This document shows, in pieces, positions 1-64,000 of a stretch of DNA of 64,000 nucleotides (its first letter is position 1; each line of letters opens with the position of its first letter). A program made the translations under genes and the position numbers. The notes beneath the pieces are model-generated. The model did not search any database, was not told the origin of the DNA, and saw nothing but the letters and a program-made list of their open reading frames with translations. This stretch comes from a virus. The stretch lies in the IMG/VR virus record IMGVR_UViG_3300034072_000369, positions 1 to 64,000 of that record; one strand, written 5' to 3'.

Positions 1-1308
1 GGTTATCAGGCGCTGTACACGAACACTACCGGCACCATTAACACCGCCTTGGGGACTCAGGCCGGGTACAGCAACACCACAAGCACTGAAAGTGTTTATG
101 TTGGCTATCGGGCCGGGTATTTGACCACTGGCGAATTCAATACGTTTGTTGGTGGAGAGGCGGGGCGAGACGTCACCACGGGAACTCGAAATACGTTGAT
201 CGGTATTGGTGCTGGCTATCTGATGACGACTGGTGGAAAGAACACGGTCATCGGCAACTTCTCCGGCAACCAAGGTGGCCTCGACATCCGCACTGCCAAC
301 AACTACATCGTGCTGTCGGATGGGGATGGGAATCCGAGGGTTACAATAGATAGCTCCGGCTACACTCAAACAGGCGATAAGACTTTTGTAGTTTATGGTG
401 ATAAAACCCAGTATCATCCAGTACTAATATTCCCTGGTAATAATAGTAGGATGATTACGGTATATCGTCATGATGTACATCAGGATGAGTTGTGGCGTGG
501 CGCGGGAATGATTAGACTTTTTGCCTATGGATTCGGTTGGGGGACAAGTGCACAATCCTTAGTCGCTGATATTACTATTAGAACTGATGATTCAGGAATA
601 TCTCCATTTGGAGCAATAACTACTTATTATCCTTCTAATACTGGAGTTGTTGTCTTCTTAAGAGGGGGCACTACGTTTATAACTGATGGTATTATTGCAT
701 CTAATCAAGGAACATTTATAGATGCTGCAACTGTAGTATATTCATCTACAACGGTAGGATCTGGTACTTATGGAAATGGTTTATTGTATAAAGGTCGATA
801 TGAAGAGTATGGTCCTTATAATGCTACAATTGCTCCTAATTCACCTAATCTTATAGCAAATCGTGGGATTCAGTTCCCCGCCACCCAAAACGCATCGTCC
901 AACGCCAACACGCTGGATGACTATGAGGAGGGGACTTGGACGCCGACTTATTACGGATCAACTTCTGCTGGTACTACAACCTACGTTACACAAAGCGGTA
1001 TTTATACTAAGGTTGGCCGAGTGGTAACGGCAACTTTTAACTTGTCTATAACAAATGCCACTGGAACGGGCGATATCCGAATTGGTGGATTGCCATTTGC
1101 TTCTGACTCATCAGCCGCCAACCAGACAATGTCGGCCATTGCTGCTGATGCCTTGACTTGGACAGGCGACTACTTGGTTTTGTACGTGCAAAACAATACA
1201 TCAATTGGTCGAGTTTACCGAGTAACAGCGGGATCGGGGTTAAACGATACCGCAATTGATACAGCGTGCAGTTTGTACGCCACCGTTACTTATATAGCAA
1301 GCGCATAA
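1..1308 (+). CDS. Tail fibre / adhesin, 5' end missing
   Basis: The frame is open from base 1, so this is the C-terminal part of a longer protein; the TTG at 49 is not its start. The first ~100 visible residues are degenerate ~20-residue repeats around AGY/AGR and GN.T.IG, a pattern of trimeric phage fibres. The middle is AT-rich and not recognised. The last ~130 residues begin with LDDYEEGTWTPT, a motif seen at the head of C-terminal domains of many phage fibre proteins. GC content changes abruptly near 350 and 870, inside the gene, which suggests domain exchange. A role in host attachment is inferred from the repeats and from the neighbouring fibre genes. Confidence 0.75.
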   Translation, partial: GYQALYTNTTGTINTALGTQAGYSNTTSTESVYVGYRAGYLTTGEFNTFVGGEAGRDVTTGTRNTLIGIGAGYLMTTGGKNTVIGNFSGNQGGLDIRTANNYIVLSDGDGNPRVTIDSSGYTQTGDKTFVVYGDKTQYHPVLIFPGNNSRMITVYRHDVHQDELWRGAGMIRLFAYGFGWGTSAQSLVADITIRTDDSGISPFGAITTYYPSNTGVVVFLRGGTTFITDGIIASNQGTFIDAATVVYSSTTVGSGTYGNGLLYKGRYEEYGPYNATIAPNSPNLIANRGIQFPATQNASSNANTLDDYEEGTWTPTYYGSTSAGTTTYVTQSGIYTKVGRVVTATFNLSITNATGTGDIRIGGLPFASDSSAANQTMSAIAADALTWTGDYLVLYVQNNTSIGRVYRVTAGSGLNDTAIDTACSLYATVTYIASA

Positions 1309-1339
1309 CCAACAATGACACATCAATAAAGGAATCATC

Positions 1340-1600
1340 ATGTCAACATTCACTGAAGTCACCTACATCTCTCAATTCGACATTCAACCCAACGGGTGCA
1401 TTGGTGTCCGCAAGACCACCGATGTGCTGAAGGATGGCGTTGTCATTTCCAGCACCTACTGGCGTTGTGTCCTTGTGCCCAACGACCCGCAGGCATCCAC
1501 GGTGCTTGACGAGGCTTACTACCTCAACATCGCCAATTACGCTTGGAGCCAACCGTCGCCCCAACCGTATAACCCGAATCCCCCAACCCCCGGAGTTTGA
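1340..1600 (+). CDS. Small fibre-associated protein, 86 aa
   Basis: Starts at ATG 1340 after AAAGGA. It has no recognised domain. The protein ends in a proline-rich tail (PSPQPYNPNPPTPG). Its DNA is GC-rich like the ends of the adjacent fibre gene, so it probably moved together with the fibre. Accessory or chaperone role for the fibre is only an inference from position. Confidence 0.6.
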   Translation: MSTFTEVTYISQFDIQPNGCIGVRKTTDVLKDGVVISSTYWRCVLVPNDPQASTVLDEAYYLNIANYAWSQPSPQPYNPNPPTPGV

Positions 1601-1602
1601 AC

Positions 1603-1821
1603 ATGACTGAACAAGAAAAGCCCACCGCCGAAGAAATCGCTCGCCACTACTCGGCAGCAATGGACTCCGTTAATCTAATCAACGCAGGCAAACCTGAACA
1701 AATGTCAGACATTGAATGGACAGATTGCCTAAATCGAAATAAAGAACATCTTAAGATTATGTTAGCTAAATCATGGTGGACTTCAGAAGATCTTACACCA
1801 CTTATAAATGCATCTCAGTAA
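1603..1821 (+). CDS. Hypothetical protein, 72 aa
   Basis: ATG 1603 lies just after the stop of the previous gene with GGAG upstream; the in-frame TTG at 1597 is less likely. The first ~25 codons are GC-rich (EKPTAEEIARHYSAAMDS) and the rest AT-rich, so a composition boundary falls inside the ORF. The C-terminal half resembles a small tail-associated helical protein (W.DCL.RN.EHL.IML). No function assigned. Confidence 0.6.
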   Translation: MTEQEKPTAEEIARHYSAAMDSVNLINAGKPEQMSDIEWTDCLNRNKEHLKIMLAKSWWTSEDLTPLINASQ

Positions 1822-1860
1822 GAGGAACCTAATATGAATTTAAATAAGAAGGAGTAATAT

Positions 1861-3651
1861 ATGTCAACAGACTATCCTAATATTAGGCCCTCATTATTAC
1901 TTGATTTTGCGAATACCAAGAAGCTAGACCCTCGCATTACCTTTACCCGCACGACCACAGCGACTTATTACGATGGGGTCACGACTGCGAAGGCAGAGCA
2001 GAATTTGCTGTTGCAGTCGCAGGACTTTACGACGACTTGGACTAACGTCCGATCTACAGATGTTGCAAATACAGACATAGCTCCCGATGGAACTACTACC
2101 GCTGATTCGCTTTTACAGGCATCTGGTCAAACAACCTATGGTGGTATAACACAGAACGCTACAGTAGTTGCTGGCGATTACGTTTTGTCTGTGTTTGCGA
2201 AGCCAAACGGTAAGAACTTTCTGGTGATACTTGAGCAGCTATTGGATGGAACAAGTAAGGTTACTTGGTTCAATGTATCTACTGGAACGATTGGAACAAC
2301 AAACGCAGGACATACAGCGACCATTTCTGCGGCGGCAAACAGCTATTATCGTTGCTCTATTAAATTTACAGCGAATGCTTCAAGAACCGCTGCTGTAATC
2401 TTCTATGTTGCCGACACAGACGGCTCAACTGTCGTCACAGATTCAGGCGGTCTATTCATCTGGGGCGCACAACTAGAACAACGCTCCTCTGTCACCTCCT
2501 ACACCGCCACAACCACTCAGCCGATTACCAACTACATTCCTGTCTTGCTCACAGCGGCAAGCGGTGTGCCACGGTTTGACCACAACCCGACTACGGATGA
2601 GAGCCTTGGGTTGTTGGTGGAGGAGCAGAGGACGAATCTGCTGACGTATTCGGCAGAGTTTGCAGACGCTTCGTGGAATAAGACTCGGGCAAGTATTACG
2701 AGTAACACTATTGTTGCGCCGGATGGGACGCTGACGGGTGATAAGTTAGTTGAAGATACGACGGCAAGTAATACGCACTTTACAAGTTCTTCTATTTCTT
2801 TTACATCAGGAACGGCTTACACATATTCTATATATGCTAAACAATCAGAAGCAAACCGCTATTTGCAGATAGAGCTTTCATCTGCTGCTTTTGGCTCAAA
2901 TTTACGTGCCACTTTTTATGTTAGCGCAGGAACAGTTACAACAAATGGAGGATCAGCCTCAATTGCTCCCGTTGGAAATGGTTGGTATCGATGTGTGTTT
3001 ACTGCAACCGCAACCGCAACTGCATCTGCAACTGTGTATCAAACGTTGGCTAACACATACGCCGCTTCTCTTGCTGCTATTACCTACACCGGCGATGGCT
3101 ACTCAGGCATCTTCATCTGGGGCGCTCAACTAGAAGCCGGAGCCTTCCCCACCAGCTACATCGCCACAACAGCCGCAACGGTTACGCGCAATGCCGACTC
3201 AGCACGCATGACGGGTAGTAACTTTACGAGTTGGTATAGCGCTGCGGAGGGGACGGTTTATACGGAGGCAAGCAAATTTGCTAATGCTGGTGCGGGCTTG
3301 ATTTGGTCTATTGATGACGGAACTGCGTCAAACCGCATGGGCATTGTGTTTAGCACCGCAACGCAAGCGCGTTATAGGTCAGTTACTAACGGCACGACAG
3401 ACGTTTCTATTGACACGACGGTTTCAGCAGACGCGTTTGTGAAATATGCAAGCGCATATAAAGTCAATGACTTTGCCATTTCAATAAACGGAGCCGCTGC
3501 GTCAACCGATACTTCTGCATTGGTTCCCACAGTATCGCAAATCGGCATTGGTCAGCAGTTTGGAGCAGGCTTCATCAACGGCACCATCAAAAAGATTGCC
3601 TACTACCCACTACGTGTCACTAATGCTCAACTTCAAGCCTTAACCTCATGA
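1861..3651 (+). CDS. Tail fibre with two carbohydrate-binding-like modules and a LamG-like C-terminus
   Basis: 596 aa. The N-terminus (LLLDFANTKKLDPRITFTR) is typical of a family of phage fibre proteins. Two copies of a ~170-residue module follow: each opens with NLL..S..F...W, contains APDGT..D.L, and closes with G.FIWGAQLE....TSY (about residues 40-215 and 255-435). These resemble carbohydrate-binding beta-sandwich modules. The last ~140 residues look like a concanavalin/LamG-type domain ending ING.IKKIAYYPLRVTNAQLQALT. Likely binds host surface glycans. The start is AT-rich and the rest GC-rich, suggesting the adhesin part was exchanged onto a resident N-terminus. Confidence 0.75.
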   Translation: MSTDYPNIRPSLLLDFANTKKLDPRITFTRTTTATYYDGVTTAKAEQNLLLQSQDFTTTWTNVRSTDVANTDIAPDGTTTADSLLQASGQTTYGGITQNATVVAGDYVLSVFAKPNGKNFLVILEQLLDGTSKVTWFNVSTGTIGTTNAGHTATISAAANSYYRCSIKFTANASRTAAVIFYVADTDGSTVVTDSGGLFIWGAQLEQRSSVTSYTATTTQPITNYIPVLLTAASGVPRFDHNPTTDESLGLLVEEQRTNLLTYSAEFADASWNKTRASITSNTIVAPDGTLTGDKLVEDTTASNTHFTSSSISFTSGTAYTYSIYAKQSEANRYLQIELSSAAFGSNLRATFYVSAGTVTTNGGSASIAPVGNGWYRCVFTATATATASATVYQTLANTYAASLAAITYTGDGYSGIFIWGAQLEAGAFPTSYIATTAATVTRNADSARMTGSNFTSWYSAAEGTVYTEASKFANAGAGLIWSIDDGTASNRMGIVFSTATQARYRSVTNGTTDVSIDTTVSADAFVKYASAYKVNDFAISINGAAASTDTSALVPTVSQIGIGQQFGAGFINGTIKKIAYYPLRVTNAQLQALTS

Positions 3652-3659
3652 GGTCACCC

Positions 3660-4022
3660 ATGAACGATTACCGATTGCAATTTGCTGATGAGGCTGCATG
3701 GTGGGCCGCTGCTGCTTCTGAAGGGTGGGTGCATCATGAGTACGCCCCCCAGACTGTAGAGCCTGATCAAGAGCCTCCAGAACCTATTGTTAAAAACAAA
3801 TGGTTAGATACTAGCGAACGTGACTTTGATATAATAGGTACTATTTATAAACCTACAGGTAATACAATAGAACAAGAAGGTATAGAGATTCAAGAAATGA
3901 CTGCAATAAATGGCTATCATGTAAATATTAGATTGCACAATACAGAATTACCAGAGTCTATGGCTCAATACGTAGTTATCCCAAACAATCCTGTCCGTAC
4001 ATGGGCAGGTACTTCAATTTAA
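3660..4022 (+). CDS. Hypothetical protein near fibre, 120 aa
   Basis: I prefer ATG 3660 (GAGG six bases upstream) over the in-frame ATG 3648, which has no ribosome site and overlaps the previous stop. The N-terminal ~45 residues are tryptophan-rich and encoded by GC-rich DNA; the remainder is AT-rich. No domain recognised; location suggests a fibre-associated or fibre-chaperone protein. Confidence 0.6.
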   Translation: MNDYRLQFADEAAWWAAAASEGWVHHEYAPQTVEPDQEPPEPIVKNKWLDTSERDFDIIGTIYKPTGNTIEQEGIEIQEMTAINGYHVNIRLHNTELPESMAQYVVIPNNPVRTWAGTSI

Positions 4023-4031
4023 GGAAATATC

Positions 4032-4253
4032 ATGCAACAACAGCAACCTATCAATACTGTTCTCAATCTGACCTTAGATGAGGTAAATGCAATCCTTAAT
4101 GGATTAGGTAGAAGTTATACATATAATGAAATTGTAGGATTAATAGATAAAATTAAAGAACAAGTAGTACCACAATTACCTTTGCCACAATTTCAAGAAA
4201 ACAAACCGCAAGAACCAGTTGCGGAGACTCCTGAGGTAAATAATGGCCAATGA
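4032..4253 (+). CDS. Small phage protein, 73 aa
   Basis: Starts at ATG 4032 after AAGGAAA. Its core (LTLDEVNAILNGLGR.YTYNEIVGLIDKIKEQ) belongs to a small-protein pattern I recognise from many phages with no known function. The tail is rich in P, Q and E. It overlaps the next gene by 11 bases, so the two are probably translationally coupled. Confidence 0.65.
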   Translation: MQQQQPINTVLNLTLDEVNAILNGLGRSYTYNEIVGLIDKIKEQVVPQLPLPQFQENKPQEPVAETPEVNNGQ

Positions 4254-4464
4254 AGATCTAGACAAACGATTATCAGTACACGAGGCTATATGCGCACAAC
4301 GATATAAAGCAATAGAAGAATCTTTTGACAGAATGGATCATAGATTTGATAGTGGATCTAAAAGAATGCAAAAGATTGAATATTTACTGTATGGCGTTAT
4401 GCTTGCGGTATTACTAGGTCCAGGAGCAGCAGCAATATTCTTTAAGAAGCTCCTTGGAATGTAA
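4243..4464 (+). CDS. Small single-span membrane protein, 73 aa
   Basis: The N-terminal ~45 residues are charged and helical (coiled-coil-like); residues ~48-66 are a hydrophobic span (LLYGVMLAVLLGPGAAAIFF) followed by KK. The arrangement resembles XhlA-type haemolysin-associated or holin-partner proteins, but I cannot assign it to that family with certainty. Confidence 0.6.
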   Translation: MANEDLDKRLSVHEAICAQRYKAIEESFDRMDHRFDSGSKRMQKIEYLLYGVMLAVLLGPGAAAIFFKKLLGM

Positions 4465-4473
4465 AGGATAAAT

Positions 4474-4662
4474 ATGAAAATTAATTTAGAAAGTAAAACT
4501 ACTGTAGAAGAAAAGCCAATTTTAATTGAGCGTTTTCAGAATTGTATCCCATGTAACTGGATTATCACCACTGAAGGAGATACAATTTCAGCAGTAAATG
4601 ATCAAAGTAAAGAAACCTTTAAAGGCTCTATTGCAGATTTTAATCGAAAACTAAGGGGCTAA
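4474..4662 (+). CDS. Hypothetical protein, 62 aa
   Basis: ATG 4474 follows AAAGGAT. Short soluble protein predicted to be mainly beta (NWIITTEGDTISAVND.SKETFKG). No family recognised. One base separates its stop from the portal gene start. Confidence 0.55.
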   Translation: MKINLESKTTVEEKPILIERFQNCIPCNWIITTEGDTISAVNDQSKETFKGSIADFNRKLRG

Positions 4663-4663
4663 T

Positions 4664-6247
4664 ATGACTGTAGTAAACGCTGCCCAGGCTTCAGTTAAAA
4701 CTGTAGGAGATCCTAATGCGTCTTATGAGTCATTAAAGCCTCTCTGGAATAAAAGCAGAGCAGTATGTAGCGGGGAGCGTTACGTCAAAGATTTTGACGG
4801 AGCTATTGATGTTATTAACTTCAATAACTTACTAATTCCATTCTCTCCTTCAATGACTCAAAAGCAGTATAATTTCTATAAAGCTGAAGCGGAATTACCT
4901 GGAATTGTTGCTCAATTTTGTAAGATGATTGTAGGTGGACTATTAAGAAAAGCTCCAATTTTACAACTACCTGAAAATTATGTGTCTGATGCCTTTAATT
5001 GGATAATGAATGAGTTTGGTAAAGATGACAGTTCATTAACATCTTTTCTAGATTCAGTCTTATGGGAAGAAGTTCAAACAAGTAGAGCTTGGGTCTTTGT
5101 TGATTATCCTAAGATTAATAATCCAGAAGCATTAACTAAGCAAGAGCAACAAACCTTTAAACCCTATCCAATTTTACAAAAAGCCGAATCTGTAATAAAT
5201 TGGAAAATATCTGAAGATAGGTTTGGCAAGACAATTTTAACACGAGTCATCGTTAGAGGCTTTAAAGAAGAATATGAAGCATCCAATGAATTTCATCCAG
5301 TATTTAAAGATACTGTATGGGTGCACGATCTCGATGATTTAGGCTACTATCGAATAAGAATGTATCAAGCGTCTGCTAATGCAACAAAAGTAGAAGTAGT
5401 TTCAGGTCAACAAATTAAGAAGCCTTCTGAAAATAAACTTACATTTGACTTAAAAGAAGAAATTACTAATATAATGTCAAATGGCCAACGTCTTAAAATG
5501 ATTCCTGCATGGCCATTAAATGGGTCCATTGATGCAATTGAACCTATGTTGTCTCCTATCATTGATAAAGAAATTAGTTTATACAATAAACTAAGCCGAA
5601 GAAATCACTTATTATATGGTGCATCTACCTATACACCAATCATTATCTCAGATATAAGTGATGACGAATTTGAACAAATTGTCGAAGGTGGTCTAGGAAC
5701 TTGGATAAGACTTAGACAAGGAGATGATGCCAAGGTATTAGAAACGCCTACAGCTGCTTTACAAGATATGGATAGAGCTATTGCTGCATCTATTGAAGAA
5801 ATGGCTAAACTTGGCATAAGAATGTTAACGCCTGAAACTGCTCAATCTGGTATTGCACTTGAGATTAGAAATGCTGCACAAACAGCTCAATTAGGTACTT
5901 TAAATAATAAAGTAAGTGCAACTATGTCTCAAATAATTGCATTTATGCTTAATTGGCGATACAATACTGATCTTAAAGCATCTGATATTCATTTTAGTTT
6001 ATCACAAGACTTTAATCCAACACCTTTAGGTGCTGATTGGTTAAGGCTTGCAACAGAATGGTATAAGGAAGGGTTAATACCACGCTCTGTTTGGATTATG
6101 ATGCTAAAGCTAAATGATATGGTTCCTCCAGATTATGATGATGAAGAAGGTAAACAAGAGATAACTGCTGATGAAAGTTTAATTAGTAAACCTGATAATT
6201 CAGACTTTGCTAGGAGAATTGCAGATGAAGAAAACACCAAGCTCTAA
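4664..6247 (+). CDS. Portal protein (DUF4055-like)
   Basis: 527 aa, the usual size for a portal subunit. The order portal, small ORFs, MuF protein, scaffold, capsid is the standard head module, and the sequence (residues ~60-110 with AELPGIVAQFCKMIVGGLLRK, later LGTWIRLRQGDDAKVLETP and an alpha-helical crown region near SGIALEIRNAAQTAQL) resembles the DUF4055 portal group. It would form the dodecameric DNA entry ring at the capsid vertex and bind the terminase. Start ATG 4664 has AAGGGG upstream. The end overlaps the next small ORF. Confidence 0.8.
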   Translation: MTVVNAAQASVKTVGDPNASYESLKPLWNKSRAVCSGERYVKDFDGAIDVINFNNLLIPFSPSMTQKQYNFYKAEAELPGIVAQFCKMIVGGLLRKAPILQLPENYVSDAFNWIMNEFGKDDSSLTSFLDSVLWEEVQTSRAWVFVDYPKINNPEALTKQEQQTFKPYPILQKAESVINWKISEDRFGKTILTRVIVRGFKEEYEASNEFHPVFKDTVWVHDLDDLGYYRIRMYQASANATKVEVVSGQQIKKPSENKLTFDLKEEITNIMSNGQRLKMIPAWPLNGSIDAIEPMLSPIIDKEISLYNKLSRRNHLLYGASTYTPIIISDISDDEFEQIVEGGLGTWIRLRQGDDAKVLETPTAALQDMDRAIAASIEEMAKLGIRMLTPETAQSGIALEIRNAAQTAQLGTLNNKVSATMSQIIAFMLNWRYNTDLKASDIHFSLSQDFNPTPLGADWLRLATEWYKEGLIPRSVWIMMLKLNDMVPPDYDDEEGKQEITADESLISKPDNSDFARRIADEENTKL

Positions 6248-6380
6248 CCTAATGAAAGAAGGTCTTTACAAGATGAAGGAATTACAAACTCCTCGTAAAG
6301 ACATGAATGAAAATAGAGACATATGGAAAAATAAAGATATGTCAAAAAGTGCTGAAATTGCATCTAAAATAAAGAGGTGA
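6225..6380 (+). CDS. Small basic protein, 51 aa
   Basis: Too short for most ORF cut-offs. ATG 6225 lies inside the end of the portal gene with a strong AGGAGA seven bases upstream; an in-frame ATG at 6252 would give 42 aa. The protein is lysine-rich and polar ([19 protein letters not shown]). Function unknown; it sits between portal and MuF gene in the head operon. Confidence 0.55.
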
Positions 6381-6384
6381 TACT

Positions 6385-6537
6385 ATGCCACTAAAGAAGG
6401 GTTATTCTCAGAAAACAATTTCTCAGAATATTAGTACGATGGTTAAAGAAGGCCGTCCGCAAAATCAAGCTATTGCTATTGCTTTAGAAAAAGCTCGAGA
6501 AGCGGAGCAAAAGAAATCTAAATCGAAATCAAAATAG
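6385..6537 (+). CDS. Small conserved phage protein, 50 aa
   Basis: Sequence [18 protein letters not shown] then [18 protein letters not shown] matches a short protein pattern I recognise from many phage head modules next to portal or MuF genes. The C-terminus is a run of K and S. Its stop is followed at once by the ribosome site of the MuF-RNA polymerase gene. Function unknown. Confidence 0.7.
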
Positions 6538-6546
6538 GTGAGATTT

Positions 6547-9500
6547 ATGTCCATCAACGCTAATACACAAATTTATGACAAAGCAATAGATAGAGCTGCA
6601 ATGATAAGGCTCTACGAGAGACGTGTCAATGGTAAGATTGAATTAGTTATTGATGGTCATACCGTCCGAGTAGATAAACTTATCAAAGATGCAAATCTTT
6701 CAACTAAAGGCTTTAATAGATTACAGGAAGCCATTGATCAGGAACTTCAGCGAACATATAAAGAAGCATTCAATATCAGTAAAAGATCTTTATTAGATCT
6801 TGTTTCTGATCAAATCTCATTTACATACCAAAATGTAGAATCTGCATTAGGTAAGATTTGGCGTGCTGAAAGACCTCCTAAAAGAGTAGCTGAAGAAATT
6901 GTACTTGAAAAACCATTACATTCTAATCAAACTTTAGCTGCTGGTTGGGCAGGTATAAGTTCTAATGAGAAGAGACGTATTGAAGCCTTAATTAGAAAAG
7001 GAATTGCAGAAAATAAAACTGTAGATGAAATTGCTTTAGATGTAAGACGAGGCAATATTCATAGTATTAGTCGTATGCAATCAAAGGCATTAGTAGTAAC
7101 TGCAATAACTTCTGTAACAGCTCAAACGGATCATGCAGTATATAAAGCAAATGAAAAAGCTATCCAAGGTTGGCAATATGTTGCTGTGTTAGACTCTAGG
7201 ACAACTCCACTCTGTGCTCATAGAGATGGTAAAATATATCCAATAGATGACACACGACATTTGCCACCAGCTCATTTTCATTGTAGATCTACTACAATTC
7301 CTGTATTCAAATCATGGGAAGATATGAGTAAATTAGAAGGTGTTGCACAAATACGGCGTAGGAATATCTCAAATCTTAGTGATAAGGATATTCAATTCTA
7401 TGATGGTCAAACGCCTATGCGAGAGACCTATAATTCTTGGTTGTTAAGACAAGATAAAAGTGTACAATTACGTCATATTGGAGATTATCAAAAAGTTGAG
7501 TTATTTAGATCTGGCCAACTAGAATTAAGTAAGTTCACTAATGATGAAGGTAATTCTTTAGGTATAAAAGAACTTAGAGCAATGACAGATAGTGGATATA
7601 CGCTACCAAATGACACAAGGAAATTTGCATTAGCTAAAGAAAAACTAGATGCAATGCAATTAGGCGCAAATACTCCTGATGACCTAATTAATGACAAACA
7701 ATTAAGACAAACCTTACTTGACTATTATCTATTACAGGCTGGAGATCTTAGTGGTAATTTGTCTCTAACTAACTATAGAGGCACTCTAATGGGTGTTAAG
7801 CGATCTGTAAAGAATCGCGTTTTATCTACTCCTCCTAGAGAAGATCAGCTAAAGTTTAATCCAATAACAGGTCGATATGAAGATGTTAGACTGTATCAAC
7901 CAAATCCATCAGTATTAACCAATAACATAAGACTTATTGATGAGAGTACTAAGCTTTTAGATAGAGATAAAGAATTTATTAAAAACTTTGTAGATAATCT
8001 AGCTGAAAGAATGAGTGTTAATGAAAGAGCAGTAATTGCAGATAATTTAAGAATAATTTTTGGAAGATATCGAGACAATCCAGACGTATGGGTTAATCTG
8101 AAAGCAATTATTCAGAGTCAAATTAAGTTTGATGTAATGAATGTATCAGATGCTATTGAGACTCAGATTCGAAGAGACTCTGACATCTTAAAGAAAATCT
8201 TACAAGATAATTATATTGATCCAGTATTAGGTCCAGTACAATTACAAGATTTACATGATAAGTTTATAGATAATATCTTAAAACGAAATAGATGGGAAGA
8301 TAAAGTTGCACCTAAGATTGCTAATGAACTAAGGAATGTATTTGATTATAAAATACCTCTAGTTATTAAAAATAGAATTTCTGATAGAGATTTACAACAA
8401 TTCTATCTAAGATTTGCGCATAGATTAAGTTTAGCGGATTCTCCAGACAGAGATCAATTCGCTATTGCATTAGGAAGAGATCTCTATAACTTAGCAAATT
8501 TAAATGGTTATAAGAGAAAATGGTATGATCTTGGATTATCTTTACTAGAATCTAAGAATGTAAAGAAATTCTTTGAAGTTGAAACATTTGGTGTTCAAAA
8601 GAGGCGAATGAAAAGTAAGTTAAGTTCAGCTTACTTTGGACCTTATTATGATACACTGTCTTATAATATTCGAGTTGTAGACCCAAGAATTCAAGAATAT
8701 GCTCAACTTAATAGAAAAATAGATCTAGGACTAAGAATTAGTGTAACTGAAGATAAGAATAGACTTGTTTTCAGAGAAGGTTATAAAACCTACTTTATTG
8801 ATCGTGGAATTTTAGGATATGAAGATACTAGAATACCAATTACATCTACTAGTAGTTTTAGCGATTTTCCAGAAGAATTTGTCGACAAAGAATTTATAGA
8901 TGCTTTAAATTGGGCATCTAAGGCAAAATATAAAATAGATCAGGATTATTTCGACTTTGTACGAAAATTACTATACTTTGAAGACGACAGAGGTAATGCT
9001 AAGAAGTATAATGACTTGAACGAATATCGTAAATATATGGCATCTCGAGGAGATACATATGAGCGATTTAAGGCAATGGAATGGTTAAGAGCTTCTGGTA
9101 AGTCTTTTAGCAATCATCCATTCATTGATCATCGTGCTCGTATTTATGATCGTGGTCTAATTAGTCCTCAATCAGGTGAAGCTTTTAGACCATTTTTGAA
9201 CACAGAAGAAGTTAAGAAATTTAGTCCTGATGACTTTAGAAATTTACAAGATCAAATAGGAGCTTTTCTTGGTGGATTAAATGATTACTTTGAAGGCAGA
9301 TTTAATTCTTTATCATTTACTGGCAGACAAAAAGTTGCCGAGAAATGGAGACCAGAATTAATAAGAGTAGGTAATCATATGCTAAGAGGTAAACCTAATG
9401 ATATTAGAGCTATATTAGAATCTGATTTTGTTTCTAGAGTAGATGGTGAAGAATTAAATAAATTCTTTAGATTTGCATTAGAAATTGCTAAAATTGATAA

Positions 9501-11175
9501 TTATCTAGAAGGTAATTATTCTGCTAAATCACTTGAAAAGCTTAATAATTATGATATTTCTCTTGCATTAGAGCAGGATGCTTCCTCATCTGGTGCTCAA
9601 ATTATTGCATTAACTACTAGGAATAAACAACTTGCTGAATTAAGCAATGTCGTACCTACTAGTCAAAAGAAAAGATTATACGATGAAATTGCAGCTTTAA
9701 CGTATAATGATCCTAGGTTTAGAAAGCTAAATGAAAGATTAGGTCTAAATGAGAAAGATTTAAGAAAAGCTTCTAAAGCTCAGAATATGGTTACATTCTA
9801 TGGTGCTGGAGAACGTACTAGTGGTCTGAATGTAGAAGGTAAATTATCTAAAGTTCTAGAAAAAGATGTAAACACATTAGTTGTAAAGGCAGCTGATAGA
9901 GATAAAGTCTTGAATGAAATAAGTGCTAGAATTGCACGATATGAGAAATTTGATCCTGAAACTGCTGAAGAACTAAGAGATTTACGTCAAAATGTTAGAG
10001 ATATATTTAACAAAGGATTAGACCCTGGTGATGAAATACTAGAGCAGCTGTATTTTCTTGATCCTAAAACTAGAGATCTTGTTGAAAAGTTGTCAACATC
10101 TTATGAAAAGATTGTGACACCAAATGACTTTAAAGCAATCGCTCAAATTATGAGTGAGTATCTTGCAGAACAAGTACCTATTCTAAAAGGATTTACTAGA
10201 TACTTTGGTAGATTAGCGGAAGACTATCTAGCTAATGCTAAACCATCTAATGCTGACTTCGATTGGAAAACAATTGCAAAAACTACATTAGTTGGAAGTA
10301 AAAAGAAAGGTTATGTACTCTCAGATAATGTAAGCCAGCTATTAGGTGTTAAAGCAGGTGAACCTCTGAGTGAGAAACTTTTAAAGAGATTTGGTTTCTG
10401 GAAACCTAATGGGACTCTAAGTCAAATTGTTTATGGGGTAGAAGCTCCAGATGTCAGGCGAACTGGTGCTAAATATCTTAAAGTAGACTTTTTACAGTTA
10501 AAGACACTAAATGAATTAGAAGTCTTTTATGCAAACAAATTACCAAAAAGCTGGACTAACGTACCTTGGGTAAATTTTGATGGAAAGATTATTGAACAGA
10601 ACTTTACGCAAACTATTGAAGAAAGATTGGTATATAAGGATAAATTTGGTAATTGGACTACAAATATTTTACAAGTGCCTCAAAAGACTGAAGCATCTTG
10701 GTGGGAACAGGTAATAAATAAATCAGGTAAAATTAATGATATTGCAGATCTTACAAGAGCTAGAACTGCCTTTGCAGTTAATGGTAATCATTCAAATGAT
10801 GCTGTAATTGTAAAGAAGTTCCATTTATGGGGACGAAAGAATAAAGTTCCAACGTCTACTATACATGATGCTTTCTTTACTAATGCTGCTGACATGTTAA
10901 AAGCTAGGCAGGCTCTAAGAGAGAGTTATGCTGAAGTTTTAAATAAGAATGTAATCAAAATGACACTAGATGAGATGCGTGCGAGAGGTCTACCTAAAGA
11001 ATTATATGATAAATATCTTGAAGAAGCTATTGAAACAGGCCTAATACCAATTCCTGGTAGGTCAAGAGTGGGTGGTAAAATACTCACAGAAAAAGATATT
11101 CTGAACAAGTCTGACATTCTTAGAGAAATCCCTAAAGGTTTTTCAAATGATTTCGGATGGTACGGAGTAGGTTAG
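6547..11175 (+). CDS. MuF minor head protein fused to a single-subunit RNA polymerase (virion RNA polymerase)
   Basis: 1542 aa from ATG 6547 (AGGTGAGA just upstream; the GTG at 6538 is less likely). Residues ~130-255 are a MuF domain: GWQYVAVLDSRTTPLCAHRDG with D216, C223, H225, then HFHC at 243-246. The remaining ~1240 residues carry every hallmark of T7/N4-type RNA polymerases: DHRAR at 861-865 (T/DxxGR motif, Gly replaced by Ala); motif A QDASSSGAQ with catalytic Asp1011; motif B R1073-x3-K1077-x7-Y1085-G1086; motif C TIHDAFF with H1440 and Asp1441. Motifs B and C are ~355 residues apart versus ~173 in T7, so there is a large insertion. As a MuF fusion it should be packaged in the head and could be injected, as N4 virion RNA polymerase is. 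Function is inferred from motifs; processing from MuF is unknown. Confidence 0.88.
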   Translation: MSINANTQIYDKAIDRAAMIRLYERRVNGKIELVIDGHTVRVDKLIKDANLSTKGFNRLQEAIDQELQRTYKEAFNISKRSLLDLVSDQISFTYQNVESALGKIWRAERPPKRVAEEIVLEKPLHSNQTLAAGWAGISSNEKRRIEALIRKGIAENKTVDEIALDVRRGNIHSISRMQSKALVVTAITSVTAQTDHAVYKANEKAIQGWQYVAVLDSRTTPLCAHRDGKIYPIDDTRHLPPAHFHCRSTTIPVFKSWEDMSKLEGVAQIRRRNISNLSDKDIQFYDGQTPMRETYNSWLLRQDKSVQLRHIGDYQKVELFRSGQLELSKFTNDEGNSLGIKELRAMTDSGYTLPNDTRKFALAKEKLDAMQLGANTPDDLINDKQLRQTLLDYYLLQAGDLSGNLSLTNYRGTLMGVKRSVKNRVLSTPPREDQLKFNPITGRYEDVRLYQPNPSVLTNNIRLIDESTKLLDRDKEFIKNFVDNLAERMSVNERAVIADNLRIIFGRYRDNPDVWVNLKAIIQSQIKFDVMNVSDAIETQIRRDSDILKKILQDNYIDPVLGPVQLQDLHDKFIDNILKRNRWEDKVAPKIANELRNVFDYKIPLVIKNRISDRDLQQFYLRFAHRLSLADSPDRDQFAIALGRDLYNLANLNGYKRKWYDLGLSLLESKNVKKFFEVETFGVQKRRMKSKLSSAYFGPYYDTLSYNIRVVDPRIQEYAQLNRKIDLGLRISVTEDKNRLVFREGYKTYFIDRGILGYEDTRIPITSTSSFSDFPEEFVDKEFIDALNWASKAKYKIDQDYFDFVRKLLYFEDDRGNAKKYNDLNEYRKYMASRGDTYERFKAMEWLRASGKSFSNHPFIDHRARIYDRGLISPQSGEAFRPFLNTEEVKKFSPDDFRNLQDQIGAFLGGLNDYFEGRFNSLSFTGRQKVAEKWRPELIRVGNHMLRGKPNDIRAILESDFVSRVDGEELNKFFRFALEIAKIDNYLEGNYSAKSLEKLNNYDISLALEQDASSSGAQIIALTTRNKQLAELSNVVPTSQKKRLYDEIAALTYNDPRFRKLNERLGLNEKDLRKASKAQNMVTFYGAGERTSGLNVEGKLSKVLEKDVNTLVVKAADRDKVLNEISARIARYEKFDPETAEELRDLRQNVRDIFNKGLDPGDEILEQLYFLDPKTRDLVEKLSTSYEKIVTPNDFKAIAQIMSEYLAEQVPILKGFTRYFGRLAEDYLANAKPSNADFDWKTIAKTTLVGSKKKGYVLSDNVSQLLGVKAGEPLSEKLLKRFGFWKPNGTLSQIVYGVEAPDVRRTGAKYLKVDFLQLKTLNELEVFYANKLPKSWTNVPWVNFDGKIIEQNFTQTIEERLVYKDKFGNWTTNILQVPQKTEASWWEQVINKSGKINDIADLTRARTAFAVNGNHSNDAVIVKKFHLWGRKNKVPTSTIHDAFFTNAADMLKARQALRESYAEVLNKNVIKMTLDEMRARGLPKELYDKYLEEAIETGLIPIPGRSRVGGKILTEKDILNKSDILREIPKGFSNDFGWYGVG

Positions 11176-11177
11176 TG

Positions 11178-11196
11178 AAACCCGTTAAATTAACCC
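11178..11196 (+). promoter_or_regulatory. Motif A copy 1, candidate phage promoter
   Basis: AACCCGTTAAATTAACCC in the 110-base gap between the MuF-polymerase gene and the scaffold gene. GTTA and TAAC can pair around the loop AAT. It would drive the capsid and tail operon. A 90-base leader precedes the scaffold start. Confidence 0.7.
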
Positions 11197-11285
11197 AGGT
11201 GTCATTTAGTATAATGATACCTACTATTTTATAATAAAGATTGTATCTTTATTTTAATGAGTTGTACTCAAAAGGAAATTTTAAA

Positions 11286-11975
11286 ATGTCTGATTCTAAC
11301 ACCAATAACGCTGATACTGATAATACTAATCAAGATTCTGATAAGAATCAAAATAATAGTAATCAAAATAATCAGCAGACTAATGAAGACCCTGTTGAAA
11401 AGTTAGTAAAAGAACGTGTCTCTGAAGCTGTTAAGGATATCAAAACTAAACTTGATAGTGCTTACGGTGCTCGTGATGAAGCGATGCGAAAGCTTGCAGA
11501 TATCGAGCAAAAACAGAAAGAACGTGAACTTGAACAACTTAAGAAAGAGGGTAAAGAGAAGGAAGCTTTAGAACTTCAACTATCTGAAGAACGTGCCAAA
11601 AGAGAGACTCTAGAACGGCGTACTATTGAACTTACGCGAGATCTAGAGTTACGTAATTCGCTCTCTGGCTATGATTTTAGGAATGATACTGCAATAGATA
11701 TGGCGTATCGTGAAATTGTAGCACAACTTATTCAAAATGAACAAGGTGTTTGGGTACACAAATCAGGAATCTCTGTAAAAGACTTTGTCAAACAATTTAC
11801 AGAACAAGATTCTAATTCATTTTTGTTGAAACCAAAAGTATCTTCTGGTGCTGGAACTACGACAACTCAATCTAATAGTTCATCTGGTGATAATAGCAAG
11901 AAATCGCTCTTTAGCATGTCGCAAGATGATGTCTTAAAATTAGCTAGGGAAGGCAAACTTCCTCCTAAGAGATAA
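11286..11975 (+). CDS. Capsid scaffolding-type protein
   Basis: 229 aa from ATG 11286 (AAAAGGAAA upstream; the TTG at 11241 is not supported). The first 40 residues are almost only N, D, Q, S and T, followed by a long charged coiled coil (residues ~45-130, EEKL.KE.V.EA...EKQKEREL) and a low-complexity S/T/G tail ending in basic KLPPKR. Composition, length and position directly before the major capsid gene are those of phage scaffold proteins, which shape the procapsid and then leave or are degraded. Confidence 0.75.
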   Translation: MSDSNTNNADTDNTNQDSDKNQNNSNQNNQQTNEDPVEKLVKERVSEAVKDIKTKLDSAYGARDEAMRKLADIEQKQKERELEQLKKEGKEKEALELQLSEERAKRETLERRTIELTRDLELRNSLSGYDFRNDTAIDMAYREIVAQLIQNEQGVWVHKSGISVKDFVKQFTEQDSNSFLLKPKVSSGAGTTTTQSNSSSGDNSKKSLFSMSQDDVLKLAREGKLPPKR

Positions 11976-11986
11976 AAGGAATTTAA

Positions 11987-13174
11987 ATGACTGTTAAAAC
12001 TAACCTTGCAGGTGCCGACAACTTTGTTCTGCAAGAAGCTCTGAGTGCGTACTCGGATGAAGCATATACTAGTGAACGTAAACTTACTAGCACTGGTATT
12101 GTTGGCGATAATCCTAATATTGATACTAACACTGAAACCTTTAGTGGTCAGGTTCGTTGGTTTAAGCCTTTGAATCCTACTGTTAACGTTGCATCTCTTA
12201 CCGACTCTACTGCCGGTACTGGTACTACGTATTCGTCTGATTATGTAAATTACATTAAGACAGTACGTACACATGGTGCTACTAAAGTTAACATGCAGCA
12301 AGTTGTAACTCAACAAGACGGTCTTGCTAAAATCGGTCGTGATTTTGGTGAAACTCGTGCTAAAGATGAGCATAATGCTCTCTTGGCTATTCTTAAGGGT
12401 GTTGCACTGTCCGAAGCACTCAATGGTGCTGCTGCTGCTAGTGGTGCAACAGGTCTTGGTGGACAAACTTTTGATAATGATCCTACCGATAAGAAATACG
12501 GTTTCTATGTAGACCTTGGTGCAGCTAAGGCTGTTGTAGATGCAACTACTTCTATTCAGGGTGCTGCTCGTGCTCAAGGTTTCTTAGATGCTATGGGAAT
12601 GGCATTTAAAGATTATGAGCCAGAGTATGCATATCTAATCACCAGTCCTCAAATGATGGCTTCGCTTCGTTCGGCAAATCTTGTTGATCAAACGACTGTT
12701 GTAGATGGTAATGTTAATTTTAATACTATCTTCCAAGGTAAACTTCGTTTGATTCAAACTCGTGCCTCACAAGGCTTTACCTCTGCTGAGTTGACAAAAG
12801 TTAACACTGGTGCAGGTGTAGATATTGTTGGTACTAAAACCTCCTTTATCGTACTTCCTGGTGCATTAGCAATGCGTCCTCTAGCTGTGCCTGATCAAGT
12901 TGAAATTGAGCGTAATGCTGCAGCCTATAAGGGCGGTGGTACTACCTCTATTTGGTATCGTTGGGGCTATGTAATGCATCCTGCTGGTTACGATTGGGCA
13001 GGTGGTAAAGAAGCATTCCCATCTGATGCTGAGTATCGTTATGCAATCGAAGGTGGTACACCTAAAGCCCTCGCTAGCGTTGCCTCTGGTACGCTTGCAA
13101 GCACTACAGGAACATGGATTCGTAAGTCGTCTTCTGCATTGAGCTTGGGTATTCTGCCTATTTTCCATTCTTAA
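11987..13174 (+). CDS. Major capsid protein
   Basis: 395 aa, strong AAAAGGAA site before ATG 11987. It follows the scaffold and precedes the head-tail connectors, the standard capsid position. The sequence has a long helix (KIGRDFGETRAKDEHNALLA, residues ~105-130, spine-helix-like) and a C-terminal beta-rich domain (residues ~200-330, ending in the region around AMRPLAVPDQVEIERNAAAY), consistent with the HK97 fold. Codons are less AT-biased than neighbours, as expected of a highly expressed gene. The exact capsid family is not certain. Confidence 0.85.
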   Translation: MTVKTNLAGADNFVLQEALSAYSDEAYTSERKLTSTGIVGDNPNIDTNTETFSGQVRWFKPLNPTVNVASLTDSTAGTGTTYSSDYVNYIKTVRTHGATKVNMQQVVTQQDGLAKIGRDFGETRAKDEHNALLAILKGVALSEALNGAAAASGATGLGGQTFDNDPTDKKYGFYVDLGAAKAVVDATTSIQGAARAQGFLDAMGMAFKDYEPEYAYLITSPQMMASLRSANLVDQTTVVDGNVNFNTIFQGKLRLIQTRASQGFTSAELTKVNTGAGVDIVGTKTSFIVLPGALAMRPLAVPDQVEIERNAAAYKGGGTTSIWYRWGYVMHPAGYDWAGGKEAFPSDAEYRYAIEGGTPKALASVASGTLASTTGTWIRKSSSALSLGILPIFHS

Positions 13175-13192
13175 TTATAGAGAGGAACACTT

Positions 13193-13669
13193 ATGGCACT
13201 CGTAAAAGGAACTAACTCTTATGCGACGGTAGCTGAGGCCAATACCTACTTTGAAGATCGTATCGATGTTGCAGCATGGACAAGTGCATCTGAAGCTCAA
13301 AAATCTCAGTCACTTGTCACAGCAACACTGATGCTAGACGATCTTGATTGGATAGGAGTTGCTGTAAGTGATTCTCAAACTCTTGCTTTCCCTCGTGTAG
13401 GTGTGTATTTTGATCCTCGATTAGGAATGGATGTTGAACTAGAAAACACTGTTCCTAGTCGAATCACAACTGCTACTTATGAACTAGCATATCACTTGTT
13501 AAATAATGACGGACTACTCGATGACACTGGTAGTGTCAAAGATTTGAAAGTAGGAAATATTGATTTAAATTACGTCAAATTAGCTAATAGAATTCCTAAT
13601 ATTGTTAAACGCTTAGTTAAGCCTTTACGTATTAATAGTGGTTCTAATCTATGGTGGAGGGCTAACTAG
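13193..13669 (+). CDS. Head-tail adaptor (DnaT-like ssDNA-binding-domain family)
   Basis: 158 aa. The opening ALVKGTNSYATVAEANTYFEDR..A..W and the sequence TLMLDDLDWIG...DSQTLAFPR are the signature of the phage head-tail adaptor family that databases call DnaT-like ssDNA-binding protein. It sits right after the capsid gene. It would dock under the portal and form the connector ring. The stop overlaps the next start. Confidence 0.75.
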   Translation: MALVKGTNSYATVAEANTYFEDRIDVAAWTSASEAQKSQSLVTATLMLDDLDWIGVAVSDSQTLAFPRVGVYFDPRLGMDVELENTVPSRITTATYELAYHLLNNDGLLDDTGSVKDLKVGNIDLNYVKLANRIPNIVKRLVKPLRINSGSNLWWRAN

Positions 13670-14022
13670 TGTCATATCAGAACTTGATTGATACTAACCT
13701 CAACCGAGCTTTTACTCTTTTAAAAGACTTAGCTGTTAATGCAACTTTAACATTAAAACCAAATCCATCTTTTAATTTTGGACTTGGAGATGCTGAATTT
13801 AGCTCTGCTGTTAATGTTACTACTAAAGTTATTGTTGTTGAAAAAGAGAAGAAAGCAAAAGATCGTAATACTGTTGAAACACAGATTATGTTAAAGACTA
13901 AAGAGGTTGGTGATTTAACTCGATATTCTACTATTCAACTAAATAGTCAAACCTGGAACATCGGTGATATTCCAAAAGACAATGGCTTTATTTCACTTGT
14001 GAACATTTATAGGGAGGTATGA
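13669..14022 (+). CDS. Head closure / connector protein
   Basis: 117 aa from GTG 13669, overlapping the previous stop (tagtg). Predicted small beta-rich protein (TLKPNPSFNFGLGDAEFSS; STIQLNSQTWNIGDIPKDNG). Position between the adaptor and the tail-completion gene suggests head closure; no single motif proves it. The stop overlaps the next start by four bases. Confidence 0.55.
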   Translation: MSYQNLIDTNLNRAFTLLKDLAVNATLTLKPNPSFNFGLGDAEFSSAVNVTTKVIVVEKEKKAKDRNTVETQIMLKTKEVGDLTRYSTIQLNSQTWNIGDIPKDNGFISLVNIYREV

Positions 14023-14429
14023 TGGGTAAGTTTATTGACTTACAAACAGACATCTTCTCTATATTTGATAGTGTAGCATGGAAAGCTGAAAATATAAAAA
14101 CATTTCCGGTTAACTTCGTAAGTGTATCTACAGGAAATGAATTTATTAGAGTGTCTATTATTGCTAATGGGGCTGGCTTAAATATTAAATCAGTTTCCGG
14201 TGTATTTATAGTAGATATATTTACATCTGCAGGAAATGGTCCTAAACCCACATCTCTTATAGCAGATAAACTTGATCAATACCTTGTTGGTAAAAGTGTA
14301 TCTACCCAGTCAGGTGCAGTTACACAATTCTTGAACAGTTCTCTAGATTATAGAGGTGTTGATAAGGATAATCCAGCATTGTTTAGATCAACTTACACAA
14401 TACCATTCAATTACTTTGGAGTGTTTTAA
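14019..14429 (+). CDS. Tail completion / tail terminator-like protein
   Basis: 136 aa from ATG 14019 (ATGATG; 14022 is possible). Size, alpha/beta pattern (FVSVSTGNEFIRVSI, GVFIVDIFTSAGNGPK, LIADKLDQYLVGK) and location directly before the tail tube gene match tail-terminator proteins (lambda gpU class), which cap the tail for joining to the head. Assignment rests mainly on position. Confidence 0.6.
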   Translation: MMGKFIDLQTDIFSIFDSVAWKAENIKTFPVNFVSVSTGNEFIRVSIIANGAGLNIKSVSGVFIVDIFTSAGNGPKPTSLIADKLDQYLVGKSVSTQSGAVTQFLNSSLDYRGVDKDNPALFRSTYTIPFNYFGVF

Positions 14430-15029
14430 ATGGCTCATATCACCTCGATTGGTGCAGGCCTTTACTCGGATCTGGCTGTAGCCGTTCCTGGTACTGACCT
14501 CACTGCTAGTCAACTCGCTGCTCTAGATACGGCAGGTGAGTTTCAAGCTCTGTTTGCTACAGAGATTGATAGCGTAGGCGGAACTAAAGGTACTAATACT
14601 TTTGTTCGTATTAAGAACGTTCGTGAATTCCCTGCAATGGGAACTCCTCCGAATATTGTTAATGTACCAACTTATGGTGCTAAGACTTCTCAACAGATTC
14701 AAGGTCAATCTGATGCTCCTTCTTTAGAGATCACATTGAACTTTGTTCCTTCTGATTGGGCTGATGAAGTTACTAATATTCTTGGTAGCATGGTTGGTGA
14801 TGGAAAGCAATATGTTTTCCGTTTTGCATTAATGAATGCACAACCAACTGGTACTGGTGCAACTAAGTATGCAGCTACTAGTGGTGGTATTGGTACTGTT
14901 CAAAACAGCCAATACTACTGGATTGGTAAAATTGAAGCATTGCTCGTTACGCCTCAGTTAACTGATGCTAACACTGCAACTGTAACTATTTCTATCCAGT
15001 CTGAGTTCTTTGGGGCTTATACTATCTAA
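14430..15029 (+). CDS. Major tail (tube) protein
   Basis: 199 aa; starts immediately after the previous stop. Beta-rich with G, T and S; the segment TYGAKTSQQIQGQSDAPSLE followed by TLNFVPSDWADEVTNILG is typical of tube proteins. The position before the tail chaperones and tape measure fits. It would polymerise as hexameric rings round the tape measure. Codon use is typical of a highly expressed gene. Confidence 0.8.
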   Translation: MAHITSIGAGLYSDLAVAVPGTDLTASQLAALDTAGEFQALFATEIDSVGGTKGTNTFVRIKNVREFPAMGTPPNIVNVPTYGAKTSQQIQGQSDAPSLEITLNFVPSDWADEVTNILGSMVGDGKQYVFRFALMNAQPTGTGATKYAATSGGIGTVQNSQYYWIGKIEALLVTPQLTDANTATVTISIQSEFFGAYTI

Positions 15030-15112
15030 GTAACTATTTGAGGTGTATCATTAGTTAAGATACTTAAATATAAACTTAAAATATGACCTCAATATTATTA
15101 ATAAGAGATATT

Positions 15113-15349
15113 ATGACCCAAGATCAAAATAAACCATTTAGTATGGGCTATGTTTTACGCACTACAGCAAAACATATGCGTAAGAGTATAGATATTAGCA
15201 TCAGGAAAACCTTCGAAAGGATGCCTGAATTCGTAAATGATCAAGAGAAATCTAAAGAAGTGTTTCAAACTTTAGCATTTCTCCATACTATGAGGAAGCA
15301 ATTAGATGACTTCCAATCTGCAAATTCCGAAAATTTCAAAGGCGAATAA
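15113..15349 (+). CDS. Hypothetical protein before tail chaperones, 78 aa
   Basis: I choose ATG 15113 (AAGAGA upstream) over the in-frame ATG 15083, which has none. The protein is basic and helical. It sits in the tail-assembly block; function unknown. Confidence 0.5.
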   Translation: MTQDQNKPFSMGYVLRTTAKHMRKSIDISIRKTFERMPEFVNDQEKSKEVFQTLAFLHTMRKQLDDFQSANSENFKGE

Positions 15350-15350
15350 A

Positions 15351-15656
15351 ATGTCTTCAAATATTAAAGGCTTAGTTGGCAAGAAAATGACTAAGACCGT
15401 AAAATTTATCGGTGAAGATGTAAAAATCACCAAGTTAAGTGTTGCTGAAGTTCTTGATATTCAAGATCGTGCAAAGGTCTCTAATGAAGATCAAGAAAGC
15501 GGTTTTGAATTACTTAAGAAAGTTATTAAAATGTCTGTAGAAGGTGCTGATGAACTTACAGATGAAGACTTCAACACATTCCCTATGGACGAACTTTCAA
15601 AACTTTCTAATGAAATTATGAAGTTTTCTGGTATTGCAGGTGAACAGGGAAAGTAG
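15351..15656 (+). CDS. Tail assembly chaperone, unshifted product (lambda gpG-like)
   Basis: 101 aa from ATG 15351 (AAGGCGA upstream; the ATG at 15306 is inside the previous gene). Sequence KLSVAEVLDIQDRAK...EDQESGFELLKKVI resembles tail chaperones. It ends at TAG 15654 directly after a slippery GGGAAAG. It precedes the tape measure, on which such chaperones assemble before the tube forms. Confidence 0.75.
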   Translation: MSSNIKGLVGKKMTKTVKFIGEDVKITKLSVAEVLDIQDRAKVSNEDQESGFELLKKVIKMSVEGADELTDEDFNTFPMDELSKLSNEIMKFSGIAGEQGK

Positions 15657-15982
15657 TTATAGATGATGAACAGAAAGTTCTCTTTGAGATTGCATACAAT
15701 CTAAGAACTCCTGTTTATAAACTCATAGAAGAAATGCCATATGATGAGTTTCTCTTATGGGTGTCTTATTTCGAAAATAGACCTATTGATTGGAGATCTG
15801 ATCTTAGAGCAGCATATTTAATGAATGTTCTTGGTGAAAAGAAAAAGCCTCAAGAGATATTTCCTAGTCTAGCTGTTATATTCTCTAAACCTAAAGATAA
15901 TCCTTTAAAAGGTTCTTATATGTTACAGAAATTACTATCTGCTAAAGGTGGTGATAAGTTAGATATATTAAAGGATATATAA
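15351..15982 (+). CDS. Tail assembly chaperone, -1 frameshift fusion (lambda gpGT-like)
   Basis: If ribosomes slip back one base at GGGAAAG (15647-15653), translation leaves frame just before the TAG and continues in an ORF that is open from 15644 to 15982, adding 109 residues (VVIDDEQKVLFEIAYNLRTP...MPYDEFLLWVSYFENRP...). The fused protein would be 210 aa. The extension has no start codon of its own near its beginning; the internal ATG 15734 lacks a ribosome site. The pair G and GT is a hallmark of long-tailed phages. Confidence 0.75.
15647..15653 (+). promoter_or_regulatory. Programmed -1 frameshift site GGGAAAG
   Basis: In the zero frame the bases read G GGA AAG followed at once by TAG, the classic X XXY YYZ arrangement, and the heptamer is the same as the one known in lambda G/T. 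An AGGTGA about five bases upstream (15637-15642) could act as a stimulating internal ribosome site. No clear downstream stem was seen. Confidence 0.75.
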
Positions 15983-16308
15983 TGAAAGGTAAAATGGCTT
16001 TACTTGGTATTGAAGAAGAATTCAAAAAGCTCTTTCAAACCAGAGAAAAATTGACTCAAGAACAAGCAAGACTTGATGTATCAAAGATGGTGAATGACTT
16101 AAAACAAGCTACACCAATTGATACAGGATTAGCTCAACAATCATGGAAAACTACTGAATTGCCGAATACCTTTGTAGTAGAAAATACTACAGAATATATT
16201 CAGTACTTAAATGAAGGTTCATCTAAGCAAGCTCCTGCTAGATTCATAGAATCTATTGCATTAAAATATGGTGTTCCATTAGGAACTATTGTTGAAGTAA
16301 AAGAATAG
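15982..16308 (+). CDS. HK97 gp10-like neck / minor tail protein
   Basis: 108 aa; ATG 15982 overlaps the stop of the frameshift ORF (TAATG). It has the pattern PIDTGLAQQSWKT ... NTTEYIQYLNEGSSKQAPARFIE, characteristic of the HK97 gp10-like family of neck and tail-completion proteins. Finding it after the chaperones and not before the tube gene is slightly unusual. A terminator follows. Confidence 0.7.
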   Translation: MKGKMALLGIEEEFKKLFQTREKLTQEQARLDVSKMVNDLKQATPIDTGLAQQSWKTTELPNTFVVENTTEYIQYLNEGSSKQAPARFIESIALKYGVPLGTIVEVKE

Positions 16309-16316
16309 CAGTACAT

Positions 16317-16346
16317 ACCCAGGGTTAATATAATCCTGGGTTTTTA
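16317..16346 (+). terminator. Rho-independent terminator
   Basis: ACCCAGG (16317-16323) pairs with CCTGGGT (16335-16341) around an 11-base loop and runs into TTTT. It lies between the tail chaperone block and the tape measure gene, so the tape measure must rely on read-through or its own promoter. Confidence 0.75.
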
Positions 16347-16361
16347 ATTGAAAGGGTTTTC

Positions 16362-19300
16362 ATGGCTATAGTTTTGAAAACTATTTCAGATTCTTCACAG
16401 GCCCAAGCAGATCTAGCTAAGCTAAGAGATTCTGTAAATGGTATACAATCAAGTGTAGATAAAGTCTCTAATAGCTTCTCTAATTTTCTAAGGTTAGCTT
16501 CTGTAGGTATTGCTGGTTATGCAACTTTTCAAACATTTGCGAAATATTCAGATGAATTAACTAATCTAGAGACAAAACTTAGAGTAGCAACTCAAAGTCA
16601 ACTAGAATTTACATTTGCATTAGATCAAGTTAGACGAATTGCAAACACAACACGTTCTGATCTTCAATCTGTTGCAAGTCTATATAGTAGACTTTCTAGA
16701 GCAGGTAAAGATTTTGGTGCAGCACAAGGCGATATTGCTAAAGCTACTGAATTAATAAGCAAGGCAATGGCGGTATCGGGTTCTGGTGCACAAGAAGCAA
16801 ATGCGGCTATTATTCAGTTAGGTCAAGCACTAGCATCTGGAAGACTAGCTGGAGATGAGTTACGTTCAATCTTAGAAAATGCACCACCATTAGCTGAAGC
16901 AATTGCTAAAGGCTTAGGTGTATCGATTGGTAAATTACGACAATTAGGTGAAGAAGGTAAATTATCTTCTGTTAATGTATTTAAAGCAATTCTAAAACAA
17001 CAAGATGAAATTGAAAAGAATTTTGCAAAAGTTACTGTAACCTATGGCGCTGCTTTTCAAAATTTAGGTAACTCTCTTGTTATATTATTTGATGAGGTAA
17101 AGAAAGCTGCATTAGGCTCTACTAGTGGATTTGCAGAATCTATCAATAATTTAGCAAATAGTATATTTAGCTTTGCAACAAATCTAGGCTTTACTCTAGC
17201 TGTAGCTAAATTAAAATTAGTACTATTTGTAACTGATTCAGTTCTCTTATTTAATGATCTATGGGATTCATTAAAAGAAACTGGAGTTAGAATTGAAGAA
17301 ACTACTAGAACTTTATATGATAAATGGAGACCTACTTTAGTAAGGTTAACTGAAGATGTTGTTAGCTGGGCTAAGTATGTAGCTGTTGCTAGTACTGCAG
17401 CTGCTACTTCTTTATATGCAGCATTTCAAGCTACTAATATTGGCCAAATAATCATAAATAATACTAAGGCATTCATTAGTACTATTAGACAATTCATTAC
17501 TTCAGCATTTTCTACAATTTCTGCTAATATACCTAAAATAGATATAAGAAGTATATTTCCTGGTTTAGACTTAGCAATTCAATATGTAAGAGGTTGGGCA
17601 ATTGCAGTAGAACGTTGGTTCTTTTGGCTTTATGATAAAGTTATTGGTAATTCATGGATTCCAGATTTAGTACAGAAAACTACTGAATGGGTTAGCAAAC
17701 TAAATAAGAAACCTTTATCAATTATTGCCGAATTTGTTGAAAAAGCCAATTTAAGATTTGGTGGAATAAATATTACGGCACCATTTATTACTGGTGTTGC
17801 AGCCTTATATAAATTTAGAGGAATCCTCTTAAGTGTCTTAGGTGTATTTACTGCAATAGCAGCTGTAGTTGCTGGTTTTAAATTCTTTAAAGATGGCACA
17901 TTAGAGATAAGCCAGGAACCAGAAGTAAAGAAAACAAATAAACTTGAAGATCTTACTAGAAAATCTGTAGAAGGCTTACAAAAGGTTCGTAAACAAATTG
18001 AAGAATCTTTTAATAATTCTTTATTAGGTCGAAGTCTTAAGCAATTATTCGGACTTAAAGATACAACACCTGGTCAAGTTTTTGGTGTTCAAATTGATAC
18101 AGAAGCTCAAGTAGGTCGTGGTCCATATCGAAGTTCAATGGATAGACCATTCGGTCATGACTTTATAAACATGTTGCCTCCAGGATGGCAAGTACCGTTG
18201 ATTGCAGCATTTACTGGTGTATTTGCATTAGCAATTATTAAAGCATTTGACGGCGGTCCAGTAAGAAGTGTCCTATTAAGTGTAGTAACTACTCTAGGTG
18301 CTATCTTTGCTTCTAGAGTTGTTGATGATAAGACGATTTCATCTTCATTTGGCAAGGCTGCATTTACTTTTATTAGTATTGTAGAAAAAGGTATTACATC
18401 CCTATTTTCTGGTAGTGTGTTAAATGATCCTTTAGGTGTATTATCGACAGTTGCTAAAACAGCCTTACTGTTTCAAGCTGGTAGAGAAGCTATTGCAAAA
18501 GCTGCATTAGGTATTGCCACAGCACCAACTAAAGCGGCACAAGCTGTTACATCTACTTTAGAACGTAATCTATTACGTAGAGATATTGATAAGACAAATA
18601 AAGAAATTGCAAAACTACCTAATAATCTAAAAGCAGCAGTTACTTCAAATAGAACAGCTTTTGATCAAACAGTTAATCAACTTGCTCAACTTAGAGATTC
18701 TAATGGTGCATTAATAGGTCAGCAAAGGGCGTTAGCTGCAATTAATGCTAGAAACGTATCTGCTTTTGGTACTCTAGAATCGAGAATTCGGACTGGTGAA
18801 GGTATTCGTGGTCAAGATGCCTTAACTGCTTCTCAAGCTAATTTGAATAATGTAAGAGAAATCAGAAGAAATCTTGTAGCCAGTAGAGAAGAGTCATCTC
18901 GTCGTGAAAGACTTATTACTGAAAATTTACAGAAACAAGCTGATTCTTTAAGAGAAGGTATACGAAATGTCGGTGCAGGCGCAGGCGGAATTTTGGGCGG
19001 ACTGGCGGGCCTCCAGATAGGCACAGAGATCGCCAGAGGCATGACCAGTAGCCCCGAATGGGTGCGGGTAGGCACTGCCCTTGGAATCTCGTTCGCGGGT
19101 CAAGCCGTGGGCGCTGGAATTGGTTCTATCATAGCTCAGACTTTTGTATCAGGTGTGTCCGGAGTTGGTAGCCTAATTGGGAGAGCAGTTTTGTTTGCTC
19201 TTACACCAATTGCTGCAATTATTGCAAGCCCATTTCTACTTGCTGCTGCAGGTATAGTAGCATTAATCACTGCTGCCTTAAATTGGGATTCATTAAAGTC

Positions 19301-22133
19301 AATATTTAATAATTTTAGTGAATTTTGGAAAGCTAAGATATCCCCTATATTAGACGGTCTAGTTAGTAGACTTGAAGTACTATGGCAAGATATTAAACGT
19401 GGCATAACAAATAGATTAGATCTTAATAGACCTGTTGCAGACTTACCTGTTGTTGGTGAAGTAACTAGAAAAGATGTTACAGACATAGCAGCAACTACGG
19501 GAATTATTGCAGCAATTGCAGCTAAATTAGGTGCATTTGATAAACTAGTAGGAAGTTTTAGAGCTGGATTAGCTTCTAATCTTGCCGGTATATCGATGCA
19601 GGTGGATTTGTTTAGACAAACTGTTTTGTCTAATCTCGGAAATCTTAGAGCTTCTCTAGGACCTTTAGCAACATTAGGCGCTGTAATCATGGGCGCTATT
19701 ACTGCAGTTTTATCAGTAGGTGCAGTAAAAGTTGCAATTGTAGCTGGAGTCTCATATCTTGTTTACAAATTAGTTACTGAACTTACAGGTTTTCTAGTTG
19801 ATGAAACAAAAGCTCAAAAGCCATCACTTCCATCTAGTCCTGCTGTTTCTGCAATTCCAAGAGCAATGGGTGGTTGGATAAGTGGTCCAGGAACATCTAC
19901 ATCAGATTCTATTCCTGCTCTATTATCTAATGGTGAATTTGTTGTAAATGCAAAAGATGCAAGAAAGAATTGGGATATATTAACAGCAATTAATAGTGGC
20001 ATGGGAGTACGTAGATATGCCGAAGGCACAGCTACTACAAGTACCGGTGCTACAGAAATTGCAGTTCAAATATTTGAACGTCTTAAGAGTCTATTAGGTT
20101 TTAATAAACCAGCTGCACCTTCTACTACACTTCCTTCTGGACAAGAGTTAAAAGGAACTCTTCAAAGCTTATTAGAGAGTTCTAATAATCTTGATAAAGC
20201 TTTTGTAGAGACTAAAAAGTCTTTAGAGAATGCAGGATTTGAAAGTGTAGATCTAAAAGCAATTAAGAATCTTGCAGAAAGAGATCCTGCTCAATTTAGA
20301 AAATTTGCTAGTGCTATTGATGAAGCTAATAAAGCTATCTTAAATAGTACTGATAAACGACTCAGTCAATTCTTGCGTAATGAAAATTTACAGCGAGCTA
20401 ATGATGTTTTCAGAAGTATTGCAGATAATTTAGCAAAAGCTGGAATTGCTCAAGTTCCTAGTAAATTTGTTGAGCAACCTGAAGAAAAGAAACCAACTAA
20501 ACTAACTTTTGGTGATGAATTAAAGCTAATTCAAGAGGCATTTCCAGAACTTACGATAACATTAGAAGAACTTTCTAATATGTCAGATACAGTTCGTGAG
20601 AGACTTCTTCGAGATGCTGCTAGTATTGCACAAAAAATAAATGCAATTAATTCATTAGAAATAGGAACGTTAGAAGGCGGACTTGCAAGTAAATTGCCAG
20701 GTGGTGAAATAAATAAACGTCGTCAAGCTATTGAAACAGAACGTAAATCTAGTTTGACACAAGCTAGAGACGCTGTTAAAGCTTTCAGAGTTCCATTTAA
20801 AGACTTAAAAGTTGATTTTGATAAAATCGGAATAAATATTTCTGAAGAAGCTTTTAATTCACTAGATGAGATTACGCTAGGCCTTATTGAAGGTTTAAGA
20901 TCTAAAGCAGTTGAACAATTTGACGTAATTAAGAAAGTTGATGTTACATCAGATGTTAGAAGACGAGCACAAGAATCTTTTGGTGAAATTACTAAAGATA
21001 TTAATAAGATTCTTCAAGAAGCACCAACAAGAGGTCTTAGAAATCTGGAAGGATTTAAGACTCGTATTGCTTCCCTTGGAATTCAAATTGATGAAAATAT
21101 CTTTAATGCATTAACAAATGCAGAAAGAGATAGAGTTGAGCAATCTGCAATTCAAGTAAATGCTCTTAGAACTCAAATAAAAGAGTTTGAAAAAGATCCA
21201 TCTAAAGACCCATCTGGTGCTTTTAGAAATATATTGCAAAAGATTATTGATGATATATTAACAGATTCTACTAACTTTATTAATACTAAAGGTAAAGATT
21301 ATAAGTCAAGAGCAACTCTAGCAGGAGAATCTCTAGCATCAAGTGTAAGTGAATCTCTTAGTAGTGGTCTTAGTAATGTTCTAAAAGGTAAAGCAACACC
21401 TAAAGAATTTTTAAGAGGAGTTCTAGATACATTTACTAGTGGTGTAATCGATACATTTGTAAAAGGCTTATTAGATCCATTTACTAATCAAGAAAAAGGC
21501 CCATTAAATACATTATTAAAAGGTCTAGGAACTGGCATATTTAAATCTGGTGAACAGACTGCTGAGAATGCAAGTCAATTAGTAAAAGAAACTCCGACTG
21601 AATTCTCATTTGGCGGAATATTTGAAACATTTTCAAAGTCGTTTAAAGGCTTCTTTGACTCTTTTAAAGGCCTATTTACTAATCTAGATTTTGGAAGTCT
21701 ATTCAGCGGAATAAGCAGTCTATTCAAAACTGGATTTAGTTCTGTTTTCAGTTTATTTGGATTTGCAGAAGGCGGCAAAGTAAGTGGTCCTGGAACAGGA
21801 ACTTCTGATTCAGTTCCAGCAATGTTGTCTAATGGTGAATTTGTAGTAAACGCTCAAGCTACTAGAAAGAATCTAGCTCTGTTAACGGCAATAAATGGAA
21901 ATAGATTTAGAAAGTTCATGGAAGGTGGCTTAGTATCGACTGCAATGATAGCATCACCTGCAATGGCTAATATTGGACCTGCAACTATTGCTCAAAACAA
22001 AGGTCAACAAGTCTTTAATATTAATATCACTGGTGACATTAGTAGGCAAACAAAAGCTGAAATTTATCAAATGCTTCCATCAATTGCCGAAGGTGTTAAT
22101 TCACACAACAGAGAAAGAGGTTATAAAGGGTAA
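16362..22133 (+). CDS. Tape measure protein
   Basis: 1923 aa, which would span a very long tail. The N-terminus (SSQAQADLAKLRDSVNGIQS ... ASGRLAGDELRSILENAPPLAEAIAKGLG) is the typical TMP_2 tape-measure domain. Several hydrophobic segments lie in the middle. Two copies of a GG.[IV]SGPGT.TSDS.PA[LM]LSNGEFVVNA motif (near 19870 and 21780), known from tape measures, are present. A ~150-base stretch at 18970-19120 is ~65% GC by hand count, against ~35-42% around it, and encodes a Gly/Ala-rich membrane-like segment. The protein sets tail length and is ejected during infection. Confidence 0.92.
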   Translation: MAIVLKTISDSSQAQADLAKLRDSVNGIQSSVDKVSNSFSNFLRLASVGIAGYATFQTFAKYSDELTNLETKLRVATQSQLEFTFALDQVRRIANTTRSDLQSVASLYSRLSRAGKDFGAAQGDIAKATELISKAMAVSGSGAQEANAAIIQLGQALASGRLAGDELRSILENAPPLAEAIAKGLGVSIGKLRQLGEEGKLSSVNVFKAILKQQDEIEKNFAKVTVTYGAAFQNLGNSLVILFDEVKKAALGSTSGFAESINNLANSIFSFATNLGFTLAVAKLKLVLFVTDSVLLFNDLWDSLKETGVRIEETTRTLYDKWRPTLVRLTEDVVSWAKYVAVASTAAATSLYAAFQATNIGQIIINNTKAFISTIRQFITSAFSTISANIPKIDIRSIFPGLDLAIQYVRGWAIAVERWFFWLYDKVIGNSWIPDLVQKTTEWVSKLNKKPLSIIAEFVEKANLRFGGINITAPFITGVAALYKFRGILLSVLGVFTAIAAVVAGFKFFKDGTLEISQEPEVKKTNKLEDLTRKSVEGLQKVRKQIEESFNNSLLGRSLKQLFGLKDTTPGQVFGVQIDTEAQVGRGPYRSSMDRPFGHDFINMLPPGWQVPLIAAFTGVFALAIIKAFDGGPVRSVLLSVVTTLGAIFASRVVDDKTISSSFGKAAFTFISIVEKGITSLFSGSVLNDPLGVLSTVAKTALLFQAGREAIAKAALGIATAPTKAAQAVTSTLERNLLRRDIDKTNKEIAKLPNNLKAAVTSNRTAFDQTVNQLAQLRDSNGALIGQQRALAAINARNVSAFGTLESRIRTGEGIRGQDALTASQANLNNVREIRRNLVASREESSRRERLITENLQKQADSLREGIRNVGAGAGGILGGLAGLQIGTEIARGMTSSPEWVRVGTALGISFAGQAVGAGIGSIIAQTFVSGVSGVGSLIGRAVLFALTPIAAIIASPFLLAAAGIVALITAALNWDSLKSIFNNFSEFWKAKISPILDGLVSRLEVLWQDIKRGITNRLDLNRPVADLPVVGEVTRKDVTDIAATTGIIAAIAAKLGAFDKLVGSFRAGLASNLAGISMQVDLFRQTVLSNLGNLRASLGPLATLGAVIMGAITAVLSVGAVKVAIVAGVSYLVYKLVTELTGFLVDETKAQKPSLPSSPAVSAIPRAMGGWISGPGTSTSDSIPALLSNGEFVVNAKDARKNWDILTAINSGMGVRRYAEGTATTSTGATEIAVQIFERLKSLLGFNKPAAPSTTLPSGQELKGTLQSLLESSNNLDKAFVETKKSLENAGFESVDLKAIKNLAERDPAQFRKFASAIDEANKAILNSTDKRLSQFLRNENLQRANDVFRSIADNLAKAGIAQVPSKFVEQPEEKKPTKLTFGDELKLIQEAFPELTITLEELSNMSDTVRERLLRDAASIAQKINAINSLEIGTLEGGLASKLPGGEINKRRQAIETERKSSLTQARDAVKAFRVPFKDLKVDFDKIGINISEEAFNSLDEITLGLIEGLRSKAVEQFDVIKKVDVTSDVRRRAQESFGEITKDINKILQEAPTRGLRNLEGFKTRIASLGIQIDENIFNALTNAERDRVEQSAIQVNALRTQIKEFEKDPSKDPSGAFRNILQKIIDDILTDSTNFINTKGKDYKSRATLAGESLASSVSESLSSGLSNVLKGKATPKEFLRGVLDTFTSGVIDTFVKGLLDPFTNQEKGPLNTLLKGLGTGIFKSGEQTAENASQLVKETPTEFSFGGIFETFSKSFKGFFDSFKGLFTNLDFGSLFSGISSLFKTGFSSVFSLFGFAEGGKVSGPGTGTSDSVPAMLSNGEFVVNAQATRKNLALLTAINGNRFRKFMEGGLVSTAMIASPAMANIGPATIAQNKGQQVFNINITGDISRQTKAEIYQMLPSIAEGVNSHNRERGYKG

Positions 22134-22135
22134 AT

Positions 22136-22729
22136 ATGTACGGTATCTATGAAAACAATCAGGTAATTGCTAAATTTGTAGCTCCAACTACATTACGTAG
22201 CAATCAACCTATGACTGTTTCAGATACCCTTTCTCTAAAAAGACAAGTATCTAGGCGATCAGCTCAACGGTGGGAGATTACATCTAATCTCGAGCCACTG
22301 TCAGATGACGCTGAAGATTTATTTGTTAATTTAGTTACAAAGGGTTTTTCTGAAACAGTATCAATTACAGTACCACAAAATGTAGGTTCAGTTAGAAAGA
22401 CAACATCAACAGCTAGTTCGCCAAAAGCTACAGGGTCAGCTAATGCAACTCAACTAACTGTAGTAGATAATGCAGGTATAATTGCCAAAGGCACTTTAAT
22501 TAAATTTGATAATCATTCTAAAATTTATATGTTAACATCTGACTTAAGTGCAAACGGCTCGCTAAATATCTATCCGGCTCTTAGAATTGCTGTTAATAAT
22601 ACTTCATTTAAATTCAAGAAAGATGTTATTATGAGTTGCCTTTATGATACAGATACAGTAATGGGTATGGTCTATTCTGATGGTATTTTAATGGATATGG
22701 GTACTGTAACACTCATAGAGAAATTATGA
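22136..22729 (+). CDS. Distal tail / tail-tip protein
   Basis: 197 aa, first gene after the tape measure, in the place of distal-tail proteins. Beta-rich; the N-terminal part (SLKRQVSRRSAQRWEITSNLEPLS, DDAEDLFVNL) resembles proteins that join the tube to the tip in T7-replication-type siphophages. Specific family not certain. Its end overlaps the next start by four bases. Confidence 0.65.
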   Translation: MYGIYENNQVIAKFVAPTTLRSNQPMTVSDTLSLKRQVSRRSAQRWEITSNLEPLSDDAEDLFVNLVTKGFSETVSITVPQNVGSVRKTTSTASSPKATGSANATQLTVVDNAGIIAKGTLIKFDNHSKIYMLTSDLSANGSLNIYPALRIAVNNTSFKFKKDVIMSCLYDTDTVMGMVYSDGILMDMGTVTLIEKL

Positions 22730-23295
22730 TTGAGTTTAGTTCAACAATTATTTCGCTTCTACAAAATCCATCTGTAGATGCATTTTATATGGTGAGAATT
22801 TATGCGTACTATACTACTTCTCACTTTAATAATATTACTTTATCAAATGGCGAAACTTATGTAGCTGACGGTCGGATTGTTCAAGTTGATCCTCCAAAAT
22901 TATCTGCTACAGTAGATCGTGAATTATATAAGGTAACTTTAGCAGATCCAGACTATACACTAGGTGCTGCAGCACAGTCTGGATTAGTAGGAAAAGAATT
23001 TGAAGTTCGTATCGGATTTATAAATCCAAGTACAAACGCACCTTATACACAACTTGCCAATACTATCTTAGCCTACAAGGGTTTAGTAGATAGTATTGCC
23101 TATAATATCGGTACAGGAAATGTGAATGAAGCGATTCTTAGTGTAACAGGTTCTAGCCCTATGTCTGATTTAGATTTAACAAGGTCTTTTTATACAAGTA
23201 AGGAATATATCAGAACATTAAACACTAATGATACTTGTTTTGATCAGATCTATGAAGGATCTGGACCTGTACAACTTAAATGGGGTAGAGGATAA
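22726..23295 (+). CDS. Minor tail / tail-tip protein
   Basis: 189 aa. Segment ISLLQNPSVDAFYMVRIYAY and the end DTCFDQIYEGSGPVQLKWG are characteristic of a minor tail protein (DUF2163-type) found between distal-tail and hub genes. It likely belongs to the baseplate-like tip. Stop and next start overlap by one base. Confidence 0.65.
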   Translation: MIEFSSTIISLLQNPSVDAFYMVRIYAYYTTSHFNNITLSNGETYVADGRIVQVDPPKLSATVDRELYKVTLADPDYTLGAAAQSGLVGKEFEVRIGFINPSTNAPYTQLANTILAYKGLVDSIAYNIGTGNVNEAILSVTGSSPMSDLDLTRSFYTSKEYIRTLNTNDTCFDQIYEGSGPVQLKWGRG

Positions 23296-26200
23296 TGGCA
23301 GTCGTTATTGGAACATTAACAGTTACTTGGGCAATGGTACAAACAGCTATTGTCATTGCGTCTATTAGTTATAACCTATATCAAGCAAAGAAAGCACGAA
23401 GAGCTGCTAGAGAAGCTGCAGAAGCTAGAAAAGGCTTTGAACTCGTCACTGAAGGTGAAGTGATCTCTCTACCAATTGTATATGGTAGAGGTATGGTAGG
23501 TGGTGTTAGAGTATACCACAATGTAAGTAGTACTTTTAAATTTCCAAGTATAACTGTACCCGCTGATAAAACTTTTTCAACAGGTGCAAATGCAAGAGAT
23601 GGAGATGTATATACTTACACCGATGAACAAGGCACTGTTACAACTTCTGCATATAACGGAATTAGTGAAAAGAAGCTAAATCAAAATATTGATGGAAACA
23701 AGAATGAATTTTTATTCTTTCAGCAGGCATTTTGTCAAGGCCCTATCAATGCAGTATATGATGTAATTATTGAAGAGTCACAATTTATTGATGACCCAGC
23801 ACTAGGTGATTCTGCCACTAAGACTATCTACAAAGGTGGTTCATTTGTCGAAGATAGTGATCCTAAAGCTGCATTAAGATTTAGCTTCTTCTATAATGGT
23901 GGCAATGATCAGATTATTGCGAATAATTTTCCTGAAAGACAGACTGCATTATTTACAAATATTGCGTATCTATCTGCAGTTATAAGGCTAGATCGAGATG
24001 AGCCTCAATTTGATAGAATACCTAACATTCAAGCATTGATTGAAGGTCGTAAGGTTAAAGTAATTAACAGAACAGGTACTTCTGGAAATTATACATATAG
24101 TCTAGCTTCATCATTAACTTATTCTAATAATCCAGCGTATTGTTTACTAGATTATCTTCTAGATTCTACATCAGGAAAAGCTCTACTACTTTCTCAAATA
24201 GATCTAAAGAGTTTCTACGATGCAGCTCAAGTTTGTGATATAACAATTCAAAACAATGTAAATATTGGTGGTAAAATTTGGCAACCAACAGATGGTTCTA
24301 GAAATGTATCAACTAGAAATTTACCTCTATATGAATGTAATATCGTAATAGATACTTCTAAACCAGTTAGAGAAAATGTAGAGGCAATATTAGCTACAAT
24401 GGGTGATGCACGTTTGATTTGGTCACAAGGTAGTTATAAGCTTTCGTTACAATATCCTTTAACTAATTCTGCAATTAATCTAGCAACTACTCTAACAGAT
24501 GATGATTTAGTTCATGATAAAGCTGTAGAAGTAGGTTGGCCTAGCTCTAGTCAACGACTCAATAGCTGCACAATTCGTTTTCATAATGAAGCTAATAACT
24601 TTAAAGAAGACTCTGTGTCATGGCCGCCTAAGACTAATCAACAATACACTAGAGGTATTGGTGCTAAACGCTACAATCCAGTTTCAGGCTGGGAAGCTAA
24701 TAGTGATGGCCATAAGTTATTAAATAATTATGCTGTATGGGATGGCGGAACTACAAGTACCTCTATGATTTGGCGTATTATTCCTAAAATATCTGGAATA
24801 TATACTTTACAACTAGCTGCAGACAATAGTGCTACTCTGACATTGGCTGGAAGTTCGACTGGCGCAAGTGATCATAATGCTGTAGTTAATAGTACTAGAG
24901 CTTTAAATGCTAATCAAGAATATATACTTACAATTACTGGATCAGATGACAATAATGGTGGTAGAGGCGTTGCAGCTATTTTAACTGCGCCTGACGGTAC
25001 TACTTTATGGACTACTCGAAGTGAGTCTTACTCATCATTTGTAAATGTTACTCAAACAAACACTATTTACAATGCAATGCTAGCAGAAGATAATAGCATT
25101 ACATTAGAAACAGATTTGTTTGCAGAAGGTATTACAGATTACTATCATGCCTTAGCTAAAGCTGAGGAAATGGTTAGAGTTAGTCGTAGTGCAATTGTCG
25201 TAAGATTCCAATATATACTGAAGGATAAATACTTAGAGCCTGGTGATATTATTAAATTAAATAGCACCACTTTAAATCTTGGCAATACTGCAGATTTGTT
25301 CTTAAGAGTTGATGAAGTAAGATTAATGGAAGGTTCTATTTGCGAGATAAGTGCTACACGATTTGATTATACACAATTAGCATGGTCTGTAAAACCTGCA
25401 GAATCTGTTGTATCTCCTAATCTTTATAACTTCTATCTGACTGCTCCCTCTTATGTAACATTTACGTCTGGCAACAATATTATTAATAACTCGCCAGGAA
25501 CTCTTACATGGGGTCTTTCACCTGAGACATCTATTAGCGGATATATAATTTATTTTCATGAGTTTCAGAATTTGGATTCGGGCGGTAGACCTATATTTGT
25601 TGAAATAGGCAGAGCTACAGCACCACCATTCTATGTACCAGACCTAGGATCTGTTATTGGTGTATTTGGTGTAAGAGCATTTACAAATACAATAACATCT
25701 GAAATTGCAGTAACTAGTACAACACAAGTTACCAAGATTGATGCATTACTGAATCCACCAACAGCTACAAACTTAAGTGCGGCCTTGTTTGGTGATTTCG
25801 ATCAAGCGATTAAATTAAATTGGACTATTCCTAGTATTAGATCTAATGGTATAAACTATGAAGATCATGAACTAACTAGAATTTATCGTGCAAAAGATGT
25901 TCAAAATCCCAGCTTTATTGAAATAGGGACTAGTGCTAATAATGAGTTTATTGACAATACAAATGAATTTGGTGACTTATTATACAAAGTTAGATTAGAA
26001 AGTACTAGAAAACTCTTAGGATCATTTTCTAATACAGCAGCTGTAAATCTTCCGGCAGATAACGCATTAGCGTCTGATCGAGCTACAATATTTGCGTATA
26101 AGAGAAGCTTAGATCCTCTGTCATCAAATGATAATCCTGGAAGTGCAACGTATTCTTTTGCAACCAATCAGATAACTAGTACTTTAGCGAACAACTGGAG

Positions 26201-29200
26201 TAAGGTAATTCCATCTGGAGATGATACACTCTATGTCGTTGTCGCGATTGTATCTTCCCCCTCGTCTACAATTACCTTTCCAGCATCAGCTTGGTCTTCT
26301 CCTTCCATATTTGTAAAAACTGGTCAAGATGCAGTTAATATAGATTTGCTGTCTGAAGCAGATGTGACTAGAGCTGAACAGGACGGCACTAATTACTCAT
26401 TACCACCAAATAATGCTATTCGTTTATATAAAGGTGGAGAATTACTTACTTCGAATGTTGTCTATTCAGGTACAATTACTAAAAATGGTCTTACGGCAAC
26501 TGTTAACTCTAGCACAGGTCAAGTAACCTTTACAGGCGGTTCATGGACAACTAATACAGAATCTTTCATATTTCAGGCTGTTTATGGTGGAAATACATAT
26601 TCTGTATTGTATACATACGCTAAAAGTAAAGATGGCGATGATGCTATCATCCCTGACTTAAAGTCTGAATCTGAGATTGCCTTTGCAAATGTAAACGGAA
26701 TTGTATCAACATTGCCAGTAGGAAATGAGTTTAGACTATACAAAGGTGGTACAATTCTTAATTCTGGGCTTAATTTCTTTATTGGAAGTTCAGGTACTCA
26801 ATCTCAAACTAAAAATGGCCTTACATTAACAATAAATGCAACTACTGGTGCATTTAGCCTAACACAGAGTAGTTGGTCTTCGGATTTTGAACAATTCACA
26901 CTAAGTTGTATTTATGACTCTATAACATATAGTAAGATTTATAGCTTAACAAAGCAAAGAGTAGGTGCAACTGGAGCTGCAGCTGCCTTATTTACAATTG
27001 ATAATGCTGCTGCTATCTTCAAAAAAGATAAAAATGATTTAATTACACCTGAAACAATAACTCTAGTAACTACTGCAATAAATGTATCTGCCATTGATGG
27101 CTATAAATGGTATAAAAATGATACTGAAATATCTGGTGCAACAAGTTCTACATATTCAGTACCTAAAGCCGACTTTAATGCAACCACATCGAATACTTAT
27201 AAATGTATATTAACAGGTACAATAAATGGTATTACAAATAGCACACTTCAAGACTTTATTGTAATACCTCGACTTGATGATGGTGCTGAAACGCCTACGG
27301 TAGTTATTTCTAATAATGCTGTTCAATTTCAAGGTCCAACTACAGGTTATGATGGGATTACATTTACTAGTGCTCATCAAGTAGTCGTTAATGCTTATAT
27401 AGGTACTACTCAATTATCTTATGGTACTTCTGGCGCATATACTTTTAGCGTAACTAAAGCAAATACTGGAATCACTGTAGCTACAGGAACAGGCTCTGGT
27501 GTGGATTACGTAATACCGCAACCTAGTGGCGTTTCCTCAGATACCGCTTATGTAGATCTTACCATTATAATAAGAGGATTAGGAGGAACGGTAGCTGCTA
27601 CCTTAACAAGACGTATTTTATATGTAATTAGTCGAGCAGGCTATGATACAATATTTTTAGACTTAACCAACGATATTCACACTATACCTGCAGACGAACT
27701 AGGTGTTGCCCTTAGCTACAATGGTGCAACAACTACTATGAGTGTAATTAGGGCAGGTCTAGATGAGAGTAATCTATGGACAATAGATAGCTCAGCAAGC
27801 ACTGGGATTACTTACGATAAATCTAATAGCAATAGAACTGCGACTGTTACAGCTGTTACAAATGGCTTTGAGAATGGAGTTATTACATTTACAGCAACAA
27901 GAACAGGCTTTACAACTCGAAGCGTAGACTTTACCGTTACTAAGCTTAAAGGTGGCAAGGATACTATTGTAATTGATCTGTCGAATGATTCTCACATATT
28001 TCCGTCATCAAGTGCAGGAGTAGTCTCGACTTATCTAGGTGGATCTACAAATCTTACATTATACAAAGGTGGTATTAATGACACTGCTAATTGGACTATT
28101 GTCACAGCTGTAAGTAATCCTAATATTCTGATTAATGGCGCTAATAGTGCATCTGTCGAAATAATATCTTTTCCTGATAATCTAGATTCAGGTTATATAG
28201 ACTTTACAGCAAGTAGATCAGGATTCTCTACACAATCTGCAAGATTTTCCTTTATTAAAGGCAAGCAAGGTTTTAAAGGAGAACCTGCAGTTACTTTAGC
28301 ATTAAGTAATGAAGTTCATAGTATTCCTGCTAATGCAGGTGGAATTCCACTTTCATATAGCGGAGCCTCTTCAACTGCAACTATACTGTTTGCTGGAGTT
28401 GATGATTCTTCTAATTGGACTTTTGATTCTACGGCTTCTGCAGGAATTACTTATTCTAAATCTAATAGTAATAGAACAGCTACTATATTAGTAATTGAAA
28501 ATACATTTACTGCCGGTTATATAGATTTTACAGCAACTCGTGCGGGATATACTACTCAAACTTCTAGATTTATTGTTAATAAACTTAATGCAGGTAAAGA
28601 TACCGTCATTGTAAATTTAACTAACGATTCACATCCACTTCCTGCTGATCTAAGTGGAGTAGTAACTAGTTACACAGGAGCATCCTCTACAGTATCAATC
28701 TTTGTAGGAGATGTAGATGATACTGCTAATTGGACTATATCTATTACAAGCAGCACAGGTGTTACTGCTAGTTTATCTGGTGCTACTGCTACTGTCTCTG
28801 CAATTGCAGATAATGTCGATTCTGGATATGTTGATTTTACTGTAAGTAAGATTAATTATCCAACAAGAGTATTAAGATTTAGTCTTGCAAAGGCAAGACA
28901 AGGAGCAGTCGGCACTGCAGCTATATTTTTAGATCTTAGCAATGACAGTCATGAGATTCCTGCAAATGCAAATGGAGACGCACTATCTTACGTAGGAGCG
29001 GCTAGCACTGCAACAATTTTGAGTGGTGGTGTTGATGACTCTGCTAATTGGTCATTTGATGCAGTAGCTTCAGCTGGTATTACCATAGAAAAGTCTAATA
29101 ACAATCGAACTGCAACTGTTACTGCGGTTACTAATGCATTTCTTTCTGGTACTGTAACATTTACTGCAACTAGAAGTGGATATTCTAACAGGATCAGTAT

Positions 29201-30653
29201 ATTTAGTTTATCTAAACTATTGCAAGGAGAAACTGGTGATTCTGCTGTCTCAATACAGCTATCTAATGACAATCATCCTTTACCGGCATTAAATACGGGT
29301 ATTGTCTCTAGCTATGTAGGTGCATCTTGTACGGCAACAATCGATATTTCAGGAATAGATGATTCTGCTACATGGACTTTCACAAATGGAGCTAGTGATC
29401 CTAATATTACATACACATCTAGTAATGCTAATAGGACTGTAACAGTAACAGCATTTCCTAGTAATATAGATGCTGGTTATATTGACTTTACTGCATCGAA
29501 AACTGGATATACATCTAAAATTGCAAGATTTAGTTTAGTAAAAGTTAAAGATGGTGCAAATGGTACTAACGGGACAAATGGTACTAATGGAGTTCCTGGC
29601 TATAATAACGCAATTGTGTATGCCTATAAAAGAAGTAGTAGTGCTCCTACCGATAACCCAGGCGCAATTACATATACTTTTGCATCCGCTTCAATTACAG
29701 TTCCAGATACTCTAGCAAATAGTTGGAGTAAAACAGTACCAACAGGAACAGATCCACTATATGTAGTAGTTGCAAGTGCATCCGATACTGGCGCTACAGA
29801 TAATATTGCTGCTAATGAATGGAGTTCTCCTGTATTACTTGTACAGAATGGTTCTAACGGCACTAATGGCTCTAATGGTACTAATGGTACTAACGGCACT
29901 AATGGCTCTAATGGTACTAATGGTACTAACGGCATAGATGGCTATAATGTCGCTACAGTATTTTTATATCAAAGAAATAATGACTCTGGGAGTGCTCCTT
30001 CAGTTAGAACAGGTGATACTACAACATACACATTTAGTAATGGTAGCGTTTCAAATCAACCTACAAACTGGTCTGGTACAATCCCAGCAGCATCTAATGG
30101 AACAGTAATTTGGGTAATTCAGGCTACAGCAAGTGCTAGAGCAACAACAGATTCAATTGCAGATAATGAATGGAGTTCACCTCGTGTATTAACTCTTAAG
30201 GGTGATAACGGTACTAATGGTACTAATGGAACCAATGGTTCGCCAGGTGCAACTGCTGTAACTGCGTATAAGCTTGTTTATAGTGCAACAGGACTGCCAT
30301 CATCACCTGCAGTAGGTTCCGGTGCACCAACTAGTGGCACAGCAACGCAAGATACTAGCAATAGTGATGTAAATTGGTATACTCAACCACCTACGAGTAT
30401 AGCAGCTAATTATTGGCTATTCCAAAAATCAGGTACTTTATTAGTATCTACGTATACTTGGATATCGCCATCATTTTTAGCAACATTTAAAGTAGGTCAA
30501 CTTTCTGCACTATCAGCAGATATTGGGACAATTACAGCTGGACAACTTACTTCTGGAACTGCAAGTGATGGTGTAATTGTTACACCAAAGGGGATGAAAG
30601 TTGTTGTAGGCGGTGTTGTAAGAGTTCGAATTGGCGATTTAAGCGCATGGTGA
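23295..30653 (+). CDS. Host-specificity / tail hub protein (lambda gpJ-like) with Ig-like and collagen-like repeats
   Basis: 2452 aa. N-terminal ~900 residues are hub-like: a hydrophobic segment at 5-30, then EVISLPIVYGRGMVGGVRVYHN and a gpJ-type domain through YHALAKAEEMVRVSR...LEPGDIIKLNS. Residues ~920-1450 hold fibronectin/Ig-like modules, including two RLYKGG modules. Six tandem ~105-residue Ig-like repeats (27640-29550) follow, then modules beginning with VYAYKRS/FAYKRS separated by collagen-like GTN/GSN triplets. The last ~100 residues end in a typical tip motif (LSADIGTITAGQLTSG). It would form the central tail tip and contact the host surface. Confidence 0.85.
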   Translation: MAVVIGTLTVTWAMVQTAIVIASISYNLYQAKKARRAAREAAEARKGFELVTEGEVISLPIVYGRGMVGGVRVYHNVSSTFKFPSITVPADKTFSTGANARDGDVYTYTDEQGTVTTSAYNGISEKKLNQNIDGNKNEFLFFQQAFCQGPINAVYDVIIEESQFIDDPALGDSATKTIYKGGSFVEDSDPKAALRFSFFYNGGNDQIIANNFPERQTALFTNIAYLSAVIRLDRDEPQFDRIPNIQALIEGRKVKVINRTGTSGNYTYSLASSLTYSNNPAYCLLDYLLDSTSGKALLLSQIDLKSFYDAAQVCDITIQNNVNIGGKIWQPTDGSRNVSTRNLPLYECNIVIDTSKPVRENVEAILATMGDARLIWSQGSYKLSLQYPLTNSAINLATTLTDDDLVHDKAVEVGWPSSSQRLNSCTIRFHNEANNFKEDSVSWPPKTNQQYTRGIGAKRYNPVSGWEANSDGHKLLNNYAVWDGGTTSTSMIWRIIPKISGIYTLQLAADNSATLTLAGSSTGASDHNAVVNSTRALNANQEYILTITGSDDNNGGRGVAAILTAPDGTTLWTTRSESYSSFVNVTQTNTIYNAMLAEDNSITLETDLFAEGITDYYHALAKAEEMVRVSRSAIVVRFQYILKDKYLEPGDIIKLNSTTLNLGNTADLFLRVDEVRLMEGSICEISATRFDYTQLAWSVKPAESVVSPNLYNFYLTAPSYVTFTSGNNIINNSPGTLTWGLSPETSISGYIIYFHEFQNLDSGGRPIFVEIGRATAPPFYVPDLGSVIGVFGVRAFTNTITSEIAVTSTTQVTKIDALLNPPTATNLSAALFGDFDQAIKLNWTIPSIRSNGINYEDHELTRIYRAKDVQNPSFIEIGTSANNEFIDNTNEFGDLLYKVRLESTRKLLGSFSNTAAVNLPADNALASDRATIFAYKRSLDPLSSNDNPGSATYSFATNQITSTLANNWSKVIPSGDDTLYVVVAIVSSPSSTITFPASAWSSPSIFVKTGQDAVNIDLLSEADVTRAEQDGTNYSLPPNNAIRLYKGGELLTSNVVYSGTITKNGLTATVNSSTGQVTFTGGSWTTNTESFIFQAVYGGNTYSVLYTYAKSKDGDDAIIPDLKSESEIAFANVNGIVSTLPVGNEFRLYKGGTILNSGLNFFIGSSGTQSQTKNGLTLTINATTGAFSLTQSSWSSDFEQFTLSCIYDSITYSKIYSLTKQRVGATGAAAALFTIDNAAAIFKKDKNDLITPETITLVTTAINVSAIDGYKWYKNDTEISGATSSTYSVPKADFNATTSNTYKCILTGTINGITNSTLQDFIVIPRLDDGAETPTVVISNNAVQFQGPTTGYDGITFTSAHQVVVNAYIGTTQLSYGTSGAYTFSVTKANTGITVATGTGSGVDYVIPQPSGVSSDTAYVDLTIIIRGLGGTVAATLTRRILYVISRAGYDTIFLDLTNDIHTIPADELGVALSYNGATTTMSVIRAGLDESNLWTIDSSASTGITYDKSNSNRTATVTAVTNGFENGVITFTATRTGFTTRSVDFTVTKLKGGKDTIVIDLSNDSHIFPSSSAGVVSTYLGGSTNLTLYKGGINDTANWTIVTAVSNPNILINGANSASVEIISFPDNLDSGYIDFTASRSGFSTQSARFSFIKGKQGFKGEPAVTLALSNEVHSIPANAGGIPLSYSGASSTATILFAGVDDSSNWTFDSTASAGITYSKSNSNRTATILVIENTFTAGYIDFTATRAGYTTQTSRFIVNKLNAGKDTVIVNLTNDSHPLPADLSGVVTSYTGASSTVSIFVGDVDDTANWTISITSSTGVTASLSGATATVSAIADNVDSGYVDFTVSKINYPTRVLRFSLAKARQGAVGTAAIFLDLSNDSHEIPANANGDALSYVGAASTATILSGGVDDSANWSFDAVASAGITIEKSNNNRTATVTAVTNAFLSGTVTFTATRSGYSNRISIFSLSKLLQGETGDSAVSIQLSNDNHPLPALNTGIVSSYVGASCTATIDISGIDDSATWTFTNGASDPNITYTSSNANRTVTVTAFPSNIDAGYIDFTASKTGYTSKIARFSLVKVKDGANGTNGTNGTNGVPGYNNAIVYAYKRSSSAPTDNPGAITYTFASASITVPDTLANSWSKTVPTGTDPLYVVVASASDTGATDNIAANEWSSPVLLVQNGSNGTNGSNGTNGTNGTNGSNGTNGTNGIDGYNVATVFLYQRNNDSGSAPSVRTGDTTTYTFSNGSVSNQPTNWSGTIPAASNGTVIWVIQATASARATTDSIADNEWSSPRVLTLKGDNGTNGTNGTNGSPGATAVTAYKLVYSATGLPSSPAVGSGAPTSGTATQDTSNSDVNWYTQPPTSIAANYWLFQKSGTLLVSTYTWISPSFLATFKVGQLSALSADIGTITAGQLTSGTASDGVIVTPKGMKVVVGGVVRVRIGDLSAW
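27640..29550 (+). repeat. Six tandem Ig-like repeats in the tail hub gene
   Basis: Repeat starts near 27643, 27952, 28280, 28592, 28910 and 29237, each ~103-109 codons. Shared pattern: [IV].[LI].LSND.H.[IL]PA..G....Y.GA.....I...G.DD...W near the start and G.[IV]TFTA.R.G[YF] near the end. The nucleotide sequences have diverged, so the expansion is not very recent. Confidence 0.85.
29551..30240 (+). repeat. Collagen-like Gly-X-Asn triplet tracts
   Basis: Three tracts of G-T-N / G-S-N triplets (about 29554-29600, 29848-29942 and 30201-30246) separate YKRS-type modules. The longest contains a nearly exact 36-base unit (GTN GSN GTN GTN) repeated twice. Such tracts can form a trimeric collagen-like stalk; Asn at every third position instead of Pro is notable. 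They are also length-variable by slippage. Confidence 0.8.
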
Positions 30654-30657
30654 TATT

Positions 30658-32916
30658 ATGTCATTTGGAATACAAATTCGTCGAACAGAAACAGAAGATC
30701 TACTGACGTTAGAAACTGTAAGTGGAAGAGTATTCTTGGGTGTATATACTGCAGAAGCGGCAGTAACTCAAGTATACTACTTCCCATTAGTTGAAAGCCA
30801 TACCTCACTATTTTATTATACTTTGAGTGCTGGGGCACATAGCATTAGCTTAACTACAGAATCTGTTAGTGGTGTAGTTCAAGCAAAGTTAACATTAACA
30901 AGATTATATACTAGTACTGCAAATAGAATTAATAATCCACCTACAAGCCTAGCAGTATTTGCAACACAGACTAGAGAGGTTGACTATGGAATCTCATTGG
31001 TAAATAATAGTGGTCTAAGAACTGCATCAACAAATTACCCTGTCCCAGTGTTCTTACAAAAGATAACATTTGATTCTACGCGAGAAGCTACATATCCAGG
31101 AGTATACAGACATTATAAATCTGTTGGAGGTGTAGGTAGAAAGCGTCTAGTATTCTATACTATACCTAGTAATCCAGATCCTGTATATTATTTTGGAAAT
31201 TCATTTTTAGAATCATATGACACCTTTGTAGAGTTTAGTGTAAGATTAGGCGGTTCTCCTGCTTATGCATATCCTGAAGCTTATGTCTTTTCTTTAGAAC
31301 CTCAAATAAGTCTCGATAGTTATGGCGCTAGAGTATTTAATGGATCTGGAAATGTTACATTTGACTCTGGCTTGCAGCATCTTGATATAATTGGATTTGG
31401 TTATATGTATTTTAGTGAAAGCTATGATACAACAATTGGAACCGATGAGACACTTAATACTCCTCAAAATATACTATCGACTACTGCAATCTTATTACCT
31501 GAATATCAAGAAGATACTGCTATACCTACAGGTGGTGGTGCTTTAAGCTCCACATATACAATTAAGAAAGGAATGACTCGTAGAACTTCTTCTACTACTG
31601 TTGTAACTCAATTAGAAACCGTAGTATCATATACTGAAGATGCAGCTTGGAACTATTTTCAAACATATGGAGCAATTACTAATAGATTAATGAGTATTGA
31701 TGCTAATAGATATGCCGCACAAGCAGCTTCTCCATTAAATGTACAAATAGCAGATGGTATTTTTGAGCTATTAACTTGTAGCTATGATGCAGCTACTCAA
31801 AGTTCTTGTGCAACAACGCAAGATTTAGCTGCAAGTGTTTTTGGTGGTAATGGTAATACAATATCCTATGCATGGTATTTAGATACTACTGCAATATCTA
31901 ACGGATTTAATATTTTATTTGGTCAAAATACTGTTAGAGTCACTATCGGAAACACAAGTGGTGCTGGAACTAAAACTGGTACAGCAACAGTATACGTTAG
32001 TCAATCTGGATCTGCAACAGTATATGCTAATTACTCTTTAAATCATACTCATACTGCAACAGCTTCGAATTTAACTGGTGATATTACTCCTGATAGTGGT
32101 ACAGTTACATCCTGTAGCTATAATACAGGATCCGCAAGTAATTGTACTAATACTGCAACATACAGCGTAACTACTTCAGGTGGAAGTGGAAATACTAAGT
32201 CTTACTCATGGTCACTAGTTAGTAATACGGGAGGTTTAAGCATCTCAGGCAGCACTACGGGCACAAGTGCTACAGTCACCAAGACTGCTGGTTCAGGTAC
32301 ATACTCAGCAACACTAAGATGCACAGTTACTCAAGCAGGTGCTCCTAATTCACCTTTTATTATAGACGAGCCTATCACATTTACTCATGTAGCACAAACA
32401 CCAGGCTATGTCATGAGTCCTATTCCTGGATTAACTCAAGGTGACTTAAATGCAACTCCTTCTACCTTTACTGATGTAGACTATGAAGAATATACGTCTG
32501 CATATGCCTATGTACAATTAGTATTCTTATCTAACGGCCAATTATATATAACGTCACCAGATTATCCAAATCAGATAGCAGCATTAACTTCCTGGTGGTG
32601 GTCTGGATCTATAGTTCTAGTTCCGCCTCAATCAGGTTGGGAAGTAGGTGTACCTGGAATAGGAAATAGCTACTGGGTTCGCTTTACTAGAACTGCTTAT
32701 ACAGGCTCTTCTTTTAATAGCACTACAACTACAGGATGGTTAAGTCTCAGTACAACTAGAAGTATTATCGTTCAAGCAGCTACAAGTTTTCCTGGATATC
32801 AAAGCACTACTGCTACATATAAGATTGAGATTGCGGAAGATTCCTCGGGTTCTTCTATTGTATCTACAACTAATGGCCCTGAATTACAAGCTATTGCACA
32901 GAGTGTTGCAACATGA
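30658..32916 (+). CDS. Second tail fibre / receptor-binding protein
   Basis: 752 aa directly after the hub gene. Beta-rich with S and T. The second half holds Ig/PKD-like modules with paired Cys (CSYDAATQSSCATTQDL, CSYNTGSASNCTNTATYSV) that could be disulphide-bonded. It most likely mounts on the tail tip and takes part in host recognition; no enzymatic motif was found. The stop overlaps the next gene by four bases. Confidence 0.65.
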   Translation: MSFGIQIRRTETEDLLTLETVSGRVFLGVYTAEAAVTQVYYFPLVESHTSLFYYTLSAGAHSISLTTESVSGVVQAKLTLTRLYTSTANRINNPPTSLAVFATQTREVDYGISLVNNSGLRTASTNYPVPVFLQKITFDSTREATYPGVYRHYKSVGGVGRKRLVFYTIPSNPDPVYYFGNSFLESYDTFVEFSVRLGGSPAYAYPEAYVFSLEPQISLDSYGARVFNGSGNVTFDSGLQHLDIIGFGYMYFSESYDTTIGTDETLNTPQNILSTTAILLPEYQEDTAIPTGGGALSSTYTIKKGMTRRTSSTTVVTQLETVVSYTEDAAWNYFQTYGAITNRLMSIDANRYAAQAASPLNVQIADGIFELLTCSYDAATQSSCATTQDLAASVFGGNGNTISYAWYLDTTAISNGFNILFGQNTVRVTIGNTSGAGTKTGTATVYVSQSGSATVYANYSLNHTHTATASNLTGDITPDSGTVTSCSYNTGSASNCTNTATYSVTTSGGSGNTKSYSWSLVSNTGGLSISGSTTGTSATVTKTAGSGTYSATLRCTVTQAGAPNSPFIIDEPITFTHVAQTPGYVMSPIPGLTQGDLNATPSTFTDVDYEEYTSAYAYVQLVFLSNGQLYITSPDYPNQIAALTSWWWSGSIVLVPPQSGWEVGVPGIGNSYWVRFTRTAYTGSSFNSTTTTGWLSLSTTRSIIVQAATSFPGYQSTTATYKIEIAEDSSGSSIVSTTNGPELQAIAQSVAT

Positions 32917-33368
32917 TAATATCTGAAGTAAAGACAATGAATGAAATAAAATACTGTGTAGATATGTATTATGCACAAAATGATTTTTCATTCCTAAATG
33001 TAGATAAACAACTAGCTGTTAAAAATCTAGAAACATGCGTAAGACGTAAAAAGTTTGTAAGAGTAGTTTATAAGGATAATATTATTGTGTCTTGGATTTA
33101 TGCTAATCAACTTACAAGCCAACATATGAGTGAAAGTATTTTATTACAAAATTATTATTGCAGTGTTTTAAAAGGTCCAAGTGCAGTAAGATCAATTAAA
33201 TTACTACACAATGAAATGATCTCTTATGCTAAAGAAAATAAATATCAAATTTGCATGTCGAATGGCAGTCATCTAGATGAGAATAATACTTTTGCTAAAA
33301 TATTAGAGAGACTTGGTTGGATTAGACGAGGTTATGTTGCAATATACAAAATTGATTCTAATCCTTAA
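32913..33368 (+). CDS. GNAT-like acetyltransferase, tentative
   Basis: 151 aa. The alpha/beta layout and the end (FAKILERLGWIRRGYVAIYKI) look like the last strands of a GNAT N-acetyltransferase, and FVRVVYKDNIIVSWIYA like its central strands, but a clear acetyl-CoA binding motif (Q/RxxGxG/A) is not visible; SAVRSIKLLHNEM is where it would be. GNAT-like genes at the end of tail modules are known from other phages. Function unproven. Confidence 0.5.
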   Translation: MIISEVKTMNEIKYCVDMYYAQNDFSFLNVDKQLAVKNLETCVRRKKFVRVVYKDNIIVSWIYANQLTSQHMSESILLQNYYCSVLKGPSAVRSIKLLHNEMISYAKENKYQICMSNGSHLDENNTFAKILERLGWIRRGYVAIYKIDSNP

Positions 33369-33388
33369 AGAATTAGTGAATCGGAATA

Positions 33389-33511
33389 GGTAGTGGGTGC
33401 GTGAGTAAAATTGCCCCAAGAAGCTACCAGATTGCCCCATAGGGACGTCGGAGAGACTCGCTGGTACCTCACTATCAGTCGGTGTCACCAGCGTCTCTAT
33501 GGGCCGTTTTT
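33389..33511 (+). ncRNA. Branched GC-rich RNA structure ending in a terminator
   Basis: GGTAG (33389-33393) can pair with CTACC (33424-33428). A 12-bp stem CCCATAGGGACG (33436-33447) with CGTCTCTATGGG (33492-33503, one G-U pair) encloses a second stem CTGGTACC / GGT...ACCAG, and TTTTT follows at 33507. The element is much richer in GC than its surroundings and ends the tail operon. It surely acts as a terminator; the extra branches suggest it may also be a stable small RNA or protect the 3' end. Confidence 0.6.
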
Positions 33512-33568
33512 CTTCATTTATTTTTAAAACAAATTTCATAAACACATATGCTCAGAATTATTAATACG

Positions 33569-33586
33569 AACCCGTTAGATTAACCC
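33569..33586 (+). promoter_or_regulatory. Motif A copy 2, candidate phage promoter
   Basis: AACCCGTTAGATTAACCC. Same stem halves GTTA and TAAC as the other copies, loop GAT. It lies between the branched terminator and the holin gene and shares the flanking CG before and GACGT after with copy 5. It would drive the lysis genes. Confidence 0.7.
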
Positions 33587-33657
33587 TGAGACGTACCCCT
33601 ATATTATCATTTAATTGTTAATAGTAGTTTTGTATATCTCATTAATTAAGGAATAAT

Positions 33658-34185
33658 ATGCTACCTGCAATATTACAGCCTCTAATTGCCGGAGGCTTTA
33701 ATTTAATCAGTAATGCAGTATTAGCTAAAGGTAAAGAGTGGGTTGAAGAGAAAACTGGTGTAAAGCTAGATAATGCTCAACTATCTCAAGCTGATATGCT
33801 TAAATTGCAACAATTTGAGTTAGAGCATGAAGAAGAACTTTTACGTTTAAAAGTAGAAGATAATAAAGTTAGTGCCGAACTTGAGAAGGCATACTTAAAG
33901 GATCGACAAGATGCTCGAGATCTTCAGAAGAATGCTTTATATTCTGAAGATAAATTTGTCAGACGATTCATATACTACTATGCAATCTTCTGGTCAATAA
34001 GCGCTGCTGCATATATCGCATTTATCACTTTCGGTTCAATACCTGCTGATAATATTAGATTTGCAGATACTATTTTAGGGTTCTTATTAGGAACAATTGT
34101 ATCTACTATAATTGGCTTCTTCTATGGGTCTTCTAAAGGCAGTCATGATAAAACTGAGGCTCTTACAAAGGAGTTAATCAAATGA
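33658..34185 (+). CDS. Holin-like membrane protein (3TM GTA-holin type)
   Basis: 175 aa. An N-terminal helical region with EKAYLKDRQDARDLQKNA precedes two C-terminal membrane spans (FIYYYAIFWSISAAAYIAFI and ILGFLLGTIVSTIIGFFYGS) and the end SSKGSHDKTE. This matches the GTA_holin_3TM family. It sits first in the lysis cassette, directly ahead of a peptidase. It would permeabilise the inner membrane. Overlaps the next gene by four bases. Confidence 0.75.
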   Translation: MLPAILQPLIAGGFNLISNAVLAKGKEWVEEKTGVKLDNAQLSQADMLKLQQFELEHEEELLRLKVEDNKVSAELEKAYLKDRQDARDLQKNALYSEDKFVRRFIYYYAIFWSISAAAYIAFITFGSIPADNIRFADTILGFLLGTIVSTIIGFFYGSSKGSHDKTEALTKELIK

Positions 34186-34508
34186 CTTTAGGACAGCATC
34201 AAGAAGCATTTTCTAAAGATCTTGTCAAGCTATTAACCAAAGCATTTGAACTAGGTTATGATGCAAGATTAGGTGAACTGCAAAGAACTGTAGAACAGCA
34301 AGAGCTTTACGTTAAAACAAATAGATCCAAGACAATGAATAGCATGCATTTGAAGAAATGTGCTATTGACATTTATTTTATGAAGAACGGTCAAGTTGTT
34401 TTCCCTGAAGAACTAGGGAAATATTGGGAGAGTTTAAATACTTTGAATCAAGCAGGAATGTTCTGGAAAAGATTTAAAGATGCTCCCCACTACGAAAGGC
34501 ATGTCTAA
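34182..34508 (+). CDS. Endolysin, M15-type peptidase
   Basis: 108 aa. Metal-binding pattern SMHLKKCAIDIYF gives His56 and Asp63, and DAPHYER gives His103, matching the VanY/M15 L-alanyl-D-glutamate or DD-peptidase family (T5 endolysin class). It would cut peptide bonds in peptidoglycan. It lacks a signal peptide, so it depends on the upstream holin. The usual Gly in SxHxxGxAxD is Lys or Cys here. Confidence 0.75.
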   Translation: MTLGQHQEAFSKDLVKLLTKAFELGYDARLGELQRTVEQQELYVKTNRSKTMNSMHLKKCAIDIYFMKNGQVVFPEELGKYWESLNTLNQAGMFWKRFKDAPHYERHV

Positions 34509-34513
34509 AATAG

Positions 34514-34538
34514 CCCCACAGAAATGTGGGGTTTTTAT
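34514..34538 (+). terminator. Rho-independent terminator
   Basis: CCCCACA, GAAA tetraloop, TGTGGGG, TTTTT. It overlaps the end of the lysis pair and is followed two bases later by motif B, so one unit ends and another begins here. Confidence 0.9.
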
Positions 34539-34540
34539 TT

Positions 34541-34567
34541 GCGGAAAATATGGTATCTTATATGATA
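34541..34567 (+). promoter_or_regulatory. Motif B copy 1, candidate promoter
   Basis: 27 bases starting GCGGAAAATA and ending GTATCTTATATGATA. It differs from copy 2 at a single base. TTGCGG and TATGAT are 16 bases apart, which could also be read by host sigma-70. A 42-base leader leads to a good ribosome site. Confidence 0.65.
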
Positions 34568-34609
34568 AGCGCATCGCTTGTCTAAACAGACTTTTGAAAG
34601 GAATTAGCT

Positions 34610-34741
34610 ATGTATACGATAACCGTTGTTTATCGCAATCGTGTCGATTCTTGGACAACTGAGGAACCAAATGTTGAAATTAAAACTCTCTTATTAATTG
34701 CAAGAGAAATTGTTAAATTAGTAGTAACTAGAAATCAGTGA
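34610..34741 (+). CDS. Small protein, 43 aa
   Basis: ATG 34610 has AAAGGA upstream and is the first gene after motif B copy 1. Sequence MYTITVVYRNRVDSWTTEEP then a helical end with IAREIVKLVV. Function unknown. Confidence 0.55.
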   Translation: MYTITVVYRNRVDSWTTEEPNVEIKTLLLIAREIVKLVVTRNQ

Positions 34742-34747
34742 GGCTAT

Positions 34748-34864
34748 ATGAAAAAGATTTTAGATAATCCAGATCTTATGGATATTATTGTAATGTGCAC
34801 TATGCTGTATATGCTTGTTATGATTTTAACATTTTTAATTGTAGCAGGTAACCTAGAGTATTGA
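34748..34864 (+). CDS. Small membrane protein, 38 aa
   Basis: ATG 34748, six bases after the previous stop. Residues ~12-33 form one hydrophobic span rich in Met, Leu and Ile. It sits within the wall-lysis region, so a holin-modulating or pinholin-like role is possible but unproven. Confidence 0.5.
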   Translation: MKKILDNPDLMDIIVMCTMLYMLVMILTFLIVAGNLEY

Positions 34865-34877
34865 AAGGAGGTGACAA

Positions 34878-35330
34878 ATGAAAATATTGATAGGTATTAT
34901 CATATTCTTCATTTGTGTAAATCCCAATGCAGCTAGTCACCACTATCAATCAAAAGTAAAAACTTTGCCAGATAAAGAACTTCTTTGTTTGGCAAAGAAC
35001 GCCTATTATGAGGCAAGAGGTGAAGGCGAACTGGGCTTATTACTAGTAACACAAGTAGTATATAATAGAGTTACTGGTAATAACTTTTGTGATGTAATAT
35101 ATAGGCATAAGCAATTTTCTTGGACATTAAGAAAACAAAAGCCTATATCAAAAGAAGAATTAATGAAATTAAAATGGATGATGTTAGCATTTCATAATGA
35201 TTATTATAAAATCCCAGATCATCTTAAAGAGGCAACTCATTTTCATGCTGTATATGTTAAACCTTATTGGTCTAGAAATTTAAAATATCTAGGTCAGTGG
35301 AAAAATCATCGATTCTACAAGGAGATCTAA
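34878..35330 (+). CDS. SleB-type cell wall hydrolase with signal peptide
   Basis: 150 aa; AAAGGAGGTGA just upstream is a near-perfect ribosome site. A signal peptide (residues 1-19, ...NPNAAS) precedes a Hydrolase_2/SleB domain: CLAKNAYYEARGEGELG with Glu45 as probable catalytic residue, QFSW, and THFHAVYVKPYWSRNLKYLGQWKNHRFY. This family cleaves glycan strands as a muramidase or transglycosylase-type enzyme. Unlike the M15 enzyme it carries its own export signal. Confidence 0.85.
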   Translation: MKILIGIIIFFICVNPNAASHHYQSKVKTLPDKELLCLAKNAYYEARGEGELGLLLVTQVVYNRVTGNNFCDVIYRHKQFSWTLRKQKPISKEELMKLKWMMLAFHNDYYKIPDHLKEATHFHAVYVKPYWSRNLKYLGQWKNHRFYKEI

Positions 35331-35551
35331 TGAAAACTTTAGCTATATTATGTCTTTTGTTAACAGGTTGTGCCTCAGCAATACCACACGATTCTTATAT
35401 ACAAAGTAGTTCTATAATATATAAGACTAATCAGTATGGTGAAACTCAACCCCATAACGGTATTTACAGAATTATTGGTAATCAAATTTATCAAGCAGAT
35501 TCTGTAGGAAATATTATGTATCACAAGAATAGTCTAAAACGCGGAAAATAG
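35330..35551 (+). CDS. Small lipoprotein
   Basis: 73 aa from ATG 35330 (AAGGAG upstream, start overlapping previous stop). Signal sequence and lipobox LLTGC with Cys16. A mature protein of 58 residues with few charges follows. It might be an outer-membrane spanin (Rz1-like) given its place after a wall hydrolase, though it lacks the usual Pro-rich content. Its last codons overlap motif B copy 2. Confidence 0.6.
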   Translation: MKTLAILCLLLTGCASAIPHDSYIQSSSIIYKTNQYGETQPHNGIYRIIGNQIYQADSVGNIMYHKNSLKRGK

Positions 35552-35567
35552 GGTATCTTATATGATA
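35541..35567 (+). promoter_or_regulatory. Motif B copy 2, candidate promoter
   Basis: Same 27-base element as copy 1 with one change, lying over the last codons of the lipoprotein gene. The -35-like region here reads ACGCGG and is a poor sigma-70 match, which favours a dedicated polymerase over host sigma-70. A 21-base leader follows. Confidence 0.6.
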
Positions 35568-35588
35568 ACACTATCAGAAAGGACTTAA

Positions 35589-35777
35589 ATGAAAATCTTT
35601 AAAGTTACACATTATAATAATGAATCAGGACAATATTTTGACGAATATTTTTCTGATGTTCATATGGCGGCAAGAAGGTTTGAAACATTAGAGACCGCCG
35701 CTGAAAAATCAAAAGTTGGCGAAGGTGTTGAAGATGTTAATTTTTGTATGGTCTTAGTTATTACTCCAAGGAGCTGA
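35589..35777 (+). CDS. Hypothetical protein, 62 aa
   Basis: ATG 35589 after AAAGGA. Small soluble alpha/beta protein (MKIFKVTHYNNESGQYFDEYFSD in part). First gene after motif B copy 2. Function unknown. Confidence 0.55.
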   Translation: MKIFKVTHYNNESGQYFDEYFSDVHMAARRFETLETAAEKSKVGEGVEDVNFCMVLVITPRS

Positions 35778-35778
35778 A

Positions 35779-36123
35779 ATGAAGAAGTTGATTGTGTCTG
35801 TTTTTATTTTTTATGGATCTATTGCAAGTGCTGCACAAGGTGTAGATCAAAGCATCAAGATTCTTGATGTGAATGAATCTACTCAAGGTGCATCTAAAAT
35901 GCTTACATGTATTGCTGCAAGTGAAACTGCTATAGATGCATTTGAACTTAAACAAAATAGAAAGAAACTTGTATATCATAAAACAGATGATATACTTGCT
36001 GCTGTACTTGTGAAGAAAGCAATGGATGCTGGCTACAAATCAAAATCAGTTGCAGATGCAGCTAAGGCTGGTTTTGAGAGCTGTATCAAATCTAAAATCT
36101 GGAATGAAAATTCTCAACTTTGA
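35779..36123 (+). CDS. Secreted small protein, 114 aa
   Basis: N-terminal signal peptide (MKKLIVSVFIFYGSIASAAQ; predicted cleavage after ASA). The mature part has two Cys (MLTCIAAS and FESCIKSK) that could form a disulphide in the periplasm. No family recognised; the location suggests an envelope role. Confidence 0.6.
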   Translation: MKKLIVSVFIFYGSIASAAQGVDQSIKILDVNESTQGASKMLTCIAASETAIDAFELKQNRKKLVYHKTDDILAAVLVKKAMDAGYKSKSVADAAKAGFESCIKSKIWNENSQL

Positions 36124-36134
36124 AAGGTCTAACC

Positions 36135-36533
36135 ATGAAGCCTATTGAACTCATTAAGAAAAGTGTCTTTAATTTTGCCATTGGTATTGCAAGTTTATCA
36201 CTTATAGTCTCACTATTGTTTAATGCAATGCTGTTAGTAAAAGTTGATGAAGACCAACAGAAGATTGGAATTTTAGTTAGTCAAGCACAAGCAGACAAAG
36301 CTCAAATTCAAAATCTAACTGTAGTTCTTCACAATGCTAATGAAAGAGTACAAAAAGCTGAAAGTAATCTAAAGCAAGTTCAGTTTAAGTTGGATTCTGC
36401 ATTAGTACCTCAGAGCAATGTACAAGAAGCCTTTAAAGAGAATGTTGCAAAACCTGTAACAGAAACTTCAAAAGGTTTGTGGCACCTAGCTGTAGATAAT
36501 TCCAAGAGAGCTTGGAATTATGTCTTTCACTAA
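36135..36533 (+). CDS. Membrane-anchored coiled-coil protein (possible inner-membrane spanin)
   Basis: 132 aa from ATG 36135 (AAAGGT upstream; the TTG at 36120 is unlikely). Membrane span at ~14-36, then a long coiled coil (QAQADKAQIQNLTVVLHNAN, RVQKAESNLKQVQFKLDS). This layout is that of Rz-type spanins, and a lipoprotein is encoded nearby, but the two genes are separated, so this is a suggestion only. Confidence 0.6.
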   Translation: MKPIELIKKSVFNFAIGIASLSLIVSLLFNAMLLVKVDEDQQKIGILVSQAQADKAQIQNLTVVLHNANERVQKAESNLKQVQFKLDSALVPQSNVQEAFKENVAKPVTETSKGLWHLAVDNSKRAWNYVFH

Positions 36534-36795
36534 GAAAAAGAAGACATTAGGGACAGTGTTGTGGGAATTCTTTAGGGGAGATAATAGAAATCCCACAACT
36601 ACTGATATTGTAAAATGTTTAGCACAAGGGTCTATTGCAAGAGCGAAGGTAAAAGCTCTATATAAAGAGCAATTAAGAATTGAGAATGAACGAGAAAAAA
36701 TTACTAAGTTACAAGAAGTATTAAGAACATCGAGAAAAGGAAGTATTGAATACGAGAGAGCATTACGTAAAATCTTTAAGATTTTACAATTATAA
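36520..36795 (+). CDS. Hypothetical protein, 91 aa
   Basis: Starts within the end of the previous gene. Basic, helical protein (LRIENEREKITKLQEVL). The stop is part of the following terminator stem. Function unknown. Confidence 0.55.
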   Translation: MSFTKKKKTLGTVLWEFFRGDNRNPTTTDIVKCLAQGSIARAKVKALYKEQLRIENEREKITKLQEVLRTSRKGSIEYERALRKIFKILQL

Positions 36796-36825
36796 CACTA
36801 CCCTTCGGGGTAGTGTTTCTTTGTT
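36794..36825 (+). terminator. Rho-independent terminator with UUCG loop
   Basis: AACACTACCC, TTCG, GGGTAGTGTT form a 10-bp stem with a very stable tetraloop, followed by T-rich DNA including a run of T at 36833-36846. It separates the envelope gene cluster from the RNA polymerase genes. Confidence 0.9.
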
Positions 36826-36850
36826 TTGCTTTATTTTTTTTTTTTTCTAC

Positions 36851-36887
36851 GCTCCGTTTGGACATTCATTAATTAACTAAACGGAGC
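36851..36887 (+). promoter_or_regulatory. Hairpin that buries the ribosome site of the RNA polymerase operon
   Basis: GCTCCGTTT (36851-36859) pairs exactly with AAACGGAGC (36879-36887) across a 19-base loop. The GGAG at 36883-36886, seven bases before ATG 36894, lies within the 3' arm, so translation of the next ORF and the coupled polymerase gene could be repressed when the stem forms. Confidence 0.6.
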
Positions 36888-36893
36888 CAGGGC

Positions 36894-37028
36894 ATGTATG
36901 ATATATTAGCCATCTTAATAAATTTCTTTCGATTAGGTCTAATAGTCATATTTAATTGTCTTGCTATTTATTTGCTTATTAGCATTTTCCCATATCTCAT
37001 AAAGCTAATTTTCTGGGAATTTTCATGA
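36894..37028 (+). CDS. Small hydrophobic membrane protein, 44 aa
   Basis: ATG 36894 behind GGAG. Almost the whole protein is hydrophobic (two short spans). It ends TGA 37026-37028, overlapping the polymerase start in ATGA, so it may act as a leader that couples polymerase translation to the hairpin state. It may also have its own membrane role. Confidence 0.6.
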   Translation: MYDILAILINFFRLGLIVIFNCLAIYLLISIFPYLIKLIFWEFS

Positions 37029-39310
37029 AACAAAAGATAGTTGATAGTTTAAACAGTAGATTAAAATCAGAGATATCATCTCATAATCCAATTAAATATT
37101 TGTTTAATTATAAAGTTGAAGAATATATTGACAATATTATTTCTGTCGTTTATTTATATACAAGACCTAAAAAAGGTGTTAATAAGAATTCAATATACTT
37201 AACTGAAATTATTGCCGCAATAGGCCATAATATCCGTGGAAAATATCGACTAAAAAGAGATTCTGCATTAGCAGCTAAAACAGGTGCATTTATATTGTAT
37301 ACTTTTGAAGAGATTGGTTATATTCAAGTTTTATTAGGTCAGGGTTCTAAGGGGCATAATAGCTATATAGTACAGGTTTTGAATGATGAAGCTATCTGTA
37401 ATTTGTGGAACAATTTAGATCCTAGTCAAATTGAGAAGCTCCCATCTGAGACTCCGTATGAACCTTGGAAAACAACTCGACATCCTACTGGCTTCTGGTT
37501 AATCAAAACTGGCAATAAAGATGTCTTAGATAAAGTCTCACCAACAACACATCCAATTATATTTGAATGTGTAAATAAAGCACAAGCTACTGGTTGGCGA
37601 ATTAATGAAGAAATCTTTTCAATCCAATCCTGGGCTTTACGAAATAAAACTCAAGCGTTCTCAGATATATGGGATGCTCAGAGTATAGAGTCAAGATCTA
37701 CTAAATTAAGAGAAGCAAAAGCTATAGGTGATATTGCTAAAAGATTCTTAAACAAAACTTTTTATCATTTATATTATTATGACTTTCGTGGCCGTAAATA
37801 TGTTGCAACGGCATATCTACATGAGCAAGGTAGTGACTTAGCTAGAGGTCTTTTACTAAGAGCTGATCAAAAGAAAATAGGTAAAGAAGGTTTCTTTTGG
37901 TTAATGGTTAGCATCGCTTCATCTTGGGCAGGTGATGCTGGAAGAGAAGATGGAGCAAAGACTGACAAAATACCATTGAAAGACAGATACTTATGGTCTA
38001 TAGATAATGAAGAGATTCTAATGTCTTATGCTGAGAAACCTAAATTAAATCAAGGATGGATGAAAGCTGATAAACCTTGGCAATTTCTAGCATGCTGTAT
38101 CGAGCTTAGAAAGTTTAGACATTGGCAATTATCCTTCTTCGATGACTATGTTGATATTGCCCTAATAGATCAAGAGCTTGATAGATTAACTGTAGATCCG
38201 TATGACTATGAATCAAGTTTAGAATGCTATGTAGACGGCTCAAATAACGGCAGTCAGCACTTATCCGCATTAACTAAAGATGAGGTCATCGCACCTCATG
38301 TGAATTTAGTACCTTCAGATTTGCCTGGAGATCTATATAAGTATGTAGGTGATCATGTTTGGTCACATCTTGAGCAAGAGCTAGCATTGATGAAACAAGA
38401 TGAGATAGAAGATTGTGAAGCCTTTATTGATAATCTAATTGAAATTAAGAAACAAATAAATGCTGCAGAACCTAACAGTAATGCACGTAAGGAACTTATA
38501 GAAAAGATAAAACAATTTAAGCAAGATAATGAGTATCTGTTGACAATATCTGCACCTGTGTTCTGGTATCGAATAAAAGACACTAAACATAAACGTAAGA
38601 TTGTCAAGAGAAATACAATGACTATTCCATACGGAGGCACTGCATATGGCTTAGGTCAACAAATTATTGATGATGCTAAGAAACATAATATTGATTTATT
38701 ACTTTATATGGAACATAAATGGGGTGCTTACTTAGGTAGAGAAGTTTTTAGTGACTGTAAAGTATCATTAGAAAGACCAATGCAACTATTACGAGTATTC
38801 GAAGATGCTGGTAAAAAGGCAGAGAAAAATAATAGATTCCTAAGTTGGACTGTACCTGTAACTAAATTTCCTGTAGTTCAAAATTATACAGAAGGAAATG
38901 TTAAAAAGATATGGGTACAATATGGTCCACCAAAAGGTCAACGTAATAGTACTGGTTACTATGAGAATACTCTACAACTTGCAGTTTGCTTTGTTGAAGA
39001 TGTGAAGCCATCTAAAGGAAAACAATCGCAAGGTGCAAGTCCTAATATTATTCATAGTCTAGATGCAGCACATCTTGCAATGACTGTAAGTAAAGCAGAT
39101 TTTCCAGTAACTACAATACATGACTCATTCGGATGTCTCTTAGCAGATATGCCTAAATTATTTACATTATTAAGACAGACTTTTGTAGAATTGTATGAGA
39201 ATGATCCTTTAACAGCAATAATAAGTGAGATTGGAGGTAATTTAGATGACGTACGTTTAGGTAGTTTAGATTTAAGTTTAATACTAGATAGTGAATATTG
39301 TTTTTCATGA
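37025..39310 (+). CDS. T7-like single-subunit RNA polymerase
   Basis: 761 aa. All core motifs are present: DFRGR at 253-257; motif A VDGSNNGSQHLSAL with Asp404; motif B R524-x3-K528-x7-Y536-G537; motif C TIHDSFG with His699 and Asp700. The length is a little below T7 RNA polymerase (883), mostly at the N-terminus, so promoter recognition may differ. It would be synthesised in the cell and transcribe phage genes from dedicated promoters. It is the second single-subunit polymerase in the window. Translation is coupled to the upstream 44-aa ORF. Confidence 0.93.
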   Translation: MKQKIVDSLNSRLKSEISSHNPIKYLFNYKVEEYIDNIISVVYLYTRPKKGVNKNSIYLTEIIAAIGHNIRGKYRLKRDSALAAKTGAFILYTFEEIGYIQVLLGQGSKGHNSYIVQVLNDEAICNLWNNLDPSQIEKLPSETPYEPWKTTRHPTGFWLIKTGNKDVLDKVSPTTHPIIFECVNKAQATGWRINEEIFSIQSWALRNKTQAFSDIWDAQSIESRSTKLREAKAIGDIAKRFLNKTFYHLYYYDFRGRKYVATAYLHEQGSDLARGLLLRADQKKIGKEGFFWLMVSIASSWAGDAGREDGAKTDKIPLKDRYLWSIDNEEILMSYAEKPKLNQGWMKADKPWQFLACCIELRKFRHWQLSFFDDYVDIALIDQELDRLTVDPYDYESSLECYVDGSNNGSQHLSALTKDEVIAPHVNLVPSDLPGDLYKYVGDHVWSHLEQELALMKQDEIEDCEAFIDNLIEIKKQINAAEPNSNARKELIEKIKQFKQDNEYLLTISAPVFWYRIKDTKHKRKIVKRNTMTIPYGGTAYGLGQQIIDDAKKHNIDLLLYMEHKWGAYLGREVFSDCKVSLERPMQLLRVFEDAGKKAEKNNRFLSWTVPVTKFPVVQNYTEGNVKKIWVQYGPPKGQRNSTGYYENTLQLAVCFVEDVKPSKGKQSQGASPNIIHSLDAAHLAMTVSKADFPVTTIHDSFGCLLADMPKLFTLLRQTFVELYENDPLTAIISEIGGNLDDVRLGSLDLSLILDSEYCFS

Positions 39311-39317
39311 GGAATTT

Positions 39318-39722
39318 ATGAAAGATCTTGGTAATAATCTAAGCGAAATGAGGCTAAATAATTCACCAACAAGTGTAATTAATTTAGTTGAGAAATTTAT
39401 AGTTGAAACACAAATTGATGATGAGTTATTTGGCGAAGACTTTGATTCAGACTTAGGTGGTCGTTTCTACCTAGTAGAATCTGAAGATGATCTTAGTGAG
39501 ATTTGTCTTGCATCCTATGATGAGACTATGCTCAAATATCACACTTTAGCAGATCATGCTGGAGCATTTGATATGTGCGAATATACAGAATGTGGTGAAT
39601 TTGTTCAAGTGTTGTTGTGTACTAATAATGCAGGCGGTAATGTTTACTTAATTCCAAAGACAATTGCAGAACAATCTGCTAATGTTATTAAATCTATTGA
39701 GTTAACAAATGCTAGTAACTAA
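39318..39722 (+). CDS. Acidic hypothetical protein, 134 aa
   Basis: I choose ATG 39318 (GAGGA upstream) over GTG 39291 inside the polymerase gene. Acidic alpha/beta protein (GGRFYLVESEDDLSEI, FVQVLLCTNNAGGNVYLIP). It resembles small phage proteins without assigned function. Overlaps the next gene by 14 bases. Confidence 0.6.
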   Translation: MKDLGNNLSEMRLNNSPTSVINLVEKFIVETQIDDELFGEDFDSDLGGRFYLVESEDDLSEICLASYDETMLKYHTLADHAGAFDMCEYTECGEFVQVLLCTNNAGGNVYLIPKTIAEQSANVIKSIELTNASN

Positions 39723-39912
39723 AACTTCTATAATTACAGGTATTGAAAGAACTGTAGATATTGATATAACTTTAGATCAACTTAAACGATGGGAGAGAGG
39801 CGAAGATATTATTCAAAATATAATGCCAAATTTAACAGCAAATGAACGTGAATTTATTATGACAGGTATGACACCAGATGAATGGGATGAGGTGATTGGC
39901 GATGAAGACTAA
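39709..39912 (+). CDS. Conserved small phage protein, 67 aa
   Basis: The pattern TKTSIITGIERTVDIDITLDQ ... W..GE.IQN.MPNL.ANEREFIMTGMTPDEWD is a family I recognise from many unrelated phages, function unknown. It sits in early/middle gene regions there too. Confidence 0.75.
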   Translation: MLVTKTSIITGIERTVDIDITLDQLKRWERGEDIIQNIMPNLTANEREFIMTGMTPDEWDEVIGDED

Positions 39913-40105
39913 ATATATTGTAGTTCAAATTAATGACTATACTGGATTTGCTTTAGAATTCTCAAATGAAACTTTAGCTTTACTTGAAAATATAATTCCT
40001 GTACGTGTTAAGAGTGGATACGGAGATCCTATTCGCTTCTCTATAGAGAATAAGAAAGAATATCCCTTATACTTAATCAAAGCTATTGAACAAACTGAAG
40101 AGTAA
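39902..40105 (+). CDS. Hypothetical protein, 67 aa
   Basis: ATG 39902 (not the TTG at 39896), overlapping the previous gene. Small alpha/beta protein (KYIVVQINDYTGFALEFSNE). Function unknown. Confidence 0.55.
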   Translation: MKTKYIVVQINDYTGFALEFSNETLALLENIIPVRVKSGYGDPIRFSIENKKEYPLYLIKAIEQTEE

Positions 40106-40130
40106 AAAATAAATACTTAATTGATTTAAG

Positions 40131-40148
40131 AACCCGTTAAATTAACCC
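40131..40148 (+). promoter_or_regulatory. Motif A copy 3, candidate phage promoter
   Basis: AACCCGTTAAATTAACCC, loop AAT, 32 bases before the SSB gene. It would start the replication operon. Confidence 0.7.
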
Positions 40149-40180
40149 TAATCTAGAGACTTAACTTTTGAAGGAAAAAT

Positions 40181-40681
40181 ATGCCTATCATTAAAGACTG
40201 TGAATTGTGGTTTTGCAAATTGAACCCTAAGCGTCCTAATAATCGTTTTAACAAAGAAAACCCCACTTGGGAATGTCAGATTCGTACAAAAGATAAATCA
40301 GTTAAAAAGATTTGGGAAGAATTCTCTTTACCTGTAAAAGCCGTAGTGCCTGATGATGGTGAGCCTTACTTTCGAGTAAATCTTCGAAAGAAAAGTATTA
40401 AAGAGGATAAAGAGCCTGCGTCCCCAATTAGAGTTATCAATGGCAAACTGGAAGACATTGATCCTGACACTATTGGAAATGGTTCTGTTGGCAATATTCG
40501 TGTGTTTCAGTATGAATATCCAAATAAGAAAGGTGGCAAAGGTATTGCTTCAGTTCTTATGGGAATTCAAGTTACTAAGCACATTGTATATAAGCCTAAG
40601 CCTAGGAATGATGAATTTGATGAAACTGATACTGAAACTATTGATGCCGATGAGCATGACGATCATCAAGATGACTTTTAA
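40181..40681 (+). CDS. Single-stranded DNA-binding protein
   Basis: 166 aa. OB-fold-like core (ELWFCKLNPKRPNNRFNKEN.TWECQIRT, then AVVPDDGEPYFRVNLRKKS, GSVGNIRVFQYEYPNKKGGKGIAS in parts) and a highly acidic C-terminal tail (~26 residues of D, E, T, H ending DDF), the arrangement of T7 gp2.5-type SSBs whose tail recruits replication proteins. First gene behind motif A copy 3 and followed by its own terminator, so it may be expressed in excess. Confidence 0.85.
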   Translation: MPIIKDCELWFCKLNPKRPNNRFNKENPTWECQIRTKDKSVKKIWEEFSLPVKAVVPDDGEPYFRVNLRKKSIKEDKEPASPIRVINGKLEDIDPDTIGNGSVGNIRVFQYEYPNKKGGKGIASVLMGIQVTKHIVYKPKPRNDEFDETDTETIDADEHDDHQDDF

Positions 40682-40692
40682 AAGTTAATCTG

Positions 40693-40723
40693 AAGGGCTA
40701 CTCTAAATGGGTAGCCCTTTAAT
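40693..40723 (+). terminator. Rho-independent terminator
   Basis: AAGGGCTAC (40693-40701) pairs with GTAGCCCTT (40711-40719), followed by TTT. The short T-run suggests partial termination, giving more SSB than downstream products. Confidence 0.75.
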
Positions 40724-40738
40724 TTCAAAGGAGAGATT

Positions 40739-41323
40739 ATGCAATTTACATATACAGTATTTACAAAACAATCTTTGGACTCTGAATCGCCGCGTACGGA
40801 TATTCGTGGACATGTCTCTACTAACTTTGATGAATTTTGTGAAGATGATGTTACAAATCGATCATATATTGAAGTTTATAACAACTCTACACAGACAATT
40901 GAAAGATTTTTAAAAAACACAGATGATTATGAAGTCTGGCGATTAAAACTTGAAAGAGAATACGCCTGGAAACCGAGATCTTTCCTTAAAACTTCAAATC
41001 AACAATCCTCAGATAAATATAATTCAGCTGTAAATCCTGCACACTATAAAGGCTATTTAGATGATTATGAATGGCTAGATGTTCAAGCAAGAATTCCAAG
41101 ATTTAAAGACAAGTCTAATTTTAAAGCTGCAATAGAACTTCAAATTAGAAAGTATCTAGATCGCAACGGAAGAAAAGATGATGAATTGCAGGAGATGCAA
41201 AAGGGTCTTTTCTATCACATATATTTAGTGTTATACTCTAAGGCAGATAAGCCAATTAAAGTATCTGATGTCCACAAAATTATGGATTTAATTCATGAGA
41301 CTAGTATTCGATATCGAGACTGA
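40739..41323 (+). CDS. DUF3310 protein (T7 gp1.7-like domain)
   Basis: 194 aa; AAAGGAGA before ATG 40739. N-terminal ~95 residues are not recognised. Residues ~100-150 hold NPAHYKGYLDDYEWLDVQ ... ELQIRKYLDRNGRKDDELQEM, the DUF3310 signature found in T7 gp1.7 nucleotide kinase and many phage proteins. A role in nucleotide metabolism is possible from that link. Overlaps the polymerase gene by 29 bases. Confidence 0.7.
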   Translation: MQFTYTVFTKQSLDSESPRTDIRGHVSTNFDEFCEDDVTNRSYIEVYNNSTQTIERFLKNTDDYEVWRLKLEREYAWKPRSFLKTSNQQSSDKYNSAVNPAHYKGYLDDYEWLDVQARIPRFKDKSNFKAAIELQIRKYLDRNGRKDDELQEMQKGLFYHIYLVLYSKADKPIKVSDVHKIMDLIHETSIRYRD

Positions 41324-43160
41324 TAATTTACTTCAAGACTGTACTAGACTATGGGTATTAACTGCATATGACCTAGATACAGATAAACTATATACATTTC
41401 TAGAAGGCGATTTAGGATGGATTGATTTATTTAATAAAGCTGATAAAGTCATAGGACACAATATATTAGGTTTTGATATATTCGCTCTTAAGAAACTTTT
41501 TAATTATGAGTTTAAACCTACTTGTGATTTACAAGATACTCTCATATTTTCTCAAATATTAGACTATAAAAGATTTGGACAAGATGGGCACAGTCTTAAG
41601 CGTTGGGGATTGTTTTTAAATTATCCTAAATATGACTTTAATGATTGGAGTAAACTATCTAATGAGATGATTGCATATTGTCAACAAGATACTAGACTTA
41701 CAGTAGAAGTCTATAAATATCTCATTGATGAATATAAAGAAGTATCTAAGAAAGCGCCTAATTTAAAGCACTATATAAGAGCTGAACATGCAGCTACACT
41801 ATGGTCTACAGAGGCTAGTTTAAACGGTTGGCCTTTTGATCTAAAAGCTGCTAAAGAACTTGCTATAGTGCTTGAGGCCGAAATGCAAAAAGCATATCTA
41901 GCGCTTAATTCAAAACTAGGTTTAAAGTGCGTTCCTGTTGATAAAAAGAAAGGGATAGTAGAGTATAAAGAACCTAAATGGACAAAAGATGGATGCTACA
42001 ATAAAGCAACTGCTGAATGGTTTGACGTAGATCCGTGGTCTGGCTATGAAGGTGAAGAAAGACCTATTGCAGGTCCGTATTCTAGAATCCTATTTGAAAA
42101 TCTTAGTCTAGATTCTGTAGCTGACGTTAAATTATTTCTGTTTAGAAATGGATGGATTCCAACTGAGTTCAACTATAAAACAGATGAACTAACTGGAAAG
42201 AAAGTTCGTACATCTCCTAAGATTACCGAAGATAGCCTAGAATTCTTAGGCGGTGATGGCAAATTGTATATAAACTTTCTTACCGTAAAATCTAGATATG
42301 GTATCTTAAACACATGGATAGAAAATACTGATAAGAATGGAATGCTTCATGGTGATTGTATGATAATCGGTACTCCAAGTATGCGTAGCAGACACAATAT
42401 TATTGTTAATGTTCCTGCTGCTGATACACCATGGGGTAAGGAAATGAGATCACTATTTTCCTGTCTACCTGGATGGAAGCTCATCGGTTGTGATTCCGCA
42501 AGCAATCAAGCTAGAGGACTTGCACATTACTTAGGTGATGCTAAATTCATTGACACATTGATTAATGGCGATATTCATCAGTACAATGCAGAGATCCTTA
42601 CTAAAGTGCTAAAGTCTATGGGAGTACAGCATGAAGTAAAGAGATCTGTAGCCAAAAGGATTTTATATGCATTCTTATTCGGTGCTTCTGGTAGTAAGCT
42701 TTGGAGTTACATCTTCGGTAATCTTGATGACAAGAATGGCAAAGAACTACGAAAAGGGTTTCTAAAAGCTGTTCCTGGATTTAAGACACTCTTAGATAAA
42801 TTAGAAAGTATTTATGGAGAGACATCTAAGTATGGAGATGGTTACATATATTCTATCGCGGGTAATAGGATTTACGTTGATTCTTTTCATAAGCTTCTTG
42901 TGTATCTTCTACAGTCTGCTGAAAAAGTTACTTGTACTGCTGCGCTGATGCTAACTGCAAAAAGATTAACAGAAGCTAAAATACCATATAAGCCATGTAT
43001 ATTTTATCATGATGAAATTGATTTTATGGTTCCAGAAGAGTTTGCTGAAAAAGCAGCTGAAATTGGTAAACAAGCATTTGCAGATGGTCCAAAAATCTTT
43101 GGAATTAATATTATGGATGGCGGTGCAAAGATAGGTAATAACTGGTACGATGTACATTAA
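41295..43160 (+). CDS. DNA polymerase, family A (T7 type)
   Basis: 621 aa. 3'-5' exonuclease domain: FDIETD (Asp6, Glu8), GHNILGFD, YCQQDT (Asp132). Polymerase domain: motif A GCDSASNQARGLAHYLGD with Asp400; motif B R450-x3-K454-x7-F462-G; motif C FYHDEIDF with Asp573. The O-helix aromatic residue is Phe, as in E. coli Pol I, not the Tyr of T7. It is shorter than T7 polymerase (704), and there is no obvious thioredoxin-binding insertion. It replicates the phage genome with the helicase-primase and SSB encoded nearby. Confidence 0.95.
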   Translation: MRLVFDIETDNLLQDCTRLWVLTAYDLDTDKLYTFLEGDLGWIDLFNKADKVIGHNILGFDIFALKKLFNYEFKPTCDLQDTLIFSQILDYKRFGQDGHSLKRWGLFLNYPKYDFNDWSKLSNEMIAYCQQDTRLTVEVYKYLIDEYKEVSKKAPNLKHYIRAEHAATLWSTEASLNGWPFDLKAAKELAIVLEAEMQKAYLALNSKLGLKCVPVDKKKGIVEYKEPKWTKDGCYNKATAEWFDVDPWSGYEGEERPIAGPYSRILFENLSLDSVADVKLFLFRNGWIPTEFNYKTDELTGKKVRTSPKITEDSLEFLGGDGKLYINFLTVKSRYGILNTWIENTDKNGMLHGDCMIIGTPSMRSRHNIIVNVPAADTPWGKEMRSLFSCLPGWKLIGCDSASNQARGLAHYLGDAKFIDTLINGDIHQYNAEILTKVLKSMGVQHEVKRSVAKRILYAFLFGASGSKLWSYIFGNLDDKNGKELRKGFLKAVPGFKTLLDKLESIYGETSKYGDGYIYSIAGNRIYVDSFHKLLVYLLQSAEKVTCTAALMLTAKRLTEAKIPYKPCIFYHDEIDFMVPEEFAEKAAEIGKQAFADGPKIFGINIMDGGAKIGNNWYDVH

Positions 43161-43234
43161 ATGTTCATCATTTGTCATAGATAAGAACCCTGCCTACTAA
43201 TAGGCAATGGAGTTCATCACTATTTGGAGAGAAA

Positions 43235-43453
43235 ATGTACGGAATTCAAGTTGTATTTAATGAGCGTGGTTATTGGTCAAAGCCTTATACATATATGAGT
43301 CATCAAGAAATCCCTAAAAATAGTATAGTTGTAGTACCTACGAATAATTTCTTTAGTATTGCTAAAGTCATTGAAAGTATTGAAAATTATGACTTTAAAC
43401 CAAATATCAAATATAAAAAGATTACATCAGTTCTAGATATTAAGGCTGAATAA
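43235..43453 (+). CDS. Hypothetical protein, 72 aa
   Basis: ATG 43235 after GGAGAG. Small beta-rich protein (SKPYTYMSHQEIPKNSIVVVP). A short hairpin (TGCCTA CTAA TAGGCA, 43191-43206) lies upstream. Function unknown. Confidence 0.6.
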   Translation: MYGIQVVFNERGYWSKPYTYMSHQEIPKNSIVVVPTNNFFSIAKVIESIENYDFKPNIKYKKITSVLDIKAE

Positions 43454-43759
43454 ATGTTAAATTCTAAAGAATATCTTTTAATCTGCTTTATTGAAGAACT
43501 TGGTGAAATTCAAAAAGAAGCTTCTAAATGTCTTAGATTCGGATTAAATCATAAAGAGTTTGAAGAAAGTAAAAGCAATCTTGAACGTCTTTGTGATGAA
43601 TGGTCAGAATTGAATGCTATATTAAAGTTGATGAAAGAATATAATATAAATATTCAAACTGATCCTAAAACAGAAGAAAATAAGTTAAAGAGATTTGAAT
43701 ACTATTGGAACTTCTCTAAACATAGAGGCATTGTAGATGAATATCTTTATTCTAGATAA
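43454..43759 (+). CDS. MazG-like nucleotide pyrophosphohydrolase
   Basis: 101 aa. EELGEIQKEASKCLRFG followed ~30 residues later by DEWSELNAILKLM matches the E-x-x-E ... D/E metal-binding pattern of phage all-alpha NTP pyrophosphohydrolases. Such enzymes hydrolyse non-canonical nucleotides or alarmones. Overlaps the next start by 23 bases. Confidence 0.65.
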   Translation: MLNSKEYLLICFIEELGEIQKEASKCLRFGLNHKEFEESKSNLERLCDEWSELNAILKLMKEYNINIQTDPKTEENKLKRFEYYWNFSKHRGIVDEYLYSR

Positions 43760-44183
43760 TGATCCTAAAATTGCTGCAGAATATTTAATGGATAAACACG
43801 TAGTTAAGATGGCCTTAGAAACTGCTCAAATACTATCTACTATCAATGATGGACCTTATAAGCCTACTCATCAAAAACACCCTTGTGTATTATGGGCTAA
43901 AGAAGGTATTGATAATTATAAATGGCTAGTAGAGCATGGGTTAGCTATATGTAAGGAATATGAATATCGTTACAATAAAATACATAAATGTTTTGATGTA
44001 ATCGATCTTCTTCAGCAACCATTTTCTGAAATAGAAATTCCAATCGGAAGGACACCATTTAAATTATGTATGCCAGATGAATATAAAACAGATGATCCTG
44101 TACAGTCTTATAGAAACTACTACAAATCAAAAGAATCTTTTGCAAGTTGGAAGATTCGAGAACAACCTTTCTGGTGGAAATAA
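43737..44183 (+). CDS. Pyrimidine-dimer glycosylase-like phage protein
   Basis: 148 aa. MNIFILDNDPKIAAEYLMDKH followed by VKMALETAQILS, PTHQKHPCVLWA and NYKWLVEHGL is a conserved phage family that is often annotated as pyrimidine dimer DNA glycosylase (Pyr_excise). The annotation is inherited, and I cannot confirm the catalytic residues. In a replication cluster, a DNA repair role is plausible. Confidence 0.55.
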   Translation: MNIFILDNDPKIAAEYLMDKHVVKMALETAQILSTINDGPYKPTHQKHPCVLWAKEGIDNYKWLVEHGLAICKEYEYRYNKIHKCFDVIDLLQQPFSEIEIPIGRTPFKLCMPDEYKTDDPVQSYRNYYKSKESFASWKIREQPFWWK

Positions 44184-45004
44184 TGACAATTGCTATAATA
44201 GACGGAGATGTACTATGCTATGCAGCATGTAAACCAAGATGGCAAAAGAAAGCTAATCTTGAAGATGGCTTCTCAGTAATTAGCCTAGACGATGAAGGTA
44301 AGAGAATACCTCTAGAATTTACTAAAGAAGAAGACAGATACTATCTTGAAGAGTCCTGGGATAACTTTAAGAAAGATCTTCAAAGTCTATTAGATACAAT
44401 CTATTGCACAGATTACATAATGGCTGTTGCAAATTTTAATAGTTCTAACTTTCGTCGCCAACTATATCCTGAATATAAATTAAATAGACATGCAGATCCA
44501 AATAAGCAAAATATATTTGTACCTGTACTAAGACGACTTGCTGTTGCAGAAGACTTAGCAATTCCTGCTGATGGCAGAGAAGCTGACGATTTAATTCGTA
44601 TCTGGGCTGAACAAGCTAGAGCTGCTAATATTGACTATATCATATGTTCTATCGATAAAGATCTAAAGTGTATTCCAGGACGACATTGGTTAATGCATAA
44701 GAAACAACTTATTGAAATATCTGAAGAAGATGCCTTACGACACTATTACCAACAATTGTTGAAAGGTGATCCTACAGATAATATACCTGGAGTGCCACGA
44801 GTTGGCGAGGTTAAAGCTGCTAAGATCTTGGAACCTTTTTCATTAGAGTCAGAATTTCAAGAAGCTGTTGTATCTGAATACATAGCTGCATATGGCGATG
44901 AATGGAAAGAATATTTATTGTCTAATGGTAAAATGATACATTTGCAAAAGCATGATAATGATTATTTTACCCTTGAAACATGGCCTATTGTAAAAGAGTT
45001 ATAA
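44183..45004 (+). CDS. 5'-3' exonuclease / flap endonuclease
   Basis: 273 aa from ATG 44183, overlapping the previous stop (the TTG at 44147 is not supported). Motifs IDGDVLCYAA at the N-terminus, PADGREADDLI, ICSIDKDL and a helix-hairpin-helix DPTDNIPGVPRVGEVKAAKIL are those of the FEN/T5 exonuclease superfamily. It would remove primers and degrade host DNA, like T7 gp6. Confidence 0.88.
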   Translation: MTIAIIDGDVLCYAACKPRWQKKANLEDGFSVISLDDEGKRIPLEFTKEEDRYYLEESWDNFKKDLQSLLDTIYCTDYIMAVANFNSSNFRRQLYPEYKLNRHADPNKQNIFVPVLRRLAVAEDLAIPADGREADDLIRIWAEQARAANIDYIICSIDKDLKCIPGRHWLMHKKQLIEISEEDALRHYYQQLLKGDPTDNIPGVPRVGEVKAAKILEPFSLESEFQEAVVSEYIAAYGDEWKEYLLSNGKMIHLQKHDNDYFTLETWPIVKEL

Positions 45005-45033
45005 AGGAGATAACTTTGTAATATAGGATAAAA

Positions 45034-45519
45034 ATGAGATTTGAAGGAACGCTACCAAAGTCAAATGTTATTACATTTAGAAAGAGATTTGACAACGGTC
45101 ATTGGCTTTTTGAAGAGCAAATGGGTAAGGGCGTAGGTTTTATTTACGTTATCAGAGACAATGTTTTAAATAGATATTATCTTGGAAAGAAACTCTTCTA
45201 TGGTACAGGTGCATTAAATAAGGGTAAAGAATCTAATTGGAAGAAATATTCATCTTCTTCTAAGGTTCTCGCTGAAATGTTTAAACAAAGACCTAAAGAA
45301 GAGTTTGATTTTATTTGTCTAGAGCAATATATGACAAAAGGAACTCTATCATACGCAGAAAGTTGGTCTCTGTGTTTGGTAGAGGCTCCTACTACAACTA
45401 ACTGGTATAACACACTTATTGAAAAAGTTTCTTGGAAAGTTAAAGAACCTATCTCACAAAGACATAAAAAGAGATTGAAACTAATCTGTGATAATTATAG
45501 TTTTAAAGAGGAAATATAA
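45034..45519 (+). CDS. GIY-YIG-like endonuclease
   Basis: 161 aa. GFIYVI (35-40) and RYYLGKK (47-53) fit the GIY-YIG pattern with F for G and L for I; ESNWKKYSSSSKVLAEMF and AESWSLCLVE follow as in Seg-type phage nucleases. It may be a free-standing homing nuclease or a resolvase-like enzyme filling the place of T7 endonuclease I, which is absent. Confidence 0.6.
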   Translation: MRFEGTLPKSNVITFRKRFDNGHWLFEEQMGKGVGFIYVIRDNVLNRYYLGKKLFYGTGALNKGKESNWKKYSSSSKVLAEMFKQRPKEEFDFICLEQYMTKGTLSYAESWSLCLVEAPTTTNWYNTLIEKVSWKVKEPISQRHKKRLKLICDNYSFKEEI

Positions 45520-45710
45520 TGCAATTTATCGTTAGCACTCTGGCTATATTAATTTTGATCATAGCCGGAATAGGCTGTTATCATGCTGTTGAGAATTATC
45601 CTGAAATGAATTCTTCTGATTATACATTAGTACTATTTACTCTAGTAATGATTACATCAATAATCAAACACTTTATGGACTTCAATGGGAAAAATAATTC
45701 GAAAGAATAA
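45519..45710 (+). CDS. Small two-span membrane protein, 63 aa
   Basis: ATG 45519 right after the previous stop. Two hydrophobic stretches (residues 2-24 and 36-52). It overlaps the primase-helicase gene by 26 bases. Function unknown. Confidence 0.6.
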   Translation: MQFIVSTLAILILIIAGIGCYHAVENYPEMNSSDYTLVLFTLVMITSIIKHFMDFNGKNNSKE

Positions 45711-47319
45711 GCCCTGTTTAAATACAGAATGTGGCTCAAGCGATGCAAGACAGATATATGAGGATGGAACATCATTTTGTTTCTCTTGCCAATCTTTCTT
45801 TCCTAAAATAGCATCAGAGGAGTTCGAAATAGAAACACCTAAATATTCTTCAGAAAGTAAAAAACTTACAATAGATGAAATTAAAGAACTACCTACTAGA
45901 GGATTTAGAGAACGTAATATTACGAAAACAGTAGCAGAATTTTTCGATGTAAAAGTCTCATACGGAGAAAATGGCGAAGTAGATGCACACTATTATCCAT
46001 ATGATGACAATAAAGCCTACAAAGTAAGAAGACTGCCTAAGACATTTTATTGGGTTCATAAATCAGAAGGATTATTTGGTAAGTCCAAATTTAATTCATC
46101 AGGTAAGAGATTAATAATCACTGAAGGTGAGATTGATGCACTAAGTGTTGCACAAGCTTCTTATGAGAAGTATAAGAAGATTTATCCTGTAGTCGCACTA
46201 TCATCTGCATCTATGACTAAATCTCTATTGGAGAATCGAGAGTGGATCAGATCTTTCAATGAAGTTGTTCTATGTTTAGATAATGATGAAGCAGGTCTCA
46301 AGGCAACAAATGAGGCAATTAAACTAATTGGCATTGACAAAGTAAAAGTTGCTAAATTGCCATTTAAAGATCCAAATGAAGTGTTATGTAAGACTGGCGG
46401 ACAAGCTTTACTTCAAATTATCTTTGATGCAGCCCCATATATTCCTAGTGGTATTGTAAACAAGGAACAGCTATGGGAAGCACTTCAGAATTATAATAAT
46501 GCATTGTCAGTTCCATATCCACCATGTTTAGAAGGTGTTAATACTAAACTTAAAGGTATGAGAGAAGGTGAAATAACATTATTTATATCTGGCACAGGTA
46601 GTGGCAAAAGTACTGTATTACGAGAGATTATGTTACATATTCTTAGTAGTACACCAGATAAAATAGGAATCATAAGTCTAGAAGAATCACCTGCTGAAAC
46701 TGCAAGAAAATTAGCTGGTATGATATTAAACAAGAATCCTGCAAAAGAAGAAATACCTTTAGATGAATTAAAAGTAGGCTTTGATCAAGTGTTTGGAGAC
46801 GACCGTGTTGTACTATTAGATCACCAAGGTTCTATCAATGATAGTAGTATTGTCGATCAACTTGAATATATGTGTCTAACTGGTTGTAAATATCTATTCA
46901 TTGATCATATAACAATTTTAGTATCTGAAGGTGTTGAAAATTTAACTGGAAATGAAGCTCAAGATAAGGTGATGAATGATCTATTAAGACTAGTTAAAAG
47001 ACATCCTGTATGGTTAGGCTTAGTTTCTCATCTTCGTAAAGCGCCTAATAATAAAGGTTCTTTTGAAGAAGGCAGACTACCATCTATTGATGATATTAGA
47101 GGATCTGGTTCAATTAAACAAATATCATTTGATATTATATCTTTTGCAAGAAATCTTACAGCAGATAATGAAAGAGAAAGAAATACGATCAAGATGCGTA
47201 TTCTAAAGTCGCGTTACACAGGCTTAACTGGTAGCGTAAAAGGGGCTCACTATATTTATGATACTGGACGTCTTGTATCCTCTGAATTAGATATAGTTGA
47301 AGATTTCATCTCACAATAA
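45685..47319 (+). CDS. DNA primase-helicase (T7 gp4 type)
   Basis: 544 aa. Zinc ribbon with Cys11, Cys16, Cys32 and Cys35; TOPRIM primase core TEGEIDALS (Glu147) and LCLDNDEAG; RecA-type helicase with Walker A GTGSGKST (303-310) and a Walker B-like LFIDHI. It unwinds DNA as a hexamer and makes primers. It lies between the exonuclease and the reductase in a T7-style replication block. Confidence 0.93.
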   Translation: MGKIIRKNKPCLNTECGSSDARQIYEDGTSFCFSCQSFFPKIASEEFEIETPKYSSESKKLTIDEIKELPTRGFRERNITKTVAEFFDVKVSYGENGEVDAHYYPYDDNKAYKVRRLPKTFYWVHKSEGLFGKSKFNSSGKRLIITEGEIDALSVAQASYEKYKKIYPVVALSSASMTKSLLENREWIRSFNEVVLCLDNDEAGLKATNEAIKLIGIDKVKVAKLPFKDPNEVLCKTGGQALLQIIFDAAPYIPSGIVNKEQLWEALQNYNNALSVPYPPCLEGVNTKLKGMREGEITLFISGTGSGKSTVLREIMLHILSSTPDKIGIISLEESPAETARKLAGMILNKNPAKEEIPLDELKVGFDQVFGDDRVVLLDHQGSINDSSIVDQLEYMCLTGCKYLFIDHITILVSEGVENLTGNEAQDKVMNDLLRLVKRHPVWLGLVSHLRKAPNNKGSFEEGRLPSIDDIRGSGSIKQISFDIISFARNLTADNERERNTIKMRILKSRYTGLTGSVKGAHYIYDTGRLVSSELDIVEDFISQ

Positions 47320-47328
47320 GGAATTTTA

Positions 47329-48375
47329 ATGACAGATCTAACAACACCATGGGCTAATTTAAAAATTGAAACTCCATGGTCAACTGTAGGATACCTTACC
47401 TACAAGCGAACTTATGCCCGACCACTAGAAGGTCAAGGAAGAACTGAAGAGTTCGAAGAAACAATTGAGCGTATTTTAAACGCCTGTGCAACTCAACTTA
47501 ATGTAGGTTTTACTGCAGAAGAGGAATCTAGATTAAGAGAATATTTTCTTAAATTAAAATGTTCTGTTGCAGGAAGATTCTTATGGCAATTAGGTACTGA
47601 TACTGTAAATCGTATTGGCTTAGCTTCGTTGCAAAACTGTGCATTTACTGTAGTTGATCAGCCTATTAGACCATTTTGTTGGGCTATGGATATGTTAGCC
47701 TTAGGCTCAGGTGTAGGCTATAATATTCAAAATAAATATATTAATAAACTTCCTGCTATCAAAGAATGGTTTAAAGCTCCAACTAGAGTTGACAATGGTG
47801 GAGCAGATTTTATCATTCCAGATTCAAGGGAAGGTTGGGTTCGATTCCTAGGTAAAACGCTTAAGGCTGCATTTCTTTCAGAAACTCCCGAGAAGGGAAC
47901 CTTCACATATTCAACACAGGTTATTCGAGGAAAAGGCACGCCAATTAAAGGATTCGGAGGCGTAGCTAGTGGTCCTGAAGATCTATGTTGGGGTATTGGT
48001 AAGATTTCAGAAATTCTTGAAAAGAGATGTGGTAAGAAAATCCGATCTATTGATGCACTAGATATTATGAATATTATTGGCCATATTATTGTGGCGGGTA
48101 ATGTTCGTAGGTCTGCACAGATTGCAATTGGAGATCCGGATGATGTTGAATATTTGCTTGCAAAGAGATGGGATATGGGCAATATTCCGTCTTGGAGAGC
48201 AATGAGCAACAATAGCGTTGCTGTCTCTGATATTAAAGACTTACATGAGTACTTCTGGGATGGCTATGAAGGTAAAGGAGAGCCTTATGGTTTGATTAAT
48301 CTAGAGCTTTCTAGAAAAATTGGCAGACTAGGCGAAACTCAATACCCTGATCCAGAAATTCAGGGCTATAATCCT
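47329..48375 (+). CDS. nrdJ: Ribonucleotide reductase, class II (NrdJ-like), exon 1
   Basis: 349 residues before the intron. SLQNCAF carries the first redox Cys, and the sequence ALGSGVGYNIQ and SAQIAIGDPDD match monomeric adenosylcobalamin-dependent reductases (Lactobacillus leichmannii type). It runs straight to GYNP, where the normal sequence continues with C.E; a stop follows in unspliced RNA. It reduces ribonucleotides to deoxyribonucleotides for phage DNA synthesis and does not need oxygen or a second subunit. Confidence 0.9.
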
Positions 48376-49196
48376 TAATTGCATAGGGACTTAAAGGAGT
48401 AATTCTTTAAGCAAACTTACTTAAAAACGGTGAAACTCTTTATTTAAAGACAATACCGTGCCAATCCGATATGGAGGGTGTAACGACTATGAGAAAAGAT
48501 CTGATTAAAAGACTCTATTCTTACTCAATGTTTGATGGACATTTAGCATTTTTTGGTGGTTCAGTGAATGCTGCACTTGTCATTAATATGTTAGAAGAAA
48601 ATCAAGACTATATTGAGAATGTAATTAAGTCTGTGGAAGAAATCCCGCTATCTTATAAAGTATCAAAACCTGAAATTTATAGAAAAGATGGTTTTGAAAG
48701 AAAACAGCAACTCAGATTACAAACAAGCAATCATCCAGTTTTTACAAAAATTCATGAAAGAATTTATGTGAATTCTCACAAGACATTCGATCCACATATG
48801 GCTACAATGTTTGATGAAGAAATGCTGGCAATTGCTTTTATGGCTGATGGAAGTTGCTATTTAGATAAGAGATGGGAAAATGCAAAACCTAATTTTAGAT
48901 TGCATTTAAATAACTGGACATACGGAGACTTAATGCTGTTCAAAGAGTGTTGTAAAACATCTTTTGGATTAGAAGTTAACACCCGTAAAAAAGGTAATAG
49001 ATATGATCTTGCTATTCCAACAAGCTATTCTGAATTTTTTGTTGAAATTGTAAGTTCATATATTCTTCCATCTTTTCAGTACAAACTCGGACGGTAAGCT
49101 CCACTTTAATGTGGATGATGATATAGTCTGAACTGTATAGTGATATACAGAGAATAGCAGAAATGTTTATTCCTCAATAAAATGAGTAACAAAATG
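48376..49196 (+). ncRNA. Group I intron in the reductase gene
   Basis: Exon 1 ends UCCU (48372-48375), which pairs with GGGA (48386-48389) with a U-G pair at the splice point, as P1 of group I introns requires; the intron ends in G 49196. ACGGT / ACCGT near 48428 and 48456 fits a core helix, and GATATAGTCTGAAC after the ORF is the typical P7 region. Removal joins GYNP to CAEQSLAP in frame. Length 821 bases. A homing endonuclease is encoded inside. Confidence 0.88.
48489..49097 (+). CDS. LAGLIDADG-type homing endonuclease (intron-encoded)
   Basis: 202 aa from ATG 48489, which has GGAGGGTG upstream (ATG 48471 lies inside that site). Two degenerate LAGLIDADG motifs: YSMFDGHLAF near the N-terminus and LAIAFMADGSC in the middle. 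It would cut intronless reductase alleles and so spread the intron. It is entirely within the intron and uses the same strand. Confidence 0.75.
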   Translation: MRKDLIKRLYSYSMFDGHLAFFGGSVNAALVINMLEENQDYIENVIKSVEEIPLSYKVSKPEIYRKDGFERKQQLRLQTSNHPVFTKIHERIYVNSHKTFDPHMATMFDEEMLAIAFMADGSCYLDKRWENAKPNFRLHLNNWTYGDLMLFKECCKTSFGLEVNTRKKGNRYDLAIPTSYSEFFVEIVSSYILPSFQYKLGR

Positions 49197-50081
49197 TGTG
49201 CTGAACAAAGCCTAGCCCCGTACGAGACATGTTGTCTAGCTGAAGTGTTTTTACCTAATGTAGAATCTAAAGAAGAGTTTCTAGATATATTAGAGCTACT
49301 TTATCGTATTAATAAACATTCTTTAACATTGCCTTCTCATCATCCAGAAACAGAGAAAATTGTTCACAAGAACATGCGAATGGGTATTGGTCTTACCGGT
49401 ATATTACAAGCTAGCGCCGAACAAAATTCTTGGATGTCTGAAGGTTACGAATATCTCAGAGAGTTTGATGAAAGATATTCTGAAATAAACGACTTTAATG
49501 TATCTATTAAACTAACTACAGTAAAACCTTCGGGAACTCTATCACTATTGCCTGGCGTAACACCTGGAATTCATCCTGCATATGCTAGATTTATGTATAG
49601 GCGAATCCGTATTGCGGCTAGTCATCCGTTAGTAGAAACCTGTCGTAACAATGGTTATCCAATAGAGTATGTGAAGAACTTTGACGGATCTGAAGATTAT
49701 AATACAGTTGTAGTAACATTTCCATTCTCTTATCCAAAAGGAACTAGACTTGCAAAAGATATGACGGCATTAGATCAACTTAATGAAATTAAACGACTTC
49801 AAAGAGATTGGTCGGATAATAGTGTATCCTGTACAATTTACTATCGTAAGGAAGAAATTCCTATAATCAGAAAATATTTAGAAGATAATTATACAGATAA
49901 TCATAAGAGTTTATCATTTTTACTTCATTCTGATCATGGTTTTCTTCAAGCGCCATATGAGGAAATTTCTGAAGATGAATATAAACGACTTGTTTCAAAA
50001 ACTAAAGTCATCAACTCAATCACAACAGCAGACTTCGACAGCAACGATGAATGTGTCTCAGGGGCGTGTCCAATCAAATAA
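49197..50081 (+). CDS. nrdJ: Ribonucleotide reductase, class II (NrdJ-like), exon 2
   Basis: 294 residues after splicing. The first codon is the Cys of the N-P-C-x-E motif, which bears the thiyl radical in this family. KPSGTLSLLPGVTPGIHPAYA is the P-S-G-T nucleotide-binding loop, and the C-terminus ends CVSGACPIK with the pair of Cys that regenerates the active site. Spliced protein length would be 643 aa. The ATG at 49182 is intronic. Confidence 0.9.
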   Translation, partial: CAEQSLAPYETCCLAEVFLPNVESKEEFLDILELLYRINKHSLTLPSHHPETEKIVHKNMRMGIGLTGILQASAEQNSWMSEGYEYLREFDERYSEINDFNVSIKLTTVKPSGTLSLLPGVTPGIHPAYARFMYRRIRIAASHPLVETCRNNGYPIEYVKNFDGSEDYNTVVVTFPFSYPKGTRLAKDMTALDQLNEIKRLQRDWSDNSVSCTIYYRKEEIPIIRKYLEDNYTDNHKSLSFLLHSDHGFLQAPYEEISEDEYKRLVSKTKVINSITTADFDSNDECVSGACPIK

Positions 50082-50301
50082 TATAAAGGCAGAACTTGTA
50101 TTAAAAAATGGGGTATTTGTAACTGTTTATCATCTGAAAATGAAACACGTATTGATAGCAGCAGATGAAAACCCTATAATGCATGGGATGAAATTAATCT
50201 GTTGTTTAACTAAGTTTGATGATAAGATTCCTGAAGTCTCAGAAGTTATGAATTTGAGTCCAGCGGACTATAATTATATTATGTTTCATATTCTTAAATG
50301 A
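50047..50301 (+). CDS. Hypothetical protein overlapping the reductase end, 84 aa
   Basis: The frame is open with an ATG at 50047 inside the reductase gene; the region after 50081 (ELVLKNGVFVTVYHLKMKHV ... MNLSPADYNYIMFHILK) reads like a protein. No ribosome site is obvious. No better ORF covers 50082-50300. Function unknown. Confidence 0.4.
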   Translation: MNVSQGRVQSNNIKAELVLKNGVFVTVYHLKMKHVLIAADENPIMHGMKLICCLTKFDDKIPEVSEVMNLSPADYNYIMFHILK

Positions 50302-50306
50302 AATTA

Positions 50307-50330
50307 GGGTAGCTAAAATGCTACCCTTAA
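50307..50330 (+). terminator. Hairpin, weak terminator
   Basis: GGGTAGC (50307-50313) pairs with GCTACCC (50320-50326) around TAAAAT. Only TT and then A-rich sequence follow, so it may be a processing or attenuation hairpin. Confidence 0.5.
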
Positions 50331-50344
50331 AAATTGGAGTTATT

Positions 50345-50602
50345 ATGAGCCTAGCAGATCATGAGTTTAAAATAGAGTTATCTAAGTTATTAAATAGATT
50401 TTCAATTGATAATGACCTTAATATACCTGATTTTATATTAGCAGAAAGTCTAGTAGAAACCTTAATCAATATGAAGAAAGTCCAACATAGTCTTGATAAT
50501 TATTTCAATAGCTTTGAACAAGATCTTGATGGTGATCATGCAAGTGCATTAGCATCAGCAGGCTTTGGAACAGATGAAGATTATGCCGGTTCGGATTTTT
50601 AA
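50345..50602 (+). CDS. Hypothetical protein, 85 aa
   Basis: ATG 50345 with GGAG upstream; the ATG at 50318 is inside the hairpin. Helical, acidic C-terminus (DEDYAGSDF). Function unknown. Confidence 0.6.
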   Translation: MSLADHEFKIELSKLLNRFSIDNDLNIPDFILAESLVETLINMKKVQHSLDNYFNSFEQDLDGDHASALASAGFGTDEDYAGSDF

Positions 50603-50621
50603 CTATCTTATAAGGAATACA

Positions 50622-50795
50622 ATGGAACAGCTCCCACCACTTTATAGAATAACATTTACAACTAATAGAAACGAACTACAAACAACTCAAAGACGAGGTT
50701 ATGAACTTACAATGTTAATTAATAAATTTCTTATTGAAAATATCGGGAAAATCGGCTGCATACTATCAATTGAAAGGATTGCTAGGGATGTTTAA
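50622..50795 (+). CDS. Hypothetical protein, 57 aa
   Basis: ATG 50622 after AAGGAA; the ATG at 50565 lies within the previous gene. Basic small protein that overlaps the ligase start by eight bases. Function unknown. Confidence 0.5.
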   Translation: MEQLPPLYRITFTTNRNELQTTQRRGYELTMLINKFLIENIGKIGCILSIERIARDV

Positions 50796-51699
50796 ACCAA
50801 TGTTAGCTCCAGGCGAAGATCCTATGTCTTATCCGGACTATTTTGAAAAGCTGAAGTATCCTTTATTTTGTTCGCCAAAGTATGATGGAATTAGATGTAT
50901 TACAAAGTATGGCAAAACACTTTCCAGATCAGGCAAGATACTACCATCGAAACAAGTTCAGAGGGACTATAGCAAATTAAATAATTTAGATGGTGAACTA
51001 ATTGAAGGCCTTTCAACAGATGTAGACGTATATAATCGAACTCAAAGTTATGTCATGTCAGAAAATAAATCTGGCAATATATCATATCATATATTCGATA
51101 TTGTATCAGATGAAGATCTTAATAAGCCTTTTTATGAAAGACTTCAAATTGCTTCTAAAAGAGTTCTAGAGTTAGGTAGAGCTGATGTAAAGCTGATACC
51201 GCATCTCTATGTAGAAAATTATGACGATCTTATGGCGTATGAAAAGTTGTGTCTAGACGATGGCTATGAAGGCATTATGATGCGGCATCCAGAAGGTCAT
51301 TATAAGCAGGGTAGAGGTACATTTAAAGAAGGTTTAATCTATAAGCTTAAGCGATTCAATGACGGAGAAGGCATATTAGTAGACATCCTTCCGATGATGG
51401 AAAACCATAATACATTAGAAAAAGATGAGCTAGGTTATGCTAAAAGATCTAGCAGCAAAGATGGTCTAGTAGCAAGTGATATTGCAGGCAAATTAGTAGT
51501 ACTGGTTGAATTCCAAGATGAAGATCTGTATCTTGATGTAGCTCCAGGTTCATTTACTCACGAAGATAGGAGAAAGTTACTAAAGAATAGAGAAGAATAT
51601 CTTGGTAAGATATTGAAGTTCAGGTTCTTTAAACATGGTGCGAAAGACAAACCTAGGTTCCCAAGAGCACTTGGATTTAGAAATAAAATAGATTTATAG
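50788..51699 (+). CDS. ATP-dependent DNA ligase
   Basis: 303 aa from ATG 50788 (AAAGGA upstream). Motif I KYDGIR with adenylated Lys31, motif III-like LDGELIEG, IFDIV, motif IV EGIMMR, motif V LIYKLKRF, then a C-terminal OB-like domain (GKLVVLVEFQDEDLYLDV). Size matches T7-type ligases. It seals nicks in replication. Confidence 0.88.
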   Translation: MFKPMLAPGEDPMSYPDYFEKLKYPLFCSPKYDGIRCITKYGKTLSRSGKILPSKQVQRDYSKLNNLDGELIEGLSTDVDVYNRTQSYVMSENKSGNISYHIFDIVSDEDLNKPFYERLQIASKRVLELGRADVKLIPHLYVENYDDLMAYEKLCLDDGYEGIMMRHPEGHYKQGRGTFKEGLIYKLKRFNDGEGILVDILPMMENHNTLEKDELGYAKRSSSKDGLVASDIAGKLVVLVEFQDEDLYLDVAPGSFTHEDRRKLLKNREEYLGKILKFRFFKHGAKDKPRFPRALGFRNKIDL

Positions 51700-51707
51700 G
51701 AGTTATT

Positions 51708-51881
51708 ATGATCAATATGATTGAAGAATTTCAAGTTTCTTTGCAAGATGCTGATTTAGATATGGAAGAGTTTATTGAAACTTATGAAACAGATATCTTT
51801 GAGTTATTTGAAACAGGTTCTGTTGAAGTAAAAGTAGGATCAGATACATACTTAATTGCAGTAGTTATTGAAAGGGTTTAA
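51708..51881 (+). CDS. Acidic small protein, 57 aa
   Basis: ATG 51708, nine bases after the ligase stop, with AGGAG upstream. About a quarter of residues are D or E; end is beta-rich (SVEVKVGSDTYLIAVVIE). Acidic small proteins of this kind sometimes mimic DNA, but nothing proves it here. Confidence 0.6.
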   Translation: MINMIEEFQVSLQDADLDMEEFIETYETDIFELFETGSVEVKVGSDTYLIAVVIERV

Positions 51882-51883
51882 CA

Positions 51884-52849
51884 ATGTCTGGTTTTAAGCG
51901 TACAACTATCCAGAGACTTTTGAATAATAAAATGGAAGCCTTAATTGAAAGTATAACAGATTCTAAAGTTAAAGAAGCTGTTGCAAAAGACTCAATAGTA
52001 TCAGGTGGTGCTATAGCATCTATGCTATTAGGTGAGCAAATCAATGATTATGATATTTATTTCAGAACATATGATACTACTTTATTAGTTACTAATTATT
52101 ATGTAGATCTATTCAATGCATTAAATGGAAAGCTTAAAACCGCAGTAAAAGATTGTAATCCTGAAGTGAAAGAATCTAGTATAGTCAATATAAAGGGAGA
52201 AACAGAGCAAAGAATAACTATTTATATTAAAAGTGCAGGAGTTGCGTCTGAATCTCAAGAAGAATATAATTATTTCGAAAGTCTTACAGAAGATGATACT
52301 GAAAAGTTTACAGAATCCTTACATCAGAAACCAATTGAAACTGCAGAGTTAATTGTAGAAGAAATTAAAGATAAAACTAATAAATATAAGCCAGTATTCT
52401 TGTCTGATAATGCTATAACATTAACAAATAAAGTACAATTAGTAATAAGATTTTATGGAGATCCTAAGGATATTCTACGAAATTATGACTTCGCGCATGC
52501 AATGAATTATTATGACTATGGTCATAAGGATTTAGTGCTACATCAAGACGCCTTAGAGTGTCTATTATCAAAAACGTTAATATATAAAGGCAGTCTTTAT
52601 CCAATAGCATCAATATTTAGAACTAGAAAGTTTATTCAAAGAGGTTGGAGAATTAGTGCAGGTCAAATGTTAAAGATGATCTGGCAACTGAATGATGTAA
52701 ATTTAAAGGATTCAGCAATTCTTCGTGAACAATTGTTAGGCGTCGATCAGGCATATATGGTACAACTTATTAGAGCTTTAGAAAATGAGAAAGGAAAAAT
52801 TGATGCAACTTATATTGCTAAACTAATCGATGAAATCTTTGAAACATAA
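51884..52849 (+). CDS. Nucleotidyltransferase-fold protein
   Basis: 321 aa. IVSGGAIASMLLGEQINDYDIYFRT near residues 38-62 fits the GG/S ... DxD pattern of the polymerase-beta-like nucleotidyltransferase fold, as in CCA-adding enzymes (GGAVRDLLLG...DIDI). A long insertion and a helical C-terminus follow. It could modify tRNA ends, RNA or DNA; the substrate cannot be told. The same genome encodes a tRNA. Confidence 0.6.
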   Translation: MSGFKRTTIQRLLNNKMEALIESITDSKVKEAVAKDSIVSGGAIASMLLGEQINDYDIYFRTYDTTLLVTNYYVDLFNALNGKLKTAVKDCNPEVKESSIVNIKGETEQRITIYIKSAGVASESQEEYNYFESLTEDDTEKFTESLHQKPIETAELIVEEIKDKTNKYKPVFLSDNAITLTNKVQLVIRFYGDPKDILRNYDFAHAMNYYDYGHKDLVLHQDALECLLSKTLIYKGSLYPIASIFRTRKFIQRGWRISAGQMLKMIWQLNDVNLKDSAILREQLLGVDQAYMVQLIRALENEKGKIDATYIAKLIDEIFET

Positions 52850-52850
52850 A

Positions 52851-53054
52851 ATGAAAATATTTCAACCTGGACAGATCTGGAGAGACAGAAGTGGCAATAG
52901 ATTGGGAATTCTATATGTTATAGATAATATAGATTTTCCAATCATTGCGATTTCAGATAAGAAAATTCTATATAGGTTTAAGAAAGAAGGCCATTATATT
53001 GATTCTAAAATTAGGCATGATAGGGACTTAATAGATGAAGTCACTGACAAATAA
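52851..53054 (+). CDS. Hypothetical protein, 67 aa
   Basis: ATG 52851, just past the previous stop. Beta-rich small protein starting FQPGQIWRDRSGNRLGILYV, an SH3-like pattern. It overlaps the next gene by 20 bases. Function unknown. Confidence 0.6.
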   Translation: MKIFQPGQIWRDRSGNRLGILYVIDNIDFPIIAISDKKILYRFKKEGHYIDSKIRHDRDLIDEVTDK

Positions 53055-53253
53055 GGCGTTTCTAGACAATCTAGTATCTGAAAGTGAATTTGGAATTATA
53101 GCAGAAGCATTTATTATAGAAGCAATTTCAGAATATTCTAAAACTATCGTTGAGAAAGGAGTACCTAATGAAGACAGAAACCTAATATCAGGAGTGCTAT
53201 GGTATAATGTAGCAAAAGAAATTGAAGATAAGCTTAAATTAAAGTTTAATTAG
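53035..53253 (+). CDS. Hypothetical protein, 72 aa
   Basis: ATG 53035 within the end of the previous gene. Helical protein (LVSESEFGIIAEAFIIEAI). Function unknown. Confidence 0.55.
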   Translation: MKSLTNKAFLDNLVSESEFGIIAEAFIIEAISEYSKTIVEKGVPNEDRNLISGVLWYNVAKEIEDKLKLKFN

Positions 53254-53265
53254 AAAGGTCTTTAG

Positions 53266-54105
53266 ATGAAACCTATTGTAATATATCATAAGAACTGTGC
53301 GGACGGTGTAGCTGCTGCCTGGTGCTTCTGGAATAAATTTAAAGATTCTATGGAGTACTATGAGGGTGTATATGGTAACACAACACCGGATATTACAGAT
53401 CGTGATGTATATCTTGTAGATTTTTCATATAAAAGAGATGTTGTAGAAACTATATGTAAGTTTGCAAATAATGTTATACTTATTGATCATCATATAAGTG
53501 CTCTAGAAGATTTATGGGATCTTCCTGCAAAGTATGATAATTTTAGCTTAGCAAACTCTACTAAGAAGCACAGTGGAGCGAGATTAGCTTGGGACTATGT
53601 TAAATCAATAACTAAACATGATGAGGTAAGACCGAGATTATTAAATCATGTAGAAGATAGGGATCTATGGAAATTTGAATTACAGTACACTAGAGAGATT
53701 ATGATGGCCGTATTTTCATATCCTCTTACGATAGAAATGTTTGATGAATTACAAAAGTATGATATTCAAGATCTAATTGCAGAAGGAAGAACACTTCTTA
53801 GAAAGCAAAAACAAGATATAGATCTCTTGATTAAAACAACAGAAAGAAGTATGGAAATTGGCGATGTACTTGTCAAAGCATATAATGTTAATTATTTCTT
53901 TGCGAGTGATCTGGGTGATATTCAAAGTGTAGACCAGCCATTTATTGCCACATACTATGATACAAAGAATAGTAGAGTGTTTTCTTTGAGATCAAAAGAT
54001 ACAGGCTTTGACGTATCTAAAATTGCTGCAATATATGGAGGCGGTGGACATAGAAATGCTGCTGGATTTAAAGTAGACAGATCTCATCCACTTGCATGTT
54101 GTTGA
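53266..54105 (+). CDS. DHH-family phosphoesterase
   Basis: 279 aa; AAAGGT before ATG 53266. HKNCADGVAAAW with the first Asp, DVYLVDFSY, LIDHH and GARLAWDYV form the DHH domain; GGGHRNAAGF is the DHHA1 signature. The family includes RecJ-like nucleases, nano-RNases and cyclic-dinucleotide phosphodiesterases; short DHH/DHHA1 proteins like this are usually NrnA/oligonucleotide or c-di-nucleotide hydrolases. Its presence with a phage cyclase in the same genome is notable. Confidence 0.82.
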   Translation: MKPIVIYHKNCADGVAAAWCFWNKFKDSMEYYEGVYGNTTPDITDRDVYLVDFSYKRDVVETICKFANNVILIDHHISALEDLWDLPAKYDNFSLANSTKKHSGARLAWDYVKSITKHDEVRPRLLNHVEDRDLWKFELQYTREIMMAVFSYPLTIEMFDELQKYDIQDLIAEGRTLLRKQKQDIDLLIKTTERSMEIGDVLVKAYNVNYFFASDLGDIQSVDQPFIATYYDTKNSRVFSLRSKDTGFDVSKIAAIYGGGGHRNAAGFKVDRSHPLACC

Positions 54106-54116
54106 AAATAAGTGAA

Positions 54117-54240
54117 GAAAAGCGGCCGTAGGTGCAGTTCGGCGGCCTGGTATCACCTTCCTCCTAACTTGGGCCAAAAATGGCAAGAAGGGCTGTTTCT
54201 GGCCCTCGTTGGGGCATTCATAAACTAAAGGAGAGTCGTG
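54117..54240 (+). ncRNA. GC-rich structured noncoding region
   Basis: Between the DHH gene and motif A copy 4. AGGTG (54130-54134) can pair with CACCT (54154-54158), GCCG (54125-54128) alternatively with CGGC (54140-54143), and GGGCCA (54171-54176) with TGGCCC (54200-54205). It is far richer in GC than its surroundings and has no ORF of note. It may be a small RNA or complex terminator; no T-run is seen. Confidence 0.4.
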
Positions 54241-54259
54241 AAGACGATAAATTCAAGTT

Positions 54260-54277
54260 AACCCGTTAAGTTAACCC
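54260..54277 (+). promoter_or_regulatory. Motif A copy 4, candidate phage promoter
   Basis: AACCCGTTAAGTTAACCC. Stem halves GTTA and TAAC kept, loop AGT. It lies 43 bases before motif B copy 3, so the next gene has two stacked candidate promoters. Confidence 0.7.
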
Positions 54278-54319
54278 TATTTTATAAAGAAAATAGATGT
54301 TTAGAAACGCGAACTACTT

Positions 54320-54346
54320 GCGTTAAAAGTAGTATCTTATATGATA
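54320..54346 (+). promoter_or_regulatory. Motif B copy 3, candidate promoter
   Basis: GCGTTAAAAGTAG then GTATCTTATATGATA overlaps in register with the other two copies. TTGCGT and TATGAT are 16 bases apart. A 34-base leader with AAGGAA precedes the gene. Confidence 0.6.
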
Positions 54347-54380
54347 GCGACATGCTATCTAATCTTAAGGAAATTTAAAA

Positions 54381-54935
54381 ATGGAATTAAAACAAGTATT
54401 TACTACCCCTGATGGTAAGATGTTCGATACGCGCCAGGAAGCAATGAATTATCTGCGCCGTCCTAAGATTGCTGAAGCTCTTAATAAGATTACGTCGAAT
54501 AACAAAGAGCTGACTACGTGGCTTATTGAGCATCAAGAAACTGTTGAAATGGCTTTTGAGACCGGAACTATTCGCCGTGTCACTAAAGCTGAACACAACA
54601 AGCTTTCTAAAGCAATTGAGGCTCTAAAAGAAATTCAAGGTAATCCAAAGATTGCTTTCTTGCAAGAACATGCAGGAGCTATTCTCGAATCATTCCGTTG
54701 GCCTTCAGTCAAGCGTATGGATGATGCTGAGAAAGCGTTAGCTGCTAGGAATTCCTTAGTTGCTGCATCAGAGGGTAATGAAGACCTTGCTAAGTGGATT
54801 ATTGATAACAAAGATGCTGTTCTAGCTGCATATGATGCTGGCGTAGAAAAGCGTCAGGTTAATCCAAAAGCTCAAGAAGCACTTGCTGCTTATCGTGCTA
54901 AGAAAGCTGCTGAGAAAGCTCAACAAGCAGCTTAA
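54381..54935 (+). CDS. Probable highly expressed small protein with duplicated helical domain, 184 aa
   Basis: Two related helical units: NKELTTWLIEHQETVEMAFE (residues ~41-60) and NEDLAKWIIDNKDAVLAAYD (~134-153), each followed by a G...R V segment. The C-terminus is Ala/Lys-rich. Codons are more balanced than in neighbouring small ORFs, suggesting high expression. It is a single-gene unit with two candidate promoters upstream and three small hairpins plus two terminators downstream. No family recognised; a nucleic-acid-binding or host-takeover role is a guess. Confidence 0.7.
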   Translation: MELKQVFTTPDGKMFDTRQEAMNYLRRPKIAEALNKITSNNKELTTWLIEHQETVEMAFETGTIRRVTKAEHNKLSKAIEALKEIQGNPKIAFLQEHAGAILESFRWPSVKRMDDAEKALAARNSLVAASEGNEDLAKWIIDNKDAVLAAYDAGVEKRQVNPKAQEALAAYRAKKAAEKAQQAA

Positions 54936-54953
54936 AGATACCCTGGGCGACCT

Positions 54954-55039
54954 GAGTATGTCTAAAAACTACTCACTCCAGTAGACCTGAGTATGTCTAA
55001 AAACTGCTCTCTTATAGCCTGAGTATTGCTCAACTGCTC
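54954..55039 (+). repeat. Three tandem small hairpins in the 3' noncoding region
   Basis: GAGTA at 54954, 54989 and 55021 pairs with TACTC (54970), TGCTC (55005) and TGCTC (55035); in the second and third a T-A pair becomes T-G, so pairing is kept. Loops are 11, 11 and 9 bases. The first two share a 20-base identical stretch beginning CCTGAGTATG. Possible binding sites for a protein on RNA, or 3'-end stabilisers. Confidence 0.6.
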
Positions 55040-55045
55040 AATTTA

Positions 55046-55093
55046 AAAAATCTTCTATATAGTTTCTCTCCTTTCTCGATATAGAAGATTTTT
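55046..55093 (+). terminator. Long-stem terminator
   Basis: AAAAATCTTCTATAT pairs over 15 bases with ATATAGAAGATTTTT (55079-55093); ends in TTTTT. Symmetric A and T runs mean it could stop transcription in both directions. Confidence 0.85.
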
Positions 55094-55095
55094 AT

Positions 55096-55122
55096 TCCCT
55101 CCTTTTAAGGAGGGATTTTTTT
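55096..55122 (+). terminator. Second tandem terminator
   Basis: TCCCTCC (55096-55102) pairs with GGAGGGA (55109-55115), extended inside by TT/AA, followed by seven T. It backs up the first terminator just upstream. Confidence 0.88.
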
Positions 55123-55157
55123 AGTTCTTTATTTTTTTTTTACTTAAGGCTATTAAT

Positions 55158-55520
55158 ATGACTTTTATAATAAATGAGTTTTATGATAGTGTAGTTGCTG
55201 ATAAAGATAAACCTATTTATTTAGTTGTTGAAGATATGTATAAAAATTTATCAGAATATAATAAAGAGCTGCTAAGACAAATAGTTCTTACTAAAGATCC
55301 TATAAACTTTTTTAAAAAATTAGTTGCAAAGGAGCTAGATAGTCTTAATTACGATGAGCTTAAAGATCTAAATGATTTGCTACAAAATACTACAAATGGT
55401 AATAAATCAAGTTTTGTTAATATATCCTTTTGGGCAGGTCTGCTAGAACGTCCAAATATAAGTTACGAAGATTATTTAAATATAGCAATCAATATGATTG
55501 CCGCTAAAATTTCAAATTGA
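55158..55520 (+). CDS. Hypothetical protein, 120 aa
   Basis: First ORF after the double terminator; AAGG lies ahead of ATG 55158, with no motif A or B between. Helical protein (VVEDMYKNLSEYNKELLRQI). Function unknown. Confidence 0.6.
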   Translation: MTFIINEFYDSVVADKDKPIYLVVEDMYKNLSEYNKELLRQIVLTKDPINFFKKLVAKELDSLNYDELKDLNDLLQNTTNGNKSSFVNISFWAGLLERPNISYEDYLNIAINMIAAKISN

Positions 55521-55527
55521 GGAATAT

Positions 55528-55935
55528 ATGGATAAGCATATAATTGCAGAAATATGTGCTAAGATATTAGACGTGCTTAATATTCAATATGTAATTCTAA
55601 GTTCTGAAAAGCATTTCTCTAATATAAATGCACCAAAGACTATTAAAGCTAAACGTAGAACTAAATTAAGAAAACCAGGAAAAGATTATAATAGAAGTGG
55701 TAATTCTAATAGAAAAACAATTGATAAGGATCGCTGGAAAGATATAAGGCCAGAGCTGGAGAAAAAGATCAGAGAAATGTCTGTAGGTCAATCGATCGCA
55801 TTCCCTGATTCATCTGGCAATGAAGGTTATAGATCTTTAATTTGTAATATATCGAGAAAGATCCTTGGTAGAGGTGGTATATTCTACTCTACAACTCGAG
55901 TTAACAATGAAATAATATTGTATAGATTAAAATGA
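55528..55935 (+). CDS. Hypothetical basic protein, 135 aa
   Basis: ATG 55528 after GAGGAA (the ATG at 55498 is inside the previous gene). A basic linker (KTIKAKRRTKLRKPGKDYNR) joins an N-terminal helix and a C-terminal alpha/beta part (SIAFPDSSGNEGYRSLICNIS). Possibly binds nucleic acid; unproven. Confidence 0.6.
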   Translation: MDKHIIAEICAKILDVLNIQYVILSSEKHFSNINAPKTIKAKRRTKLRKPGKDYNRSGNSNRKTIDKDRWKDIRPELEKKIREMSVGQSIAFPDSSGNEGYRSLICNISRKILGRGGIFYSTTRVNNEIILYRLK

Positions 55936-56645
55936 ATATAAAACTATTTGTAGCAACCCCTATGTATGGCGGTCAATGTTACGGTGCTTTTATGCTAAGT
56001 ATTATGGCATTGAAAGAAATTGCAATCCATAATAATTGGGATTTTCATTTTACATTTATTGGCAATGAATCTTTAATAACTAGAGCTAGAAATAAGCTAG
56101 TAGAGCAGTTTTTAGCAACTGATTTTACACATCTATTGTTTATTGATGCAGATATGGAATTTAATGCTCATTTAGTTTCAAATCTGGTAAGATACGATGT
56201 AGATGTAGTTTGTGGAATGTGTCCTAAGAAATTTATTAATTGGGATTCAGTAAAAGATATTATCTTAGCTAATCCATATATAAAACCAGGATTAGTGCCT
56301 AGTCTAGTATCTGAATCTTGTGTAAATTATCTGTCAGAAGAACCTGATACAAGTATACCAGGATTAGTTTCAGTAAAACACGCTGGTACAGGTTGTATGC
56401 TGATTACGAGAACTGCATTAAATCATTTAAGTCATTTTGTTCCTAAATTCACTGATTATGGTAGTGATGGACTAAGTGAACCAAAGATTAAATGTGCATT
56501 CTTTGATACGGCAATTGAAGAAGGATCAGGAGCTTATTTGTCAGAAGATTATTACTTTTGTAATGAATGGAGAAAAATTGGAGGTAAGGTTTATCTTGCC
56601 TATAATGTTAAATTAAAACACATAGGGTCATATACTTTTTCTTAA
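55932..56645 (+). CDS. GT-A fold glycosyltransferase
   Basis: 237 aa. VATPMYGGQCYGAF at the N-terminus, LITRARNKLVEQFL, then LLFIDADMEF with the DxD metal site, CGMCPKKFINW, AGTGCMLITR and SEDYYFCNEWRKIGGKVYL form a family 2-like glycosyltransferase seen in many phages. It may glycosylate modified DNA bases, a phage protein or a host surface molecule. It overlaps the previous stop and is followed by a tRNA. Confidence 0.78.
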   Translation: MNIKLFVATPMYGGQCYGAFMLSIMALKEIAIHNNWDFHFTFIGNESLITRARNKLVEQFLATDFTHLLFIDADMEFNAHLVSNLVRYDVDVVCGMCPKKFINWDSVKDIILANPYIKPGLVPSLVSESCVNYLSEEPDTSIPGLVSVKHAGTGCMLITRTALNHLSHFVPKFTDYGSDGLSEPKIKCAFFDTAIEEGSGAYLSEDYYFCNEWRKIGGKVYLAYNVKLKHIGSYTFS

Positions 56646-56650
56646 TATAG

Positions 56651-56734
56651 AGCCAAGTGGTGAAATCGGTAGACACAACAGACTTAAAATCTGTCGCTTA
56701 TAGCGTGCCAGTTCGAATCTGGTCTTGGCTACCA
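56651..56734 (+). tRNA. tRNA-Leu (anticodon TAA)
   Basis: Acceptor AGCCAAG pairs with CTTGGCT; D stem GTG/CAC; anticodon stem ACAGA/TCTGT with loop CTTAAAA (TAA); a long variable arm CGCT/AGCG as in class II tRNAs; T arm GCCAG TTCGAAT CTGGT. ACCA is encoded at the 3' end. It reads TTA, a codon very common in this AT-rich genome. Confidence 0.93.
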
Positions 56735-56745
56735 ATGAGAGTATC

Positions 56746-56931
56746 ATGCAAACTTCGGGAGATTATAAACTACACGTTAAATTACACATTGAAGCCTGCA
56801 AATATGCATCAAAGAAGTGTCAATCGTTTGATATGGAAAAATTCATATTTCACTATGACAACTTTATGTCAACTGAGATTTTAGGAATTCTCAATGAGCT
56901 TAAGAACGACTTGGAAAAAGCTGAAGATTAA
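56746..56931 (+). CDS. Hypothetical protein, 61 aa
   Basis: ATG 56746 twelve bases after the tRNA, with GAGAG upstream. The reading frame through the tRNA from 56725 is not used. Helical protein with an acidic end. Overlaps the next gene by 38 bases. Confidence 0.55.
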   Translation: MQTSGDYKLHVKLHIEACKYASKKCQSFDMEKFIFHYDNFMSTEILGILNELKNDLEKAED

Positions 56932-57118
56932 AGAAAGAGTTATATTTATTCCATATCATGCTCATAAAGATCGATCACATCCGGATTGTGAACGAGGTTT
57001 TGTTTCAGAATTGGGTTCTACTTTTGTTTTTGTTAAATTTGATGGAAAAGTTGCAAGGTTCGGTTGGGATAAAGCAGTAGCCGAAGCTTGTGATCCTAAA
57101 GATTTAGTTAGAGAATAA
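56894..57118 (+). CDS. Hypothetical protein, 74 aa
   Basis: ATG 56894 within the previous gene. Small beta-barrel-like sequence (ERVIFIPYHAHKDRSHPDCE, ELGSTFVFVKFDGKVARFGW), a pattern common in phage early regions. Function unknown. Confidence 0.6.
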   Translation: MSLRTTWKKLKIKERVIFIPYHAHKDRSHPDCERGFVSELGSTFVFVKFDGKVARFGWDKAVAEACDPKDLVRE

Positions 57119-57131
57119 ACAGGAGATTATT

Positions 57132-57332
57132 ATGAAACGTTCAGTGTTCTCTTTGATACAATCGCTTATTTCTCAAGCTTCATCGAGACGGATGGAGTTT
57201 CATAATAAAAATTATTGTTGTAATAGCCAATGTAATCAGGGTAGAGATTGCCCTATAAGGAAATCATATGGATCAAACAGCACGAATTCAGACCTTATTA
57301 AACAAAATAAAGATTACTATAAGCGATATTGA
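57132..57332 (+). CDS. Small Cys-rich protein, 66 aa
   Basis: ATG 57132 with AGGAG upstream. CCNSQCNQGRDCPIRK gives four Cys, a pattern I recognise from small phage proteins; possible zinc or metal binding. The last 65 bases overlap the next ORF, so its true end is uncertain. Confidence 0.55.
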   Translation: MKRSVFSLIQSLISQASSRRMEFHNKNYCCNSQCNQGRDCPIRKSYGSNSTNSDLIKQNKDYYKRY

Positions 57333-57447
57333 AATGATTTTACTTGATACTAATAGAGCTAAGAAATCTCTAGTACCATTAGAGAAACAAAAGATATGGT
57401 CAGAGCCAGAACCTTGGCAAACACAACTCAAGAAAGATCAGGCATGA
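57268..57447 (+). CDS. Small hypothetical protein, 59 aa
   Basis: ATG 57268 with AAGGAAA upstream; TGA overlaps the next start in ATGA. Helical coil (IQTLLNKIKITISDIEMILL). Absent from many ORF calls because of its length. Confidence 0.55.
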   Translation: MDQTARIQTLLNKIKITISDIEMILLDTNRAKKSLVPLEKQKIWSEPEPWQTQLKKDQA

Positions 57448-57746
57448 AATTTATTAAAGATCAATTAAGATTAATTGATTTAAATCCTGCCGAATATAAA
57501 ACAATAGAAGATGCATTTGAAGCTATAGTATCACATTACATTAGCGAGAGTAATAAAGGCGCCTATGAGCGCCTTTTAAAATCTAAATATATAAGTGATG
57601 AAACTATATCTGATCTTGCATTTTCATATAAACAACAACCTTTTGTATTTGCCAGGCGTGTTGAATCAATAGTAATATCAAATATGTTTTCTAAATTAAA
57701 GGAAATTAAACATGAAAACTTTAGAAGAGTTACTAAAGGAAATTGA
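57444..57746 (+). CDS. Hypothetical protein, 100 aa
   Basis: ATG 57444, overlapping the previous stop. Helical protein (DQLRLIDLNPAEYKTIEDAF). Overlaps the next gene by 35 bases. Function unknown. Confidence 0.6.
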   Translation: MKFIKDQLRLIDLNPAEYKTIEDAFEAIVSHYISESNKGAYERLLKSKYISDETISDLAFSYKQQPFVFARRVESIVISNMFSKLKEIKHENFRRVTKGN

Positions 57747-57948
57747 ATATAAAGGCTATTTAAAGGTTTGGCCTGTAACTGATTTAGAGGATAATTGGCG
57801 AAAACTTTATAATATTACATTTGTATTCAATAATGTAAATAATGATAAGTTTACAATTGAATTAAAGAATCAGAGCAGCATTAAAGAGTCGCTTAAGAGC
57901 ATTCTAAATAGTGTTAGTAAGTTCGAAAATGAATTACGAACAGCGTAG
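57712..57948 (+). CDS. Hypothetical protein, 78 aa
   Basis: ATG 57712 with AAGGAAA upstream. Alpha/beta small protein (WRKLYNITFVFNNVNNDKFT). Overlaps the following gene. Function unknown. Confidence 0.6.
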   Translation: MKTLEELLKEIEYKGYLKVWPVTDLEDNWRKLYNITFVFNNVNNDKFTIELKNQSSIKESLKSILNSVSKFENELRTA

Positions 57949-58150
57949 AGAATTAAAACGTGTCTTTAATAAAATTAGAATTTGTATGAATAGACTGCTC
58001 GAGATGGCCGAAGAAGAAGAAATTAAGGCACATAATGTACCTGAAGCACTAATAGATCGTATTCACATGTTTATGGAGAAGGCTGAAACTCTTAGAGCTA
58101 GCTATCGTGAACTTGACGAACTTCTAGAAAGAATAGAAAATGAAATCTAG
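57929..58150 (+). CDS. Hypothetical helical protein, 73 aa
   Basis: ATG 57929 preferred over GTG 57911. Charged helical protein with probable coiled coil (AETLRASYRELDELLERIEN). Overlaps both neighbours. Function unknown. Confidence 0.55.
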   Translation: MNYEQRRELKRVFNKIRICMNRLLEMAEEEEIKAHNVPEALIDRIHMFMEKAETLRASYRELDELLERIENEI

Positions 58151-58316
58151 CTTCATAAACTGGCTTAAAGCACATTACTGCGACCTATTTCATGGCGGTG
58201 GTAAGATCAAACGAGACCCTAATGATGCTATTAACTGGCAATGTAACAAGTGTGGTCGATGGTCTACACCGTTGTCTAATTTTCAAAAAAGTATTGATAA
58301 AGGATACAACAAATGA
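58140..58316 (+). CDS. Small protein with one CxxC, 58 aa
   Basis: ATG 58140 overlaps the previous gene end. WQCNKCGRWST gives a single CxxC and HYCDLFHGGG a second Cys/His group, so a zinc knuckle is possible. Stop overlaps the next start. Confidence 0.55.
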   Translation: MKSSFINWLKAHYCDLFHGGGKIKRDPNDAINWQCNKCGRWSTPLSNFQKSIDKGYNK

Positions 58317-58468
58317 TTCCATGGAAAACTGTATTTAATAGATTTGGATTTTCGTTGTCATATTTAAGAGAACCCGATTTTACCTTTGGATTTAGTTTTG
58401 GTTTTAGCGTAGGTAATTTCTATTGGACAATTGGCTTAAATCCCGAACAGAGGAATAGAGATGTCTGA
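58313..58468 (+). CDS. Small aromatic-rich protein, 51 aa
   Basis: ATG 58313, four-base overlap with the previous stop. Rich in Phe and Gly (FTFGFSFGFSVGNFYW), as if a single beta-hairpin or membrane-associated segment. Function unknown. Confidence 0.5.
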   Translation: MIPWKTVFNRFGFSLSYLREPDFTFGFSFGFSVGNFYWTIGLNPEQRNRDV

Positions 58469-58784
58469 CTTTAAAAGATATTTAGAAGTTGCTTCAATAT
58501 TAAAAGAAAACTTTTCAGGAGGTCACTCTAGAGAAGCCGCTGATATAATAGAAGAACTATGTAGTAGAATAGATCAAGCAGAATGGTCTGGATGGAAGCG
58601 TAGAGAAATTTATTTTGATAATGGAGTACCTTGTGGTCACAGAGAGATTGTTTGGAATCTATTAAGTGAAAAGAAATTATGGGAAATTTATGACGGTCTT
58701 TCACATGCCCCATCTACACATACATCATATTATATCATATTAGCTAGAGCAATAGAAAAAGCCTGTAAAGAGGCTAACCAATGA
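58461..58784 (+). CDS. Hypothetical protein, 107 aa
   Basis: ATG 58461 with AGAGG upstream, overlapping the previous gene. Helical with many Trp and His (EWSGWKRREIYFDNGVPCGH). Stop overlaps the next start. Function unknown. Confidence 0.6.
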   Translation: MSDFKRYLEVASILKENFSGGHSREAADIIEELCSRIDQAEWSGWKRREIYFDNGVPCGHREIVWNLLSEKKLWEIYDGLSHAPSTHTSYYIILARAIEKACKEANQ

Positions 58785-58951
58785 ATAAAGATGCTAGACT
58801 TGAATTACTTAGTGATAAAGTTAGGAAAGGAATCCCAATAGACCTTTCTGAAGCTATAGAAGTAATTGATTATCAAACTAAATTAAGATTATATAAAGAA
58901 GAAAATTCCATCTTAGCAAAGCTTAAAAGGTTTATAGGACGTTATAAATGA
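58781..58951 (+). CDS. Small helical protein, 56 aa
   Basis: ATG 58781 in an ATGA overlap with the previous stop; ends in the next ATGA overlap at 58948. Charged helix-turn-helix-like layout (LLSDKVRKGIPIDLSEAIEV). Function unknown. Confidence 0.55.
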   Translation: MNKDARLELLSDKVRKGIPIDLSEAIEVIDYQTKLRLYKEENSILAKLKRFIGRYK

Positions 58952-59166
58952 ATATTACAGCATGGATTAACAATGAAGTAAACAATGGTAGGGAGGCTAC
59001 TATAAGCCTTGCTGTCTTAGAAAATTTATTCCAAGCTCCAGCTGAAATATCTAAATTAGATTTGATTTCATATTGGGCAAAAAATATAAATATTCAACTT
59101 GATTGTAAGTCTACAATACATCTAGCTAGTGATATTATAACATTCTATCCAAGGACTAAACTATGA
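58948..59166 (+). CDS. Hypothetical protein, 72 aa
   Basis: ATGA overlap at both ends. MNITAWINNEVNNGREATIS at the start; no family recognised. Confidence 0.55.
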   Translation: MNITAWINNEVNNGREATISLAVLENLFQAPAEISKLDLISYWAKNINIQLDCKSTIHLASDIITFYPRTKL

Positions 59167-59360
59167 ATTTATCAATTCGAAAACTACTGAATGAACCGTT
59201 AATGTGGCTTTCATTATATCTTTTCATGTCTATTAACACCTTTGGTCATGCATGGGTCTATATTGGCAAGATTGCAGTCAATGAAACTAGCACTATGATT
59301 GCTTCTATAGCAGCTGCAATTTTCTGGCCATTATATTGGTCTATTAGACTATGGAGTTGA
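59163..59360 (+). CDS. Small membrane protein, 65 aa
   Basis: Two hydrophobic spans (LMWLSLYLFMSINTFGHAWV and TMIASIAAAIFWPLYWSI). Start overlaps the previous stop. Located among soluble small ORFs; function unknown. Confidence 0.6.
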   Translation: MNLSIRKLLNEPLMWLSLYLFMSINTFGHAWVYIGKIAVNETSTMIASIAAAIFWPLYWSIRLWS

Positions 59361-59363
59361 AGA

Positions 59364-59654
59364 ATGAACGAACGAATTCAAGAATTTGCAAATAAATTAG
59401 CCCCTATTGCAACAATCGGTAATTGGGGTAGAGTTGAATGGAAAGATAATATTTATCCACAACTTGGTGATAAATTGTATGCAGCAATTGACTTACAAGA
59501 GTTTGCTAAGTTTATTATACTAGAGTGTATAGACAAAATTGAGACTTATCGTATTCCTGTAGGCAATAGTCCATCTGGTGAACTTGCATGTAAATGGACT
59601 TATGATGCACTAAAAGATATTAGAGATGATATTAAAGAGACTTTCGGAGTTTAA
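59364..59654 (+). CDS. MNERI-family phage protein, 96 aa
   Basis: Begins MNERIQEFANKLAP and ends DIKETFGV. First of three adjacent ORFs with the same start (MNERI) and the same end (FG[VI]); the family occurs in many phages, function unknown. LQEFAKFIILECI is its conserved middle helix (usual form EKFAELIVRE). Confidence 0.7.
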   Translation: MNERIQEFANKLAPIATIGNWGRVEWKDNIYPQLGDKLYAAIDLQEFAKFIILECIDKIETYRIPVGNSPSGELACKWTYDALKDIRDDIKETFGV

Positions 59655-59656
59655 GA

Positions 59657-59911
59657 ATGAACGAACGCATCCGAGAACTTATATTAGAAGCTGGTTTTCC
59701 AAAGTTTGACAAGATGTACGTTGTGTCTGATGGAAAAGAACTGGAAAAGTTCGCCGAGTTGATTGTTCGGGAATTTGTTTCGACTCTAGTTGATAATACC
59801 CCTGAACGATATACGAATGACTCGGCAGAAGAAGATTGGGATAAGGGATATGACCGAGCAATGCGGGATTGTATTCATCATATTCAAGAACACTTCGGAA
59901 TCAAAGAATGA
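59657..59911 (+). CDS. MNERI-family phage protein, 84 aa
   Basis: MNERIRELILEAGF ... ELEKFAELIVREFV ... HIQEHFGIKE. Its codons are more GC-rich than in the previous gene, which suggests separate acquisition. The ribosome site GGAG lies in the Phe-Gly-Val codons of the gene before it. Confidence 0.72.
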   Translation: MNERIRELILEAGFPKFDKMYVVSDGKELEKFAELIVREFVSTLVDNTPERYTNDSAEEDWDKGYDRAMRDCIHHIQEHFGIKE

Positions 59912-60165
59912 ACGAACGAATTGAAGCATATCTAAAACAACACTATTGCCGAGACTACTTCAACTCTTATGGTGAGACGGTTGAGGATGACTACTACTTT
60001 ATGTATCGTGAAGAAGTAGAGGGATTGATCGAGTTGATTGTGCGAGAAATGTGTCAAGTCATTAACGCTGATTGTGAATTACAATATAGTGAAGGTATAA
60101 CTACCAATCTTGGTGGCTTGAATCAAGCAAGAGAATTGATTAAAAAACATTTCGGAGTTGAATGA
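59908..60165 (+). CDS. MNERI-family phage protein, 85 aa
   Basis: MNERIEAYLKQHY ... EGLIELIVREMCQV ... LIKKHFGVE. ATG 59908 in an ATGA overlap (the upstream frame to 59869 is not used). Third copy of the cassette; its GGAG is again in the previous gene's FG codons. Confidence 0.7.
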   Translation: MNERIEAYLKQHYCRDYFNSYGETVEDDYYFMYREEVEGLIELIVREMCQVINADCELQYSEGITTNLGGLNQARELIKKHFGVE

Positions 60166-60419
60166 TGAGTAAAGATAGCAGAGAAGCTATGCAACAGGCG
60201 CTTGTAAATGGAAGCGTTTGCATAGGGGTAAAAAACGGAATGGGCGTTTATGTTTCCGCTGCATTGCTCGGTGAATTTGGTTTGCAAGAGTGCAAAGAGC
60301 GTTTGGGATTAATTAAACAATGGCCAGTTAGAACAAACTTAAACGGAAACATTGTCATGGTTGAAGGGGAAACTCATGAGGAAGCAATTAACCGCTACCT
60401 GAACAGGATTGAGAAATGA
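60165..60419 (+). CDS. SREAMQ-family small phage protein, 84 aa
   Basis: ATG 60165 (the ATG three bases earlier is too close to GGAG). SREAMQQAL near the start is repeated in the next gene; the rest (SVCIGVKNGMGVYVSAALLG) differs. More GC-rich than the AT-rich ORFs around it. Function unknown. Confidence 0.6.
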   Translation: MSKDSREAMQQALVNGSVCIGVKNGMGVYVSAALLGEFGLQECKERLGLIKQWPVRTNLNGNIVMVEGETHEEAINRYLNRIEK

Positions 60420-60625
60420 GCAGAGAAGCTATGCAGATGGCGCTTGAGGCGTTGGATAGTGATCAAGTCAGTCATGCGGGTTTTAAAGGAGAATACATGA
60501 CTGATAAGGAATTAATGCAAAAGGCCTTAGAAAAGCTAGAATTCTTTGCTTATATGAGAAGAGTATCAAAAGATACTCAAGAATTAATTAATATCTTACG
60601 TAAAAGATTATCTGAAATGAATTAA
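60416..60625 (+). CDS. SREAMQ-family small phage protein, 69 aa
   Basis: MSREAMQMALEALDSDQ then TDKELMQKALEKLEFFAYMR: two related helices in one protein. N-terminal bases are nearly identical to those of the previous gene over ~25 bases. The second half returns to AT-rich codons. Confidence 0.6.
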   Translation: MSREAMQMALEALDSDQVSHAGFKGEYMTDKELMQKALEKLEFFAYMRRVSKDTQELINILRKRLSEMN

Positions 60626-60640
60626 ATAAAGGAGAAACAC

Positions 60641-60874
60641 TTGAATAAACAGATAAATCATAAATACCTAGATGATTTTATTTCAGAAAATGAACATTTA
60701 GATCCTCATACATTAGTACATAAATATACAGAATCTCTTATAAAATTAACAGAAGAAGATCGAGAAAAAATTATAAACTTAGCAGCATTAAGGTATGAAA
60801 CACAAAACAAATATTGGAATTACGTATTAATTGATACTGTAATTAACTATATTACTAATCGCACTATTAAATAG
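60641..60874 (+). CDS. Hypothetical protein with TTG start, 77 aa
   Basis: AAAGGAGAA lies six to eight bases before TTG 60641 and no in-frame ATG occurs nearby, so TTG is the likely start. Helical acidic protein (SLIKLTEEDREKIINLAALR). Function unknown. Confidence 0.6.
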   Translation: MNKQINHKYLDDFISENEHLDPHTLVHKYTESLIKLTEEDREKIINLAALRYETQNKYWNYVLIDTVINYITNRTIK

Positions 60875-60883
60875 GGAATATGT

Positions 60884-61363
60884 ATGAAAACATCAGAAAC
60901 TAAGCGAAAGAAAGTAACACCTGCTACAATTAAAAGATGGTATAAATTAAAGAATAATGATTCAATAGATGCATTAATTAAAGAACTTAATGAATATGAT
61001 CATACATACGATAGTATTGTACATGCAATAGCAGCAGTATGTTATAGGGCTGGTCATGCTATGAATAATAGTAATTCTGGCGGTATCTCAGGTTTTCAAG
61101 GTGGTGCAGTAATGTGGGAATTCATACGTAAATGGGGTCATTACGAAGGGCCTATGAAACTATTAGACTATCGTAATATGCTCTATCCTCAGTATGAAGA
61201 TCATTTTGACAAAACAATCAATAAGGAGACATTTAATTGGTTAAAAGATCATGCTGAAAAGAGATTAGCAGATAATGCTAAAGTATCAAATGACATTCTT
61301 AGACATTGGAAGGGGATATTAAATGGTAAAGTACCTTTTGGATACGAAATCAGAGAAGATTGA
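60884..61363 (+). CDS. Conserved phage protein, 159 aa
   Basis: ATG 60884 after a weak GGGAAT. AIAAVCYRAGHAMNNSNSGG ... QGGAVMWEFIRKWGH is a pattern I recognise from other phages without known function. Overlaps the next start by 41 bases. Confidence 0.62.
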   Translation: MKTSETKRKKVTPATIKRWYKLKNNDSIDALIKELNEYDHTYDSIVHAIAAVCYRAGHAMNNSNSGGISGFQGGAVMWEFIRKWGHYEGPMKLLDYRNMLYPQYEDHFDKTINKETFNWLKDHAEKRLADNAKVSNDILRHWKGILNGKVPFGYEIRED

Positions 61364-61517
61364 TACAGATTATCAGAAATTTCTAAAAGATAATTCTGAT
61401 ATATTAATGATAGATGCTTATGCAAAATTATTTGTTATCTATCCTGAAGACTCAGTCGATCAATTAGATAAACGCTTTAAATTAGCATTAGATCGGTATA
61501 TAAAGGAGAGTAAATGA
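61323..61517 (+). CDS. Hypothetical protein, 64 aa
   Basis: ATG 61323 inside the previous gene end, GGGGA upstream. Helical, no family recognised. ATGA overlap with the next gene. Confidence 0.55.
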   Translation: MVKYLLDTKSEKIDTDYQKFLKDNSDILMIDAYAKLFVIYPEDSVDQLDKRFKLALDRYIKESK

Positions 61518-61657
61518 GTAAGTCACAAAACAAAGGTAAAATGAAAGAATGGCGTAGACCTGAATACGACAAAGATGGGAATCTAATTAAACAGAGACCC
61601 CATGTAAGACGTAAAGAAAAGGAAACAGCTCTTAACCTTAGAGGTCTTAAACTTTAA
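61514..61657 (+). CDS. Small basic protein, 47 aa
   Basis: AAAGGAGAG before ATG 61514. Very basic (KMKEWRRPEYDKDG, RPHVRRKEKE), so nucleic-acid binding is possible. Function unknown. Confidence 0.55.
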   Translation: MSKSQNKGKMKEWRRPEYDKDGNLIKQRPHVRRKEKETALNLRGLKL

Positions 61658-61659
61658 AT

Positions 61660-62211
61660 ATGATAACCATATCAGCATCGCATCTATTAAGGCAGACTGC
61701 AACTCAGCTTAACTACATGCTTAGAAAGACTTTAATTAAAGACTTACATGATAGAAATAAAATATTAGAGGGTAAGCATGCTGGAGCTGGTCAACGTCAT
61801 GACGTACTTGAAACAGGAACTATAGGTCAATTCATTAGACCATCGAAAGGAGTAACAATAAATTTTGCACTAGATGAAATTGTAGGTAAAAAATTCTTAC
61901 ACATAAATGAATACAGAAAGAATAAAGATCTACAGTGGAATCTAATTGAAACAGCTTTTTATAAGGCTCTTCATATATACGCTAATGAAGATATTAGTCA
62001 TGTAAATACTAGATTTAATCTTGTATATCAGTCTAATATAATTAGAGTAGAAAGTGATGATTTATATATTGCTAGATTCTTCTTAACAAAACTAAAATCA
62101 GCTGGAGATCAATCAGTTGCAAATCGTTTTGATAAAACTTTTAAGAAAGCGCAATATTGGAACCACTTAGAGCCGTATATTAAGTACCGAAATGTTAAAC
62201 GTCTGATTTAA
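61660..62211 (+). CDS. Hypothetical protein, 183 aa
   Basis: ATG 61660, two bases after the previous stop. Sequence ITISASHLLRQTATQLNYML ... GAGQRHDVLETGTI. No domain recognised. Last gene before a strong terminator. Confidence 0.6.
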   Translation: MITISASHLLRQTATQLNYMLRKTLIKDLHDRNKILEGKHAGAGQRHDVLETGTIGQFIRPSKGVTINFALDEIVGKKFLHINEYRKNKDLQWNLIETAFYKALHIYANEDISHVNTRFNLVYQSNIIRVESDDLYIARFFLTKLKSAGDQSVANRFDKTFKKAQYWNHLEPYIKYRNVKRLI

Positions 62212-62218
62212 CATCAAC

Positions 62219-62278
62219 ACCTCCAGAGAGATCCTTTATAGGGTCTTTCTGGAGGTTCCTCTTTATTTTTTTTTTTTT
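62219..62278 (+). terminator. Long-stem terminator
   Basis: ACCTCCAGAGAGATCC (62219-62234) pairs with 62241-62256 over 16 positions with two G-U pairs, loop TTTATA, followed by a T-rich stretch with 13 T before the next ATG. It closes the small-ORF operon. Confidence 0.9.
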
Positions 62279-62710
62279 ATGAAAAACATAGAATGGTGTT
62301 CAAGAAGCTTAATCGTAAGTTCATATTATTATGCTCTCTGTACAAATGAGAAGCAATTTTATAAGGAATTAAAGAAGTTTAAAATTACACCACAGGAAAT
62401 CGGTTATTGGGTAAAACAAGATTCTAGTGCCACTACTCATTTCATTAGGAGTAAAGAAGGTAAGAGAGCTGGAATTGTTTGTATAGACCCTAAAGAAGCA
62501 TCTAATTATGAAAGTATACAAATAGCAGCCTTATTAGTTCATGAAGCAGTTCACATATGGCAAGAGTTTCATAAGAGCATAGGTGAGCTACAACCATCAT
62601 CTGAATTTGAAGCATATTCGATACAAATGCTTTCACAAGAGTTAATGTATTCATATTATAATCAAGTTATTAAACCACAAAATAAGAAGAAATCTAAGAA
62701 AAAGTCTTAG
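62279..62710 (+). CDS. Putative zinc metallopeptidase (HExxH)
   Basis: 143 aa. LLVHEAVHIWQEF gives His88, Glu89 and His92, and EFEAYSIQ further on supplies a likely third ligand or conserved Glu, as in phage zincin-like proteins. The C-terminus is a lysine/serine run. The ATG directly follows the T-run of the terminator and has no ribosome site, which is odd; it may be translated poorly or from a leaderless message. Confidence 0.65.
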   Translation: MKNIEWCSRSLIVSSYYYALCTNEKQFYKELKKFKITPQEIGYWVKQDSSATTHFIRSKEGKRAGIVCIDPKEASNYESIQIAALLVHEAVHIWQEFHKSIGELQPSSEFEAYSIQMLSQELMYSYYNQVIKPQNKKKSKKKS

Positions 62711-62714
62711 AACG

Positions 62715-62732
62715 AACCCGTTAAATTAACCC
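62715..62732 (+). promoter_or_regulatory. Motif A copy 5, candidate phage promoter
   Basis: AACCCGTTAAATTAACCC, loop AAT, four bases after the peptidase stop. It is followed by nearly 400 noncoding bases before the next gene. Confidence 0.7.
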
Positions 62733-63127
62733 TAGGACGTTCTCCCTGAGAGACACTTATAAGGACGTCTTAGATTAGTAGTAGATTTATTTAATAAAAT
62801 ATTATAATGATATTATTTAAAGATGTTATTATAGGAAGTTATTAAAGGATATATTATGATTAATAAATCTATTAAACTAAACTACTAAACTAAGATAGTC
62901 TTTAAGTATGATGATACTAAAACTTAAATATAATGATTTTAGATTAATATAGTATTTAAATGTAATGATATTAATTAAGATATTCATTAAAGTATGTATC
63001 TTAAAGAATGTTAAAATAGTATAGCAAATAAGACGTCTTTTAGAGGCTAAGAGGAAAATGTAACTTCATGATTTAGAATTCTTGGTGTAATTTTATTGTA
63101 GTACTTAGTTTCTATACAGGAGTTGTT
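62733..63127 (+). other. AT-rich noncoding stretch; possible origin or promoter region
   Basis: No convincing ORF. The middle (62790-63020) is almost entirely A and T with repeated short words (TAATGATATTA twice, AAGTATG, TTAAATATAATGATTTTAG). The palindrome AAGACGTCTT at 63031 and GGACGTCTTA at 62763 flank it. Such DNA is easily melted and could serve as a replication origin or carry host-type promoters; nothing proves either. Confidence 0.4.
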
Positions 63128-63304
63128 ATGGAAGCTGTTACTGAAGCGATAAGTAAATTGTGGTATCTCGGTGCAGCTATTGTAGCTATTGCAGCCTATG
63201 CAGTCACTATTAAAGTCAGATTAGACTATCTAGAGAAAAATTACGATAAGCAAATTACAGCTTTATGGGATCAAATTAATAGACTTGTTAAAGAGTCAAA
63301 ATAA
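63128..63304 (+). CDS. Small membrane protein with coiled coil, 58 aa
   Basis: AGGAG before ATG 63128. Hydrophobic span at ~11-28 (WYLGAAIVAIAAYAVTI), then a charged coil (LDYLEKNYDKQITALWDQIN). Its TAA overlaps the cyclase start, so the two are translationally coupled and may work together. It could also be a holin-like protein. Confidence 0.65.
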   Translation: MEAVTEAISKLWYLGAAIVAIAAYAVTIKVRLDYLEKNYDKQITALWDQINRLVKESK

Positions 63305-64000
63305 TGGACACTAAACTTGCAACTATTGTATGTAGCGATGTCATTGGTTATAGCAGTAAAATGCAATCTGATGAAATTGGTACATTAAAACAGCTAGATG
63401 AGTGCCGATTAATAATCGATAAACTAATTGATGTAAGTAAAGGTAGACTCTTTAATACAGGTGGTGATAGTGTACTCATTGAATTTGCTAGTGCAGTTGA
63501 TGCAGTCAGATTCAGTGTAGAAATGCAATTAAGACTGCTAAATCTCAATACTCTTAGATGGCGTATAGGAATTCATGTTGGTGAAGTTTGGATTTACGGT
63601 ACTAATCTTATGGGTGAAGCTGTTAATCTAGCAGCAAGAACTGAAAGTTTAGCAGATTACGGTGGTGTTACAATGACTGAATCTGTCTATAAATTAGTAT
63701 CTGGCAAACTTAAAGAATATAAATTCATAAGTAGAGGTATTCAGGAATTTAAGAATGTAGCCCCTATGGAAATCTTTAGTGTAGATTTGCCTAATGCTGA
63801 ACCTAACCCACATCTGAATAAGTCTGCTAAACCTCAAAAGACAAATAATAAATCTCATAAAGAATTAATATCAGCTGTAATTAATGATCAAGCAGCTCGT
63901 AATAAGACAATATCTGATGCTGTTAATCTAAAACTAAAGAAGCAATATGGACCTGCTACTCGTGTATTAATGTGGCGTATAAGTAAGAAAGATTATTCGG
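63304..64000 (+). CDS. Class III nucleotidyl cyclase (adenylate/guanylate cyclase family), 3' end missing
   Basis: 232 residues visible. IVCSDVIGYSSKM has metal-binding Asp12; GRLFNTGGDSVLIEFASAVDAVRFSVEMQ has the second metal Asp55; WRIGIHVGEVWIYG and LMGEAVNLAARTES hold the catalytic Asn108 and Arg112. This is the full catalytic set of class III cyclases, closest in style to the rhizobial-type group. The two base-specifying positions are Asn51 and Asn101 where Lys and Asp are found in classical adenylate cyclases, so the product nucleotide cannot be told. After residue ~165 an unrelated polar tail follows to the window end. There is no membrane span, but the coupled upstream gene encodes one. 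Confidence 0.85.
   Translation, partial: MDTKLATIVCSDVIGYSSKMQSDEIGTLKQLDECRLIIDKLIDVSKGRLFNTGGDSVLIEFASAVDAVRFSVEMQLRLLNLNTLRWRIGIHVGEVWIYGTNLMGEAVNLAARTESLADYGGVTMTESVYKLVSGKLKEYKFISRGIQEFKNVAPMEIFSVDLPNAEPNPHLNKSAKPQKTNNKSHKELISAVINDQAARNKTISDAVNLKLKKQYGPATRVLMWRISKKDYS

Follow-up and report, generated by a model that had tools for sequence, protein, structure and literature searches.

The stretch of DNA analysed here (the window) comprises 64,000 nucleotides and is part of a 70,092-base virus record. Comparison with PHROGs revealed a portal protein gene (4664..6247; phrog_145, E 3.5e-58), a single open reading frame of 1542 aa adjoining it on the 3′ side (6547..11175), and directly behind this frame a scaffold gene (11241-11975) followed by a major capsid gene (11987-13174), the last two being recognised as a pair (11241..13174) by matches to phrog_206 and phrog_247; all four lie on the plus strand. 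The 1542-aa frame starts with an ATG at 6547, just 5′ of which is the Shine-Dalgarno-like sequence AGGTGAG, and it encodes a fusion of a MuF head protein with an RNA polymerase (MuF-RNAP). The tape measure protein (1923 aa; 16362..22133, plus strand; phrog_17300 and others, E 9e-80) is encoded by a separate gene and is not the carrier of the polymerase. Since major tail and distal tail proteins were found in addition to the tape measure protein, the siphovirus background supposed in a preliminary description of this DNA, made from the letters alone, is borne out. The left end of the window (1-4022) has a GC content of 0.46, compared with ~0.34 elsewhere, and carries a tail-protein gene; it is possibly a recently exchanged receptor-binding module. 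A class II ribonucleotide reductase gene (47329-50081) is apparently split into parts of 349 aa, 208 aa and 299 aa, probably by an intron or a homing endonuclease, and Rfam models at the gathering threshold detected no intron in this region. The single hit of a scan of genome contigs was a phage contig that had been binned with a gammaproteobacterial MAG, which is no firm evidence on the host.

Residues 1-346 of the fusion (6547..7584) form a head-morphogenesis/MuF module (phrog_241, head morphogenesis, E 2.5e-62), the core of which, at residues 145-251 (6979-7299), matches the Pfam MuF family (PF04233, Phage_Mu_F; E 3.8e-13). The same frame matches Pfam RNA_pol in two stretches (E 7.5e-13, best at 1389-1480), both families being above their curated cut-offs, as well as two PHROG RNA polymerase families (E 2e-21 and 7e-12). 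With a PF04233 domain encoded directly after the portal gene, the class test for a MuF protein was met. These matches within a single ORF uphold the earlier proposal that a MuF domain and a polymerase share one frame, and that the fusion is real can be regarded as practically certain.

The single-subunit RNA polymerase module extends over residues ~556-1534 (8212..11148, plus strand), which align to residues 64-881 of T7 RNAP; hhalign, Pfam and AlphaFold2/Foldseek all contribute to this assignment. Alignment of the family profile with the T7-family profile by hhalign (E 1e-5, and 3e-7 in the reverse direction) revealed one collinear alignment, in which T7 D421, R425, D537, Y571, R627, K631, Y639, G640, H784, H811 and D812 are paired with D861, R865, D1011, Y1045, R1073, K1077, Y1085, G1086, H1415, H1440 and D1441, respectively. 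The motif residues named in the preliminary description were all located where it had placed them: the DxxGR-like motif DHRAR at residues 861-865 (9127..9141; T7 D421-R425), motif A, QDASSSGAQ from residue 1010, with the catalytic Asp1011 (9574..9600; T7 D537), motif B, R1073-x3-K1077-x7-Y1085-G (9763..9804; T7 R627, K631 and Y639), and motif C, STIHDAF, with H1440 and the catalytic Asp1441 (10855..10875; T7 D812). Because hhalign pairs these residues with the catalytic residues of T7 RNAP, their order is not a matter of chance. Two peculiarities noted at the same time were confirmed as well. Within DxxGR the sole change is Ala864 in place of T7 Gly424, and most members of the family have DxxAR; the spacing between motifs B and C, estimated as about twice that of T7, is 356 residues from Y1085 to D1441 compared with 173 in T7. 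Insertions that follow T7 residues 644-700 account for the doubled spacing; they are lineage-specific and occupy residues 1091-1305 (9817..10461). These insertions are partly absent from the homologue in phage DSS3_VP1, where the B-to-C spacing is 242 and the motif reads DSRGR with Gly, and some relatives contain extra in-frame inserts in the same region. On the strength of these comparisons, Ala864 and the long B-to-C spacing are lineage traits. Among the other T7 positions looked at, K441, K472 and D506 are not kept. No convincing match was obtained when PDB sequences were searched with the single sequence.

An AlphaFold2 model of residues 343-1542, built on 48 sequences of the window family, had a mean pLDDT of 85.8 and a pTM of 0.79. 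Foldseek matched the model to T7 RNAP and to the yeast and human mitochondrial RNAPs (E ~2e-17, probability 1.00), with moderate TM-scores of ~0.45-0.55 by target length, which we attribute to the large insertions. Compared with a library of viral models, it matched best a 1463-residue protein, the same length as the DSS3_VP1 homologue; phage T7-type RNAPs came next, and N4-like virion RNAPs (vRNAPs) ranked lower, any kinship with the latter being weak and structural only. A model without a palm domain, or with the motif residues scattered, would have refuted the reading. This outcome did not occur, although the register of the motifs is taken from the profile alignment, not from the geometry of the model. 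As predicted by the model and the alignment, the C-terminal part of the ORF is a T7-type single-subunit RNA polymerase fold, and the class test for such enzymes (aspartates of motifs A and C, K..Y-G of motif B and DxxGR in order, right-hand fold) was met. There is little doubt that the module is a competent polymerase; RNA synthesis itself is inferred, as no activity data exist.

To assess the spread of the fusion, we scanned IMG/VR with residues 343-1542, which returned 245 relatives, and an alignment-based scan confirmed at least 581. MuF and RNAP were observed in one frame in ~60 full-length IMG/VR contigs from many metagenomes, and the fusion was kept in all full-length relatives examined, except for one frameshifted contig and variants with introns or inserts. 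Three deposited phage genomes also encode it, namely DSS3_VP1, DSS3_PM1 and EBPR siphovirus 1, with annotations of only 'head protein' or 'head morphogenesis'; the fusion in DSS3_VP1 and DSS3_PM1 (Naomviridae) has 30% identity at 89% coverage, the DSS3_VP1 protein being gp108 (YP_010105321). Among 48 relatives no variation was seen at Asp1011, K1077, Y1085, H1440 and D1441, nor at the Gly that follows Y1085 in motif B, and it is at motifs A to C that the invariant positions are concentrated (40 of 174 within residues 1001-1100). The motif-B arginine is missing in DSS3_VP1. Estimates of dN/dS were 0.01-0.09 in every segment having substitutions, a range by which MuF-RNAP is under purifying selection.

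Several relatives have interrupted or rearranged genes. Group I introns in or beside motifs B and C, one of them with an HNH gene, interrupt MuF-RNAP genes (L118, 13193-13399; L004, 23179-23405); that of L118 lies just before the NHSND/motif C block, and in EBPR siphovirus 1 a group I intron with an HNH gene splits the fusion gene at motif B. The gene of L406 breaks at the same motif B site. Conserved enzyme sites are of the kind favoured by homing introns. The free RNAP genes of L302, L306, L310 and L312 are longer, as if interrupted. The RNAP modules of L403, L404 and L405 contain in-frame inserts of ~100-230 aa, around residues 990 and 1108; inteins were considered and rejected, as on inspection only the sequences do not look like inteins. 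In one relative (L070/L114; L070, 6971-11625), MuF plus ~100 aa and RNAP are in two overlapping frames, which is either a sequencing frameshift or a real split.

A second, free T7-like RNA polymerase of 761 aa is encoded at 37025..39310 on the plus strand (PF00940, E 1.1e-63). A PF00940 screen of 14 MuF-RNAP records of ≥56 kb detected both RNAPs in every one, and the records without the free enzyme, 40-54 kb long, are taken to be fragments. The virion-RNAP class test for a separate, non-virion RNAP in the same phage was thereby met. Profile scores give the free RNAP no advantage over T7-type relatives, and hence do not support an origin of MuF-RNAP as a duplicate of it, in the absence of a tree.

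Two promoter-like motifs were observed in the window. M1 (CCCGTTANNTTAACCC) has five copies compared with none expected, all on the coding (plus) strand between genes: at 11181..11196, between the MuF-RNAP gene and the scaffold and capsid genes, the same place as in most relatives; at 33571..33586, where the tail module ends and the early region starts; at 40133..40148, before replication genes; at 54262..54277, in tandem with M2; and at 62717..62732, before the terminase region. Across 11 genomes there were 56 forward and 2 reverse matches, and M1 precedes the capsid genes; in the phage family as a whole its sites are mostly intergenic and lie before middle and late genes. M1 has a palindromic core (GTTA-NNT-TAAC), in which a single compensatory change was seen alongside mismatches. 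No outer stem was consistent between sites, nor was any promoter hairpin, and M2 had no evident hairpin. A hairpin promoter was thus considered for M1 and is not claimed, because of the inconsistent outer stems and the inner-stem mismatches beside the single compensatory change.

M2 (GCGGAAAANNNGGTATCTTATATGA), first spotted by eye as TATCTTATATGATA, occurs three times on the plus strand of the window (none expected, and no match in 100 shuffles): at 34541..34567, directly behind a terminator-like hairpin (34512-34533), at 35541..35567, 1.5 kb upstream of the free RNAP gene, and at 54320..54346, in tandem with an M1 site. It tops an unguided count of 11-mers common to the intergenic regions of 11 out of 11 genomes and was present in all 21 large MuF-RNAP phages checked, whereas a reversed-pattern control gave 1 match in 28 records. 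An exact scan of 2.9 million IMG/VR contigs revealed M2 in 68 stretches. In stretches that also contain the free RNAP gene, M2 precedes it on the same strand, at a distance of 0.9-5.2 kb (44 of 44 sites), and some genomes have further copies elsewhere, such as that at 54320 in the window. When previously unseen contigs longer than 50 kb were picked by M2 alone, nine out of ten encoded MuF-RNAP. Because of its invariable position upstream of the free RNAP gene in these stretches, M2 is a candidate early promoter and a marker of the family.

Promoter-like repeats of two classes occur between the genes of the cultured dU-DNA phage DSS3_VP1 (L005/L173): one, ATAGGKTRCGTTAAAGARGGGGA, is present in ~13 copies, and the other, GAGAAAACTAAGGCATCTATAATGA, occurs twice (35797 and 36244), upstream of the phage's RNAP gene. 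The latter, a putative early repeat, agrees with M2 in 18 of 25 letters and has the same location, but the score was not above that of shuffles; the likeness is suggestive, not significant.

We propose that the MuF module would anchor one or a few copies of the protein near the portal, inside the head, during assembly, so that the fused T7-type polymerase would be packaged along with it and enter the cell together with the DNA. The injected MuF-RNAP would then transcribe the early region, including the free RNAP gene, from M2 promoters, and the free RNAP would in turn transcribe the middle and late genes from M1 promoters. What computation has shown is the fusion and how it is conserved, the fold of the polymerase with its catalytic residues, the second RNAP, and the two motifs with their positions; virion presence, injection, activity and the assignment of each RNAP to a motif are inferred, as there are no proteomics, activity or transcript data for any member. 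The parts of the proposal differ in strength. Presence of MuF-RNAP in virions and its injection are inferred, with considerable confidence, from the MuF fusion and the gene position, in the absence of virion proteomics, and the conservation of a second RNAP together with M2 upstream of its gene strengthens this inference. The occurrence of M1 and M2 in tandem at several loci speaks for two different polymerases. That MuF-RNAP is the one reading the M2 early promoters, for which transcript data are lacking, is only somewhat favoured, and the cascade as a whole, in which MuF-RNAP is packaged, injected and reads M2 while the free RNAP reads M1, is probable. The broadest version, a widespread siphovirus family with a self-contained cascade of two T7-type enzymes only, independent of host RNAP, with M2 as a 25-bp double-stranded early promoter and M1 for the rest, is one on which we remain evenly divided.

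In one alternative, MuF-RNAP is packaged and active, but the earliest transcription, from M2-like promoters of host type, is carried out by host RNAP, and the injected enzyme acts elsewhere, for example in transcription-driven DNA entry or in reading M1. In its favour, T7-like phages commonly have early promoters of host type, the sequence of M2 allows a reading as TTGCGG-N16-TATGAT, and TATAAT is present in the putative early repeat of DSS3_VP1. However, M2 is conserved over most of its length, including the spacer, across divergent phages, its −35 hexamer is ill-matched to TTGACA, only ~1/3 of sites have T as the last base of the putative −10 hexamer, and the M2 sites are absent from the sigma-70 scan list. 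Reading of M2 by host RNAP is thereby weakened, not excluded, and we consider this scenario unlikely. A further alternative is that the intact fold of the polymerase domain has been retained to serve in the structure of the head or in replication, for example as a primase or DNA pump, and not for early transcription. The lack of activity data leaves room for it, as does accessory variation (Ala for Gly in DxxGR, and the motif-B Arg not kept in DSS3_VP1), but the invariance of the five catalytic-motif residues in 48 relatives, purifying selection and the coupled layout of promoters and second RNAP make it very improbable. An assembly or frame artefact, or a chance match of motifs, for which the two overlapping frames of L070/L114 could be cited, is already contradicted by the ~60 full-length contigs and three deposited genomes and by the concurrence of structure and profile alignment, and its probability is negligible.

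If the cascade of MuF-RNAP and free RNAP is correct, a phage could switch on its first genes without a host enzyme, and MuF would be a new type of carrier, through which a single-subunit enzyme was recruited into the virion a second, independent time. It predicts the protein in virions, rifampicin-resistant early transcription and transcription starts at M2, and would provide a new specific polymerase/promoter pair, possibly useful as a tool. DSS3_VP1, which grows on Ruegeria pomeroyi DSS-3, offers a cultured model for MuF-RNAP, and reading of dU-DNA by its virion RNAP would be of interest in itself. The group has hundreds of members in environmental viromes that have so far been annotated merely as 'head protein'.

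To our knowledge, virion RNAPs are known from only a few phage groups, the N4-like, phiKZ-like, P23-45-like and, by proposal, crAss-like phages. No report of a MuF-RNAP fusion was found in the open-access literature, a mention in the original description of Naomviridae not being excluded, and RNA polymerase goes unmentioned in the paper on the EBPR phage. DSS3_VP1, DSS3_PM1 and EBPR siphovirus 1 have the same fusion as the window, interrupted by an intron, at motif B, only in EBPR siphovirus 1. MuF-RNAP resembles the T7 RNA polymerase family (PF00940) in fold, motif order and all catalytic residues, and differs in its fusion to MuF, in the 356 residues from B to C and in DxxAR. A survey of polyvalent proteins, in the part available to us, gives the fusion partners of MuF as including PBECR RNases, 2H phosphoesterases, RelA/SpoT, PRTase and zeta-toxin-like kinase domains but names no RNAP among them, and it states that N4-like virion RNAPs are confined to N4-like phages (PMC5512222). 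The arrangement described there, an N-terminal MuF module followed by a C-terminal enzyme that presumably reaches the host, is that of MuF-RNAP (PMC5512222). Phage N4 (Schitoviridae) carries a single-subunit RNAP, gp50, in the virion and has its later genes transcribed by another phage RNAP (PMC4496689, PMC12633501), a likeness to the window phage in which virion presence is inferred on our side. The N4 vRNAP, however, has ~3,500 aa and its own ejection domains and belongs to podoviruses with hairpin promoters, whereas the window has a MuF head-protein carrier in a siphovirus. The profile search proposed in the preliminary description yielded the T7-family register of catalytic residues but not the similarity to N4 vRNAP, since hhalign detected none (E 0.12-0.38, probability <1%); for want of such similarity, it appears, at the level of sequence, that this T7-type enzyme was recruited into the virion independently of N4. 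Thermus phage P23-45 has a tape-measure-fused virion RNAP, gp96, which transcribes the gene of the non-virion RNAP gp64 (PMC10770324); like the window phage, it is a siphovirus that has two RNAPs, one of them joined to a virion protein. The test for the P23-45 type was not met, as gp96 is a two-barrel RNAP on a tape measure protein and the window encodes a T7-type palm polymerase on MuF. The layout of a virion and a non-virion RNAP thus matches both N4 and P23-45 (PMC4496689; PMC10770324), and the MuF fusion appears to be a third, previously unrecognised way to package an RNA polymerase, in a large family of long-tailed phages.
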